DNA from: Anadara kagoshimensis
Lineage: Eukaryota > Mollusca > Bivalvia > Arcoida > Arcidae
Direction: 5' to 3'
DNA: 64,000 nt
Assembly: GCA_021292105.1 (NCBI GenBank)
Contig: CM037863.1
Location: 11,910,546 to 11,974,545 of the forward strand
Positions 1 through 64,000 of the stretch are shown here, one piece after another. The position numbers and the translations under genes were made by a program. How positions within the stretch are numbered: the first letter of the stretch is position 1; every line of letters begins with the position of its first letter. Under the pieces are notes generated by a model. That model made no database searches, had not been told where the DNA came from, and saw only the letters and a program-made list of their open reading frames with translations.

Positions 1-293
1 TAAGTTAGTTACAGTAAATTTGTAAAATTGAGGCCCAAAGAAGCAGTTCATTTAAGATTTTCTAGTTCGAAAATCTGGGTCATCACTTGATGTCCCTGAA
101 TAAAAGAAAGTCAATTCTTATATTTACAAATTTTTCCTAGAATTCTTTTTACAAACTTCTCGATTACATCATACAATTAAGAAAAAACCGGTAAATATCG
201 AAATTGTCGGCAATGTAAACATTCTGGAAACAGCCAATATGTCAATCAAGATAATTCCCGCCTACTCATTGATGATGTGACGTAATAGGCGGC
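1..293. other. Left-edge unassigned sequence
   Basis: AT-rich sequence up to the TTAA target of the first element. I see no open frame of note, no tRNA-like box and no repeat shared with the rest of the window. Confidence 0.4.
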
Positions 294-297
294 TTAA

Positions 298-1568
298 GGT
301 AGTTCCATACCATGGTGACGTCGTCGTTTTGTGCATACGGTCGAAATGTCAGATTTGACGTCTTTTTTATCTATGACGTCACAAATGTGTGGTCTTCGGC
401 GCCTACGGAATTATGGCGGGAACTCTGTTATGCTATCATGCAGTGGAATAATTTTTTGCATTCACAAAATATTAGAATTCACAATATCAATTCTGTGGAC
501 TATTTTTAAGAAGAAAATATATATTGTACATTACGGAAATTAGGCAGATCTACACTGTTGAGAGTACTATTTTAAATAATTGAAAGATTTGAGTACATTG
601 TTTAAATTTTGAAGACGGTATTTTAAATGCCGCTTTTTGTTTGTTTTTTTTTTAAAAATAGTAGGAAATACAAAAAATATAACACAAACTGACGATTCTT
701 CAATAAACATACTGATGATAATTTTTCTCGGTGTTAACTTTTAGCAGTTTGACTATGCTCTTGTATTTGCGTTTCATTTGGTGGCCTAGAATCAAGAACT
801 CTTCATCAATGAATACGAATGCCCTTTCCACTTAAACTGATCTGTGTTGGGTAACGGTTGCTAAGGGTTTCTATGGGTGACAGACCATATGGAATTTAAA
901 TTGGTTTTGTTTTGCACAGACAAATAGCTCACAATCAGTGTTTTTGTTTATTTGTTAATACCAAACGCAAAACATCGAGTTCATAATAGTATCCTAGGAC
1001 ATTATTGGTAACTTCTTACGTAAGGAATGAGGCTTTTTTCTTGTTTCAGGATTTTGATGCAATTTTATGAGAAAAGAAGCTTGACGACCCCCTATTTTTT
1101 GTTTTCGAAAATCAAACTTATATATTCATGTGCAATATATGTGAAAATCAGGGGTCGTATTCGACTTAGTTTTTCAAAAATCTACAAATTAACGAAAGGG
1201 TGTTACTTTTAGTTTTCCGGAAATTTAATGTTCTCTCTTGATAGGTGGCGCTGTAGAAAAATACCACGTGACCGGAAATAAAATTCCATTGGTCCAAATA
1301 ATCTTCATGACATAATGGTTAATTTAGATGCAAGAGACTTTTGGTTTCTAAGCATGACAAAAAATTATTAAAGCTTATTTGCTGATAGCAGTAGTTATAC
1401 TTTGATCATTTATGTCGTGAAAATGGCCACCAGGTGGCGCTTCAGAACTTCTTAAGCAAGTCGAATACCTGCCCTGAAATTTTGGCATGTTGAATGGTTT
1501 ATGCCCATGTACAACATAGCAAAATTTCAATATGTGTTTTCAGGCGATTTGTAAAGTATGGAACTACC
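298..1568. mobile_element. Non-autonomous TIR element with TTAA duplication
   Basis: The sequence GGTAGTTCCATAC at 298-310 recurs as its reverse complement at 1556-1568. Each copy is bordered outside by TTAA (294-297 and 1569-1572), the target duplication expected of piggyBac or Kolobok transposons. The 1271-bp interior has only short open frames (312-509 and 1027-1212) that resemble nothing I know, so this is a non-autonomous copy. The TIR is only 13 bp. The superfamily is not fixed by the sequence: TTAA fits both groups. Confidence 0.75.
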
Positions 1569-1572
1569 TTAA

Positions 1573-1900
1573 CAAATAGTACGCTGAAAACAAAAGAACA
1601 TTTTATAAAATTTTATTCGAATTGACAAACAAAGTTACAAATTCATATTAATTGTCAAATTACAACTGTTAAATGTTGAATTTGTTAAAAATCCCGATTG
1701 TATAGATGACAGGTTATTCGAAACATCAATGCGCGATGTTGTGTTGGACTGGGTTGTGCATAGGTGTATTCATACGCACATGTATGTGAAAAGGCATGGG
1801 TCATTGCCGAATGTTCCAAATTTTCTACATTGAGTTCATCATAGGAATTCAATAGGTATTGTAAATATTCATTATTTTCCAGCTAACATTTTGTCTGCCT
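1573..1900. other. AT-rich spacer, nothing recognised
   Basis: Between the TTAA element and the first CAGT MITE fragment I see neither a gene nor a repeat that I can name. Confidence 0.4.
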
Positions 1901-1924
1901 TTTTTCAAAACTACCACAAAGTTG

Positions 1925-2016
1925 TCGAGATATACATGTAACTAACGAGGGACCGAGATAAGCTGCCGATTTGACACTCATTTGTTAGTATAATGTTAAA
2001 CTTTCGACAGGTCTGT
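1925..2016 (+). mobile_element. CAGT MITE, right-end fragment
   Basis: The last ~90 bp match the right end of the intact MITE at 25467-25682: a GTCGAGATATA block, then AACTAACGAGGG, then the terminal TTAAACTTTCGACAGGTCTG. No left end is visible. The segment also matches the 73-bp satellite monomer over its whole length, so it is one of the single-copy relatives of the satellite. Confidence 0.6.
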
Positions 2017-2199
2017 ACATCAGTGATTTCAATCGAGGTTTTACGTCCAAGTCATGATATTTTACTTATATCGACACGTCACCAGCTGTAGGTGAAGTGG
2101 CAGAATTTTTTCCTTTACAGTGCGTATAGCGTCATGAGTTAAACTTTCGACAGGTCTATACATCAGTGATGCTTTTTTGATTAATTGATCGATTGATTG

Positions 2200-2235
<36 letters not shown>

Positions 2236-2340
2236 GGGCGTTTTAAGTCCAAGTCATCATATTTTACTTATATCGAGACGTCACTACCTATAGGTGAAGT
2301 GGCAGAATTTTTTACTTTTACAGTGCGTATAGGACAATGT
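1995..2340 (-). repeat. Tandemly duplicated MITE end plus SINE tail
   Basis: TTAAACTTTCGACAGGTCT followed by ACATCAGTGAT occurs at about 1995-2026 and again at about 2139-2170. Each copy is followed by the same SINE body segment (TTTTACTTATATCGA, then GTGAAGTGGCAGAATTTTTT, then CAGTGCGTATAG). The second copy also has a GATT run (about 2177-2234). A duplication of about 150-190 bp explains this better than two independent insertions. Confidence 0.6.
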
Positions 2341-2540
2341 GTAGGGAGGGTTGTATTACGTGCCACTCTTGTCGTGACACGGGGCATCGGTTTTTAAGTT
2401 CTCTTCCGAAAGACCCCGTGACTTTCATTAATCTTTTAAATGCCGAGTCCTTGGCGAAAAAATCAGTTACTACCTACTTTCAAGTCTTGGTCAGGACCAG
2501 CAGGGGTTCGAACCCACGACTGCGTAGCTGAGCTACCGTA
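2236..2540 (-). mobile_element. tRNA-derived SINE, GATT-tailed subfamily
   Basis: Read on the minus strand, a tRNA-like head (B box GGTTCGAACCC-like, at about 2507-2517) starts near 2540. It is followed by a body whose 3' part reads GACGTCTCGATATAAGT, and a tail of ATCA/GATT repeats (about 2177-2234). Related copies lie at 49323-49690 and 59870-60110. The open frame at 2337-2531 is only the body of the SINE. Confidence 0.7.
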
Positions 2541-2574
2541 GTTGTTTACGGAAGTAATGCAAATGTACTTGACT

Positions 2575-2712
2575 ATACAGTACAGACATGTCGAAAGTTT
2601 AACACTGAGTTGACGGAAAGGAGTCGATGTCGAGTCGAGTCAAGATATGGCCGGACAGCTAGTTACCAAAAAGTTGCCAAGTGGTAGATAGCAGCTGCCA
2701 AAAACGGTGGGT
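2575..2712. mobile_element. CAGT MITE, left-end fragment
   Basis: A MITE left end (TACAGACATGTCGAAAGTTT, then AACACTGAGTTGACGG) is followed by MITE interior (GGCCGGACAGCTAGTTACC, then GTAGATAGCAGCTGCC). It directly abuts the left inverted arm. The right end is not present here. Confidence 0.6.
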
Positions 2713-2943
2713 ATAAATTAACTGTTCAAAAATAAAATTACAAGTTTAATTTGATATCAAAGAATTTTATAAACTAATAAAATTTTAAAATGAAGCCAGT
2801 AATTACCCCAAATTAACTTTATATTAAGTTTTTTTAGGACACAAAATTTAGGTCCACCTAATACAAGTTAGATATATAAATAAAGACATGTATCAAATAA
2901 ACAAATAATTCATCATGATTTACTTGCTCAGCCAGGTACAGTA
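2713..2943 (+). repeat. Left inverted arm flanking the satellite
   Basis: About 230 bp, AT-rich. Its reverse complement is found on the other side of the satellite at 23100-23612. Shared blocks include AACTGTTCAAAAATAAAATT, AATGAAGCCAGTAATTACCC, TAGGTCCACCTAATA, ATGTATCAAATAAACAAA and TCATCATGATTTACT. The arms therefore face each other across the 19.6-kb array. Confidence 0.85.
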
Positions 2944-3466
2944 CAGGCCTGTCGAAAGTTTAATACTGAGAAAAATGAAAGGAGTCGAAACTAAGCAGCC
3001 AAGTGGCCGAGATATGGACAGCTAGTGACCGAAAAGAAATATATAGTAGCAACTAAAAATATGTAGAAATATAAATAACAAGAGGTCAAGAGTTGAGTCG
3101 AGTTGAGTAATGGTGTTTAACGTCTCAGTCAAGAATATTTCACTTATATCGAAACGTCGCCAGCTATAGGCGAAGGTGCAGAAACTTTGCCTGTGCGTTG
3201 CGCTGATGGCATTATACAGCAGGGTTCTTTAGCATGCCAAGCCCACCGTGACACAGGACCTCGTTTATTTTAAGTTCCCATCAGAAAGAACCATGATTTT
3301 CATTTCGTAATGTCGGAAAGAACAGCCACTACCAACTTTCAAGTCTTGGGTCAGACCCCGCCGGGGATCGAACCCATGACCTCCCACATACGGAACGAGC
3401 ACTCTACCGACTAAGCTACCGCAAGAGGTCAAGATGAGCTGTCTATTCAGCAATTAGCTCGACAGC
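2944..3466 (+). mobile_element. CAGT MITE hosting a SINE and starting the satellite
   Basis: The left end (CAGGCCTGTCGAAAGTTTAA) begins just inside the left arm. The interior continues through GTGGCCGAGATATGGACAGC, is broken by the SINE at 3092-3422, resumes, and reaches the right end TTAAACTTTCGACAGGTCTG at about 3474-3493. That right end is the first satellite unit, so this MITE looks like the seed of the array. Confidence 0.7.
3092..3422 (-). mobile_element. tRNA-derived SINE (CAACT-tail family) with 12-bp TSD
   Basis: The minus strand reads tRNA-like head, body, and a tail related to CAACT repeats. The head includes TAGCTTAGTCGGTAGAG (A-box region) and GGTTCGATCCC (B box). It is flanked by the exact 12-bp repeat AAGAGGTCAAGA at 3080-3091 and 3423-3434, a target-site duplication typical of LINE-mobilised SINEs. 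It inserted in the CAGT MITE. The open frame at 3265-3453 (minus) is the SINE itself. Confidence 0.85.
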
Positions 3467-6400
3467 TTTGTGTTAAACTTTCGACAGGTCTGTACTTTAG
3501 CTAGCAAGGAGCCGAAATGAGCTGCCGAAATTCGATATCTTAGTGTTAAACTTTCGACATGCCTGTACTGTAGCTAGCAAGGAGCCGAAATGAGCTGCCG
3601 AAATTCGATATCTTAGTGTTAAACTTTCGACATGCCTGTACTGTAGCTAGCAAGGAGCCGAAATGAGCTGCCGAAATTCGATATCTTAGTGTTAAACTTT
3701 CGACATGCCTGTACTGTAGCTAGCAAGGAGCCGAAATGAGCTGCCGAAATTCGATATCTTAGTGTTAAACTTTCGACAGGTCTGTACTGTAGCTAGCAAG
3801 GGGCCGAAATGAGCTGCCGAAATTCGATATCTTAGTGTTAAACTTTCGACAGGTCTGTACTGTAGCTAGCAAGGGGCCGAAATGAGCTGCCGAAATTCGA
3901 TATCTTAGTGTTAAACTTTCGACAGGTCTGTATTGTAGCTAGCAAGGAGCCGAAATGAGCTACCGAAATTCGATATCTTAGTGTTAAACTTTCGACAGGA
4001 CTGTACTGTAGTTAGCATGGAGCCGAAATGAGCTGCCGAAATTCGTTGTCTTTGTGTTAAACTTTCGACAGGACTGTACTGTAGTTAGCATGGAGCCGAA
4101 ATGAGCCGCGGAAATTCGATATCTTAGTGTTAAACTTTCGACAGGCCTGTACTGTAGCTAGCAAGGAGCCGAAATGAGCTGCCGAAATTCGATATCTTAG
4201 TGTTAAACTTTCGACAGGTCTGTACCGTAGCTAGCAAGGAACTGAAATAAGCCGCCGAAATTCGTTGTCTTTGTGTTAAACTTTCGAAAGGTCTGTACTG
4301 TAGCTAGCAAGGAGCCGAAATGAGCTGCCGAAATTCGATATCTTTGTGTTAAACTTTCGACAGGCCTGCATTGTAGCTAGCAAGGAGCCGAAATGAGCTG
4401 CCGAAATTTGATATCTTTGTGTTAAACTTTCGACAGGCCTGTACTGTAGCTAGCAAGGAGCTGAAATGAGCTGACGAAATTCGATATCTTAGTGTTAAAC
4501 TTTCGACAGGCCTGTACTGTAGCTAGCAAGGAGCCGAAATGAGCTGCCGAAATTCGATATCTTAGTGTTAAACTTTCGACAGGTCTGTACTGTAGCTAGC
4601 AAGGAGCCGAAATGAGCTGCCGAAATTCGATATCTTAGTGTTAAACTTTCGACAGGTCTATACTGTAGCTAGCAAGGAGCTGAAATGAGCTGCCGAAATT
4701 CGATATCTTAGTGTTAAACTTTCGACAGCTCTGTACTGTAGCTAGCAAGGAGCCGAAATGAGCTGCCGAAATTCGATATCTTAGTGTTAAACTTTCGACA
4801 GCTCTGTACTGTAGCTAGCAAGGAGCCGAAATGAGCTGCCGAAATTCGATATCTTAGTGTTAAACTTTCGACAGCTCTGTACTGTAGCTAGCAAGGAGCC
4901 GAAATGAGCTGCCGAAATTCGATATCTTAGTGTTAAACTTTCGACAGCTCTGTACTGTAGCTAGCAAGGAGCTGAAATGAGCTGCCGAAATTCGATATCT
5001 TAGTGTTAAACTTTCGACAGCTCTGTACTGTAGCTAGCAAGGAGCCGAAATGAGCTGCCGAAATTCGATATCTTAGTGTTAAACTTTCGACAGCTCTGTA
5101 CTGTAGCTAGCAAGGAGCTGAAATGAGCTGCCGAAATTCGATATCTTAGTGTTAAACTTTCGACAGCTCTGTACTGTAGCTAGCAAGGAGCCGAAATGAG
5201 CTGCCGAAATTCGATATCTCAGTGTTAAACTTTCGACAGGCCTGTACTGTAGCTAGCATGGAGCCGAAATGAGCTGCCGAAATTCGATATCTCAGTGTTA
5301 AACTTTCGACAGGCCTGTACTGTAGCTAGCAAGGAGCTGAAATGAGCTGCCGAAATTCGATATCTCAGTGTTAAACTTTCGACAGGCCTGTACTGTAGCT
5401 AGCAAGGAGCTGAAATGAGCTGCCGAAATTCGATATCTCAGTGTTAAACTTTCGACAGGCCTGTACTGTAGCTAGCATGGAGCCGAAATGAGCTGCCGAA
5501 ATTCGTTGTCTTTCTGTTAAATTTTCGACAGGCCTGTACTGTAGCTAGCATGGAGCCGAAATGAGTTGCCGAAATTCGATATCTTAGTGTTAAACTTTCG
5601 ACAGGTCTGTACTGTAGCTAGCATGGAGCCGAAATGAGCTGCCGAAATTTGATATCTTAGTGTTAAACTTTCGACAGGTCTGTACTGTAGCTAGCAAGGA
5701 GCTGAAATGAGCTGCCGAAATTCGATATCTTAGTGTTAAACTTTCGACAGGTCTGTACTGTAGCTAGCATGGAGCCGAAATGAGCTGCCGAAATTCGATA
5801 TCTTAGTGTTAAACATTCGACATGCATGTACTGTAGCTAGCAAGGAGCCGAAATGAGCTGCTGAAATTCGATATCTTAGTGTTAAACTTTCGACAGGTCT
5901 GTACTGTAGCTAGCATGGAGCCGAAATGAGCTGCCGAAATTCGATATCTTAGTGTTAAACATTCGACATGCATGTACTGTAGCTAGCAAGGAGCCGAAAT
6001 GAGCTGCCGAAATTCGATATCTTAGTGTTAAACTTTCGACAGGTCTGTACTGTAGCTAGCAAGGAGCCGAAATGAGCTGCTGAAATTCGATATCTTTGTG
6101 ATAAACTTTTGACAGCTCTGTACTGTAGCTAGCAAGGAGCCGAAATGAGCTGCCGAAATTCGATATCTTAGTGTTAAACTTCCGACAGGTCTGTACTGTA
6201 GCTAGCAAGGAGCCGAAATGAGCTGCCGAAATTCGATATCCTTGTGATAAACTTTCGACAGGTCTGTACTGTAGCTAGCAAGGAGCCGAAATGAGCTGCC
6301 GAAATTCGATATCTTAGTGTTAAACTTTCGACAGGTCTGTACTGTAGCTAGCAAGGAGCCGAAATGAGCTGCCGAAATTCGATATCTTAGTGTTAAACTT

Positions 6401-9400
6401 TCGACAGGTCTGTACTGTAGCTAGCAAGGAGCTGAAATGAGCTGCCGAAATTCGATATCTTAGTGTTAAACTTTCGACAGGTCTGTACTGTAGCTAGCAA
6501 GGAACCGAAATGAGCTGCCGAAATTCGATATCTTAGTGTTAAACTTTCGACAGATCTGTACTGTAGCTAGCAAGGAGCTGAAATGAGCTGCCGAAATTCG
6601 ATATCTTAGTGTTAAACTTTCGACAGGTCTGTACTGTAGCTAGCAAGGAGCTGAAATGAGCTGCCGAAATTCGATATCTTTGTGATAAACTTTCGACAGG
6701 TCTGTACTGTAGCTAGCAAGAAGCCTAAATGAGCTGCCAAATTCGATACCTAAGTGTTCAACTTTCGACAGGCCTGTACTGTAGCTAGCATGGAGCCGAA
6801 ATGAGCTGCCGAAATTCGATATCTTAGTGTTAAACTTTCGACAGGTCTGTACTGTAGCTAGCAAGGAGCCGAAATGAGCTGCCGAAATTCGATATCTTAG
6901 TGTTAAACTTTCGAGAGGCTTGTACTTTAGCTAGCAAGGAGCCGAAATGAGCTGCCAAAATTCGATATCTTAGTGTTAAACTTTCGACAGGTCTGTACTG
7001 TAGCTAGCAAGGAGCCGAAATGAGCTGCCAAAATTCGATATCTTAGTGTTAAACTTTCGACAGGCCTGTACTGTAGCTAGCAAAGAGCCGATATGAGCTG
7101 CCGAAATTCGATATCTTAGTGTTAAACTTTCGACAGGTCTGTACTGTAGCTAGCATGGAGCCGAAATGAGCTGACGAAATTCGATATCTTAGTGTTAAAC
7201 TTTCGACATGCCTGTACTGTAGCTAGCAAGAAACCGAAATGAGCTGCCGAAATTCGATATCTTAGTGTTTAACTTTCGACAGGCTTGTACTGTAGCTAGC
7301 AAGGAGCCGAAATGAGCTGCCAAAATTCGATATCTTAGTGTTAAACTTTCGACAGGTCTGTACTGTAGCTAGCAAGGAGCTGAAATGAGCTGCCGAAATT
7401 CGATATCTTTGTGATAAACTTTCGACAGGTCTGTACTGTAGCTAGCAAGAAGCCGAAATGAGCTGCCGAAATTCGATACCTAAGTGTTCAACTTTCGACA
7501 GGTCTGTACTGTAGCTAGCATGGAGCCGAAAGTGCTGCCGAAATTCGATATCTTAGTGTTAAACTTTCGACAGGCCTGTACTGTAGCTAGCATGGAGCCG
7601 AAATGAGCTGCCGAAATTCGATATCTTAGTGTTAAACTTTCGACAGGTCTGTACTGTAGCTAGCAAGGAGCCGAAATGAGCTGCCGAAATTCGATATCTT
7701 AGTGTTAAACTTTCGAGAGGCTTGTACTTTAGCTAGCAAGGAGCCGAAATGAGCTGCCAAAATTCGATATCTTAGTGTTAAACTTTCGACAGGTCTGTAC
7801 TGTAGCTAGCAAGGAGCCGAAATGAGCTGCCAAAATTCGATATCTTAGTGTTAAACTTTCGACAGGCCTGTACTGTAGCTAGCATGGAGCCGAAATGAGC
7901 TACCGAAATTCGATATCTTAGTGTTAAACTTTCGACAGGTCTGTACTGTAGCTAGCAAGGAGCCGAAATGAGCTGCCGAAATTCGATATCTTAGTGTTAA
8001 ACTTTCGAGAGGCTTGTACTTTAGCTAGCAAGGAGCCGAAATGAGCTGCCAAAATTCGATATCTTAGTGTTAAACTTTCGACAGGTCTGTACTGTAGCTA
8101 GCAAGGAGCCGAAATGAGCTGCCGAAATTCGATATCTTAGTGTTAAACTTTCGACAGGTCTGTACTGTAGCTAGCAAGGAGCCGAAATGAGCTGCCAAAA
8201 TTCGATATCTTTGTGATAAACTTTCGACAGGTCTGTACTGTAGCTAGCAAGGAGCCGAAATGAGCTGCCGAAATTCGATATCTTAGTGTTAAACTTTCGA
8301 CAGGTCTGTACTGTAGCTAGCATGAAGCCGAAATGAGCTGACGAAATTCGATATCTTAGTGTTAAACTTTCGACATGCCTGTACTGTAGCTAGCAAGGAG
8401 CTGAAATGAGCTGCCGAAATTCGATATCTTTGTGATAAACTTTCGACAGGTCTGTACTGTAGCTAGCAGAAGCCGAAATGAGCTGCCGAAATTCGATACC
8501 TAGTGTTCAACTTTCGACAGGTCTGTACTGTAGCTAGCATGGAGCCGAAAGTGCTGCCGAAATTCGATATCTAGTGTTAAACTTTCGACAGGCCTGTACT
8601 GTAGCTAGCATGGAGCCGAAATGAGCTGCCGAAATTCGATATCTTAGTGTTAACTTTCGACAGGTCTGTACTGTAGCTAGCAAGGAGCCGAAATGAGCTG
8701 CCGAAATTCGATATCTTAGTGTTAAACTTTCGAGAGGCTTGTACTTTAGCTAGCAAGGAGCCGAAATGAGCTGCCAAAATTCGATATCTTAGTGTTAAAC
8801 TTTCGACAGGTCTGTACTGTAGCTAGCAAGGAGCCGAAATGAGCTGCCAAAATTCGATATCTTAGTGTTAAACTTTCGACAGGCCTGTACTGTAGCTAGC
8901 AAGGAGCCGAAATGAGCTGCCAAAATTCGATATCTTTGTGATAAACTTTCGACAGGTCTGTACTGTAGCTAGCAAGGAGCCGAAATGAGCTGCCGAAATT
9001 CGATATCTTAGTGTTAAACTTTCGACAGGTCTGTACTGTAGCTAGCATGAAGCCGAAATGAGCTGACGAAATTCGATATCTTAGTGTTAAACTTTCGACA
9101 TGCTGTACTGTAGCTAGCAAGAAGCCGAAATGAGCTGCCGAAATTCGATATCTTAGTGTTTAACTTTCGACAGGCTTGTACTGTAGCTAGCAAGGAGCCG
9201 AAATGAGCTGCCAAATTCGATATCTTAGTGTTAAACTTTCGACAGGCTTGTACTTTAGCTAGCAAGGAGCCGAAATGAGCTGCCGAAATTCGATATCTTA
9301 GTGTTAAACTTTCGACAGGCTTGTACTGTAGCTAGCAAGGAGCCGAAATGAGCTGCCAAAATTCGATATCTTAGTGTTAAACTTTCGACAGGCTTGTACT

Positions 9401-12400
9401 TTAGCTATCAAGGAGCCGAAATGAGCTGCCGAAATTCGATATCTAAGTGTTAAACTTTCGACAGGCCTATACTGCAGCTAGCAAGGAGCCGAAATGAGCT
9501 ACCGAAATTCGATATCTCAGTGTTAAACTTTCGACAGGCCTGTACTGTAGCTAGCATGGAGCCGAAATGAGCTGCCGAAATTCGTTGTCTTTGTGTTAAA
9601 TTTTCGACAGGCCTGTACTGTAGCTAGCATGGAGCCGAAATGAGTTGCCGAAATTCGATATCTTAGTGTTAAACTTTCGACAGGTCTGTACTGTAGCTAG
9701 CAAGGAGCCGAAATGAGCTGCCGAAATTCGATATCTTAGTGTTAAACTTTCGACAGGTCTGTACTGTAGCTAGCATGGAGCCGAAATGAGCTGCCGAAAT
9801 TTGATATCTTAGTGTTAAACTTTCGACAGGTCTGTACTGTAGCTAGCAAGGAGCTGAAATGAGCTGCCGAAATTCGATATCTTAGTGTTAAACTTTCGAC
9901 AGGTCTGTACTGTAGCTGGCATGGAGCCGAAATGAGCTGCCGAAATTCGATATCTTTGTGATAAACTTTTGACAGCTCTGTACTGTAGCTAGCAAGGAGC
10001 CGAAATGAGCTGCCGAAATTCGATATCTTAGTGTTAAACTTCCGACAGGTCTGTACTGTAGCTAGCAAGGAGCCGAAATGAGCTGCCGAAATTCGATATC
10101 CTTGTGATAAACTTCGACAGGTCTGTACTGTAGCTAGCAAGGAGCCGAAATGAGCTGCCGAAATTCGATATCTAGTGTTAAACTTTCGAACAGGTCTGTA
10201 CTGTAGCTAGCAAGGAGCCGAAATGAGCTGCCGAAATTCGATATCTTAGTGTTAAACTTTCGACAGGTCTGTACTGTAGCTAGCAAGGAGCTGAAATGAG
10301 CTGCCGAAATTCGATATCTTAGTGTTAAACTTTCGACAGGTCTGTACTGTAGCTAGCAAGAAGCCGAAATGAGCTGCCGAAATTCGATATCTTAGTGTTA
10401 AACTTTCGACAGATCTGTACTGTAGCTAGCAAGGAGCGAAATGAGCTGCCGAAATTCGATATCTTAGTGTTAAACTTTCGACAGTCTGTACTGTAGCTAG
10501 CAAGGAGCTGAAATGAGCTGCCGAAATTCGATATCTTTGTGATAAACTTTCGACAGGTCTGTACTGTAGCTAGCAAGAAGCCTAAATGAGCTGCCGAAAT
10601 TCGATACCTAAGTGTTCAACTTTCGACAGGTCTGTACTGTAGCTAGCATGGAGCCGAAATGAGCTGCCGAAATTTGATATCTTAGTGTTAAACTTTCGAC
10701 AGGCCTGTACTGTAGCTAGCATGGAGCCGAAATGAGCTGCCGAAATTTGATATCTTAGTGTTAAACTTTCGACAGGTCTGTACTGTAGCTAGCAAGGAGC
10801 CGAAATGAGCTGCCGAAATTCGATATCTAGTGTTAAACTTTCGAGAGGCTTGTACTTTAGCTAGCAAGGAGCCGAAATGAGCTGCCAAAATTCGATATCT
10901 TAGTGTTAACTTTCGACAGGTCTGTACTGTAGCTAGCAAGGAGCCGAAATGAGCTGCCAAAATTCGATATCTTAGTGTTAAACTTTCGACAGGCCTGTAC
11001 TGTAGCTAGAAAGAGCCGATATGAGCTGCCGAAATTCGATATCTTAGTTAAACTTTCGACAGGTCTGTACTGTAGCTAGCATGGAGCCGAATGAGCTGAC
11101 GAAATTCGATATCTTAGTGTTGTTAAACTTTCGACATGCCTGTACTGTAGCTAGCAAGAAACCGAAATGAGCTGCCGAAATTCGATATCTTAGTGTTTAA
11201 CTTTCGACAGGCCTGTACTGTAGCTAGCATGGAGCCGAAATGAGCTGCCGAAATTCGATATCTTAGTGTTAAACTTTCGACAGGTCTGTACTGTAGCTAG
11301 CAGGAGCCGAAATGAGCTGCCGAAATTCGATATCTTAGTGTTAAACTTTCGAGAGGCTTGTACTTTAGCTAGCAAGGAGCCGAAATGAGCTGCCAAAATT
11401 CGATATCTTAGTGTTAAACTTTCGACAGGTCTGTACTGTAGCTAGCAAGGAGCCGAAATGAGCTGCCAAAATTCGATATCTTAGTGTTTAAACTTTCGAC
11501 AGGCCTGTACTGTAGCTAGCATGGAGCCGAAATGAGCTACCGAAATTCGATATCTTAGTGTTAAACTTTCGACAGGTCTGTACTGTAGCTAGCAAGGAGC
11601 CGAAATGAGCTGCCGAAATTCGATATCTTAGTGTTAAACTTCGAGAGGCTTGTACTTTAGCTAGCAAGGAGCCGAAATGAGCTGCCAAAATTCGATATCT
11701 TTGGTTAAACTTTCGACAGGTCTGTACTGTAGCTAGCAAGGAGCCGAAATGAGCTGCCAAAATTCGATATCTTTGTGATAACTTTCGACAGGTCTGTACT
11801 GTAGCTAGCAAGGAGCCGAAATGAGCTGCCGAAATTCGATATCTTAGTGTTAAACTTCGACAGGTCTGTACTGTAGCTAGCATGGAGCCGAAATGAGCTG
11901 ACGAAATTCGATATCTTAGTGTTAAACTTTCGACATGCCTGTACTGTAGCTAGCAAGAAGCCGAAATGAGCTGCCGAAATTCGATATCTTAGTGTTTAAC
12001 TTTCGACAGGCTTGTACTGTAGCTAGCAAGGAGCCGAAATGAGCTGCCAAAATTCGATATCTTAGTGTTAAACTTTCGACAGGCTTGTACTTTACCTAGC
12101 AAGGAGCCGAAATGAGCTGCCGAAATTCGATATCTTAGTGTTAAACTTTCGACAGGCTTGTACTTTAGCTATCAAGGAGCCGAAATGAGCTGCCAAAATT
12201 CGATATCTTAGTGTTAAACTTTCGACAGGCCTGTACTGTAGCTAGCAAAGAGCCGATATGAGCTGCCGAAATTCGATATCTTAGTGTTTAACTTTCGACA
12301 GGCCTGTACTGTAGCTAGCAAGGAGCCGAAATGAGCTGCCAAAATTCGATATCTTAGTGTTAAACTTTCGACAGGCCTGTACTGTAGCTAGCAAGAAGCC

Positions 12401-15400
12401 GAAATGAGCTGCCGAAATTTGATATCTTAGTGTTAAACTTTCGACAGGTCTGTACTGTAGCTAGCAAGGAGCTGAAATGAGCTGCCGAAATTCGATATCT
12501 TTGTGATAAACTTTCGACAGGTCTGTACTGTAGCTAGCAAGAAGCCGAAATGAGCTGCCGAAATTCGATACCTAAGTGTTCAACTTTCGACAGGTCTGTA
12601 CTGTAGCTAGCATGGAGCCGAAAGTGCTGCCGAAATTCGATATCTTAGTGTTAAACTTTCGACAGGTCTGTACTGTAGCTAGCATGGAGCCGAAAGTGCT
12701 GCCGAAATTCGATATCTTAGTGTTTAAACTTTCGACAGGCCTGTACTGTAGCTAGCATGGAGCCGAAATGAGCTGCCGAAATTCGATATCTTAGTGTTAA
12801 ACTTTCGACAGGTCTGTACTGTAGCTAGCAAGGAGCGAAATGAGCTGCCGAAATTCGATATCTTATTGTTAAACTTTCGAGAGGTTGTACTTTAGCTAGC
12901 AAGGAGCCGAAATGAGCTGCCAAAATTCGATATCTTAGTGTTAAACTTTCGACAGGTCTGTACTGTAGCTAGCAAGGAGCCGAAATGAGCTGCCAAAATT
13001 CGATATCTTAGTGTTAAACTTTCGACAGGCCTGTACTGTAGCTAGCATGGAGGCCGAAATGAGCTACCGAAATTCGATATTAGTGTTAAACTTTCGACAG
13101 GTCTGTACTGTAGCTAGCAAGGAGCCGAAATGAGCTGCCAAATTCGATATCTTAGTGTTAAACTTTCGAGAGGCTTGTACTTTAGCTAGCAAGGAGCCGA
13201 AATGAGCTGCCAAAATTCGATATCTTAGTGTTAAACTTTCGACAGGTCTGTACTGTAGCTAGCAAGGAGCCGAAATGAGCTGCCAAAATTCGATATCTTT
13301 GTGATAAACTTTCGACAGGTCTGTACTGTAGCTAGCAAGGAGCCGAAATGAGCTGCCGAAATTCGATATCTTAGTGTTAAACTTTCGACAGGTCTGTACT
13401 GTAGCTAGCATGAAGCCGAAATGAGCTGACGAAATTCGATATCTTAGTGTTAAACTTTCGACATGCCTGTACTGTAGCTAGCAAGAAGCCGAAATGAGCT
13501 GCCGAAATTCGATATCTTAGTGTTTAACTTTCGACAGGCTTGTACTGTAGCTAGCAAGGAGCCGAAATGAGCTGCCAAAATTCGATATCTTAGTGTTAAA
13601 CTTTCGACAGGCTTGTACTTTAGCTAGCAAGGAGCCGAAATGAGCTGCCGAAATTCGATATCTTAGTGTTAAACTTTCGACAGGCTTGTAATTAGCTACA
13701 AGGAGCCGAAATGAGCTGCCGAAATTCGATATCTAAGTGTTAAATTTCGACAGGCCTATACTGCAGCTAGCAAGGAGCCGAAATGAGCTACCGAAATTCG
13801 ATATATTTGTGTTAAACTTTCGACAGGCCTGTACTGTAGCTAGCATGGAGCCGAAATGAGCTGCCGAAATTCGTTGTCCTTTGTGTTAAATTTTCGACAG
13901 GCCTGTACTGTAGCTAGCATGGAGCCGAAATGAGTTGGCCGAAATTCGATATCTTAGTGTTTAACTTTCGACAGGTCTGTACTGTAGCTAGCATGGAGCC
14001 GAAATGAGCTGCCGAAATTTGATATTTTAGTGTTAAACTTCGACGGTCTGTACTGTAGCTAGCAAGGAGCTAAAGCGCTGCCGAATTCGATATCTTAGTG
14101 TTAAACTTTCGACAGGTCTGTACTGTATCTAGCATGGAGCCGAAATGAGCTGCCGAAATTCGATATCTTTGTGATAAACTTTTGACAGCATCTGTACTGT
14201 AGCTAGAAGGAGCCGAAAATGAGCTGCCGAAATTCGATATCTTAGTGTTAAACTTCCGACAGGTCTGTACTGTAGCTAGCAAGGAGCCGAAATGAGCTGC
14301 CGAAATTCGATATCCTTGTGATAAACTTTCGACAGGTCTGTACTGTAGCTAGCAAGGAGCCGAAATAGCTTCCGAAATTCGATATCTTAGTGTTAAACTT
14401 TCGACAGGTCTGTACTGTAGCTAGCAAGGAGCCGAAATGAGCTGCCGAAATTCGATATCTTAGTGTTAAACTTTCGACAGGTCTGTACTGTAGCTAGCAA
14501 GGAGCTGAAATGAGCTGCCGAAATTCGATATCTTAGTGTTAAACTTTCGACATGTCTGTACTGTAGCTAGCAAGGAGCCGAAATGAGCTGCCGAAATTCG
14601 ATATCTTAGTGTTAAAACTTTCGACAGATCTGTACTGTAGCTAGCAAGGAGCTGAAATGAGCTGCCGAAATTCGATATCTTTGTGATATAACTTTCGACA
14701 GTCTGTACTGTAGCTAGCAAGAAGCCTAAATGAGCTGCCGAAATTCGATATCTTAGTGTTAAACTTTCGACAGGCCTGTACTGTAGCTAGCAAAGAGCCG
14801 ATATGAGCTGCCGAAAATTCGATATCTTAGTGTAAACTTTCGACAGGTCTGTACTGTAGCTAGCATGGAGGCCGAAATGAGCTGACGAAATTCGATATCT
14901 TAGTGTTAAACTTTCGACATGCCTGTACTGTAGCTAGCAAGAAACCGAAATGAGCTGCCGAAATTCGATATCTTAGTGTTTAACTTTCGACAGGCCTGTA
15001 CTGTAGCTAGCATGGAGCCGAAATGAGCTGCCGAAATTCGATATCTTAGTGTTAAACTTTCGACAGGTCTGTACTGTAGCTAGCAAGGAGCCGAAATGAG
15101 CTGCCGAAATTCGATATCTTAGTGTTAAACTTTCGAGAGGCTTGTACTTTAGCTAGCAAGGAGCCGAAATGAGCTGCCAAAATTCGATATCTTAGTGTTA
15201 AATTTTCGACAGGTCTGTACTTGTAGCTAGCAAGGAGCCGAAATGAGCTGCCAAAATTCGATATCTTAGTGTTAAACTTTCGACAGGCCTGTACTGTAGC
15301 TAGCATGGAGCCGAAATGAGCTACCGAAATTCGATATCTTAGTGTTAAACTTTCGACAGGTCTGTACTGTAGCTAGCAAGGAGCCGAAATGAGCTGCCGA

Positions 15401-18400
15401 AATTCGATATCTTAGTGTTAAACTTTCGAGAGGCTTGTACTTTAGCTAGCAAGGAGCCGAAATGAGCTGCCAAAATTCGATATCTTAGTGTTAAACTTTC
15501 GACAGGTCTGTACTGTAGCTAGCAAGGAGCCGAAATGAGCTGCCAAAATTCGATATCTTTGTGATAAACTTTCGACAGGTCTGTAATGTAGCTAGCAAGG
15601 AGCCGAAATGAGCTGCCGAAATTCGATATCTTAGTGTTAAAACTTCGACAGGTCTGTACTGGTAGCTAGCATGGAGCCGAAATGAGCTGACGAAATTCGA
15701 TATCTTAGTGTTAAACTTTCGACATGCCTGTACTGTAGCTAGCAGAAGCCGAAATGAGCTGCCGAAATTCGATATCTTAGTGTTTAACTTTCGACAGGCT
15801 TGTACTGGTAGCTAGCAAGGAGCCGAAATGAGCTGCCAAAATTCGATATCTTAGTGTTAAACTTTCGACAGGCTTGTACTTTAGCTAGCAAGGAGCCGAA
15901 TGAGCTGCGAAATTCGATATCTTAGTGTTAAACTTTCGACAGGCTTGACTTTAGCTATCAAGGAGCCGAAATGAGCTGCCAAAATTCGATATCTTAGTGT
16001 TAAACTTTCGACAGGCCTGTACTGTAGCTAGCAAAGAGCCGATATGAGCTGCCGAAAATTAGATATCTTAGTGTTTAACTTTCGACAGGCCTGTACTGTA
16101 GCTAGCAAGGAGCCGAAATGAGCTGCCAAAATTCGATATCTTAGTGTTAAACTTTCGACAGGCCGTACTGTAGCTAGCGAAGAGCGATATGAGCTGCCGA
16201 AATTCGTATCTTAGGTTTAACTTTCGACAGGCCTGTACTGTAGCTAGCAAGGAGCCAAAATGAGCTGCCAAAATTCGATATCTTAGTGTTAAACTTTCGA
16301 CAGGTCTGTACTGGTAGCTAGCAAGGAGCCGAATGAGCTGCCAAAATCGATATCTTAGTGTTAAAACTTTCGACAGCCTGTACTGTAGCTAGCAAAGAGC
16401 CGATATGAGCTGCCGAAATTCGATATCTTAGTGAAACTTTCGACAGGTCTGTAGTAGCTAGCATGGAGCCGAAATGAGCTGACGAAATCGATATCTTTAG
16501 TGTTAAACTTTCGACATGCCTGTACTGTAGCTAGCAAGAAACCGAAATGAGCTGCCGAAATTCGATTCTTAGTGTTTAACTTTCGACAGGCTTGTACTGT
16601 AGCTAGCAAGGAGCCGAAATGAGCTGCCGAAATTCGATATCTTAGTGTTAAACTTTCGACAGGTCTGTACTGAAGCTAGCAAGGAGCTGAAATGAGCTGC
16701 CGAAATTCGATATCTTTGTGATAAACTTTCGACAGGTCTGTACTGTAGCTAGCAAGAAGCCGCAAATGAGCTGCCGAAATTCGATACCTAATGTTCAACT
16801 TTCGACAGTCTGTACTGTAGCTAGCATGGAGCCGAAAGTGCTGCCGAAATTCGATATCTTAGTGTTAAACTTTCGACAGGCCTGTACTGTAGCTAGCAGG
16901 AGCCGAAATGAGCTGCCGAAATTCGATATCTTAGTGTTAAACTTTCGACGGTCTGTACTGTAGCTAGCAAGGAGCCGAAATGAGCTGCCGAAATTCGATA
17001 TCTTAGTGTTAACTTTCGAGAGGCTTGTACTTTAGCTAGCAAGGAGCCGAAATGAGCTGCAAATTCGATATCTTAGTGTTAAACTTTCGACAGGTCTGTA
17101 CTGTAGCTAGCAAGGAGCCGAAATGAGCTGCCAAAATTCGATATCTTTGTGATAAACTTTCGACATGGTCTGTACTGTAGCTAGCAAGGAGCCGAAATGA
17201 GCTGCCGAAATTCGATATCTTAGGTTAAACTTTCGACAGGTCTGTACTGTAGCTAGCATGGAGCCGAAATGAGCTGACGAAATTCGATATCTTAGTGTTA
17301 AACTTTCGACACGCCTGTACTGTAGCTAGCAAGAAGCCGAAATGAGCTGCCGAAATTCGATATCTTGTGTTTAACTTTCGACAGGCTTGTACTGTAGCTT
17401 AGCAAGGAGCCGAAATGAGCTGCCAAAATCGATATCTTAGTGTTAAACTTTCGACAGGCTTGTACTTAGCTAGCAGGAGCCGAAATGAGCTGCCGAAATT
17501 CGATATCTTAGTGTTAAACTTTCGACAGGATTGTACTTTAGCTATCAAGGAGCCGAAATGAGCTGCAAAATTCGATATCTTAGTGTTAAACTTTCGACAG
17601 GCCTGTACTGTAGTCAAAGAGCCGATATGAGCTGCCGAAATTAGATATCTTAGTGTTTAACCTTTCGACAGGCCTGTACTGTAGCTAGCAAGGAGCCGAA
17701 ATGAGCTGCCAAAATTCGATATCTTAGTGTTAAACTTTCGACAGGCCTGTACTGTAGCTAGCGAAGAGCCGATATGAGCTGCCGAAATTCGATATCTTAG
17801 TGTTTAACTTTCGACAGGCCTGTACTGTAGCTAGCAAGGAGCCGAAAATGAGCTGCCAAAATTCGATATCTTAGTGTTAAACTTTGACAGGTCTGTACTG
17901 TAGCTAGCAAAGGAGCCGAAATGAGCTGCCAAATTCGATATCTTAGTGTTAAACTTTCGACAGGCCTGTACTGTAGCTAGCAAAGAGCCGATATGAGCTG
18001 CCGAAATTCGATATCTTAGTGTTAAACTTTCGACAGGTCTGTACTGTAGCTAGCATGGAGCCGAAATGAGCTGACGAAATTCGATATCTTAGTGTTAATT
18101 TTTCGACATGCCTGTACTGTAGCTAGCAAGAAACCGAATGAGCTGCCGAAATTCGATATCTTAGTGTTTAACTTTCGACAGGCTTGTACTGTAGCTAGCA
18201 AGGAGCCGAAATGAGTGCCAAAATTCGATATCTTAGTGTTAAACTTTCGACAGGTCTGTACTGTAGCTAGCAAGGAGCTGAAATGAGCTGCCGAAATTCG
18301 ATATCTTTGTGATAACTTTCGACAGGTCTGTACTGTAGCTAGCAAGAAGCCGAAATGAGCTGCCGAAATTCGATACCTAAGTGTTCAACTTTCGACAGGT

Positions 18401-21400
18401 CTGTACGTAGCTAGCATGGAGCCGAAAAGTGCTGCGAAATTCGATATCTAGGTTAAACTTCGACAGCCTGTACTGTAGCTAGCAAGGAAGCCGAAATAAG
18501 CCGCCGAAATTCGATATCTTAGTGTTAAACTTTCGACATGTCTATACTGTAGCTAGCAAGGAGCCGAAATAAGCTGCTGAAATTCGATATCTTTGTGTTA
18601 AACTTTCGACAGGTCTGTACTGTAGCTAGCAGGAGCCGAAATGAGTGCCCGAAATTCGAATCTTTATGTTAAAATTTCGACAGGTCTGTACTGTAGCTAG
18701 CAAGGAGCCGAAATGAGCCGGGAAATTCGACTATCTTAGTGTTAAATTTCGACAGGCCTGTACTGTAGCTAGCAAGGAGCCGAAATAAGCCGCCGAAATT
18801 CGATATCTTAGTGTTAAACTTTCGACATATCTATACTGTAGCTAGCAAGGAGCCGAAATAGCCGCCGAAATTTGATATCTTAGTGTTAAACTTCGAAGGT
18901 CTGTCCTGTAGCTAGCAAGGAGCCGAAATGAGCTGCCGAATTTGATTATCTTAGTGTTTAAACTTTCGACATGCCTGTATTGTAGCTAGCAAGGAGCCGA
19001 AATGAGCTGCTGAAATTCGATATCTTAGTGTTAAACATTCGACATGTCTATACTGTAGCTAGCAAGGAGCCGAAATAAGCAGCCGCCGAAATTTGATATC
19101 TTAGTGTTAAACTTTCGACAGGTATGTACTGTAGCTAGCAAGGAGCCGAAATGAGCTGCTGAAATTCGTATCTTAGTGTTAAACATTCGAATGCTGTATG
19201 TAGCTAGCAAGGAGCCGAAATGAGCTGCTGAAATTCGATATCTTAGTGTTAAACATTCGACAGGTCTGTCCTGTAGCTAGCAAGGAGCCGAAATGAGCTG
19301 CCGAAATTCGATATCCTTAGTGTTAACTTTCGACAGGTCTGTACTGTAGCGAGCAAGGAGCCGAAATGAGCTGCCGAAATTCGATATCTTAGTGTTAAAC
19401 TTTCGACAGGTCTGTACTGTAGCTAGCAAGGAGCCGAAATGAGCTGCTGAATTCGATATCTTAGTGTTAAACATTCGACATGCCTGTATTGTAGCTAGCA
19501 AGGAGCCGAAATGAGCTGCTGAATTCGATATCTTAGTGTTAAACATTCGACATGCCTGTATTGTAGCTAGCAAGGAGCCGAAATGAGCTGCTGAAATTCG
19601 ATATCTTAGTGTTAAACATTCGACATGCCTGTATTGTAGCTAGCAAGGAGCCGAAATAAGCCGCCGAAATTCGATATCTTAGTGTTAAACATTCGACAGG
19701 TCTGTCCTGTAGCTAGCAAGGAGCCGAAATGAGCTGCCGAAATTCGATATTCTTAGTGTTAACTTTCGACAGGTCTGTACTGTAGCTAGCAAGGAGCCGA
19801 AATGAGCTGCTGAAATTCGATATCTTAGTGTTAAACATTCGACATGCCTGTATTGTAGCTAGCAGGAGCCGAAATGAGCTGCTGAAATTCGATATCTTAG
19901 TGTTAAACATTCGACATGCTGTATGTAGTAGCAAGGAGCCGAAATAAGCCGCCGAATTCGATATCTTAGTGTTAAACATTCGACAGGTCTGTCCTGTAGC
20001 TAGCAAGGAGCCGAAATGAGCTGCCGAAATTCGATATCTTAGTGTTAAACTTTCGACAGGTCTGTACTGTAGCTAGCAGAGCCGAAATGAGCTGCCAAAA
20101 TTCGATATCTTAGTGTTAAACTTTCGACAGGTCTGTACTGTAGCTAGCAAGGAGCCGAAATGAGCTGCCAAAATTCGATATCTTAGTGTTAAAATTCGAC
20201 AGGGTCTGTCCTGTAGTAGCAAGGAGCCGAAATGAGCTGCCGAAATTCGATATCTTAGTGTTAAACTTTCGACAGGTCTGTACTGTAGCTAGCAAGGAGC
20301 CGAAATGAGCTGCCGAAATTCGATATCTTAGTGTTAAACTTTCGACAGGTCTGTACTGTAGCTAGCAAGGAGCCGAAATGAGCTGCTGAAATTCGATATC
20401 TTAGGTTAAACATTCGACATGCCTGTATTGTAGCTAGCAAGGAGCCGAAATGAGCTGCTGAAATTCGATATCTTAGTGTTAAACATTCGAACATGCCCTG
20501 TATTGTAGCTAGCAGGAGCGAAATGAGCTGCTGAAATTCGATATCTTAGTGTTAAACATTCGACATGCCTGTATTGTAGCTATGCAAGGAGCCGAAATAA
20601 GCGCCGAAATCGATATCTTAGTGTTAAACATTCGACAGGTCTGTCCTGTAGCTAGCAGGAGCCGAAATGAGCTGCCGAAATTCGATATCTTAGTGTTAAA
20701 CTTTCGACAGGTCTGTACTGTAGCTAGCAAGGAGCCGAAATGAGCTGCTGAAATTCGATATCTTAGTGTTAAACATTCGACATGCCTGTATTGTAGCTAG
20801 CAAGGAGCCGAAATGAGCTGCTGAAATTCGATATCTTAGTGTTAAACATTCGACATGCCTGTATTGTAGCTAGCAAGGAGCCGAAATAAGCCGCCGAAAT
20901 TCGATATCTTAGTGTTAAACATTCGACAGGTCTGTCCTGTAGCTAGCAAGGAGCCGAAATGAGCTGCCGAAATTCGATATCTTAGTGTTAAACTTTCGAC
21001 AGGTCTGTACTGTAGCTAGCAAGGAGCCGAAATGAGCTGCCGAAATTCGATATCTTAGTGTTAAACTTTCGACAGGTCTGTACTGTAGCTAGCAAGGAGC
21101 CGAAATGAGCTGCCGAAATTCGATATCTTAGTGTTAACTTTCGACAGGCTTGTACTGTAGCTAGCAAGGAGCCGAAAATGAGCTGCCGAAATTCGATATC
21201 TTTGTGATAAACTTTCGACATGCATGTACTGTAGCTAGCAAGGAGCCGAAATAGGCTGCCGAAATTCGATATCTTTGTGATAAACTTTCGAAAGGTCTGT
21301 ACTGTAGTTAGCAAGGAGCCGAAATGAGCTGCCGAAATTCGATATCTTTGTGATAAACTTTCGACAGGTCTGTATGTAGCTAGCAAGAAGCCGAAATGAG

Positions 21401-23098
21401 CTGCCGAAATTCGATATCTTAGTGTTAAACTTTCGACAGGTCTGTACTGTAGCTGCAAGGAGCTGAAAGAGCTGCCGAAATTCGATATCCTTGTGATAAC
21501 TTTCGCAGGTCTGTACTGTAGCTAGCAAGGAGCCAAATGAGCTGCCGAAATCGATATCTTAGTGTAAACTTTCGGACAGGTCTGTACTGTAGCTAGCAAG
21601 GAGCCGAAATGAGCTGCCGAAATTCGATATCTTAGTGTTAAACTTTCGACAGGTCTGTACTGTAGCTTGCAAGGAGCTGAAATGAGCTGCCGAAATTCGA
21701 TATCTTAGTGTTAACTTTCGACAGGTCGTACTGTAGCTAGCAAGGAGCCGAAATGAGCTGCCGAAATTCTAAATCTTAGTGTTAAACTTTCGACAGATCT
21801 GTACTGTAGCTAGCAAAGGAGCTGAAATGAGCTGCCGAAATTCGATATCTTAGTGTTAAACTTTCGACATGCCTGTATGTAGCTAGCAGGAGCTGAAATG
21901 AGCTGCCGAAATTCGATATCTTAGTGTGAAACTTTCGACAGGCCTCTACTGTGGCTAGCAAGGAGCAGAAATGAGCTGCCAAAATTCGATATCTTAGTGT
22001 TAAAACTTTCGACAGGTCTGTACTGTAGCTAGCAAGGAGCCGAAATGAGCTGCCAAAATTCGATATTTAGTGTTAAACTTCGACAGGTCTGTACTGTAGC
22101 TAGCAAGGAACCGAAAATGAGCTGCCGAAATTAAATATTAGTGTTAAACTTTCGACAGGTCTGTACTGTAGCTAGCAAGGAACGAAATGAGCTGCCGAAA
22201 TTAGATATCTTAGTGTTAAACTTTCGACAGGTCTGTACTGTAGCTAGCAAGGAACCGAAATGAGCTGCCGAAATTCGATATCTTAGTGTTAAACTTTCGA
22301 CAGGCCTGTACTGTAGCTAGCAAGGAGCCGAAATAAGCCCGCCGAAATTCGATATCTTAGTGTTAAACTTTCGACAGGTCTGTACTGTAGCTAGCAAGGA
22401 GCCGAAATAAAGCCGCCGAAATTCGATATCTTAGTGTTAAACTTTCGACAGGTCTGTACTGTAGCTAGCAAGGAGCCGAAATAAGCCGCCGAAATCGATA
22501 TCTTAGGGTTAAACTTTCGACATGTCTATACTGTAGCTAGCAAGAAGCCAAATAAGCGCCGAAATCGAATATCTTAGTGTTAAATTTTCGACATGCCTGT
22601 ACTGTAGCTAGCAAGGAGCCGAAATAAGCCGCCGAAATTCGATTCTTAGTGTTAAACTTTCGACAGTCTGTTACTGTAGCTAGCAAGGAGCCGAAATAAG
22701 CCGCCGAAATTCGATATCTTAGTGTTAACTTTCGACAGGCCTGTACTGTAGCTAGCAAGGAGCCGAAATGAGCTGCCGAAATCGATATCTTAGTGTTTAA
22801 ACTTTCGACAGGTCTGTACTGTAGCTAGCAAGGAGCCGAAATAAGCCGCCGAAATTCGATATCTTAGTGTTAAACTTTCGACAGGCCTGTACTGTAGCTA
22901 GCAAGGAGCCGAATGCGCTGCCAAAATTCGATATCTTAGTGTTAAACTTTCGACAGGCTGTACTGTAGCTACAAGGAGCCGAAATAACCGCCGAAATTCG
23001 ATATCTTAGTGTTAACTTTCGACAGCCTGTACTGTAGTAGAAGGAGCCGAATGAGCTGCCGAATTCGATATCTTAGTGTTAAAACTTTCGACAGGTAG
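3466..23098. repeat. 73-bp satellite array, about 270 monomers
   Basis: A monomer of 73 bp repeats head to tail for 19.6 kb. The landmarks in order are TAGTGTTAAACTTTCGACAG, GTCTGTACTGTAGCTAGCAA, GGAGCCGAAATGAGCTGCCG and AAATTCGATATCT. The period is exact in the left part: successive TAGTGTT starts fall at 3541 and 3614. Variants define local subfamilies: CAGCTCTG at about 4720-5170, TTTGTGATAAAC units, AGAGGCTTGTACTTT units, and AACATTCGACATGCC units at about 19000-20930. The monomer equals the terminal part of the CAGT MITE (compare 25608-25680). All open frames in the array are by-products: 73 is not a multiple of three and no codon pattern is conserved. Confidence 0.97.
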
Positions 23099-23099
23099 T

Positions 23100-23612
23100 A
23101 CCGTACCTGTTGAGCAGTAAATCATGATGAATTATTGTTTATTTGATACATGTTTTTATTTATATATCTATCTAATATTAAGTGGACCTTAATTTTGTGT
23201 ACCAAAAAAATTTAATATGAAGTAAATTTGTGTTAAGTGGACCTAAATGTTATTATATATGTACCACAAAAACTTAATATAAAGTATAGTACATGTTTGT
23301 CGAAAGTTTAACATTAATTATCGAATTAGTACCTAATCGATAGGTAATATCAGCCCATTTACAGCTTTATCTTTACAGTTTCCATTTAATGTCTCTCGAC
23401 AACCTTTCGGCCACAAGCTATCGTTGCCGCTTTTCAGCCACTCTGAAACCGAATTTTGACTCCTTTTCGTTATCTTAGTGTTAAACTTTCATCGTGTCTG
23501 TACTGTAATAACTTGGGGTAATTACTGGCTTCATTTTAAAATTTTATTAGTTTATGAAATTCTTTGATATCAAATTAAAGTGTAATTTTATTTTTTGAAC
23601 AGTTAATTTAAT
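23100..23612 (-). repeat. Right inverted arm flanking the satellite
   Basis: Reverse complement of the left arm at 2713-2943, running from GTACCTGTTGAGCAGTAAAT at the satellite edge to GAACAGTTAATTTA at about 23599-23612. It differs from the left arm in two ways. A block with AAGTGGACCT and CTTAATATAAAG is duplicated (about 23180-23285). A CAGT MITE interrupts it (23288-23505). Confidence 0.85.
23288..23505. mobile_element. CAGT MITE inserted in the right arm
   Basis: The left end GTACATGTTTGTCGAAAGTT and right end GTGTTAAACTTTCATCGTG...CTGTACTG are flanked by TA on both sides (23286-23287 and 23506-23507). The left arm has no insertion at the matching position, so this copy arrived after the arms formed or was absent from the other arm. 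Confidence 0.7.
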
Positions 23613-23659
23613 GTTTGCAACATTTATTATCATTTTATGGCCTGGTTTTAAAATATTCA

Positions 23660-24310
23660 ATACAGGCCTGTCGAAAATTTAACACTGAACTAACGAAACG
23701 AGCCTTATTATACTTAAAAAGTGGGGGTATATAGTGATAGGGTGTCCGTCCGTCCGTCCGTCCTTCCGTTACACCTTAGGGTACCTATCTCTTATCCGCA
23801 ACTCCTCCTAAACCCTTCAATGGATTTGCATGAAACTTTCAAACAATCTTTGGGATATAATGTAGATGTGCACCTTCTATTTAAAAATTTGATCCGATGG
23901 ATTTTTGAAAGCGGGGGGGGGGTATTTTTTGTGAGCTTGTGGCTCACAGTTTTTCTAGTTGTAAATAAGCTGGGCTCCTAAGTGAAAAGGAGTCTTAAGC
24001 GCACCGTTAAACTTTCGACAGGTCTGTACTAAAGCTAATGAGGGACTGAAATGAGCTTCCAATATTGGTAAGCTTGGTTTCAAACTTTCGACAGTTCTGT
24101 AGCTGTAGATAGCAGCTGCTGAAATATAGCTGAAGTTAGTCTGAGAGTAGCTGTTGATTCGGCACCCATTCGTTAGCTGATTGTTAAACTTTCGACAGGT
24201 CTGTAGCTGTAGATAGCAGCTGCTGAAATATAGCTGAAGATAGTCTAAGAGTAGCTGCTGATTCGGCACCTATTAGCTAGCTAATTGTTAAACTTTCGAC
24301 AGGCCTGTAC
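23660..24310. repeat. CAGT MITE ends with a short ~100-bp tandem array
   Basis: A MITE left end at about 23662 (CAGGCCTGTCGAAAATTTAA) is followed by an unrelated dispersed repeat (23703-23965), then by MITE right ends at about 24005-24029, 24083-24102, 24184-24208 and 24286-24308. The last two units share a ~100-bp block (TGTAGATAGCAGCTGCTGAA, then ATAGCTGAAG). This is a small, separate case of MITE-end tandem growth beside the large satellite. Confidence 0.7.
23703..23965. repeat. Dispersed GTCCGTCCGTCC repeat
   Basis: A run of GTCCGTCC units (about 23745-23764) is followed by CGCAACTCCTCCTAAAC and ATGGATTTGCATGAAACTTT. The same order of blocks is found at 54360-54520 and 54675-54790. The open frame at 23721-23981 comes from this repeat and is probably not a gene. 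Confidence 0.6.
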
Positions 24311-24545
24311 ATTAATGCATTGAGGTAAACTGTTCTTAATAATATTGAATCATTACAAGTGATAACTTGACTTGACTCTTTTTCACTAATAAATTTTTTT
24401 AAAATATTTTTAAAAAAATAAAAACCCCATAATTTTCAAACTGAATAAAATACTGGGTGTATATGGAGACATCTTTTTTTAAAAAATAAATATTTCAAAA
24501 GCACCCATAATTTCCGAACTGATATTTCCAAAAATTCTATGAAGA

Positions 24546-24546
24546 T

Positions 24547-24598
<52 letters not shown>

Positions 24599-24713
24599 TT
24601 TTTTTTTTATTTTTTATTTATTTATTTATTTATTTATTTATCAAGTTATTTATTTATTTATTTATTTATTTGTTTATTTGTTTATTTATTTATTTATTTA
24701 TTTATTTATTCAT
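24546..24713. repeat. (TTTA)n microsatellite
   Basis: About 165 bp of nearly pure TTTA, with a T-rich interruption near 24600 and one CAAG interruption near 24641. Confidence 0.95.
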
Positions 24714-24724
24714 TTGGCTCTGTG

Positions 24725-24870
24725 TTGATTTAAGTGGGTGGTCGCTTACCGAAAGTACATGTAGGTGGTTATCTGCGGGCATGGAAGTTTTCTCCGCCAT
24801 CACAAAACTGACTGACTCGATATAAGTGAAAGAATCTCTACTGAGACGTAAAGCATTGCTTATATCTCCA
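24725..24870 (+). mobile_element. SINE body fragment
   Basis: GTTTTCTCCGCCATCACAAA, then ACTCGATATAAGTGAAAGAA, matches the body of the SINE at 51508-51735. The tRNA-like head is missing. The remainder up to 25466 is AT-rich and I recognise nothing in it. Confidence 0.5.
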
Positions 24871-25466
24871 CTTCCCTTGTCGAGATTTACTTGAACATAT
24901 TACTAATAAGACGTAAATCAATATTTATTCAACCAACAGTTTCGGTAAGATAGACACCCCAGCCAACGCATGAAACAAAATTTCACTCGCAGACGAGGTT
25001 AAAAAATGGTCACAGAAAGGCATTCACTCCAGGCGGTAAAAATAAAAAAAAGTAACCTTTATTGGGCGCGGGAGGTTTCAAAACAAAACCAACGCACAGT
25101 TTGAATTTTAATTTGCTATCCACTTGTTTGTTCACTACGTCGTTCAGATCAAAAGAGAGAAGAAATTTTAAATAGAATTGGCCCTAATCGGGTTCCATAT
25201 ATTTGTTGATAGAATCTGTGCTTACGTGTGTAAGTTATCGTGCGAATCGAAGTACCCTAAATGAATTCAAAACAATTTAATGATAATATTGAAACTTAAG
25301 ATACAAACGCCAATCTCTATCTTTTTAAAGATTGAATGAAGAGCTTAATCGAATTTATCAAAATAAATTAAAAAGTTATAAATAAAAAATAATAATTTAT
25401 GTCCCCATGCAATGGTACAAAGGTTGAGTATAAAATCTAAAGAAACTCGAAAAAAGTGAATGAATA

Positions 25467-25682
25467 CAGCACGGACCTGTCGAAAGTTTAACACTGAGCT
25501 AACAAAAAAGTTGTGAAAGCTCGGCAACCGAATGACTGAGATAGGGATAGTTAGTGATCGAAAAACTGTCGAGATATAGATAACAGCTGCCAAAACAGCT
25601 GTGGAAATGTAGCTAACGAGGGGGTCGAGTTAAACGGCACTAACTCGTCATCTTGATGTTAAACTTTCGACTGGTCTGTACG
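25467..25682. mobile_element. CAGT MITE, complete 216-bp copy
   Basis: Both ends are present and inverted: CAGCACGGACCTGTCGAAAG at 25467 and CGACTGGTCTGTACG ending at 25682. TA lies outside each end (25465-25466 and 25683-25684). CAGT-like starts with TA duplication are the signature of the Tc1/mariner superfamily, so I infer a Tc1/mariner-type MITE. The last 73 bp (GTAGCTAACGAGGGGGTCG... to GGTCTGTA) align along their whole length with the satellite monomer. Confidence 0.75.
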
Positions 25683-26100
25683 TACTGAACGTGTATATAA
25701 ATTCTTACTGAACCGTTTAAATTTTGACTAGGTGTTAAATAAGAAATTATTGAACACTTTGTATTCATTTGAAATTTTACGCAAGTGTGATTATCATGAA
25801 AGAAAAATTTCACAACCCCTAACGCCTAAACATGTTTATATAATTTCAATATTTAATTCACCAAGGTGGCTTTTGTCAATTTTGAAATCATGATTAATTC
25901 TGAATAATATACCAATTTAAGATTTTTTCTTCTATCTTAATTCTTTTTTCAAGTTCTCGGTTTCAATTACTGTGTTGATGGTATACTAAACGGACAAATT
26001 AATTTGAATTTTAAGTTTTAAATTTTTTATTTAATTGGAAAATTTGAAATCTGATGTATGAAGCATGGTATTAATTTAAAACACATTTGAATTTAGACGG

Positions 26101-26172
26101 ATGGAGAGAAGAATTAATTTATTTAGATTACTGTGTGTCATTCTTATTTTCGTGGATGAAATTTTTGCCGCA
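26101..26172 (+). CDS. Exon 1: probable signal peptide
   Basis: The ATG at 26101 opens 24 codons. A short basic start (MERR) is followed by a hydrophobic core (LFRLLCVILIFV) and a small-residue end (EIFAA), a standard secretion signal. The exon stops at an excellent donor (GCA then GTAAGT, gt at 26173) in phase 0, which fits the phase-0 acceptor of the cadherin exon at 49115. Downstream is intron with no continuing frame. What I cannot show is that the two are spliced together, or where transcription starts. The 420 bp upstream (25683-26100) are AT-rich and show no clear promoter motif. Confidence 0.55.
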
Positions 26173-26426
26173 GTAAGTACAAAATTTAAAATATATTTAT
26201 CTTATTAAAATCTACATTATTGTCATATACCATTTTTGAATGTATTTTATTCAAATACTGCTTTTATATTCATTTTAAATGGTGTATAACATTATGAATT
26301 TTAGGTTATAAAATTATAATATCTTTATTTTTCCATAAATTTGATTTTGACTGAAAAGTGAAGAGCAGTAATCTACATTTGTGGTAAAATTTTGCTACAT
26401 TTGTGACCAAACTTGCTACATTTGTG

Positions 26427-26715
26427 AGGCCGCAACGGCCTAATGGATAAGACGTCAGTCTTCAAATCCAGGGTCTCTCACCGCTGTGAGTTCGAGTCTC
26501 GCTCAAATCTCATGTTCAAAAGTAAATTTTCCTTGCCGTTGGCCTTTACTGGTTCACCTGGTACCAGTATAATGGACTAGGGGAGTGGTATGCTTGTCTG
26601 CGGCGCACTGACTCTGTGAGCTAGCACGTTAAAGTCGCTCTCAGTGCGCGCTAGTACAAGGCAGACAATACAACACACTCGCACTTCACATGTATACACG
26701 AAATTGTTCATAGAT
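26427..26715 (+). mobile_element. tRNA-Arg-like SINE
   Basis: The head GGCCGCAACGGCCTAATGGA, then TAAGACGTCAGTCTTC, resembles tRNA-Arg, with the B box as GAGTTCGAGTC. The body includes GTTGGCCTTTACTGGTT and GTATGCTTGTCTGCGGCGC. A minus-strand relative lies at 60818-61087, matching across head and body. The mismatched acceptor arm and the shared body argue against a working tRNA gene. Confidence 0.75.
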
Positions 26716-26729
26716 TAATCCATAGAGAT

Positions 26730-29215
26730 TAATAATTGATGGTCCAGAACCCATAGCTAATAATATAAACCAAAATAGCTTACCATCTCCGATTTGATGG
26801 TCCAGAACCCATAGCTAATAATACAAACCAAAATAGCTTACCATCTCTGGTTTGACGGGTCAGGACCCATAGCTAATAATGTAAACCAAATAGCTTACCA
26901 TCTCCGATTTGATGTAAACCAAATAGCTTACCATCATGGTTTGACGGGCCAGTACCCATAACTAATAATATAAACCAAAAATAGCTTACCATCTCTGGTT
27001 TGACGGACCAGAACATATAGCTAATAATGTAAACCAAGTAGCTTACCATTTCCGTTTTGATGGTCCAGAACCCATAACTAATAATGTAAACCAAATAGCT
27101 TACCATCTCTGGTTTGACGGACCAGAACCCATCGCTAATAATGTAAACCAAATAGCTTACCATTTCTGGTTTGACGGACCAGAACCCATAGCTGATGATA
27201 TAAACGAAAAAAGCTTACTATCTCTGGTTTGACGGACCAGAGCCATAGCTAATAATATAAACCAAAATAGCTTACCATCTCTGGTTTTACGGACCAGAAC
27301 CCATAGCTAATAATATAAACCAAAAATACTTACCATCTCTGGTTTCACGGACCAGAACCCAAAGCTAATAATGTAAACCAAAATAGCTTACCATCTCTGG
27401 TTTGACGGACCAGAACCCATCGCTAATAATGTAAACCAAAATAGCTTACCATCTCTGGTTTGACGGACCAGAACCCATCGCTAATAATGTAAACCAAAAT
27501 AGCTTACCATCTCTGGTTTGACGGACCAGAACCCATCGCTAATAATGTAAACCAAATAGCTTACCATCTCTGGTTTGACGGACCAGAACCCATAGCTAAT
27601 AATGTAAACCAAAATAGCTTACCATCTCTGGTTTGACGGACCAGAACCCATAGCTGATGATATAAACGAAAAAAGCTTACCATCTCTGGTTTGACGGACC
27701 AGAGCCATAGCTAATAATATAAACCAAAATAGCTTACCATCTCTGGTTTTACGGACCAGAACCCATGGCTAATAATATAAACCAAATAGCTTACAATCTC
27801 TGGTTTCACGGACCAGAACCATAGCTAATAATATAAACCAAAATAGCTTACCATCTCTGGTTTGACGAACAAGAACCCATAGCTAATAATGTAAACCAAA
27901 ATAGCTTACCATCTCTGGTTTGACGGACCAGAACCCATCGCTAATAATGTAAACCAAAATAGCTTACCATCTCTGGTTTGACGGACCAGAACCCATCGCT
28001 AATAATGTAAACCAAAATAGCTTACAATCTCTGGTTTGACGGACCAGAACCCATCGCTAATAATGTAAACCAAAATAGCTTACCATCTCTGGTTTGACGG
28101 ACCAGAACCCATAGCTAATAATGTAAACCAAAATAGCTTACCATCTCTGGTTTGACGGACCAGAACCCATAGCTAATAATGTAACCAAAATAGCTTACCA
28201 TCTCTGGTTTGACGGACCAGAACCCATAGCTATAATATAAACCAAAATAGCTTACCATCTCTGGTTTGACGGACCAGAACCCATAGCTAATAATGTAAAC
28301 CAAAATAGCTAACCATCTCTGGTTTGACGGACCAGAACCCATAGCTAATAATGTAAACCAAAATAGCTTACCATCTCTGGTTTGACGGACCAGAACCCAT
28401 CGCTAATAATGTAAACCAAATAGCTTACCATCTCTGGTTTGACGGACCAGAACCCATAGCTAATAATGTAAACCAAATAGCTTACCATCTCTGGTTTGAC
28501 GGACCAGAACCCATCGCTAATAATGTAAACCAAATAGCTTACCATCTCTGGTTTGACGGACCAGAACCCATAGCTAATAATGTAAACCAAATAGCTTACC
28601 ATCTCTGGTTTGACGGACCAGAACCCATAGCTAATAATGTAAACCAAATAGCTTACCATCTCTGGTTTGACGGACCAGAACCCATAGCTAATAATGTAAA
28701 CCAAATAGCTTACCATCTCTGGTTTGACGGACCAGAACCCATAGCTAATAATGTAAACCAAATAGCTTACCATCTCTGGTTTGACGGACCAGAACCCATA
28801 GCTAATGTAAACCAAATAGCTTACCATCTCTGGTTTGACGGACCAGAACCCATCGCTAATAATGTAAACCAAATAGTTTACCATCTCTGGTTTGACGGAC
28901 TAGAACCATGGTTAATAATATAAATCAAAAAGTTTACCATCTCTGGTTTGACGGACCAGAACCCATAGCTAATAATGTAAACCAAATAGCTTCCAATCTC
29001 TGGTTTGACGGACCAGAACCCATAGCTAATAATGTAAACCAAATAGCTTACCATCTCCGGTTTGACGGACCAGAACCCATAGCTAATAATGTAAACCAAA
29101 TAGCTTACCATTTCTAGTTTGATGGACCATATCTTACCATCTCTGGTTTGATGGGCAAGAACCATAGCTCATAAATATAATGTAAACCAAATAGCTTACA
29201 ATCTCTAGTTTGATT
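26730..29215. repeat. 57-bp minisatellite, about 43 copies
   Basis: The unit contains TTTGACGGACCAGAACCCAT, AGCTAATAATGTAAACCAAA and TAGCTTACCATCTCTGG. Most units are 57 bp, and some are 58 bp through an extra A in the CCAAA(A)TAG run. Because 57 is three times nineteen, clean stretches give long minus-strand frames, such as 28345-28884 with a 19-residue repeat. The 58-bp units break every such frame. It lies in intron 1, 550 bp after exon 1. Confidence 0.95.
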
Positions 29216-29700
29216 TAAAATATTCATCTAGTCAGTCGCTATGAAATCTTCAATAAAACACAATGCACATTTCATGTGTATTACATAGCAGGAAGAATGA
29301 TCCATGTGAGTTATGTTTCTTATAAGTATTTGACCTTGATCTGACCTTGACCTTTGACCATGAACCAATTTTAAAGGAACGCTTACAAGTGCATTAGTGT
29401 TATCAACTAAAATAATCATCTTTAAATTGTTAGATCATGTGTTTAAGAAACATGAAATAACTTAAATATCAATACAATTTATTATAATTATTGTTATGTT
29501 TATCATTTTTTTTAAAATGGTTGGGGATCAAAGGTCAAGGTGAGATCAATGTCATATACTATTCAGAAACTTAACACGACCTGTCCTCTTGTCTTAATCA
29601 TTCTTCCTGCTTTGAAGCACACGTGACTGTCATTTGTCTCCGAGAACAATGATATATGGCTCCATGGCACCCCAAATTCTGATGCTTGATCACTTAAATT
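29216..29700. other. Intron sequence, nothing recognised
   Basis: AT-rich, with a GACCTTGA run (TTGACCTTGATCTGACCTTG at about 29330). I see no gene and no repeat that I can name. Confidence 0.4.
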
Positions 29701-29707
29701 GGAAGTT

Positions 29708-29885
29708 GAAGCAACGGTGACTGAGTGGTCTAAAGCGCCAGGTTACTGATAACAATGGCTCTTGGACGGATCCCACTGTGAGAATGTTTGTATATTATCT
29801 TGTCGAAGTTGGAAAGTTTTCTTTGGGTCATCCGATTTCCCCAACCATTCTCCACACTACACCACAAAACTAGGCTTTATATTAA
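29708..29885 (+). mobile_element. SINE with Leu/Ser-type tRNA head
   Basis: CGGTGACTGAGTGGTCTAAA, then GCGCCAGG, is the D-arm region of a class II tRNA (Leu/Ser). A decayed B box (GACGGATCCCACT) follows, then a body with GGAAAGTTTTCTTTGGGTCA and CACCACAAAAC. It is comparable to the heads at 32108 and 51508. Confidence 0.55.
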
Positions 29886-30309
29886 ATCCAAAAGTCTGAA
29901 GTCGACAACTAAGGAAAATGACCAATATTAGTTTCAATTTACTCACAATATTTCCTTTAAAGAATTCTAAATTACGGTGGGATTATAAATATGTTAAACC
30001 TGTGATGCTGCGATCACTAATTTGTGTTGTGCTTCATGTTTTCCTGGTTTATTTGTGGCTTAGCTCTTGTTGCTTGTATTGTTTTGTGTTACGATTCTTA
30101 TTTAATTAGTTGTTTTGTGTGTTGTTTATTGTTGACTTTGTTTGCTTTGTGTCGTTCTTCTAGGTTTGATTACTTGTTTTGTTTTCTATTGGTAATTCTT
30201 GTTTCGCTGAAAGTTTTTTTTAACTTGCTTCTTGATCAATTTCTAATTTTGTGTCTTGATTCTTGTGTCATTGGTTGCTTTGAGGTGAACTTCTTGTTAT
30301 TGTTTCATT
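29886..30309. other. Intron sequence with TTG-rich stretch
   Basis: From about 30030 the sequence is rich in TTGTTTTGT-like words and grades into the 30310 minisatellite. I see no gene. The frames at 29918-30109 and 30024-30332 come from this biased sequence. Confidence 0.4.
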
Positions 30310-31090
30310 GTTTTCCATATGTTGTTCTATAACTGCGTACTTCTCGTTTCATTGGGTTTTCATCGGTTGCTTTGTGGCGCATATTTTTTTCTATTGGTTG
30401 CTTTGTGGCTGCGTACTTCTCGTTTCATTGGGTTTTAATCGGTTGCTTTGTGGCGCATATTTTTTTCTATTGGTTGCTTTGTGACGTACATCTCGTTTCA
30501 TTGGGTTTTCATCGGTTGCTTTGTGGCGCATATTTTTTCTATTGGTTGCTTTGTGGCGTACTTCTCGTTTCATTGGGTTTTCATCGGTTGCTTTGTGGCA
30601 CATATTTTTTTCTATTGGTTGCTTTGTGGCATACTTCACGTTCCATTGGTTTTTAATTTGATTTGTCGCATTGCTTGTGTCATTGATCGCTTTATTGCGC
30701 ACTTCTTTTTATTGTTTCATTGTTTTATATGCTTTTTATTGTTTCATTGTTTCCATATGTTGTTCTATGGCTGCGTACTTCTCGTTTAATTGGGTTTTCA
30801 TCGGTTGCTTTGTGGCACATATTTTTTTCTATTGGTTGCTTTGTGGCGTACTTCTCGTTTCATTGGGTTTTCATCGGTTGCTTTGTGGCACATATTTTTT
30901 TCTATTGGTTGCTTTGTGGCGTACTTCTCGTTTCATTGGGTTTTCATCGGTTGCTTTGTGACACATATTTTTTTCTATTGGTTGCTTTGTGGCATACTTC
31001 ACGTTCCATTGGTTTTTAATTTGATTTGTCGCATTGCTTGTTTCATTGGCCGCTTTATTGCACACTTGCTTTTATTGTTTCATTGTTTTT
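30310..31090. repeat. 73-bp minisatellite with a longer repeat structure
   Basis: The unit runs GCGTACTTCTCGTTTCATTG, GGTTTTCATCGGTTGCTTTG, TGGCACATATTTTTTTCTAT, TGGTTGCTTTGTG, for example at 30846 and 30919. Groups of these units are separated by a diverged segment (TTATTGTTTCATTGTTT, then CCATATGTTGTTCTATGGCT) at about 30300, 30740 and 31070, giving a higher-order block of roughly 450 then 320 bp. The sequence is unrelated to the 73-bp satellite. Its open frames on both strands are by-products. Confidence 0.9.
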
Positions 31091-32105
31091 CATATGTTTC
31101 TTTGGTTTGTACTGCTTGTTTCGTTGTTTCTAATGGATTGTTTGATATTGAAAAAAAAATAAAAACCCAAGCATGTGTCTTTTTTGTTTTTATTCAACAG
31201 AGCGCAAACTCGAGAATACGTGTGCAAAAATCTATTTTTGGGAGGTACCAGTAACTACTTTATGTCATTATATTCAGTGTCTGTCCAAAATCGGGGATTC
31301 AATAAACTAAAGTCTTTTTCGTCCATTTTGAAATAGTTCTTAAATGGGGTTAAAACGACTATTCCTATTTTAAGCTGCGAATTTCTATATTTATTTATAT
31401 AATTATGAATTCGTGATTGGATCAAATTTGAATTTTACATAGGCTAAATCTAAAATACACAATGTTAGGTAAATTAGTAAGTATATAATATATTTACATC
31501 AAAACAAAAATATTAAAATTGTCTGACCAAATGGCCTTCGGGATAAACTTTAATAAAAGTGAAAAAAATATTTTAATATAATAAATTCAAAATACATTCA
31601 AATATTTCTTAAAATAAAACTTTTATAAGATTTTCTTCGTGCATGGCGTGGCATTTACCGTTATCGACAACCCATCATGATATATGACATTTAAATAGTC
31701 GATTATTGATAGCATGATTTTAAATGAAGATTAGTCAAAGTAAACGCGAAAACCTACCTAAACTGTCAAACCCATTTATAATAATCAATTTCTGAAAACA
31801 GAACGTTAAAAATTCTAACCTTTCACCTACACGTCACTGACGATTTCCAGATTATTAAGACTCTTTTTAAATGCGCAATTTTGTTTTGAGTCTTTAGTTA
31901 ATAGAGAATTTTAAAATGATTTTGAGATAGTCAGAGTTCAACAGTCACAAATAACACAAAACGGGATGTCTTTGCGTCAATAAACTAAATCTTAAGCGTG
32001 TGTGTGTGTGTGATCATTTTTAAAATAATTTATTCATCTATTTTATTTTTATCTTATTTTATTTATTTTATTTTTTTTTATCGTCCGTCCGTTTTACTAG
32101 AAAAC
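31091..32105. other. AT-rich intron, nothing recognised
   Basis: Contains a short GT run (about 31998-32012) and T/A-rich runs near 32030-32080. I see no gene, no exon that fits the cadherin frame and no element ends. Confidence 0.4.
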
Positions 32106-32107
32106 TG

Positions 32108-32335
32108 TTGGAGGTGAGCGCCGGTGGACAAGTGGTTTAAAGCGGGAGTTTACGGATTCAGACCGATTTTCATCGCCTAGGTTCAAATCCGGCTAGGGCA
32201 GATCCTAATATAAGAAATTGTGTCATTTAGCTTGTCTAAAATCGGTGATTTTCTCCAGATACTACGGTTTCCTTCACCAGCCCTTGAGCTGAATGCCTCG
32301 ATATCAGTAATAAAATCTAATACACAATGACCCCA
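32108..32335 (+). mobile_element. SINE with Leu/Ser-type tRNA head
   Basis: CGCCGGTGGACAAGTGGTTT, then AAAGCGGGAG, gives the D arm. GGTTCAAATCCGGCTAGGGC gives a good B box. The body then reads TTGTGTCATTTAGCTTGTCT and TTCTCCAGATACTACGGTTT, with a CTCGATATCAGTAATAAAAT end that resembles the SINE body at 51650-51735. Confidence 0.65.
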
Positions 32336-32561
32336 CTGTCATATTATAAATTTTTGAATTTTCTGAATGAAATATTAAAAAATTATAGTTGGCATATCAT
32401 ATTATAAATTTTTGAATGTTTCATTCAGCAAATTCAAAAATTCATTTGACACCACTCCACAAGTCAATATAAACCAATTTTGTAATATCTACCTAGTATA
32501 TCTTGGTAGTTTTGGTCTGGTCATTGGCTATCCATCTCCATCTCTTTTTGCTAGTAACCAC

Positions 32562-32945
32562 TGTGGTAACTCAGTTGGTAGAGCGTCCGCTCCGTAAGTG
32601 GGAGGTCGTGGGTTCGAACCCCGGCGGGTATGACCCAAGACGTAAACGTTGGTAGTGACTGTTCTTTCGACAAGCACTTGGCATTACGAAATGAAAGTCA
32701 CGGGTCTTTCGGATGGGAGCTGAAAATAAACGAGGTCCCGTGTCATGGCGGCGTAGCACGAGAAAAAATCCTGCTGTATAATGCCATCGTTGGAACGCAA
32801 AGGCAAAATTTCTGCACATTCGCCTTTAACTGGCGACGTCTCGATATAAGTATATAAGTGAAACATTCTTGACTTGGATGTTTAACACCATTACTCCAAA
32901 CAACTCAACTCAACTCAACTCAACTCAACTCAACTCAACTCAACT
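32562..32945 (+). mobile_element. tRNA-derived SINE, full length, (CAACT)n tail
   Basis: The head holds an A box (GGTAACTCAGTTGGTAGAGC) and an excellent B box (GGTTCGAACCC), so an internal Pol III promoter is present. The body includes GACTGTTCTTTCGACAAGC, GGCATTACGAAATGAAAGTC and GGCGACGTCTCGATATAAGT. It ends in nine CAACT repeats (32901-32945). This is the best reference copy for the family seen at 3092-3422, 33627-33888 and 51765-52070. Confidence 0.85.
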
Positions 32946-33530
32946 TTTTTGTTAGGTCAATGTTAAACTTTCACATGAAAGGCAAGGGGAACACACCTAT
33001 ATAGAAAGTACAAAAATGTATTTAATATTGATGTATCGGTTCATGTGAAAAAATGACTTTGAGGCGGTCTATAAATCAATTTATTTCTACATCAGTAAAA
33101 TAATCTAGCGGAAAAAAAACCCAAAGCGAAATTCTACGCACCAAAAGAAATGTTCATTCAGCATGCCAATTTCGCTTTATGAGTTTGTGGTTTTTTCGCG
33201 TTTTGAAGGCGAAAAAAGTAAAATGGCACAAATCACCCGCCATATATACCAGTAATACAATTCATCTTTCGAAATTAATATTGATGATCCATGGGCCCCA
33301 ACGTTTCTTCTTAAGTAAGTTACACAGGGTGGCGTATATCCCAGTTTGTGAAAATAATAAGTATTTTTAACAAAAATGTGATTAATAGCATAATTCACGC
33401 GATTGAAAAATTAATAAATAGTTTAACATTTCAATTCATTTTTATTTTAATATTGAACTATTGTAATCTTCGAAAAAGATAAGATAAATAATAAATCATT
33501 TGTTGTTCGATGTTTTTCTCTCTTGTTACA
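32946..33530. other. Intron sequence, nothing recognised
   Basis: One MITE-like end (TCAATGTTAAACTTTCACAT at 32956-32975) is present. The rest is AT-rich with overlapping short frames on both strands (33177-33398) that I cannot relate to any family. Confidence 0.4.
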
Positions 33531-33533
33531 ATA

Positions 33534-33989
33534 CAGACTTGTCGAAAGTTTAACACTGAGCGAATTTAAAGGGGTCGAAACCGGACAGTCGAATGGGCGA
33601 GATATTGATAACTAGTGGCCGAAAAGAGTTAGTTGAGTTAAGTTATGGTGTTTAACGTCCCAGTCAAGAATATTTTACTTATATCAAGACGTCGCCAGCT
33701 ATACACGAAGGCGCAGAAATTTTGTCTGTGCGTTGCGCTGATGGCATTATACAGCAGGGTTCTTTACCGTGCCAAGTCACCTGTGACACGGGACCTCGAT
33801 TATTTTAGTTCTCAGTCACCACCCACTTTCAAGTCTTCAGTCAGACCCGGTCGGGGTTCGAACGCACCACCTCCCAGACAGTAGAAGACGAAAAGCTGTC
33901 GACATGTAGGGAATGTAGGATCGAAATGAGATGTGTATTTAGCACTAACTCGCCAGTTTAGTGGTAAACCTTTGACAGGTCTGTACCGT
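33534..33989. mobile_element. CAGT MITE interrupted by a SINE
   Basis: The left end CAGACTTGTCGAAAGTTTAA begins after TA at 33532. The right end CCTTTGACAGGTCTGTACCG is near 33970-33989. A truncated SINE occupies 33627-33888. The MITE interior before and after (CGAGATATTGATAACTAGTG; AGCTGTCGACATGTAGGGAA) matches other copies. Confidence 0.7.
33627..33888 (-). mobile_element. 5'-truncated SINE with 7-bp TSD
   Basis: Minus-strand copy of the CAACT-tail family. Tail-like GAGTTAAG, then body GACGTCGCCAGCTATACACG (as read on +), and B box GGTTCGAAC (+ strand: GGGGTTCGAACGC). The outer half of the tRNA head is missing. CGAAAAG repeats at 33620-33626 and 33889-33895. Confidence 0.7.
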
Positions 33990-34244
33990 GTACTCGATGG
34001 TGTATATATATCGCAATTCATGAATTTAAATAGAATATGATAAAAACCCATTTTTCACGATTATGAAACACAAAATAAAATTGAAGTGTTAATTTGCAAA
34101 TTAAATCAATTTAAAAAATTTAATTTAAAAAAAGTTTCAATTAATTTTAATTTTGATATTCAATTATTTCAATTTTGCCATAAATAGGGTTTTTTGAAAT
34201 TAAAAATGCAAATTATTCAATTTAAAAATTTTAATTTAAAAATA

Positions 34245-34465
34245 CAGTACAGATCTAGAGTTGTCGAAAGTTTAACACTTAGCTAATCAATTTTCTCATG
34301 CTCACCCCCGTTCCCTTGTTAGCTATGTCACAAAAAATTTCAGCGAACTGCACTCTGTCTCTTGGAAGGTTTCCGATCACTGTCAATTCATATCTCGACC
34401 AATCGACAGAAAGCTTCGACTCCTTTTCGTTATCTCGTTGTTAAACTTTCGACAGGTCTGTACTG
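34245..34465. mobile_element. CAGT MITE, complete 221-bp copy
   Basis: CAGTACAGATC at 34245 and GACAGGTCTGTACTG ending at 34465 are inverted, with TA outside both. The left end carries a small insertion (TAGAGTT). The region between 33990 and 34244 is AT-rich and empty. Confidence 0.75.
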
Positions 34466-34888
34466 TAGTTTAACATTTCAATTAATTTTTATTTTAATAT
34501 TTAATTATTTCAGTTTCGATATATAAATAGGATTTTAAAATTTTTAAAGAAAAATGTCCCTCAATTTTTTTTCACGTGATGGTGTAAATATATCATCATT
34601 CATGAAAAGAATATGATAAATACCCTAATTCACGATATCGAAACGATAAATAAAATAGACGTTTAACAAATTAATTTAATTTAAAATTTTCAATTTCAAG
34701 GTTTATAGGATTAAGAAATTTAATTTAATTTAATTTAATTACACCTCAATGTTTTTTACAATTCAAGTTGAATGAAGACACAGAGGTGTACCGTTACACT
34801 CTCGATGGCGTATTGTCCTAATAAACTCCTAAAATATTTATGATAAATATCCTATTTATGAATACAAAAAAAGGAACTGAACGGATTA

Positions 34889-35331
34889 CAGTACAGACCT
34901 GTCGAAAGTTTAACATTAAGCTAACGAATAATCAAAAACAAATATACTAATTTATGTCCGAATCACTATCCAGAAGCAAAGTATAAACTTTGGAACTGAC
35001 AAGTCAGGTTAGACACGTGGCCTTCCACCAGGGAAGTGAGACCGAGTGCTCTGGAAGGTAAGCAACTCCTGTTTAGCTAGCTACACCCGCCACGTGTGTA
35101 GTCAAGATTGTGTGAAAAGAATATGGAACTATGGGACGTCAAATATATCCAGGACAATAAGTGGTGTTCATCTCGGCTCCTTGTTATTTATATCTAGACA
35201 GCTTTTTCGGCAGCTCCTATTTACCACTTGGCAGCTTTATTTGGCCACTAACTATCAATATCTAAGCCACACGGCAGCCGAATTTCGACTTGTCGTTAGC
35301 TCAGTGTCACCCTTTCGAAAGGTCTGTACTG
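34889..35331. mobile_element. CAGT MITE, 443 bp, carrying another repeat
   Basis: CAGTACAGACCTGTCGAAAG at 34889 and GAAAGGTCTGTACTG ending at 35331, with TA outside both. The excess length is a second dispersed repeat at about 34955-35105. The region 34466-34888 is AT-rich with nothing recognised. Confidence 0.75.
34955..35105 (-). repeat. Dispersed ~150-bp repeat
   Basis: Blocks ATCCAGAAGCAAAGTATAAA, ACTGACAAGTCAGGTTAGAC, ACCAGGGAAGTGAG and AGCTAGCTACACCCGCCACG recur in reverse orientation at about 49840-49935 (TTCCCTGGTTGAAGTTCACG) and at about 50705-50845 (GTGGCGGGTGTAGCTAGCTA). Its class is unknown. Confidence 0.6.
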
Positions 35332-35458
35332 TATTTTATTTCAGTGATTTTGATATATAAATTTTTATTAAAAATACAAAAAATCAATAGTTCTTAACTG
35401 TAAATTGTTTAAAAGAAAGAAAGAAAGAAATATTAGGTGACTGATAGCGGTTGGTACT

Positions 35459-35557
35459 GTACAGACCTGACGAAATTTTAACACTAAGCTGACAAATTAT
35501 TGCTAATTATAAACCGACATCTCAACTCAAACCCATATCGGCAACTTTTCGTCTGCT
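35459..35557. mobile_element. CAGT MITE split by the LINE (left piece)
   Basis: The left end ACAGACCTGACGAAATTTTA starts near 35460 and MITE interior continues to the LINE target at 35543-35557. MITE-like interior resumes after the LINE (CTATTTATCTCTTTTCGGTC at 45483-45503), but its right end is not recognisable. Confidence 0.6.
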
Positions 35558-35914
35558 GGAAAATGGAACAACATTCAAAAGTGCTGAGCACCTATACCAA
35601 TTTAAAAAGGCATCCTTTTTTAAATATCATCAACTGGCAAAAGACATTTTATATGCACAGACAGCAAAAGATGCAAAGTCTTTATCGAAATTTATACCGA
35701 AATCACACATATCATTAGAATGGTATAAAAAGAAGTTATTATGAAATGTATCCTGTATATAAAATATGAGCAAGTACCGGAATTCCGTAAAGCTTTATAC
35801 GATACATTAAACTGTACTTTGCCGCACGAATATTGGGGAACAGGAAAACATGATTTGGGGAAAAACCAATTTGGAAAACTGTTAATGAAAATTAGAAATG
35901 AAAAGTTTGAATGA
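35558..35914 (+). pseudogene. LINE ORF1 remnant: NADAR (YbiA-like) domain
   Basis: Frame one (from 35559) reads FKSAEHLYQFKKASFF, then a stretch with AKDAKSLSKFIPKSH and LEWYKKK. After a one-base shift near 35738 the frame continues with YEQVPEFRKALYDTL, then YWGTGKHDLGKNQFGKLLMK and IRNEKFE, ending at a stop at 35912-35914. These are the landmarks of NADAR domains: S-x-EH-x-YQ with the conserved glutamate, a W..K helix, EFR-x-AL, WG-x-G, and GKN-x-x-GKLLM. NADAR proteins are known from YbiA-type N-glycosidases and from enzymes that remove ADP-ribose from guanine in DNA. The beginning of the domain is missing because the LINE was truncated there on insertion. Reading: the domain is part of ORF1 of this LINE family. 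Alternative: a host fragment carried along. Confidence 0.75.
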
Positions 35915-35981
35915 AACAAAGTCTCGCTCCACGCACTTGTAGTATACTATAGATGTTTATATATGAAAGATGATAATAAAT

Positions 35982-36027
<46 letters not shown>

Positions 36028-36971
36028 GTGTACTTACACTATTGATCCATGAAAAGACAGTCATACACCACGAAAAGTACCCTTCTCCGTTGTGAAGAAT
36101 AATAATAATACATGGTATTTAAATTCCATATTCACGAAAGTACCATGATATAAACTTTAGTTCCCACATTGATATAATCACGCCGGACAAACTGCTATCC
36201 TTTCGGTTCAGATTTTGCTATCCACATGTTTGACACGCGTACAGACACTATTTTTTTTACATAACTTATATTATTGTGAAACCTGTTTGGAAGTTCAGTT
36301 AAATTATTTAGCTGCAGTTCTAGTAAAGTGAAGTAACGGCGGTATATAGTCCGATCACCTGTAGCGATCTACTGTGTATAACAGTGGAACCCGACCTACT
36401 AATTCTGGTCCTGTCATTGACTTACGAATCAATGAGCATGTGCACAAGTAACACAAGTGTGTCTGATTGTCTGTCTGGAAGTTTGTCTTTTTTGTACATA
36501 GATGTAGATGTAAGTGCGTGTATTTGTTAATATATGTATGTTTGGTCTATGTACACATGTATATTGTTATAGTTTTTAATCTAGAAGTATTCACGTGACA
36601 AATTTGGGTCAGACCGGCTACAAACATATTTATGGTCCGCGATACTTTTGTCTCTTTTTTTGGAAAATATTAGATTCACGCGATAATTAACGCTCGCGAA
36701 TACTTTAAGATTAAAGTTATACGTTTGTAGATAATGTACATATGAAATAGACATATAATATATAATTTTTTGTTTTGGCACTATATTTTTAAAGGTCTTA
36801 CTTATAATACCACGAGCTTCAGCCTTACTGAATTCATAGAAATAACGGAAGTTAGTCATATAGACTACTTTGGGGGAAATATGGGGGGTCAAAATATAAG
36901 AAAAATCTATCTTCCTGTATCAAAACCCTCAGTCATCCTTTACGGTTCAACATTTTCTCACTTTATTACTG
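35915..36971. other. LINE inter-ORF spacer with (GT)n
   Basis: Holds a GT microsatellite (about 35982-36023) and AT-rich sequence. It is long for a LINE spacer, so a further insertion is possible, but I see no ends. The frame at 36770-37000 runs into ORF2 in another frame and is not convincing. Confidence 0.45.
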
Positions 36972-37676
36972 TTGATGGAAAACAATTTAAAAATAGGTAG
37001 TTTAAACTGTAGGGGGCTTTTTTCCGATAAAATTAAGAGGCGGGATATTTTTTATAGATGTAGAAAAAATTATGACATTACCTTTCTCATCGATACTCAT
37101 TCTACTAAGGAAATAGAATCCTATTGGAAAAACGAATGGGGAGGTACCGTAAGGTTTTGCTCTTTCACCAGCAACAGTCGGGGAGTTGCAATTCTCTTTA
37201 GAGCCTCTTTTCAGTTTACAATAATTGACGAAATTATTGATCCACAGGGCAACTTTTTACTTTTAAATTTGGAAACACAGAATAGAAAATTTACTTTGGC
37301 TGCTGTTTACGGACCAAATACTGATCAACCACTTTTTTATCAACGTCTTATGAAAAATATAAATATTTTTAATAATACTTCAATAATTAATGGCGGAGAC
37401 TTTAATATAGCATTGGATTACGATTTGGATACTATCAATTATATCAATAAGAATAACCCAAAATCTCAACAAAAACTTTTAGACCTAATGAATGAGTTCG
37501 ATCTTGTAGATATTTGGAGAGAATTAAATCCTGAAATAAGAAGGTACACTTGGCGAGGCCCAAAAGAAAAACGTCAAAAAATGAGCAGATTAGATTACTT
37601 TTTGATATCTGTAGATTTAAAACCTTTTTTAAAGAATGCTGACATTGATATATGTTACAAATCTGACCTCTCCGGT
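36972..37676 (+). pseudogene. LINE ORF2, AP endonuclease domain
   Basis: About 235 codons give an exonuclease-endonuclease-phosphatase fold enzyme, the nickase that starts target-primed reverse transcription. Landmarks: GSLNCRGL (residues 8-15, catalytic Asn), a THST segment where the metal-binding acid normally lies, AAVYGPN, NGGDFNIALDYD (catalytic Asp and Asn), and SRLDYFLIS. The final SDHSP motif is broken: the frame reads SDLSG and stops, while the next frame starts at SPVNIELKF. This fits a two-base loss that removed the catalytic histidine codon. MMENNLKIG is the likely ORF start. Confidence 0.85.
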
Positions 37677-39250
37677 TAATATAGAATTGAAATTTTTAGA
37701 ACATGAAAAAGGGCGGGGTACCTGGAAATTTAACAACGGACTACTTTATGATAAAAAATATGTAGATATTGTAAAGAACTGTATTAAAGAAACTTGTGAA
37801 CAATATTTAGTAAACACTGAAAATGGATTAGATCCGAAATACTCAATAAATGACCAACTCCTCTGGGAAACAATAAAACTGAATCTGCGAGGAAAAACAA
37901 TTTCATATGCTTCATATAAAAAGAAAATTAGTATGGAAAAAGAAAAAAATCTTGAAAAGAAACTTAAAATTCTATATATTGACGAATGTGAAATATCTCG
38001 AAATAAAATTGAAAATGTAGAAAATGAACTAAAACAATTAAGGGACGAAAAAATAAGGGGTCTTATTATGAAGTCAAAAGCGAAATGGATGGTAGAGGGG
38101 GATAAAAGTAGTAAATTTTTTTGTAACTTAGAAAAAAGACATTATGTTGAGAAAACAGTGTCAAAATTAATTTTAAATGATGGAACAGAAATAGAAAATC
38201 AAGGTGATATTTTAAACGCTCAAAAAGATTTCTATCAAAATTTATATACATCTCAAAATTTACAGGGGGCGGTAAAGAAAATATTTTTTGATATTGATAA
38301 TATCTTCCTGAATCGTCTCGAAGAAACAGTTTCAGGGGCCCTTGGCGGAGAACTTAAAGATAGTGAATGTACTAATGCATTGCACAATATGAAAAATGGA
38401 AAATCACCGGGGCTTGATGGATTTACCATCGAATTTTACAAATACTTTTGGACTGATATACGGGAATACGTGGTTAAATCTTTAAATTATGGATATAGAC
38501 ATGGGGAACTTTCTATAACGAGCGCAGAGACAAGGTGTCATCACATGCATTCCAAAAGAGGGGAAATCTAAATTTTATATGAAAAATTGGCGACCAATCT
38601 CTTTACTTAATGCTGACTATAAAATTGCATCAACAGCTATTGCTAACAGAATAAAATCAATCTTAAACCAAATTATAAGTGAAACACAGACGGGATTTAT
38701 TAAAGGTAGATTTATAGGGGAAACAACTCGTTTATTATATGACATTATAGAAAAAACAGAAGAAGAAAATATTCCTGGTATTCTTTTACTTCTTGATTTT
38801 GAAAAAGCCTTTGATTCCATAGAGTGGTCATTTATTGAAATATCACTCAAATTCTTTGGTTTTTGTGACTCAATTATTAAGTGGTTTTTTACTTTTTATT
38901 CTGATATAACAAGTTGCACTCAATACAATGGGCATTGTTCTGGTTTCTTTCCAATTCAAAGAGGGGTTAGACAAGGAGATCCTCTATCACCCTACCTGTT
39001 TATTATCTGTGCTTAATCACTCAGTGCAGCGATTAAACAAGATCCAAAAATTAAGGGTATTAAAATAAACGACTCTGAACATCTTGTGGGTCAATATGCA
39101 GATGATACTAGCCTCACACTTGATGATGACTCTGAATCCCTTAATGCGGTAATTAAACTAATAGACGATTTCGGCGACTGTTCTGGTTTAAGAGCAAATT
39201 TTGATAAAACAGAAGTGGTATGGATTGGGGCGAAAAGGGGATGCGGCGAG
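37636..39250 (+). pseudogene. LINE ORF2, reverse transcriptase domain
   Basis: The linker (FLEHEKGRGTWKFNN, then KAKWMVEGDKSSKFF) leads to RT block GKSPGLDGFTIEFYK at about 38398-38442. A frame change near 38518 breaks the reading. It resumes with NWRPISLLNADYKI, QTGFIKGR, LLLDFEKAFDSIEW (first catalytic Asp), and RGVRQGDPLSPYLF. A TAA at 39014-39016 replaces a sense codon, and the frame goes on with GQYADDTSLTL (the YADD catalytic pair) and GLRANFDKTE. It is cut at 39253 by the TIR element. The RT fold and its catalytic residues are otherwise complete. Confidence 0.9.
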
Positions 39251-39596
39251 GAATAGACCCCTTTCACATTCAAATGCGCATGCCCTGTATCTACTGACGA
39301 CAGCGAAATTTCTAGACTAAGTCTCGCGCGAATTTACAAAACCTCGCGGGATTTTGTTCCAGGGGGCAAGTGCGCGAGTGAGACAATGGCATAAAATGGA
39401 CTGCCAGGCAAGCATTAAAAAAATGTCCTTCCTCGCAAAACGACTCAGATTAGATCGGTCTGTATTTTCAAGTACTAATTTCGAACACGTGATTCACACA
39501 AAAACAATAACAACAATGGCGGCGCCCATGTGTTTTGGCGAAAACAAGATGGGTTGGGACTAGGCCTAGCTAGTAATCGCGATTAGAACTACGTTA

Positions 39597-39803
39597 CAGA
39601 CCTGTCGAAAGTTTAACACTGAGCTAACGAAGTTAATTCGACGCTAGAAAGAAAAAGCTGTTGAGATAAGCATAGCAGCTGCCCAAAATTGTCGAGATAT
39701 ATACAGCTGATATACAGATATATGTAAGAAACTACAGGAATTAGCCAGATTTGGGACCAATATTCGGTAACTTATTGTTAAATTTTCGACAGGACTGTAC
39801 TTT
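39597..39803. mobile_element. CAGT MITE inside the TIR element
   Basis: The left end CAGACCTGTCGAAAGTTTAA, then CACTGAGCTAACGA, and the right end TTAAATTTTCGACAGGACTG are present. Its outermost bases (GTACA) are missing on the left. It is the innermost layer of the nest. Confidence 0.7.
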
Positions 39804-41773
39804 ATACACACGTGAACGTTACCCGAACTAAATTTCTTATGGCGTATCTTTATGATAATTGTCACATAACACTACCGCTAAACTGCTAAATCTTGTTAGT
39901 GGAATAATTTTGGTTAGGTCATACTGCATCATGAATGAGTTAGGAAGAGACAAGTTATATTTTTCTGATTTAGGTAGATCTAGTAAAAATAAGATTTTTT
40001 TTATTTTAAAGTTTAATTGATATTTGGAATCTTCCTTCCTTTTAACAAAATAAACAAAACTTATTTTTTCCACTCCAAATCAGCAACATTTAGGTTAAAA
40101 TTTTTATTTCTTCAGAGTATTACATCAGTTCACCAGAACTCCATGTGTACACAGAGTTAGGGCTGGGTACATGTATCATTCTATTGCAAAAAAAAAAAAA
40201 ACTGATGGACCATACATTTTAATATTTAAAATAAGCACATTTTCCACACAAAAAAAATAATAATAATGAAAAATAAATAAAATTAAAATAGTGGGCTAAA
40301 TCCAAATGACTGCCTGGTCATGTATCAAAGGATCACCTTCAAACTGCCAACAGTGGTTAGAGCATGAGCCTATACAGACACTGGGACAGTGCTGAGCTAT
40401 CAGCTGAAATTTCCAAAACTGTAACAGCCTTCTTTATTTTCAATTTATCCACCTGCATATATACAATATATTGGTGCAAAGAGGAGTCTAGATTTGCATT
40501 CTCTGTCAAGTATTGTATTTTAATTATTTATGACTGAATAAAGCCATCTTACCAGTTGTATGGAGATAACCAAACCCATCTCACCAGTTGTATGGAGATA
40601 ACCAATCTATTATAAAGAATGAGCCTATATGGCACAAAGACAAAGTGGTAATCAGTTTGAATATAAAATAACAGTATACACCACACCAATCAGTCTTACT
40701 TGGTCACCCATTTCTAAATGAGGCATTATCATTGGCAGAAAATTAAATGCAAATTTGGTTTTATGTTTTTCAATGCAGCTCAACTGTTCAAAGTGTATGT
40801 ACAACAAAATGTGCAAAATAGCAAGAACCAACAAAATGTGCAAAATAGCAAGAACCAAGCTGAAAATCAAGAAGATTGGGTTTCAAAATCAGTAGTGTTA
40901 CATTACAAAAGGGTTGTATCTAAATCTAAAATCCCCATCCATATTCACTAAAAGTTTGTTTTATTAACAAATTCAACACCTCAGTTATGCCAAACACAAA
41001 GGTACACAGAAAAGAGCTTTCATAAATAATTCTAAATTGACATTTTCTGCCTCCAAAATCAACAAATTTATAATCAGTCAAATCACTGAAACTAGTAAAT
41101 CCCAACTGAATTTAAAAGGACATGATTGTCATTTAATTTTAATTTAAGTGGGTATTCTTTAAAAGTATAGTGTTGGATTTACATATTTGATTCCAGTTTT
41201 ACAATCATTTCTCAATTGCAACTTAAAAGATTTTCCTTAATTGAAATCTGACAACTTTTGACAATAATTTTATACAAATAAAGTTTCAACAAAATTGGAA
41301 TATAAATGTAAAAAACTTAAGAATGATCTTCTTAATGACAACTTAAATTTATGGATTTCTTGAATACTAAATAAAATATTAAGCTTTCAAATTTGCTAAA
41401 TTCAAGTTGAGGAAAATCTCAAATAAGGAATGACTGGAACCAGCAGAATTTTCATATCTAGATGCAATAGTAACCACTTCCATTTCTCAGGTCTTGTATT
41501 CAAACACAAAAGCCATTTACAGAACAAATACTCTACCAAAGAAGCTTCTCTAGTTGTAATTTGATACAAAATGCCACTATATGTATTTCACACAAATATT
41601 GTATATAAATACCATGAAGAATTGGTTTTTACAATCCACTGGTAAATATACATTACCGACTTGCCAATATAAGCTTACATAAATACTAAGAAGCATATAT
41701 GGAGCCCGACTGCCAGTACATGTATGGAATAATCTTTGTAAGGGCAGTGCAAGCATGCATACATCTTGGATGC

Positions 41774-42130
41774 AGTATAGCTTTGACTGGCCAGTATGTA
41801 AACAGTACAGCTTTGACTGGCCAGTATGTAAACAGTACAGCTTTGACAGACCAGTATGTTTACAGTTTAGCTTTGACAGGCCAGTATGTATACAGTATAG
41901 CTTTGACAGGCCAGTATGTATACATTATAGCTTTGACGGGCTAGTATGTTTACAATTTAGCTTTGACCAGCCAGTATGTATACAGTACAGCTTTGACGGG
42001 TCAGTATGTTTACAGTTTAGCTTTGACTGGTCAGTAGCTACACAGTATAGCTTTGACAGGTCAGTATGTACACAGTACAGCTATGGCTGGCCAGTGCAAT
42101 TGTGCATTAATCTTGACTGGCCAGTGTAAA
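41774..42130. repeat. 30-bp minisatellite, about 12 copies
   Basis: Unit AGCTTTGACAGGCCAGTATG, then TATACAGTAT, with point variants. Thirty is a multiple of three, so frames such as 41755-42129 stay open with a ten-residue period. I regard those as by-products. The flanks (40080-41770 and 42131-42580) are AT-rich, with a 27-bp pair at about 40800-40856. Confidence 0.9.
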
Positions 42131-42616
42131 ACTCAGTAGATTTTGACAAAGAAGTGTAAGCATGGTTTTTCTCTTGGTATGTCAGTATAATATTATATAT
42201 TATATAAATACTGTCAAGCTATAGCTAGGGCAAGATTTAGTAAATCTTGCTTGGGCAGTGGAGTATGATAAACATATATCTTAGCAGCTAGAATAAGGCT
42301 ACATGGATACAGCTAGGCCAGAATAGACTGGTTTGGTGGGAGCAGATATGTATGGTATAGCTTTTGACAGGCTAACATTGGTCCACATAATAACATGTTA
42401 AGACACCAGTTATAAAAATCAAAACAATGGATATAATGAAATAAAAATTATTAAATGATGTTTTAGTTTTGAAGGCACTAGTAACAAGTACTGTTCAGAC
42501 AGTGGACTCCTTCACTGAAAGCTTCAGTGTTGAATCTTAGATTTTTTTCAGAATGGGTCATTTTCAAAACTTTTATCTAAAACATCATGATATTAATATT
42601 TTGCATTAATGTTTTA

Positions 42617-42910
42617 TCAAATATGGCTACTAAGGTCTTAACAATAGTGCCATTTGTGCAAAATAAGGGGGTCAATGTGCCTTCTAGAATGAACACCGCC
42701 CGTCTTATGTTCTGCGATTCATTATTTCACAATGGATCAAATAATTTCTTTCTGTTCTACCAAATGACCACTTGTCGATACCCAGGGAAAGGAAAAGACA
42801 GCCTCACCCCGTCGTGGTTAGTCTGTTACTGTCCCGTCACAACTAAACCAATATCGGGGGAGGGGTATCCTAACCTGTCAGACGACACTATCTGGAATGG
42901 AATTAAATGA
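42617..42910 (+). CDS. Unrecognised frame in the TIR element
   Basis: An open frame with an internal start MATKVLTIVPF at about 42623 and a mixed, non-repetitive composition (several Cys, Pro, Trp, for example PSWLVCYCPVTTKP). It ends at 42910. GC content is higher than in the AT-rich middle, which suggests it was once coding. I recognise no family. Together with the next frame it may be what is left of a spliced gene of this element. Confidence 0.3.
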   Translation, partial: SNMATKVLTIVPFVQNKGVNVPSRMNTARLMFCDSLFHNGSNNFFLFYQMTTCRYPGKGKDSLTPSWLVCYCPVTTKPISGEGYPNLSDDTIWNGIK

Positions 42911-42925
42911 GTAATATAAGTTTTA

Positions 42926-43105
42926 ATGGCTACCGCTTTTACAGGTGAACATAATCGTTCTTCTCGCTTTGGCTTTACGTCGATGGATGGTCAAATCGGC
43001 GACACATTTATGTTTAAACCAGTGAACATCAAACGTCCATGCTATTTACTATGTAAAGCGAAAGTAGACTTGCCCCCTGAGCTGATAAAAGAGTTCCGAT
43101 TTTAG
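42926..43105 (+). CDS. Unrecognised 59-codon frame near the right TIR
   Basis: ATG at 42926, stop at 43103-43105. It contains SRFGFTSMDGQIGDTF and ends in VDLPPELIKEFRF. A possible acceptor (TTTTACAG then GTGAAC) lies just inside, so it could be a last exon rather than a whole gene. The stop is 58 bp from the TIR end. Family unknown. Confidence 0.3.
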   Translation: MATAFTGEHNRSSRFGFTSMDGQIGDTFMFKPVNIKRPCYLLCKAKVDLPPELIKEFRF

Positions 43106-43165
43106 GGGAGATAACCGCGTTTGGCAAAATTTAGCGCGTGCGCATTGGAATGTGAAAGGGGTCTA

Positions 43166-44289
43166 TTACAAATGTATAAATATCTAAAATGGAATCACAC
43201 CGGTACTTTTAAACTTTTGGGGATTAAATACAACTTACAGTCCAAATTATTTTACATGGAAAACTATACTGAAAAAATATCATCCTTTAAAAATATTCTA
43301 AGCAACTGGTCTTATCGAAATTTGTCTTTGATGGGAAAAGTAACAGTTGTGAAGACAATAGCACTACCAATACTAATACAGACGTTTATGACTCTTCCGG
43401 ATCCTCCAAAAATTATGATTGACGATATACAAGCTACTATTTTTAATTTTATTTGGAATGGAAAAGTTGAAAAAATAAAACGAAAAATTATGTACAATGA
43501 TCTTGCAGAGGGGGACTTCGTGTTCCACATATCGAGTCTTTTTATAGTGCGCTTAAGATGACATGGGTAAAAAAAATTATAGATCCTCATAATAATTCAG
43601 CATGGAAAATTCTACTATTAGATTCGCTAGAAAAATTTGGAGGGGACAAAATGTTTTTTTTCCAGAAAGAAGGTATTGAAAAATGTTCAAAACACTTCAA
43701 CTCATTTTGGAAAGATGTATTTCTTAATTGGTCAAGATTGAATAAACCCGTAGCCGCATCCCCAAATGACATTCTTTCTCAGACTCTCTGGTACAACCCA
43801 TATATTAAAATTGATAATGAAATGGCTTTCTTTAAGAAAATGGCTAAAAACGATATCTATTTCATCAATGACATTATTGATGAAAATGGGGATATCTTGA
43901 GCTGCAGAGACTGTAACCAAAAATACAACACTGCAATTAATCCTTTTAATTACATAAGTTTAATACACGCGATACCAAAAACATGGAAAAATATTTTAAA
44001 AGAGAACTTTCAAAAAAAGAGGTTAAGCATGATAATATACAGTATCTAAAAACACACGAAAAAATTACGAAATTTTGCTATAATTTAGTTTTGAAAACAG
44101 TTACAGAAAAACCCATAAAAACTCAGGAAACTTTAAATAAATAAGAAACTCGAGAATCATATTGATGAAAATGTCTGGAAACAAATATATAAATCACCTT
44201 TCGAAATCACTAGCGACTCAAAATTACAGTCTTTGCAGTTCAAGATAAACCATAATATAATATTATATAAATATTACATTTCTGATAGG
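43166..44289 (+). pseudogene. LINE ORF2, region after the RT core
   Basis: The LINE reading resumes: NHTGTFKLLGIKYNLQ, RNLSLMGKVTVVKTIALP and IFNFIWNGK are the usual RT-thumb and connection landmarks. A one-base change near 43510 shifts to MTWVKKIIDPHNN and the C-terminal half of the protein (LWYNPYIKIDNE, YISLIHAIPKTWK). Another shift near 44020 leads to QYLKTHEKITKFCYN. The reading stops at the second insertion (44296). Confidence 0.85.
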
Positions 44290-44295
44290 ATGACA

Positions 44296-44957
44296 GTCTA
44301 TATTGTCACCCCGAGAAATTTCATTGTCAACCGAGGCGAAAAATGTAATATTTATTTTATTATACCGATTGTTGGTTTTTATTATACTGTGCAATCAAAG
44401 TATACTGGAATGACAACCATGATTCTGAAATACATTTAGAAAACATTTTCCAAAACATTTATTTTCCGCGCCGAGAAATTCTCTAAATAAGCTTACGCTC
44501 CTTTTAACTGTTCTTTGTGTATTTTTGGCATCTTTCTGTTCAGTTAACTGCTTAAGGGTTTCTTCGTTAACAGTGGCAAATCTACTTATTGACATTTTCG
44601 GCCCGACAGTCAGCTGTCGTCAGGTAAACAACTCATCTACTCATCTTGACGCTTGTAACATAAATCATATGTAACATTACTGTAGAAAAACGTTTTACTG
44701 ATTTAGAAGAAGGATGCGTTCGAACCGCATACGCAGTTTTTCTGCGCATGTGACATTCTTTTTAATGTCAACCGCTCAGCTAATGTCACCCTGTGACGTA
44801 AGATTTTCTGAAACCCGAGGGTGACATTAAATTTACCCAAACGCTTATTAACCAATCAAATTGCGAGAAATTTACAAAAGGTATAATAATACAAATTGTT
44901 ACATAGCTCTTATCCAATGAAATTGCTAGATTTTTACATAAGGTGTAATAATTACAA
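44296..44957. mobile_element. 0.66-kb insertion in the LINE tail, ATGACA duplication
   Basis: ATGACA at 44290-44295 and 44958-44963 borders the segment, and the LINE protein reads SDR before it and DKLFKCKLSD after it, so the interior is foreign. Inside, TGTCACCCCGAGAAATTTC (about 44304) is the inverse of GAAACCCGAGGGTGACATTA (about 44811-44831), which could be the true inverted ends. The right 120 bp hold a diverged ~54-bp duplication (ATCAAATTGCGAGAAATTTA; ATGAAATTGCTAGATTTTTA). Confidence 0.65.
44395..44595 (-). pseudogene. N-terminal fragment of a DUF3504/Crypton-like protein
   Basis: The minus-strand frame from 44595 starts MSISRFATVNEETLKQL, then EQKDAKNTQRTVKRSVSLF and REFLGAEN. The pattern 'KD(S/A)KNT-x-R-x-x-K-x-x-x-x-x-F-x-x-(Y/F)L' is the usual N-terminal helix bundle in front of the DUF3504 tyrosine-recombinase domain of Crypton-type elements and the host genes derived from them (KIAA1958, QRICH1 and relatives). 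Only this N-terminal part is present. The following residues (FGKCFLNVFQNHGC) do not match. Recognition is from the sequence pattern, without a search. Confidence 0.55.
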
Positions 44958-44960
44958 ATG

Positions 44961-45375
44961 ACAAACTTTTTAAATGCAAGTTGTCTGATACACAGTTATG
45001 CACTTTCTGTTTTGAAACAAAAGAAACCATGTCACACTTATTTTATGAATGCAGTTTTACCCGCTCAGTTTGGTATGGTCTTTTGGAGGATCTATGTAAA
45101 AATGTGGCATATATATAGACAAAAGAATGGAATATTTTATTTTTGGTGTAATGAGTCACCCTCAAAAATACATAATAAACCTCTGTTCCCTGATAATAAA
45201 AAACTACATATATATATATAGATTCAGAAAGACCATACCAAACTACAAAACTGCCTTAAAGTCAGTAAAGCAGTACAGAGATATTGAGTTATTTTCTTTA
45301 TTTATGTTCAGCCCCAAAAAAGCAAATAATATAAGAAGGCAATGGAATCTTATTAAATCTTTGTTAGATAGTTAA
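44961..45375 (+). pseudogene. LINE ORF2 C-terminus with zinc knuckle
   Basis: From 44961 the reading DKLFKCKLSDTQL goes into CTFCFETKETMSHLFYEC, the CxxC-x(7)-H-x(4)-C knuckle found near the end of many LINE ORF2 proteins (zf-RVT type). A frame change follows near 45113 and the ORF ends with FIFGVMSHPQKYIINL and FSLFMFSPKKANNIRRQWN, with a stop at 45373-45375. The ~90-bp 3' UTR ends in A-rich sequence at the TSD. Confidence 0.85.
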
Positions 45376-45482
45376 TTTGACTGATGTGTGCTTAAATGTA
45401 TGTTTTTTCTGTAAATTTGTATTATGTATGTGGAAGATAGAATAAAAAACTATTAATACCAAAAAAAAACTTTTCGTCTGCT

Positions 45483-47357
45483 ACTATTTATCTCTTTTCG
45501 GTCACTAAACCATATTCATTATTACTAAAACCCCGATTTCCAGAGATTGTGGCCATTTTTACAAAAAATACAATTTTTTTCTAGTGGAATCATTTTATTA
45601 GTAGGTGACCTAATGTACAATGTCAGTCTCTGCTTAAAGTCTTATTTCAAAAAGTCGGCACTTTCAATCATTCCTATTAGGGATAAAAAGGTGGAGTTGT
45701 GGGACATAGAATTTTGAATTGAAATTGGAAATTTTACGGAGTGCACCGACTTTTTGAAATGATTTTTTTGTGAAATAAATAAGCGTTACATGCAATCAAA
45801 TTTTTATAAACTTTACTCCTGAAAGTAAAATATTCTTTTTAAAAATAAAGTAAAATATTTAGATTTAATCAACATTCAAACAAAATACATATACATGTAC
45901 AATACATGATAAATGGCCGCATTTACTAAAGTATATTATAAAACTGGCTCGTAGTCAATATTTCGGCTTTAAAAAGCCTTTTTCAAGACACTAGATAATT
46001 TAAATTGTATTACATCTTTTCATCCACTTCCATCTCCATTTCAGAAAAAAGGCTTGAAAAAGGCTTTTTAAAGCCGAAATATTGACTATGAGCCAGTTTT
46101 ATAATATCGTTTTTAAAAAAGATTTTCCCCTCAGAAAATAACGTTAAGAGAGTTATAAAGTATATTAATCAAAATGAATTTGTATACATATATAAATCTA
46201 ACCATATAATTTATAAAAAAATCTTTTCAGAAATCATGGCATTTGGAGAAGAAAGAGTGTTTAACAGCTATATTTCAAATTAATTGAGACTAAATTAAAT
46301 AAAAGTGTTTTAAAATTTTACTTTAAATTTTGAAAAACTAAAAAGGATAAAAAAAGAGTTTAAAATTTCACTTAAAATTTTGAATTCATACAAAATGCAT
46401 ATGCAATGCAAGATAAATTACCGTATTTACTAAAGTATATTAAACAAAATCAATTTGAAAACATATAGAATTAATTTAACATTAATTTATAAATTTTGAA
46501 AAATTCTTTTCAGAAATAATGATATTTGGACAAGAAAGAGTGTTTAACATTTATATTTAAAAATTAATGAGACTAAATTAAATAAAAGTGTTTTTAAATT
46601 TTACTTCAAATTTTGTATTAAATTTTGTATATGAAATTAAAAGGAAAAAAAAGTTTTATGGAATTTCACTTGAAATTTTGAATTGATATAAAATGAAAAG
46701 GAATATAATGTTTCTGAAATTTCACTTCAAATGTTGAATTAATATAGCAATAAAAAGAGTTTTAAAATTTCACTACAGATTTTGAATTCATATAAAAATA
46801 AATTTAAAAAAAAAACCACCAAAATACTTTAGGTTTAAATAAGGTTTGAGTTTGTTAATTTTGTTTTATAAATTTTATTACACTAAGTATAAGTTACACA
46901 AATTAAAAAAGTTTATTTGATCATTATGTACTTACAAATATTTCATTTAAATTTCTTTTTATTCAATTAAAAAGATAAAATTTATGTCAATGGCAGAATA
47001 AGGGTGAAAGCGGTATACGGCTTTGACGTAAAACTTAAGTGCATACCAAACATTTTTTATTCTTCAATGAACAAAGAATCCCCAATATATATTTGTTATA
47101 TAACTCTCCAAATTCTTTCAAATTCATTTTTTTTTATTTCACTCATCACCACCGGCAGTGGTACTCGAGGTAACTAATATACGTAATTTTGCGGCATTAC
47201 ATAATTAGATAAATAAATACACATAAATACATATCTATAGTATGTCAAGATCTATAAAAAAAAAATAAATTTCTAAATTTCTTTATCACACTTAACCTCT
47301 TTCTCTCTCTCTCTCCAGTGTATAGACTAGGTTTCATGAATCTATATTACACTCAAC

Positions 47358-47407
<50 letters not shown>

Positions 47408-47493
47408 TACAAAATTGCCCGGGAATGATTATGTTATAGCATGTTAAATCTCAATAGCTCAGTAAAACATTTTTTGAATTTTCATATCAGACT

Positions 47494-47542
<49 letters not shown>

Positions 47543-48000
47543 TACATAAATGCATGGGAAGGATTAAGTTTCTTTTAAGCATATGCTATGTCAAGTCTCA
47601 AGACCTAAAAAAAACAATATTTGTATATCGCACGTAACCCCCCTCTCCGGTTTAAGCCTGGGAAGGAAGGAAAAACTGTCATATATACAAAAATATGTAT
47701 CATAAAACATTTTTTAAATTTGTTTATCGCACTTAGCAACTCTCTCTCTCTATCTCTTTTTTGTGTGAAACACAAAACAAAAAAATTAAGATCTTGAGAC
47801 TTGATATAACATATGTTTATAAGAAACCCCATCAATCCCAAGCATTTTTGTAACATGGAGAAAGGGAGAGAGAGAGAGTTTCTTATATGCACGTATCAAG
47901 ATCCTAAAAACATTTTTTATTTCTCTATCACATTTGACAACCCCCCCCCTCTCATACATGCATACTGTATCTAAAAAGTACAACTAGAGTAAACTATCAA
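45483..48000. other. AT-rich intron with CT runs
   Basis: Long AT-rich stretch with a set of diverged repeats of TTAAAATTTCACTT-like words (45830-46800). CT microsatellites lie at about 47361-47404 and 47499-47540, with shorter runs at 47300 and 47739. I see no exon. Confidence 0.5.
45935..46105. repeat. 171-bp near-perfect palindrome (foldback MITE)
   Basis: ATTATAAAACTGGCTC, then AATATTTCGGCTTTAAAAAG, at 45935-45987 is the reverse complement of 46053-46105, with about one mismatch in 53. The loop is 65 bp. This is the form of a foldback MITE. No target duplication is evident. Confidence 0.85.
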
Positions 48001-48117
48001 ATTCCATATTATTGTTGTTGAGTTCCATTGAGGTCGTGGTTAAAATTGCCGGTGTGATCGTTGAGGTTGTGTCGTAGTTGTTGTTGTGGTGGTGATGTTG
48101 TGATGGCGGTTAGGGTT

Positions 48118-48521
48118 ATTGTTGTTGTTGTTGTTGTTGCTGCTGCTGCTGATGATGATGATGATGTTTGTTGTCGTTATTTATTTTTGTGTTCTTGATA
48201 TTATTACTCATTGTTTATTTATTGTTACTGGTATGTTGTTCAGGTTGTCGTCGTGGTTGGTGTTGTTTTTGTTGTTGCTGTGATTGTTAATGTTAACGTT
48301 GTTGAAGTTGTTGTTGTGGTTTTTATTATTGTTGTTTTTAATGTTCTTGTTATTGTTGTTGAGGAAAATATTTCTTGCTGTATACCGGTATAGTATCTGT
48401 TGTTGTTGTTTAACTAAGTACGTGTTTCCTCTGTATATTCCAGTCATATCCAATTTGCCCGGTACAGTAAGCGTAGTAGAAGGCGAGGAGACAATACACT
48501 TGTTGTTGTTGTTGTTGTTGT

Positions 48522-48561
<40 letters not shown>

Positions 48562-48575
48562 ATTGTTGTTGTTGT
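48118..48575. repeat. GTT/GAT trinucleotide tracts
   Basis: Runs of TTG/TGC/GAT at about 48118-48164 and 48498-48580, and irregular TTG-rich sequence between. The frames at 48211-48393, 48284-48703 and 48410-48601 are made of these runs. Confidence 0.9.
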
Positions 48576-49010
48576 TGTTGCCTGTTGTCTTTGTGTATCA
48601 TTCAACTAAGTACTTGTTTCCATTGCAGAGTCCAGTCACATCTAATTTGCCAGGTACAGTAAGCGCAGGAGAAGGCGAGGAGACAATATACTGCTGTTGC
48701 TGATGCTGCTGCTGCTGTTGTTTAGCTTGATCCATTGCTGTTGTTGTTTTTGTTGTCTCTTGTTGTGTTTGTTTAACTAAGTACTTATTTATATTGCAGA
48801 GTGCAGTCATATCCGATTTACCCGGTACAATACGCGTAGGAGAAAGCGAAACAGCAGACTGTTGCTAATGTTGTTGATCATATTGTTGTTATTTTTGTGC
48901 TTGTGTCCATTGTTGTTGTTGTCTTTAATTTAACTAAGTACGTGTTTCCATTGTGGAGTCCAGTAACATCCAATTAGCCCTATACAGGAAGTGTAGGAGA
49001 AAGCAGACTG
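48415..49010 (+). pseudogene. Four decayed copies of the first cadherin exon's start
   Basis: Each copy has the same acceptor region (AACTAAGTACGTGTTTCC or similar) and about 20 codons reading like SNLPGTVSV-x-EGEET. The positions are 48415-48490, 48605-48690, 48775-48865 and 48931-49005, about 155-185 bp apart and separated by GTT/GAT tracts. The functional copy is the exon at 49115. Copy 4 lost its AG (TTGTGG) and has a stop. Copies 1-3 have no visible donor. They could still serve as weak alternative acceptors, but I think they are dead. Confidence 0.75.
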
Positions 49011-49114
49011 TTGTTAATGTTGATGATGATGATGATTATGTTGCTGTTGTTGTTGTGCTTGTGTCCGTTGTAGTTGTTGTGTTTCATTTCACTTAGTACT
49101 TGTTTTTATTGTAG

Positions 49115-49292
49115 AGTCCAGTGATAACCAATTTGCCGAGTACAGTAAGCGTAGGAGAAAGCGAAACAGCAGACCGATCTTTATTTATTTTAACCACCAC
49201 AGACGCAGATGGCGATCCAGTGTCCTGCTCTGTTCAGTCAACGACTCCAGCCAGTGCTCCATTCCGGACACTAGTCGAGACAAATTTACAAA
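49115..49292 (+). CDS. Exon 2: first half of cadherin repeat 1
   Basis: Acceptor TTTTTATTGTAG, then AGTCCAGTG in phase 0. The 59 codons read SPVITNLPSTVSVGES, then LFILTTTDADGDPVSC. The NLP-x-TVSV-x-E opening is the first strand of a cadherin repeat, and TDADGD is the calcium-binding loop (DxD) of the EC fold. The donor is A then GTAAGA (gt at 49293), leaving phase 1. With exon 1 in front, the mature protein would begin almost directly with this repeat. Confidence 0.8.
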
Positions 49293-49322
49293 GTAAGATA
49301 AAAATATATTGTTTTTTTTAAT

Positions 49323-49337
49323 TGATTGCTTACTTGC

Positions 49338-49372
<35 letters not shown>

Positions 49373-49690
49373 CTTAGGTTTGCGTCACAGTCAATAATAT
49401 TTCACTGATATCGAGACGTCATCAGCTATAGGTGAAGTGACAGAAACTTTGACCTTTGCAGTACACTCTGGGGAAATATGCAGGGAGTGTTCTTTAACGT
49501 GCCACGGTTGCCGAGACGTGGGGCATCGGTTTGAAAGGTCTCTTCCGAAGGACGCCGTGACTTTCATTTAGCTTAATGACGAATGTTTGGCGAAAGAACA
49601 ATAACTACCTATTTTCAAGTTTTGGTCAGATCTAATGGCGTTAGAACCCACGACCTCCCAAATACGAAACGAGTACCCTTTATACTATTT
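49323..49690 (-). mobile_element. tRNA-derived SINE, GATT-tailed subfamily
   Basis: The tail GATTGATTGATT (about 49342-49372, + strand) leads into the body (TATCGAGACGTCATCAGCTA, TTCTTTAACGTGCCACGG) and a decayed tRNA-like head with CCACGACCTCCCAAATACGA near 49650-49670. It matches 2236-2540. It is followed by TTTA runs (49685-49710, 49752-49775). Confidence 0.75.
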
Positions 49691-50025
49691 ATTTATTTAT
49701 TTATTTATTTGCCCTGCCGCTAAAACATAACTGATATAATTTTATCATACTATTTATTTATTTATTTATTTATTTTTTGTCTTACAGATAACAGATTGTA
49801 CTGATACAATTATATCAATTATATGATAACACCGGGGCACCCGGCCTCACTTCCCTGGTTGAAGTTCACGTGTTTAACCTGATTGTCAGTTTCAAAGTTT
49901 TTACTTTGCTTCTGGATTGTAAATCGGACATGGATTAGTATGTTTGTTTTTTATTATACAATTGTATCATTATTTATTTATTTACAATGTATTTATTTAT
50001 TTATTTATTTATTTATTTATTTTAG

Positions 50026-50181
50026 AGTATGGTTTGTTCTCACACAGTGCCACATATAACCATGCCACTACACCGACTTATTCAATTACTATCAGATGTA
50101 CTGACGGTACTAATAATGTGGATGGAGTACTAACAGTGAAAGTCATAGACAATGACCTTCTGGATATCACAAATCTCCCAG
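50026..50181 (+). CDS. Exon 3: end of cadherin repeat 1, start of repeat 2
   Basis: Acceptor after a TTTA run (TTATTTTAG). With the leftover base from exon 2 the reading is KYGLFSHSATYNH, then YSITIRCTDGTNNVDG, then LTVKVIDNDLLDITNLP. C-T-DG and V-x-V-x-D-N-D are the closing strands and linker of an EC repeat. ITNLP is the opening strand of the next. 156 bp, phase 1 to phase 1. Donor G then GTAACC (gt at 50182). Confidence 0.8.
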
Positions 50182-50995
50182 GTAACCATAGAAACAAGCC
50201 ATTGATTGGTTGTATAGATCCAAATGAAAGAGTTTCGTCATAGTCATGGTACACAATGAATGAATCAATAACGAGGTTCGCCCTTATAAAACCTGATCAT
50301 TGCTGATATCCCATAACGTTTCTGCGGATAAATTAATTTTTTTTGGAGATAGAATCGCTTTAATTCACGTTGTTTTCCCGCAAAAGTTACTTTATTCCGG
50401 GAAATTTTGACGTTTACAAACGTAAACCAAAACGCTCCGCACAAAACATAAGGGGTATTGGTCACGTAGTATGCTGGCGTACTCCATTGTCTGTATAGAT
50501 TCGAATAAAAGAAATTAGTCATGGTACAAAATGAATGAAGAATTAATTGGATTCGCAAGTGTACCACGTGGTACCCCGTAACGTTTCTGCGGAACAATAT
50601 ATTCCATTGGAGATCGAATCTCTTAGTTTAGTTCACAATTCCCCCGCAAAAAATTATGTTACTCTGGAAAATCTCCCAAAACAACTGTACAAACGCTAAG
50701 GGGTATTCATGTGGCGGGTGTAGCTAGCTAAAAAAAGGTGATTACCTTCTTTGAGCACTTGCCTCACTTTCATGTATTCAACCCAATTTGCAAGATTTCA
50801 AAGTTTTACTCCGGTTTTGGGATTGTGATTTGGACATGTGGTGATTGATGGTATTTAATGTGAAAACTAACTAAATGCGTGCCAATGATGATTTAAGAAT
50901 TCAGGTATAATTAATCAATTATTATTATTGTTAATAGATTTATAAAACACAAATTTTGTGTATATAGTTTGTATCCTATATTTTTTTTATTGTAG
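50182..50995. other. Intron 3
   Basis: Contains two related ~300-bp stretches (50225-50460 and 50495-50690). Both carry a Cys-poor but similar block order: GTATAGAT(C/T)C-AA, AATGAATGA, AACGTTTCTGCGGA. A third relative lies at 51170-51330 in the next intron, so this is a dispersed repeat. A copy of the GTGGCGGGTGTAGCTAGCTA repeat follows at 50705-50845. Confidence 0.5.
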
Positions 50996-51139
50996 CCACA
51001 GTTTCGAAAGATGCATCAACAACCGGTGCCAATGTCAATATTTTAACCTGCACGTATTCTGACGCTTTAAGTCATCCTACAATTACGTTTTCGCTGACGG
51101 CATCAATTCCGGCAAGTTCAAGCTTCACAATAAGTTCAG
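50996..51139 (+). CDS. Exon 4: middle of cadherin repeat 2
   Basis: Acceptor TTTTTTTATTGTAG. The reading is ATVSKDASTTGANV, then LTCTYSDALSHPTITF and SLTASIPASSSFTIS. It is the same strand order as exon 2 (TVS...YSDA...), but the calcium loop is poorer (SDALSHP instead of DADGDP). 144 bp, phase 1 to phase 1. Donor G then GTAAAA (gt at 51140). Confidence 0.75.
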
Positions 51140-51507
51140 GTAAAATCTTATGATGTTAATAGGGTTTGCCGCTGTATCATGTAATAGCACCTAAAGTTTT
51201 TGCGGAAGTGTCATTTCCGTTGGTCAGTTCACGTTTGCCCGTAAAAAACGACGCTATTTTCAGAATTAGTGATGTTAACGTTTTCCACACCTTTCCGCAC
51301 AAAAGCTTATGGGGTATTGAACATATTGTGCGGCGGGGAACCCCATTGGAAGCAAGTTTGCTCAATTTTAGATCTATACAAGAATGTTCCGGATATTTTA
51401 TTTTCAGAATTAAATGAACATCTCCAATAAGACCGATATCATACAAGTAATCTGTTTAACTATAGGCTAAGTTTTATCATTCTGTTCAGTAATTATTATG
51501 GATTATG

Positions 51508-51735
51508 GGGCCTCGGTGGCTGCATTGCTTAAAGTGCCAGTTTGTGGATCACAGTATCTATGCTCACATCTAACTCGGGATCAAACACCATACGCTACAA
51601 ATTCCAGCGTTAAAAAGGTTTTTAGATCGAATGCCAAGGGTTGATGGTTTTCTGTGGGTACTCCGGTTTTCTCCGCCATTCCAAAACTGTCCACCTCGAT
51701 ATAGTCATGGAATCTTGACTGTGGCGTTTAATAAT
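51508..51735 (+). mobile_element. SINE with Leu/Ser-type tRNA head
   Basis: GGCCTCGGTGGCTGCATTGC, then TTAAAGTGCCAG, and a weak B box CGGGATCAAACACC. The body reads GGTTTTCTCCGCCATTCCAA and CCTCGATATAGTCATGGAAT. It sits just before the CAACT-family SINE at 51765. Confidence 0.6.
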
Positions 51736-51764
51736 GTTATTCCACTCCGTGTTACTCCCTCACT

Positions 51765-52070
51765 ACCACTGCTGTTACTCATTTGGTAGAGTGTTCGCTC
51801 TGTAAGTGAGAGGTCGTGGGTTTGAACTCGGATCGGGTCGGGCTCCAAAGTTGAAAGTGGGTAGTAACTGTTCTTTTGCCTAGCACTCGGCATTTCGAAA
51901 TGAAAATCATGGTTCTCCCGGATGGGAACCTAAACTTAACTTGGTTTCTTGTCACGATAGGCTGTATAACGTCATCAGCGCAAAACATTGGCAAGAGTTC
52001 TGCACCTTCGGCTATAGCTGCCGACGTCTCGATATAAGTGAAATATTCTAGTCTGGGTAAAAATATCCCA
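51765..52070 (+). mobile_element. tRNA-derived SINE, CAACT-tail family
   Basis: Head ACTCATTTGGTAGAGTGTTC, B-box region GTGGGTTTGAACTCGG, then body TAACTGTTCTTTTGCCTAGC and GCCGACGTCTCGATATAAGT. The tail is lost. Both frames at 51705-51893 and 51779-52168 (minus) are this SINE. Confidence 0.75.
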
Positions 52071-52286
52071 TATCGTGTATTGTTTTCTGTTTTTGGATGT
52101 CCTGAATAGTACTTAGTTCTTATATAACTATCATTGTTATCATTATTTATCGCCTCGATAAGACACAAGTGAAAGAATCGTGAGGGGTGGGTGGGGGTTG
52201 GGGTTGGTAAAACATCATTACTGCACTTTGCTCTATTCAGATTGTTATATTCACTACTAGTAATGACAATGTCACTTTACTTTCAG

Positions 52287-52406
52287 CTGGTGTGGTATCG
52301 ACGACACAAGCTCTTAACTTGGAGACAAATTCCCAGATACTGTTATATATAACTGTGTCTGATACCTTTATATCAGTGACTGAGATATTAACAGTTCAAC
52401 TTACCA
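52287..52406 (+). CDS. Exon 5: end of cadherin repeat 2
   Basis: Acceptor TTTACTTTCAG. The reading is AGVVSTTQALNLETN, then SQILLYITVSDTF and TEILTVQLTS. LE-x-x-x-x-I-x-L-x-I-x-V-SD is the usual last third of an EC repeat. 120 bp, phase 1 to phase 1. Donor A then GTAAGT (gt at 52407). The next exon starts with VNNAP, so the repeat boundary lies at this intron. Confidence 0.8.
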
Positions 52407-52441
52407 GTAAGTCAATAATGAAATCATCATCATCATATCAT

Positions 52442-52448
<7 letters not shown>

Positions 52449-52473
<25 letters not shown>

Positions 52474-52474
52474 T

Positions 52475-52509
<35 letters not shown>

Positions 52510-52512
52510 ACA
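52449..52512. repeat. (CAG)n microsatellite
   Basis: About 18 CAG units with one CAT interruption, preceded by CATCATCAT and followed by CAACAACACCAC, 40 bp after the exon 5 donor. The frame 52292-52612 reads through it into poly-His and poly-Gln, but the exon 5 donor makes that unlikely to be coding. Confidence 0.95.
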
Positions 52513-53656
52513 CCACACGACAACCATGATCATCATTATCATATTCGTGACCAACATCACCATCATCACCACCATAATTAAGCTACATGTACTATTGTTA
52601 AAATTGAAATGAAGTTTTCGAAGCCGAGATACAATTTCCAGGAATCTTATTATAGTCGAGTAGGCATTTTACGAACCTAGAAATGTTCATTCCTATGAAG
52701 TTTTTTTGCTGATTTGTTTTCCTCATGGGTCCTTAAACAAAACTAGCTTAGTTGCCCTTCGGGCAAATTTGGGCAACTTGCACAATATACATAAATCCAA
52801 AATGGCCGCCAAACGTCAAATTGAAGTACATACTGCGATGTAAATTATCTTCCAATAGCTTGTAATATATCCTTTTAGATGTTTTCAGGTATGAGAAACC
52901 CATTTCTGGTGTTAATTTTAACATACGGGCCCCTTACTTGCACAATAAGCTATAAATCCACGATGACCGGCGGACGCCATCTTGAAATATTGTTTTTATA
53001 CAAAGCAAATTTATGATAGGTTATAATATATCTTTCCAGGGGTATTTAGGCATGGACAACTCAATTCTGGCATTAGTTTTACATTAAATACCATCATGTC
53101 TATAATGACCGATCATATGTGTCAAATAACTATTCAAGCTAGGATAGCCATGGGTACTCTCATTTTGTGTAAAAATTTAAACATTCCTTTTCTCTAGAAG
53201 AGATACAAAATTGTTTACAGGATTTTTTAAGGTAATCATGTCCTTGTGTTGCACTTATGATTTTGTGCCTTATATTGACATAACATGATATAAAGACGTT
53301 CTTGTGGCACTGGATGTCCTTTCGCAATAACATGTAATGAGAATTGATTTTTGAATTTCAATCCGAAATCGGTTATCATTTCATACTCTTCAGGAGGATC
53401 TTGACTGTAGGTACCCTTTCACAACATTAACTAAAGGTGAGACAACAGAAAATAGCGTTTGAAACAAAGTTGTAACTATTAGGCTTTGATATTCTTTATG
53501 AAGAGCCTAAAGAAACATTTTTCCTGCTGGTTGGCCATGCAGAACAACAAAGAATAGTTCAGATCTTATTAAGTTATTTGTGATCTTTGTTTACCAAGAA
53601 CATCAACTAAATGAGAAAAAGAAGAGTTTGTAATTCGGATGTTGTATCACAATCTC

Positions 53657-54008
53657 TAAGAGCATGCATACCTAGCAGTTCAAGATATCTCGAACGGATA
53701 TCATGTCCCTAAGTGCATGCACGCCTGGTAGTTCAAGACATCTCGAACGAAAACCATGACACTGAGGGCATGCATGTCTGGCAGTTCAAGACATGTCGAA
53801 CCAAGACCATGACACTGAGAGCATGCATGTCTGGCAGTTCAAGACATCTCGAACCAAGACCATGATACCTACAGTGTGTATGTCTGTCAGTTCAAGACTT
53901 CTCGAACCAAGACCATGGCACTTGCAGCATGCAAGACATCTCAAATCATGACCATAACACTGAGAGCATGCATGCCTGGCAGTTAGAGACATCTCAAATC
54001 ATGACCAT
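53657..54008. repeat. 53-bp minisatellite, about 7 copies
   Basis: Unit AGCATGCATGTCTGGCAGTT, CAAGACATCTCGAACCAAGA, CCATGACACTGAG, with one shortened copy near 53931. The frame 53786-53992 (minus) is derived from it. Confidence 0.9.
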
Positions 54009-54339
54009 TGTTTGATGCATAGATGTTCAAAATTCTATCCTTCTATCCTATCACTCCATCTGTATATCTAGTGGAGCGGCTAAGTCAAAAATTTGGCCAA
54101 ATAGTTCACTTTGTGATACAAGTATGAAACTTGGTACATATGTTTATTGGATCATGGACTTTGCAAATCCACCGTTGGCCATTTCAATTTCGACCATTTT
54201 CAAGATGGCCGACATAAAAATCAAAATGGCGGCTTTAAGAGGTCTATATATACATTTATTATATGTAATAAGATTAAATTTCAGCTTTTCAATCAGATTT
54301 TAGCATAAGATATGTGTATTAGTCTGTAGAGGTATTTCT

Positions 54340-54870
54340 TTTGTTAGACCCCTGCCTGTAAAACCGGAGGGGACTATAGTGTTTGTCGTCCGTCCGTCTG
54401 TCTGTCCGTCAATCTGCCTGACTGTTCAGAAAACTTGTATCCCCAACTCCTCCTAAACTACTGAAGGATTTCAAGATTGAAACTAAACAGAAATGATTAG
54501 TAGATAGTGCCGTGTTGCATATTCAAAAATGGCTGCCGTTGATTGGTCATGTGGCCAGATTCTGCATTCTGATTGGTCGAGATAAAAATGTTGATTAAAA
54601 AGCAAGTCTTAAAGCTAAAAGTTTGAAAGTTAGCATATACAAGTGAAATGTTTTAGGAGACATCATAATTCTATGTGTTTGTCGTCCATCTGTCCATCTG
54701 TCTGTCTGTCTGACTGTTCAGAGAACTTGTATCCGCAACTCTTTCTAAACTACTGAATGGATTTGATAGAAACTAAGCTGAAATGAATAGTATATAGTAC
54801 TCTGTTGCCTATTCAAAGATGGTTACCGTTTATTGGTCATGTGATGAGATTTGTAAATAATCAAAAATAT
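54340..54870. repeat. Two copies of the GTCCGTC dispersed repeat
   Basis: GTTTGTCGTCCGTCCGTCTG at about 54381 and GTTTGTCGTCCATCTGTCCA at about 54680. Each is followed by ACTTGTATCC(C/G)CAACTC, CTAAACTACTGAA and ATTGGTCATGTG. They are spaced about 300 bp apart and relate to 23703-23965. Confidence 0.7.
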
Positions 54871-55479
54871 TTTGATTTTGGCCTAATAATAACTTTAACT
54901 TAAAATCATTATCCATATACAGTACAGTCAAAACAAATTACATCATTATTTTGTTAATGCTAGCTTTCTCTTGAATATAATACATTATTAGATTAAGCTA
55001 ACTCTCAATTTCAGTTTGTTTGTTCAGAACACACACCCTGCATTAAACTTATTTGCTTGATATACATATGTACTTTAATAACTTGACTTAGGATATATTA
55101 AAGAATGTTTGGATCTATACCATGTTTATACACTTTTATTTGACAGGCTGGCACACCCAATAGCGAACATTATTTACATGTTTGGTTTTTTAATTTCCAA
55201 TTTTAAACGGCAGGGGACATGCATTGCTTACAATACTAACTGTAAGCTTATTAAAGCAAATAGTTAAGGGATTGTGAATTTCCTGTGAAATAGCTCAGTT
55301 GATGTCACAGTTGCAGCTGCATAGTACTGTACATGGCAGACTGGATCTATATCATTTTCAGTTCTCTAAACAGAACCTTTTCTTGCAGCCACATTTCACT
55401 AGTTCTTGCCAACTAAAGCAATCGCTTGAAGAGAAGTTTAGTAAGATACCCAGTGATAACCATCTTTTACCAACTCCAA

Positions 55480-56341
55480 AAATGGAGTTGGCAATTCTGG
55501 TAGACATTTAAGCAATTGACCCCAAACATGACCAGATTGAAAGACACTCCGCTTTATATGCTACACTAGTGCTGCTTGAGTTGGTCAAATGGTATCATGT
55601 TTTCTGAACCGACCTGTCATATAAGACTACTGTAAATGCCTCAAGACAATTACTGATAAATCATCATAGCTGATACAAGTTGGTCTGTCAATGCATCAAA
55701 AACATCTCAAGCCTGCCATGCTGATTTTTTCCCTTTTGTATGAGAGGCAGATGCTATGTCACAGCCTGTAAATGCATGGAAGAATGGACGTGCTACTGAC
55801 CTAGGTCCTAAGGAAATGTTAGGTTCATGGATTTTGTCTTTGCCTCTTCCAAATGCAATTCAAAGTGTAAGTGAACTAAACACCGCGACTCCTATAATTA
55901 TAACAACATCTGTGTCAGAACTGCTAACAATAACATTTTTGAAATTACTTTCATCAGCATGTTTTATGTGACGGAATATTCGTGTGCCAGCTTCTTCTTC
56001 TAAACAAGGAGCAACGTTGGTCTTGTCCATGTGATGGTTGCTACAAACATCATCATTACATGCTGCAAATATGTGATTTTTGTCTCCTGTTTTTGTGCAA
56101 GAAAGGTTAAAAAGCTCAGTTTTCTTTTCGCTTAGTTCTCTGCCAGTACCCAACACTCTTCGCCGAATTTTAGCACCTCTGAGCTTTGAGTTTTCAGACT
56201 GTCATCCACATAAACATCAAAGATTATGTCACTTCTCAAATATTTCTGTGCAAAAGATTCACTAGTAATTGAAGGTATTATCACATCGGATGTATATTCA
56301 TCAAATGTCTTTAAGCTTGGTACCTCCAGGAGATCTTTCAT
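55480..56341 (-). pseudogene. Decayed repeat-associated protein (EADTR / GHVWGQ family)
   Basis: Read on the minus strand in three frames with stops between: VPSLKTFDEYTSDVIIPSI (from 56341), EEEAGTRIFRHIKHADES, then SSSDTDVVIIIGVAVF, TGCDIASASHTKGKKSAWQ (about 55770-55715), and finally TQAAL, a stop, HIKRSVFQSGHVWGQ and PELP (about 55580-55490). I recognise this order (K-x-F-x-x-Y, H-x-EADTR, TVDTDVVVL, GCDTTSAF-x-GKGK, KRA-x-YQAGHVWGQ) as a large family of uncharacterised animal proteins that is multicopy and scattered in cnidarian, arthropod and mollusc genomes. The paired acidic motifs suggest a nuclease-like core, which is inference. It is too damaged to work. Confidence 0.6.
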
Positions 56342-59300
56342 TTACTGGAGCTAATCCATCAATAATCATAACGTCAGTCTGAGGTTTATCATCTTGCCTA
56401 GTAATGCGCTTTTCCACTCATTAACTGCGATGTGGAACCAGTCCTTATTATTGCGACGGTGCTCATGCATGGAAAATTTCTTTAAATCACATTGTCTAAT
56501 TTGACATGATAAGTTTCATAATGCTATCCTTTTAAATTTTGACAATGTGGTATTCTGTATATGGATATGATAAATACTACTAAGAACAATAGCTACATGC
56601 ATTCAGATGAAACTTATGTCCTTTTACTGTTTACCTTATAATCCCCTCTGAAATCGCCGCTATTTTGAATTAGGATGATAGTAATCAAGCAGAATGCCAT
56701 ATTCAGACAAATTTCATGTCGGATCTATAGTATCTGGTCATTGTAAATGATAAATCTGATCAACCGAGGTCACTGCTTTGCCTAAATTGGAATCTTATGA
56801 TTTTTAAACATAAAACTTGAAAAAAAACCCGCCATTTTGAATTTATTGGCAGCCATTTTGAAAATGGACAAAATTTGGATGGCCAACGATGGATATATAA
56901 TGTACATGATACAAATAACCTATGGACCAAGTTTCATGCTTGTATCACAAAGTGAACTATTTTTGACTTAGCCGCTCCACTAATCACACTGTTTTCATGC
57001 TTATACACACAATACACTAGGAAAATAAAAACATCTGTGTCGTCAATCAGCACACAAATGCTATCACGACATGTTTGTATAGCCTGGAGAACATACGATA
57101 CATAGTTATGCCGGATTCATCATGGCCGAATCCACAATCGTATACATATTGCTGTGTTGCTTCCTCTGTCCTGGTCCTTAGAAGATACGAGATAGTATTT
57201 GTCAAATACAATATTTTCTTTGAAGTGTCTGGGTACCAATATGACCTATTTTGGGTTGATGCAATGAAATCTGATGTGTTATCGCCATGTAACCAAGGGA
57301 TGCGATAGAAAAAGTGTGAATCATTGTGATTGTTTGTGAGTTTTTGGTGAACGAACTTCACAAAGCGATTTGACTAGAGCTGACTTCATGCCTTTCCAAT
57401 GACAACCGTTTTCAACCACTATCAAAAAGGAACAGAACCGATATCAAATACAAGCAGAAGCTAAGCTCAAACTGCCCTGCTGTCCAAACAAAGGTAACCA
57501 ATGAAACATGTTTCCAAGATCAACAACTTGCTATGTTTTTGCATCTTGACGGCGTCGCTTTGAAACATATTGCCTTTATCATCTTTATAAGCTAATAATG
57601 GCATTATAAAACTCATCAGGTTGTCTTGATTGTACTCGTATTCCATCTTATCATACATTACAACTGAATCCATCATATTGACACATAAGAAGCAATTTTA
57701 CGAGCAATTTCCTTATGACCTGTTTTCATTTAGAGGGAGTTTGAAGAACAATAAATTTTGGTCAGATATATCCAAGGAACACAAAGGATTGAACTCTCTG
57801 AGTTATGGTCCGTATCACACTCAGAAAATATTCATTTCAATCGATCAGAGAAGCACCAATCTACCCACTAAAATTATCAGGCTAAAGAGCCATGCCTTTG
57901 AAGACTCATTTTTAAAATTTGATAGCAGTTTGTTCTCCAAACTGGTTAGCTAAGACATCATCCTAATATCCATCATGGTGCCGACATGCAAGACAGGACA
58001 CGCATGTGTTTATAGCAGCCACTGAGAAAGTTTACCAGCGTATTGTACATGTTCAGCATCAAATAAAATTATTCGTTGGGCGTGTTAATCAGGATACAAT
58101 CAGTTTTGTTGGAAGATTGTGTAGGGGTATTATTTTCTGCGGTCCAGTATAATTTGAAACAGCATTGTCAAGATCTAGCCGTTAAGATGTTGCTTAATGG
58201 CGACTTAAAAGTAAACCAAATCTAGACTGTGCACTACCTTTTCACTTACACCACATTGATAAACATGGGAGTCTGTAGTCAAAGCGTGTGTATCATAGTA
58301 GTCATTTGGAGTGGAAATAGTAGATCAAAACTATCATCAAACCAAAAATATGAGTTATAAAGTTTAACTCCAACCAATCAATTTGTGGAAGGCTGTTGCA
58401 TTATCAGTGACAGATTTTACTGTAGATTCCCGAAACCATAATACTTCATTATATGACGTAATGTATCAGTGTTCATGTAAAAATCGAATCAATTCATTGT
58501 TGAAAAACGTATTATTTAGTTTGATAAAAAGTCCGAGTATAACTGGTTTCAATCGTGGTAATATATATGTGACTGGATTAACTAAGATAGCAATAATGTG
58601 GCTTTGAAAACTTCTTCGTTGGATACACACTTTAAAAGACACCTTATCAAAGTGAACTAGCTTTTACGCTAGACTTAGTAAAGCTGAAATTACTAAAATC
58701 ATGTTTTAATATCTTATTATAAGGAATTGGTCGAGCCTCATTTATGACCTTTAAATCAAAATGTATCAAGATGTATGATTAAATTACGCAGCATTGAATG
58801 TGATATGCTGAGTTACATCTTATAATAAAACCATGTTACTCCCACCTTTGTTGGTCAAAATTGTTAAATATACTTTTAAATTGTCCCAAATGTTAAAAAC
58901 AACAACGGAAATGAGTTCCTCATCCTTGAAAACATATAAAACGGTATACTACAAGCTATTGTAGAACAATTCTTACAAAAGATAGATTTTCAATATGGCG
59001 TCAGGCAGCCATCTTGGATATATGCAAATTATGCAATTTGCCCAAGGTTGCCTTCAGTGCAACTAACCTAATTTAACTCTAGGGACCCTATAGAATACAA
59101 AACAGCAAAAAAACTTCATAGGAAAAAACATTTCTAGGTTCAAGTATTGAGTATATGGGAGTGTCAACTCGACTATTATCTTTTCTTTTCGTTTATTTTA
59201 TTTTCCCATCGCAAACGAAGTTTGGCCCGTATGTACGTATCCGCGTATATTACGCTCTCCTTGTCAGTGCTCTAATTACTTTATATCTACGTATCCACGT

Positions 59301-59589
59301 ATATTACGCTCTACTTGACAGCGGTCTACTAACTGTCTGTATTTCTCAACCAAATTTAATAAAACTTGATACATAAGTAGGATTAATCCTAGTCATATCT
59401 CTGACGTCTTTTGTAACTGGCAATCCCTATTTGAGTATTTGCTCTTGGAGTGAAATATTTCTGTCAGCTCTCAAAACAAAATCAGTTGATGTTTTTTAAC
59501 TCACACTTGGTATACAAGTATTACACACAATACATAATTGCCAGAGGATTAGTATTACTTGTGACATCATGCCACTTTTATATTTTCAG

Positions 59590-59772
59590 ACGTAAATAAT
59601 GCCCCGCACTTCAGCAATTTACCAAATACGATATCTGTGTCGGAGAGCGTTGCTAGTGGACACGTCTTTTACACACTGACGCCTACCGACTTGGACGCTG
59701 GAGCGACTCTTACCTACACAATGGACGTGCAACCTGCCACACATGCCGGATACATCGCCTTAAACACGTTAA
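59590..59772 (+). CDS. Exon 6: first part of cadherin repeat 3
   Basis: Acceptor TTTTATATTTTCAG. The reading is NVNNAPHFSNLPNTISVSES, then HVFYTLTPTDLDAGATLTY and MDVQPATHAGYIALN. NVNNAPHF matches the D-x-N-D-N-x-P-x-F linker of cadherins, and TDLDAGA matches the calcium loop. This is the most typical EC repeat start in the window. 183 bp, phase 1 to phase 1. Donor A then GTATGA (gt at 59773). Confidence 0.85.
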
Positions 59773-59869
59773 GTATGATGTTTTACTCATAATACATATA
59801 GATCTACTATGGAACCGTTTATTTTCGTGGGGTCAAATTTTCTCATCTTTTATTCTTGCTAAGTCGGTT

Positions 59870-60110
59870 TCATTCGCTTCAAGTTGTAATCCCCTCAGTA
59901 GCGAGTACAGGTGGTCTACTATTCCTTCGGAAGAGACCTTACAAACCGATGGCTCGTGTCACAACAGGTGTCGCACGTTAAAGAACCCACCCTGTACATT
60001 GCCCTGAACGCACTGCAAAAATTTCTGTCACTTCACTTTTAGCTGGTGCCGTCTCGATATAAATGAAATATTCTTGACTGGGACGTAAAACCCCATTCAA
60101 TCAATCAAAC
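59870..60110 (+). mobile_element. SINE body, GATT-tailed subfamily
   Basis: Head-proximal part lost. The body GTTAAAGAACCCACCCTG, then GCCGTCTCGATATAAATGAA and ATTCTTGACTGGGACGTAAA, ends in CAATCAATCAAACAATC. It is the reverse orientation of 49323-49690. Confidence 0.65.
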
Positions 60111-60284
60111 AATCTTTGTTTATCTGAGAAATCAGCTAGTCCGCCTCTATGGAATATTAAATATTGATGAATGCTGAGTGCTTGCCACGACCTAATTTCA
60201 AGTCTTGGTCAGACCTGGTTGGGATAAAATAATAGGATAAATAGTTTACATGCATTATCATGCCTTCAGTGTACCATATGTTGT

Positions 60285-60410
60285 TTTTGATTGTGATTTT
60301 GACATGGATTAGTATGTTTGTTTTTGATTGTGATTTTGACATGGATTAGTATGTTTGTTTTTGATTGTAATTTGGACATGGATTAGTATGTTTGTTTTTG
60401 ATTATATACT
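60285..60410. repeat. 45-bp tandem repeat, three to four units
   Basis: TTGTTTTTGATTGTGATTTT, then GACATGGATTAGTATG, repeats from about 60285 to 60400. The same words occur singly at 49915-49955 (GGACATGGATTAGTATGTTT), so it grew from a piece of the dispersed 150-bp repeat. Confidence 0.85.
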
Positions 60411-60480
60411 TATATTGAAATAATTACACGAAAAGGTCATTTACTTTTTCTAAAATTTTATCATTTTGATCTCATTTCAG

Positions 60481-60662
60481 CAAATCAGGTTTCCTTGGTA
60501 ACAGGGTTTAATTATGAAGATGTGAATTACTTCAACCTGACATTTACAATAACCGACGGTCTGGCTTCTACCACGGAGATACTGAATGTCAACATCGTAA
60601 ATGAACACGAGGGTTGCTACTTCCACCAAGCCATATATTACCTAACGACCGTAGAAGGAGCG
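60481..60662 (+). CDS. Exon 7: end of cadherin repeat 3, start of repeat 4
   Basis: Acceptor TGATCTCATTTCAG. The reading is TNQVSLVTGFNYEDV, then NYFNLTFTITDG, TTEILNVNIVNEHEG and YYLTTVEGA. FNYEDV-x-x-F-x-L-x-F-x-I-TDG is the classic third segment of an EC repeat (D/N-YE). NEHEG takes the place of NDNAP, and YYLTTVEGA opens the next repeat. 182 bp, in phase 1, out phase 0. Donor GCG then GTGAGT (gt at 60663). Confidence 0.85.
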
Positions 60663-60817
60663 GTGAGTTCTATTTGACCGTTTGACATGTGTCCGTTCAA
60701 TGTCTGATTTCGTTCCTGGACCGGTTGGTTGGTTGAATGCTGCTTGACGTCGTATCAGCAATTTTTCAGCTATTTGCGACGAGAACTATTTTACTTATCT
60801 CTATAACGATTTCTTGT

Positions 60818-61087
60818 ATGCATGTGAAGTCCAAGTGTGTTGTATGGTCTGTCTTGTACCATTGCGCATTCAGGGCGACTTTAAGGTGCTAGCTTACAGA
60901 GTCAGTATGTCGCAAACAAGCGTATCATTCCCCCAGTTCATTATAATGATACCATGTTAACCAGTAAAGGCCAACGGCGAGGAAATTTCACTTTCCCACA
61001 TGTGGTCTGAGCGGGACTCGAACTTACAACGTTGAGATACCCTGGATTTGTAGACTCACGTCTTATCCATTAGGCCACCGCGGCCTC
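60818..61087 (-). mobile_element. tRNA-Arg-like SINE, minus copy
   Basis: On the minus strand GAGGCCGCGGTGGCCTAATG, then GATAAGACGTGAGTC, a good B box (AAGTTCGAGTCCCGC), and a body with CGTTGGCCTTTACTGGTTAA. Same family as 26427-26715. Confidence 0.75.
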
Positions 61088-61789
61088 TTTGTTACTGGTC
61101 CGGGTTTCATGTCAAATTACATATGATACCGGTGTTCAGCACTAGGCGACCGATTTGGAATACAATTCCTCATCAGTAATGATTGGGCCAAAAATCTTTT
61201 TCAATGAGTTGAGAAAATACTTAAATGACCAAAATATATTTATGCAAATTTAATCAAAGTTCAAATCTCAAATGCCAATTTTCAAAGTGACTCAAAATAA
61301 TTGAAAATTTTAACAGTTTTAACATGAAAAAGATAAGAATGACAATGAAAGTTACAAATAAAAACAAAATATTGAAGATGACTATCATAAAAAGGCAAAT
61401 TCTAGAAGCTTTGCCTTGCACTCAAAATTCCAAAGATTTGCTGTAATGAAATATATTTTTATATTCAGCCATTTAGGATTTGTTAATTTTTATTAAATTA
61501 CTAATATGAACTTAGTAGTAATACGTTAGTAATAAAGTAAACAAAGTTGTTTGAATACCACGATGGGACACATGCACCACTCGCGCTACATAGACTACCA
61601 GTACGACACCTGAATAAAGTACAACTTTCAACTAGCAGCCTGCAGTTTAGTTTTTAAGTGTTTCATTACAGGTCTCAAATTTTAAATAAATAATAAATCA
61701 CCAATTAGAAATGGTGAAATAAAAGAAATTTTAAGCACATAGATTCATTTCATTTTGATATTTTTCATCATTGTATTTATTTAATTTAG
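61088..61789. other. Intron 7 remainder, nothing recognised
   Basis: AT-rich, without element ends, SINE boxes or coding potential that I can see. Confidence 0.4.
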
Positions 61790-61887
61790 GCCGGCAGCAA
61801 TTCTCTGAATCCGGGTTTTGTAATAAAAGATTATGATGGAACTACTTCATGGACTCTAGAATTTCTCCCCGGAAACAATAGCGAAAG
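61790..61887 (+). CDS. Exon 8: middle of cadherin repeat 4
   Basis: Acceptor TTTATTTAATTTAG, then GCC in phase 0. The reading is AGSNSLNPGFVIKDYDG, then SWTLEFLPGNNSE. KDYDG sits where the calcium loop is expected. This is a shorter repeat than the others. 98 bp, phase 0 to phase 2. Donor AG then GTATTT (gt at 61888), followed by a TTTA run. Confidence 0.7.
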
Positions 61888-62705
61888 GTATTTATTTATT
61901 TATTTTTAATTTAGCTATTTATTTTTAATTTAATTATTGTATTTATTTCATCTAAAACTCTGTGTTTGTTTCTCTTTCCCTTTCTTTTGGTGTGTTATTA
62001 TTTCGTACATTTGTATTGGCATACTCTTTAATTAGAAATAATCAATTCCTATTTTGTTTCAGGCATTTTGATTGGTTATACCTTTTCTCTCATTTTCGTA
62101 TGAAAGAAGTGGCTCTCCGAGACGTCATGTTATTATGAACACATAGCGATGCTAATTTTTCTTCTTGAAAGTATTGCACTGGGGCTAATCCTAGTTTAAG
62201 AAATTTACTTTGTTTACTTGTTGAAAATCGTTTGTTTTCTCAAGGTGTTTTTTCCACGCCAATTGTTCTTGTATCCGGAAACCGACATTTTGTGCTGCTC
62301 ACGTGACGCTCATAGATCTAGATCTTGACGTGATTGCATTGTTCTAGATTGCGCATGTTGCATTGGTACTACCGGTACTAGCTATAAAAACCCCGAATTT
62401 TGAACGGACAAAAGGTTAACAACCCAGTGGTATATATTGGAAGGCTAAAAAACTATTCATATATTTTTTTTATTTTTTATTTATTTATTTTATATTTACA
62501 ATTCTTTCTTTTAATAAATATTTTGTACCTTGGTGCTATTTTTTTTCCATATCTGCTCGTGTGATATAGGGTTTTTAGAGATGCGAGATCGGCGTTTCTC
62601 ACATGATCACGTGACCCCCTGTGCGGGACGTGACGTAATATTGCGGGAAAATTGATATACATCAAGGGTCATGACCCCTATTGTCTTTCAACGGAATTGC
62701 AATAC
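61888..62705. other. Intron 8, first part
   Basis: TTTA runs after the donor, then mixed sequence with ACGT-rich words (GTGACGCTCATAGATC, GGGACGTGACGTAATATT) that look like pieces of DNA transposons. No ends identified. Confidence 0.35.
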
Positions 62706-63055
62706 TAATAGAATCTTTCACCTGTTTGTGACCGATACCGTATGATCTCAGTCGAGGGTGATGTGATGTAACATATCCCAATCGAGGCTTTGCCGGGACT
62801 GGGATAAGTTACATCACATCACCCGAGACTGAAATCAACCGGTATCTGTCACAAGCAGGTGACAGATTCTTTTTCTCGTACCATTAAATAGTTCATAACT
62901 GTGACACCTACTAATAGAATCTGTCACCTGTTTGTGACCGATACCGTATGATCTCAGTCGAGGGTGATGTGATGTATCATTTATCCCAATTGAGGCTGTG
63001 CCGAGATTGGGATATGTTACATCACATCGCCCGAGACTGAGATCAACCCGTATAA
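62706..63055. repeat. Two tandem copies of a hairpin repeat
   Basis: Copy 1 (62706-62880) and copy 2 (62912-63055) begin alike: AATAGAATCT(T/G)TCACCTG, TTTGTGACCGATACCGTATG, ATCTCAGTCGAGGGTGATGT. Each then folds back on itself: GATGTAACATATCCCAATCG opposes GGGATAAGTTACATCACATC in copy 1, and GATGTATCATTTATCCCAAT opposes GGGATATGTTACATCACATC in copy 2. Confidence 0.85.
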
Positions 63056-63189
63056 CATATTTGAGAAAAAAAAAGAAACGCTTTGTTTTGTTGACGTCAT
63101 GCACAATGATTATGATCGGATACGCCATCCCGATTGTTCAATTGTCGCGTGAGGCAGTACCAGACAGACTGGACAAGACAGAAAAATTA

Positions 63190-63258
63190 GCACTGGTGTG
63201 CGCGTGAGATTTTTCTGTCCGAGGCACTGGTGTGCGCGTGAGATTTTTCTGTCCGAGG
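63190..63258. repeat. 34-bp direct repeat, two copies
   Basis: CACTGGTGTGCGCGTGAGAT, then TTTTCTGTCCGAGG, at about 63190-63223 and 63224-63257. A partial inverse (GACAGAAAAATTAGCACTGG) lies just before. Confidence 0.8.
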
Positions 63259-63299
63259 TACGAGAAAATTGCTTCTGCATGAATACAGTCATATTGTAA

Positions 63300-63543
63300 A
63301 TATTTATTTATCAGGTTAAGATTGCCAATAGCGGACTGATATCATTTCTGTCGACTACAACATATATAGTGTCATTCATTATTCCTTTTATTTATTTATT
63401 TATTTATTCATTTATTTATTTATCAGGTTTAATACCGGACTGATGTTATTTGCTTTTGACTTTCCGCTTTGATTAATTAATTGTCATTTATTATTCATTT
63501 TATTTATTTATTCATTTATTTAATAGGTTTAAAGATAGCCAAT

Positions 63544-63586
<43 letters not shown>

Positions 63587-63590
63587 TTAG
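63300..63590 (+). pseudogene. Three decayed copies of exon 9's start between TTTA runs
   Basis: Copies of the acceptor plus first codons occur at 63312-63360 (TTTATCAG, GTTAAGATTGCCAATAGCGG), 63421-63475 (TTTATCAG, GTTTAATACCGGACTGATGT) and 63524-63545 (TTTAATAG, GTTTAAAGATAGCCAATTTA). Each is followed by TTTA repeats. The functional copy is exon 9 at 63591 (TTTATTAG, GTTTAGTATTGCCAATACCG). Copy 1 keeps about 45 bp of similarity, copy 3 about 20. Confidence 0.75.
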
Positions 63591-63738
63591 GTTTAGTATT
63601 GCCAATACCGGACTGATATCATTTGCTGTCGACTACAATATCGACAGTTCCGCTATGGCGTCTTCAGTGATACTAACCGTTAAATGTGTGGATACGACAG
63701 GACAAACCGGTACAACAAAAGTACAGATAACCGTAGGG
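63591..63738 (+). CDS. Exon 9: end of cadherin repeat 4
   Basis: Acceptor within a TTTA run (ATTTATTAG). With AG from exon 8 the reading is RFSIANTGLISFAVDYN, then SVILTVKCVDTTGQTGTT and KVQITVG. The I-x-x-TG-x-I-x-F and V-x-V-x-D strands are those of an EC repeat end. 148 bp, phase 2 to phase 0, with donor GGG then GTAAAT (gt at 63739). The TTTA run replaces a normal polypyrimidine tract. The rest of the window (63740-64000) is intron. Confidence 0.8.
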
Positions 63739-64000
63739 GTAAATAAATATTATTTTACGGGCAAAAAGATGGGCGTGGTCGTTTTTTATTCCTGATAATC
63801 CGACAGAAGGACTTCCTCTTGCAACCCCTTCCCTTTCCATTAAATTCAAAATAAAGTTTTTAAAAAATAATTTTTTAAAGAAATGGTCAAAATGACTTGA
63901 TTCCATATATTTAGGATTTTTTTCAGTTAAAATTAAAATTTTAGCGGAAAGTACAAATCTGACCAACATGCTAATGATTTTTGGGGATTTAAACATTTGT

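Follow-up and report, generated by a model that had tools for sequence, protein, structure and literature searches.

NADARs strip ADP-ribose from DNA guanine, eukaryotic members included (PMC11543638), and NADARs outside the bacterial toxin-antitoxin pairs have no known role in animals (PMC11125620). LINEs that bear a NADAR domain are as such not new. Work on Ectocarpus transposons published in 2025 mentions in passing that several Tx1 LINE families of the oyster seem to have NADAR in their ORF1 proteins (PMC12477816), which answers the question whether such elements are already described, raised by a sequence-only reading of the locus analysed here. The Crassostrea gigas Tx1 LINEs (Repbase) and the elements of Anadara kagoshimensis described below have in common that a NADAR is found in an L1/Tx1-type LINE, in the oyster a YbiA-type NADAR reported as part of ORF1; the accessible sections of the oyster account name neither a separate coiled coil ORF1 nor an intron or an alternative exon, the two systems being compared by description (PMC12477816). 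A NADAR-carrying LTR element is likewise a retroelement, but there the NADAR is located in Pol and not on the RNA-packaging protein. NADARs are also present in other selfish elements, namely RNA viruses, NCLDVs and phages, and the parts of the source at hand propose that they counter host ADP-ribosylation (PMC9503650). These viral NADARs are free-standing or located in polyproteins (PMC9503650), whereas those described here lie within a LINE. With regard to splicing, human LINE-1 and the SpIREs derived from it likewise show L1-type ORF1p and ORF2p and a donor and an acceptor within the LINE (PMC5860796). Splicing of human L1 is described as inhibitory, and SpIREs as in general dead ends, with ORF1p variants that do not function (PMC5860796); in the Anadara LINEs, in contrast, family after family retains both sites, and splicing would yield a frame that encodes an enzyme fusion. 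In the open-licence literature we found mention neither of a NADAR exon nor of a LINE ORF1 with productive alternative splicing, and in the part of the mollusc LINE literature that was covered the word NADAR is absent.

The window, by which we mean the whole analysed stretch of 64,000 nucleotides (contig CM037863.1, positions 11,910,546 to 11,974,545), harbors on its forward strand a 5'-truncated and decayed L1-like LINE. It is an ordinary LINE insertion with the marks of target-primed insertion, i.e., a 15-bp target-site duplication, a short A tail and a truncation at position 35558. The 5' copy of the duplication (AACTTTTCGTCTGCT) is located at 35543..35557 (+), directly before the LINE, and an exact 15-base repeat, the 3' copy, is found at 45468..45482 (+), overlapping the A tail at its beginning. 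In a DNA search of the same genome with 35493-39257, in which 40 of 599 candidates were scored and 42 matches obtained, two other copies match the window from 35558 on with 97-98% identity over 3.7 kb. Since the match of these copies begins where the duplication ends, the 5' truncation lies inside the NADAR exon. This exon comprises 35558..35914 (+) and is frame-shifted, running first in the frame of 35493-35741 and then in that of 35729-35911; the window copy lacks the splice acceptor, which in fuller copies is located ahead of the point of truncation. Downstream on the same strand follows ORF2, with the endonuclease (EN) part at 36900..37679 (Exo_endo_phos 4.8e-4, which is below the cut-off; 59% identity to the EN of the LINE family F1), the frame-shifted linker at 37633..38571 (an open frame, collinear with the copy L051) and the first part of the reverse transcriptase (RT) at 38519..39254 (RVT_1, 4.4e-26 and 3.6e-4). 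A later insertion at 39255..43164 splits the LINE, the homology of which restarts at 43165, so that a further portion of ORF2 is present at 43165..44272 (+; 98.3% to L051 6251-7351). A second later insertion of 0.67 kb, near the LINE 3' end, occupies the gap between the LINE matches at 44273..44945, and the 3' end of ORF2, the 3' UTR and the short A tail are located at 44946..45472 (+; 98.5% to L051 7338-7863). Because the alignment with L051 consists of three blocks, namely 35558-39254 (97.6%) and the two just given, the window copy was truncated inside NADAR and later split by the two insertions. The position of NADAR directly after the 5' target-site copy, its orientation shared with EN and RT, and the truncation point inside the domain are thus as the sequence-only reading had described them. 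The copy does not end in the RT, as the LINE continues beyond both insertions. The first insertion, 3.9 kb in size and with inverted ends AGACCCCTTTCACATTC, is DNA-transposon-like.

The NADAR domain at 35558-35914 is real. Both frame-shifted halves match the Pfam family NADAR (PF08719), the first at 35493-35741 (+; profile 30-79, E 8.9e-8, 33 bits) and the second at 35729-35911 (+; profile 90-161, E 2e-7, 31.8 bits), each of them slightly below the curated cut-off of 35.1 bits as expected for a half-domain, and whole domains elsewhere in the genome reach values down to 1.3e-24, which bears out the earlier assignment. The genome contains 341 NADAR candidates, and all 150 places that were listed exceed the Pfam cut-off; 30 places were cut out with flanks of 1.5 kb, 20 of them also with about 8-9 kb. 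The LINE NADAR matches E. coli YbiA (2b3w) with 8.6e-12 and the Phytophthora NADAR (8bau) with 3.8e-6, and has the active-site Glu and Lys in common with both. These residues (E43 and K50 of the Phytophthora enzyme) were mapped via the 8bau alignment. The active-site row is readable in 29 of 30 loci, and the Lys is present seven residues past the Glu in 29/29, a count that is taken among Glu-bearing rows, as the Glu was a precondition of the filter. At the third catalytic position, for which Glu, Asp and, in phage NADARs, His are known, 28 loci could be read: 23 have His, four of these 23 not being established as LINEs, and the other five have Glu. His is found in the two-exon LINE copies, which differ in this respect from YbiA and the Phytophthora enzyme, and Glu in a second lineage with a CCHC-type ORF1. 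Phage NADARs have a His at this position as well, and the phage and E. coli NADARs that were assayed retained activity, as stated in the available sections of the two sources (PMC11543638, PMC11125620).

In fuller copies of the window lineage ORF1, NADAR and ORF2 follow each other on one strand, with a gap on either side of NADAR. ORF1 is a separate frame of 222-252 codons upstream of NADAR, and a profile of four ORF1s matches human L1 ORF1p (2yko) with 8e-4, spanning the coiled coil and the RRM; a Pfam search of ORF1 gave no match to an ORF1 family. ORF2 consists of EN and RT and is intact in L045 with a frame of 1289 codons. The best named match of the RT is human L1 ORF2p (7.7e-37), and R2 follows at 1.5e-19. 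Judged by EN and RT in ORF2 and by the L1-type RT and ORF1p, the NADAR-bearing elements are L1-like LINEs, the name Tx1 for the group being borrowed from PMC12477816 and not from placement in an RT tree.

NADAR is found downstream of ORF1 on the same strand in 50 of the best 68 out of 150 listed ORF1 places (E up to 4.4e-42), at a distance of 538-1558 bp with a median of 719, and among these 68 no other arrangement of the two occurs within 4 kb. According to our own reading of the F1 exon search, five of the 18 unpaired ORF1 places have a NADAR match as well. The expectation that NADAR lies ahead of ORF2 in longer copies is thus borne out in these 50 places and fails for two places on C14, where ORF1 passes into ORF2 within 17 and 33 bp without NADAR, so that some copies have lost the NADAR segment. 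Seen from the EN side, in a hand-picked sample of 130 listed EN rows starting at query residue 30 or earlier, a NADAR is located at most 4 kb upstream in 15/23 rows with at least 75% identity, in 39/64 with 50-74% and in 5/43 below 50%, all of these counts being lower bounds, since copies truncated at the 5' end and NADAR candidates left unscored are among the rows without a hit. The NADAR-less C14 copies and the mere 5 of 43 distant EN relatives with a detected NADAR demonstrate that NADAR is not universal in the wider LINE clade, and the low last figure suggests that it is typical of one part of it.

Consensus-type 5' and 3' splice sites with matching phase are present in all 11 families in which both sites were read. 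The donor reads /GTGAG in phase 1 (the slash marks the predicted exon border) and is located within ORF1, before the RNA-binding part, throughout at the same codon pair, a Gly encoded by GGT and a Glu encoded by GAG. The acceptor CAG, also in phase 1, sits a few codons before the NADAR core. The motif was derived from the families F1-F4, in which the donor reads CAAG/GTGAG, GAAG/GTGAG or similar, and seven families (F5, F8-F13) were read afterwards as a test, with /GTGAG and CAG both in phase 1 in 7/7. F14 and F15, repeats of F3 and F10, were left out of the count; the family split was made by eye, and the families share ancestry, so that 11 is not a number of independent events. The CAG in phase 1 precedes NADAR in 12 of 12 stretches read (11 families; F6 and F10 alike) and follows a tract that is 65-100% pyrimidine. 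In L051, for example, pyrimidine tract and CAG read TTTTTTTTTCTCTCTCTCTTCAG/ATCCC, and the best-scoring site of the upstream donor scan is AAG/GTGAGC inside ORF1. A donor at the ORF1 stop had also been considered and was dropped, since there is no GT consensus at that place and the conserved donor lies inside ORF1.

In the pooled codon usage of five ORF1s, GGT has a probability of 0.235 among the Gly codons and GAG of 0.381 among the Glu codons, giving a product of 0.09 per family. The chance of GGT GAG thus falls to 3e-12 over eleven families, or to about 5e-8 over the seven test families, if the families are taken as independent, which they are not fully. ORF1 synonymous sites are near saturation between families (pS 0.74-0.84). 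When four ORF1s are aligned codon by codon, 67 degenerate residues are invariant, and 12 of these keep a single codon throughout; among six invariant Gly residues only the donor Gly (GGT) does so, and among nine invariant Glu residues only the donor Glu is GAG in every sequence. In the alignment with human ORF1p the donor coincides with what we take to be the passage from the coiled coil to the RRM, the human domain borders being assumed. Located at this border, splicing would swap the RNA-binding half of ORF1p for NADAR.

Some copies deviate at one of the sites. The donor of the F2 copy L021 reads /GTTAG, a change that at the same time puts a stop into ORF1, the F5 copy L026 has CAAG in place of the acceptor CAG, and in L040, L041, L043, and L045 the donor region is wholly missing. 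L076 and L077, with donors that read /GCCAG and /GCGAG, had been taken as controls and proved to be decayed relatives in which the site is lost. The distant ORF1s without a known NADAR (L071-L078) have no donor site, but they also have no Gly-Glu pair and are therefore a weak control.

These sites argue for an architecture in which NADAR most probably serves as an alternative last exon that is joined to the ORF1 coiled coil. The reading of the window LINE as a whole, a truncated and decayed copy of an element whose NADAR is such an exon, we regard as likely. Unspliced RNA would be the template and the source of ORF2p as well as of the usual ORF1p with its coiled coil, RRM and C-terminal domain. 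In a part of the RNA, as we infer, splicing runs from the GT in ORF1, where the coiled coil ends, to the CAG directly ahead of NADAR, and the product would be a coiled coil-NADAR protein. Through the common coiled coil this fusion could enter ORF1p trimers, so that a glycosidase that removes ADP-ribose would reach the RNA-protein particle of the LINE or the DNA intermediate, where its most likely use would be to take off ADP-ribose added by host enzymes. That a coiled coil-NADAR protein from programmed splicing joins the ORF1p trimer and strips host ADP-ribose from the retrotransposition intermediate is put forward tentatively. Removal of host ADP-ribose as the role of the enzyme is likewise a cautious suggestion. 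Counter-defence by the LINE NADAR is plausible because of the chemistry of NADARs on DNA guanine and the proposals made for viral NADARs. If splicing indeed takes place, a functional intron would have been maintained in many lineages of some LINEs, which would derive from it an enzyme version of the protein that packages their RNA. Should the host-directed role hold as well, a counter-defence enzyme would be both carried and tethered by a non-LTR retrotransposon. Furthermore, a retrotransposon needing NADAR would supply a testable role for animal NADARs, and it would point to nucleic-acid ADP-ribosylation as a host response to retrotransposition.

The same architecture could also serve another target, i.e., the nicked DNA or RNA ends of the LINE itself or a small ADP-ribose product. 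We consider this possible but less likely than not; processing of the LINE's own intermediates is plausible, as is counter-defence. Several N-glycosidic substrates are given for NADARs in the available parts of two sources (PMC9503650, PMC11543638), and RNA processing has been suggested as role in the Ectocarpus and oyster elements (PMC12477816, accessible sections), both in line with such a target; the present evidence does not separate it from counter-defence. Nor does it tell apart the two roles offered by the sequence-only reading, namely reversal of host ADP-ribosylation and processing of the template.

It is improbable that the splice-like sites are incidental and that NADAR forms an unspliced third ORF placed between the other two, the translation of which would rely on re-initiation or on a non-AUG start. 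NADAR does have its own open frame with an upstream stop, and in L027 an in-frame ATG is present upstream of the domain. However, five of the six LINE families for which long flanks were read lack any ATG from the upstream stop to the start of NADAR, and in F4 the stop and the NADAR exon are only seven codons apart. The first Met in the NADAR frame is residue 87 (F4) or 86 (F5) of 146, which is past two catalytic positions. The CAG in 12/12 stretches and the /GTGAG in 11/11 families, both in phase 1, would be left unexplained by a third ORF. As a start codon is missing in most families and both of these phase 1 sites are present, NADAR is probably an exon. A search for spliced genomic copies gave a result that a third ORF would account for: in F1 none of 18 full exon-2 matches joins exon 1 (40 of 48 candidates scored), and in F2 none of eight (16/16 candidates scored). 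For the alternative last exon, the missing spliced copies are compatible with only unspliced RNA being copied and are not evidence for splicing. L026 and L027 contribute the acceptor only, as no ORF1 was found in the further 2.6 kb upstream (L052, L054).

Very improbable is the view that the LINE captured a host exon or a relic of a host gene that has no function for it and that the splice site was inherited from the host gene. A host exon is a plausible source, and there are NADAR places without a LINE part nearby. L033 and L034, a long segmental duplication, have a TAG in phase 1 ahead of the NADAR frame and no match to LINE ORF1 or ORF2; they were excluded from the LINE count, and their NADAR is perhaps a host NADAR gene. 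In L079 (G000:C17:48940430-48940990), as in several similar places, NADAR has its own ATG just ahead and lies in a frame of 335 codons. However, the donor sits within the LINE's own ORF1, and the domain is conserved between LINE families: among F1-F6 pS is 0.63-0.78 versus a pN of 0.18-0.38 (0.74 and 0.18 for the closest pair, F2/F6). Together with the retained catalytic residues this means that NADAR was kept under selection while the LINE lineages diverged. Selection on the domain, for which the sequence-only reading had looked to dN/dS, is thus supported in so far as pN is below pS and Glu and Lys are kept, whereas the saturated synonymous sites yield no dN/dS figure for most pairs.

The weakest explanation, scarcely credible by now, is that NADAR is itself the ORF1 of the LINE and replaces ORF1p, as had originally been claimed: it directly precedes ORF2 in the truncated window copy and belongs to ORF1 in the second lineage, but the L1-type ORF1 upstream of it in fuller copies, in 50 of the 68 top ORF1 places at the distance given above, contradicts this for the window lineage, so that it applies to the second lineage only. 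In this second lineage (L016-L019, L025) NADAR is fused in frame as the C-terminal part of a CCHC zinc-knuckle ORF1, and the EN starts about 70 bp past this ORF1-NADAR frame. The CCHC call is based on weak Pfam scores of 0.0052-0.016, below the cut-off, and partly on what we take to be the CCHC motif. The in-frame CCHC-NADAR arrangement is the one that fits the wording used for the oyster Tx1 ORF1s in the sections at hand (PMC12477816).

Some further NADAR loci and LINE derivatives were observed in the genome. In L001 and L002 (oriented 1405-2424 in L001) NADAR shares one frame of 340 codons with a GDSL-type hydrolase that comes after it (PF13472 3e-7, slightly below the cut-off), and no match to LINE ORF2 is present within 8 kb (L031, L032). 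The NADAR places G000:C11:8402337-8402729 and G000:C5:3149456-3149845 belong to open frames that are 1598 and 1592 codons long, respectively. At four places (L039, L044, G000:C1:11997905, and G000:C1:12910781) the match to the window family ends at the start of ORF2; L039 and L044 then continue with the final 71-95 bp of the element, which makes them short derivatives that kept the ORF1 and NADAR regions and lost most of ORF2. Upstream of ORF1, L051 contains at 575-737 a 74-bp tandem duplication (92%), possibly repeated 5' units. The window itself also harbors a tandem array at 3459-23096, in which a 73-bp unit is repeated about 270 times (92% matches).
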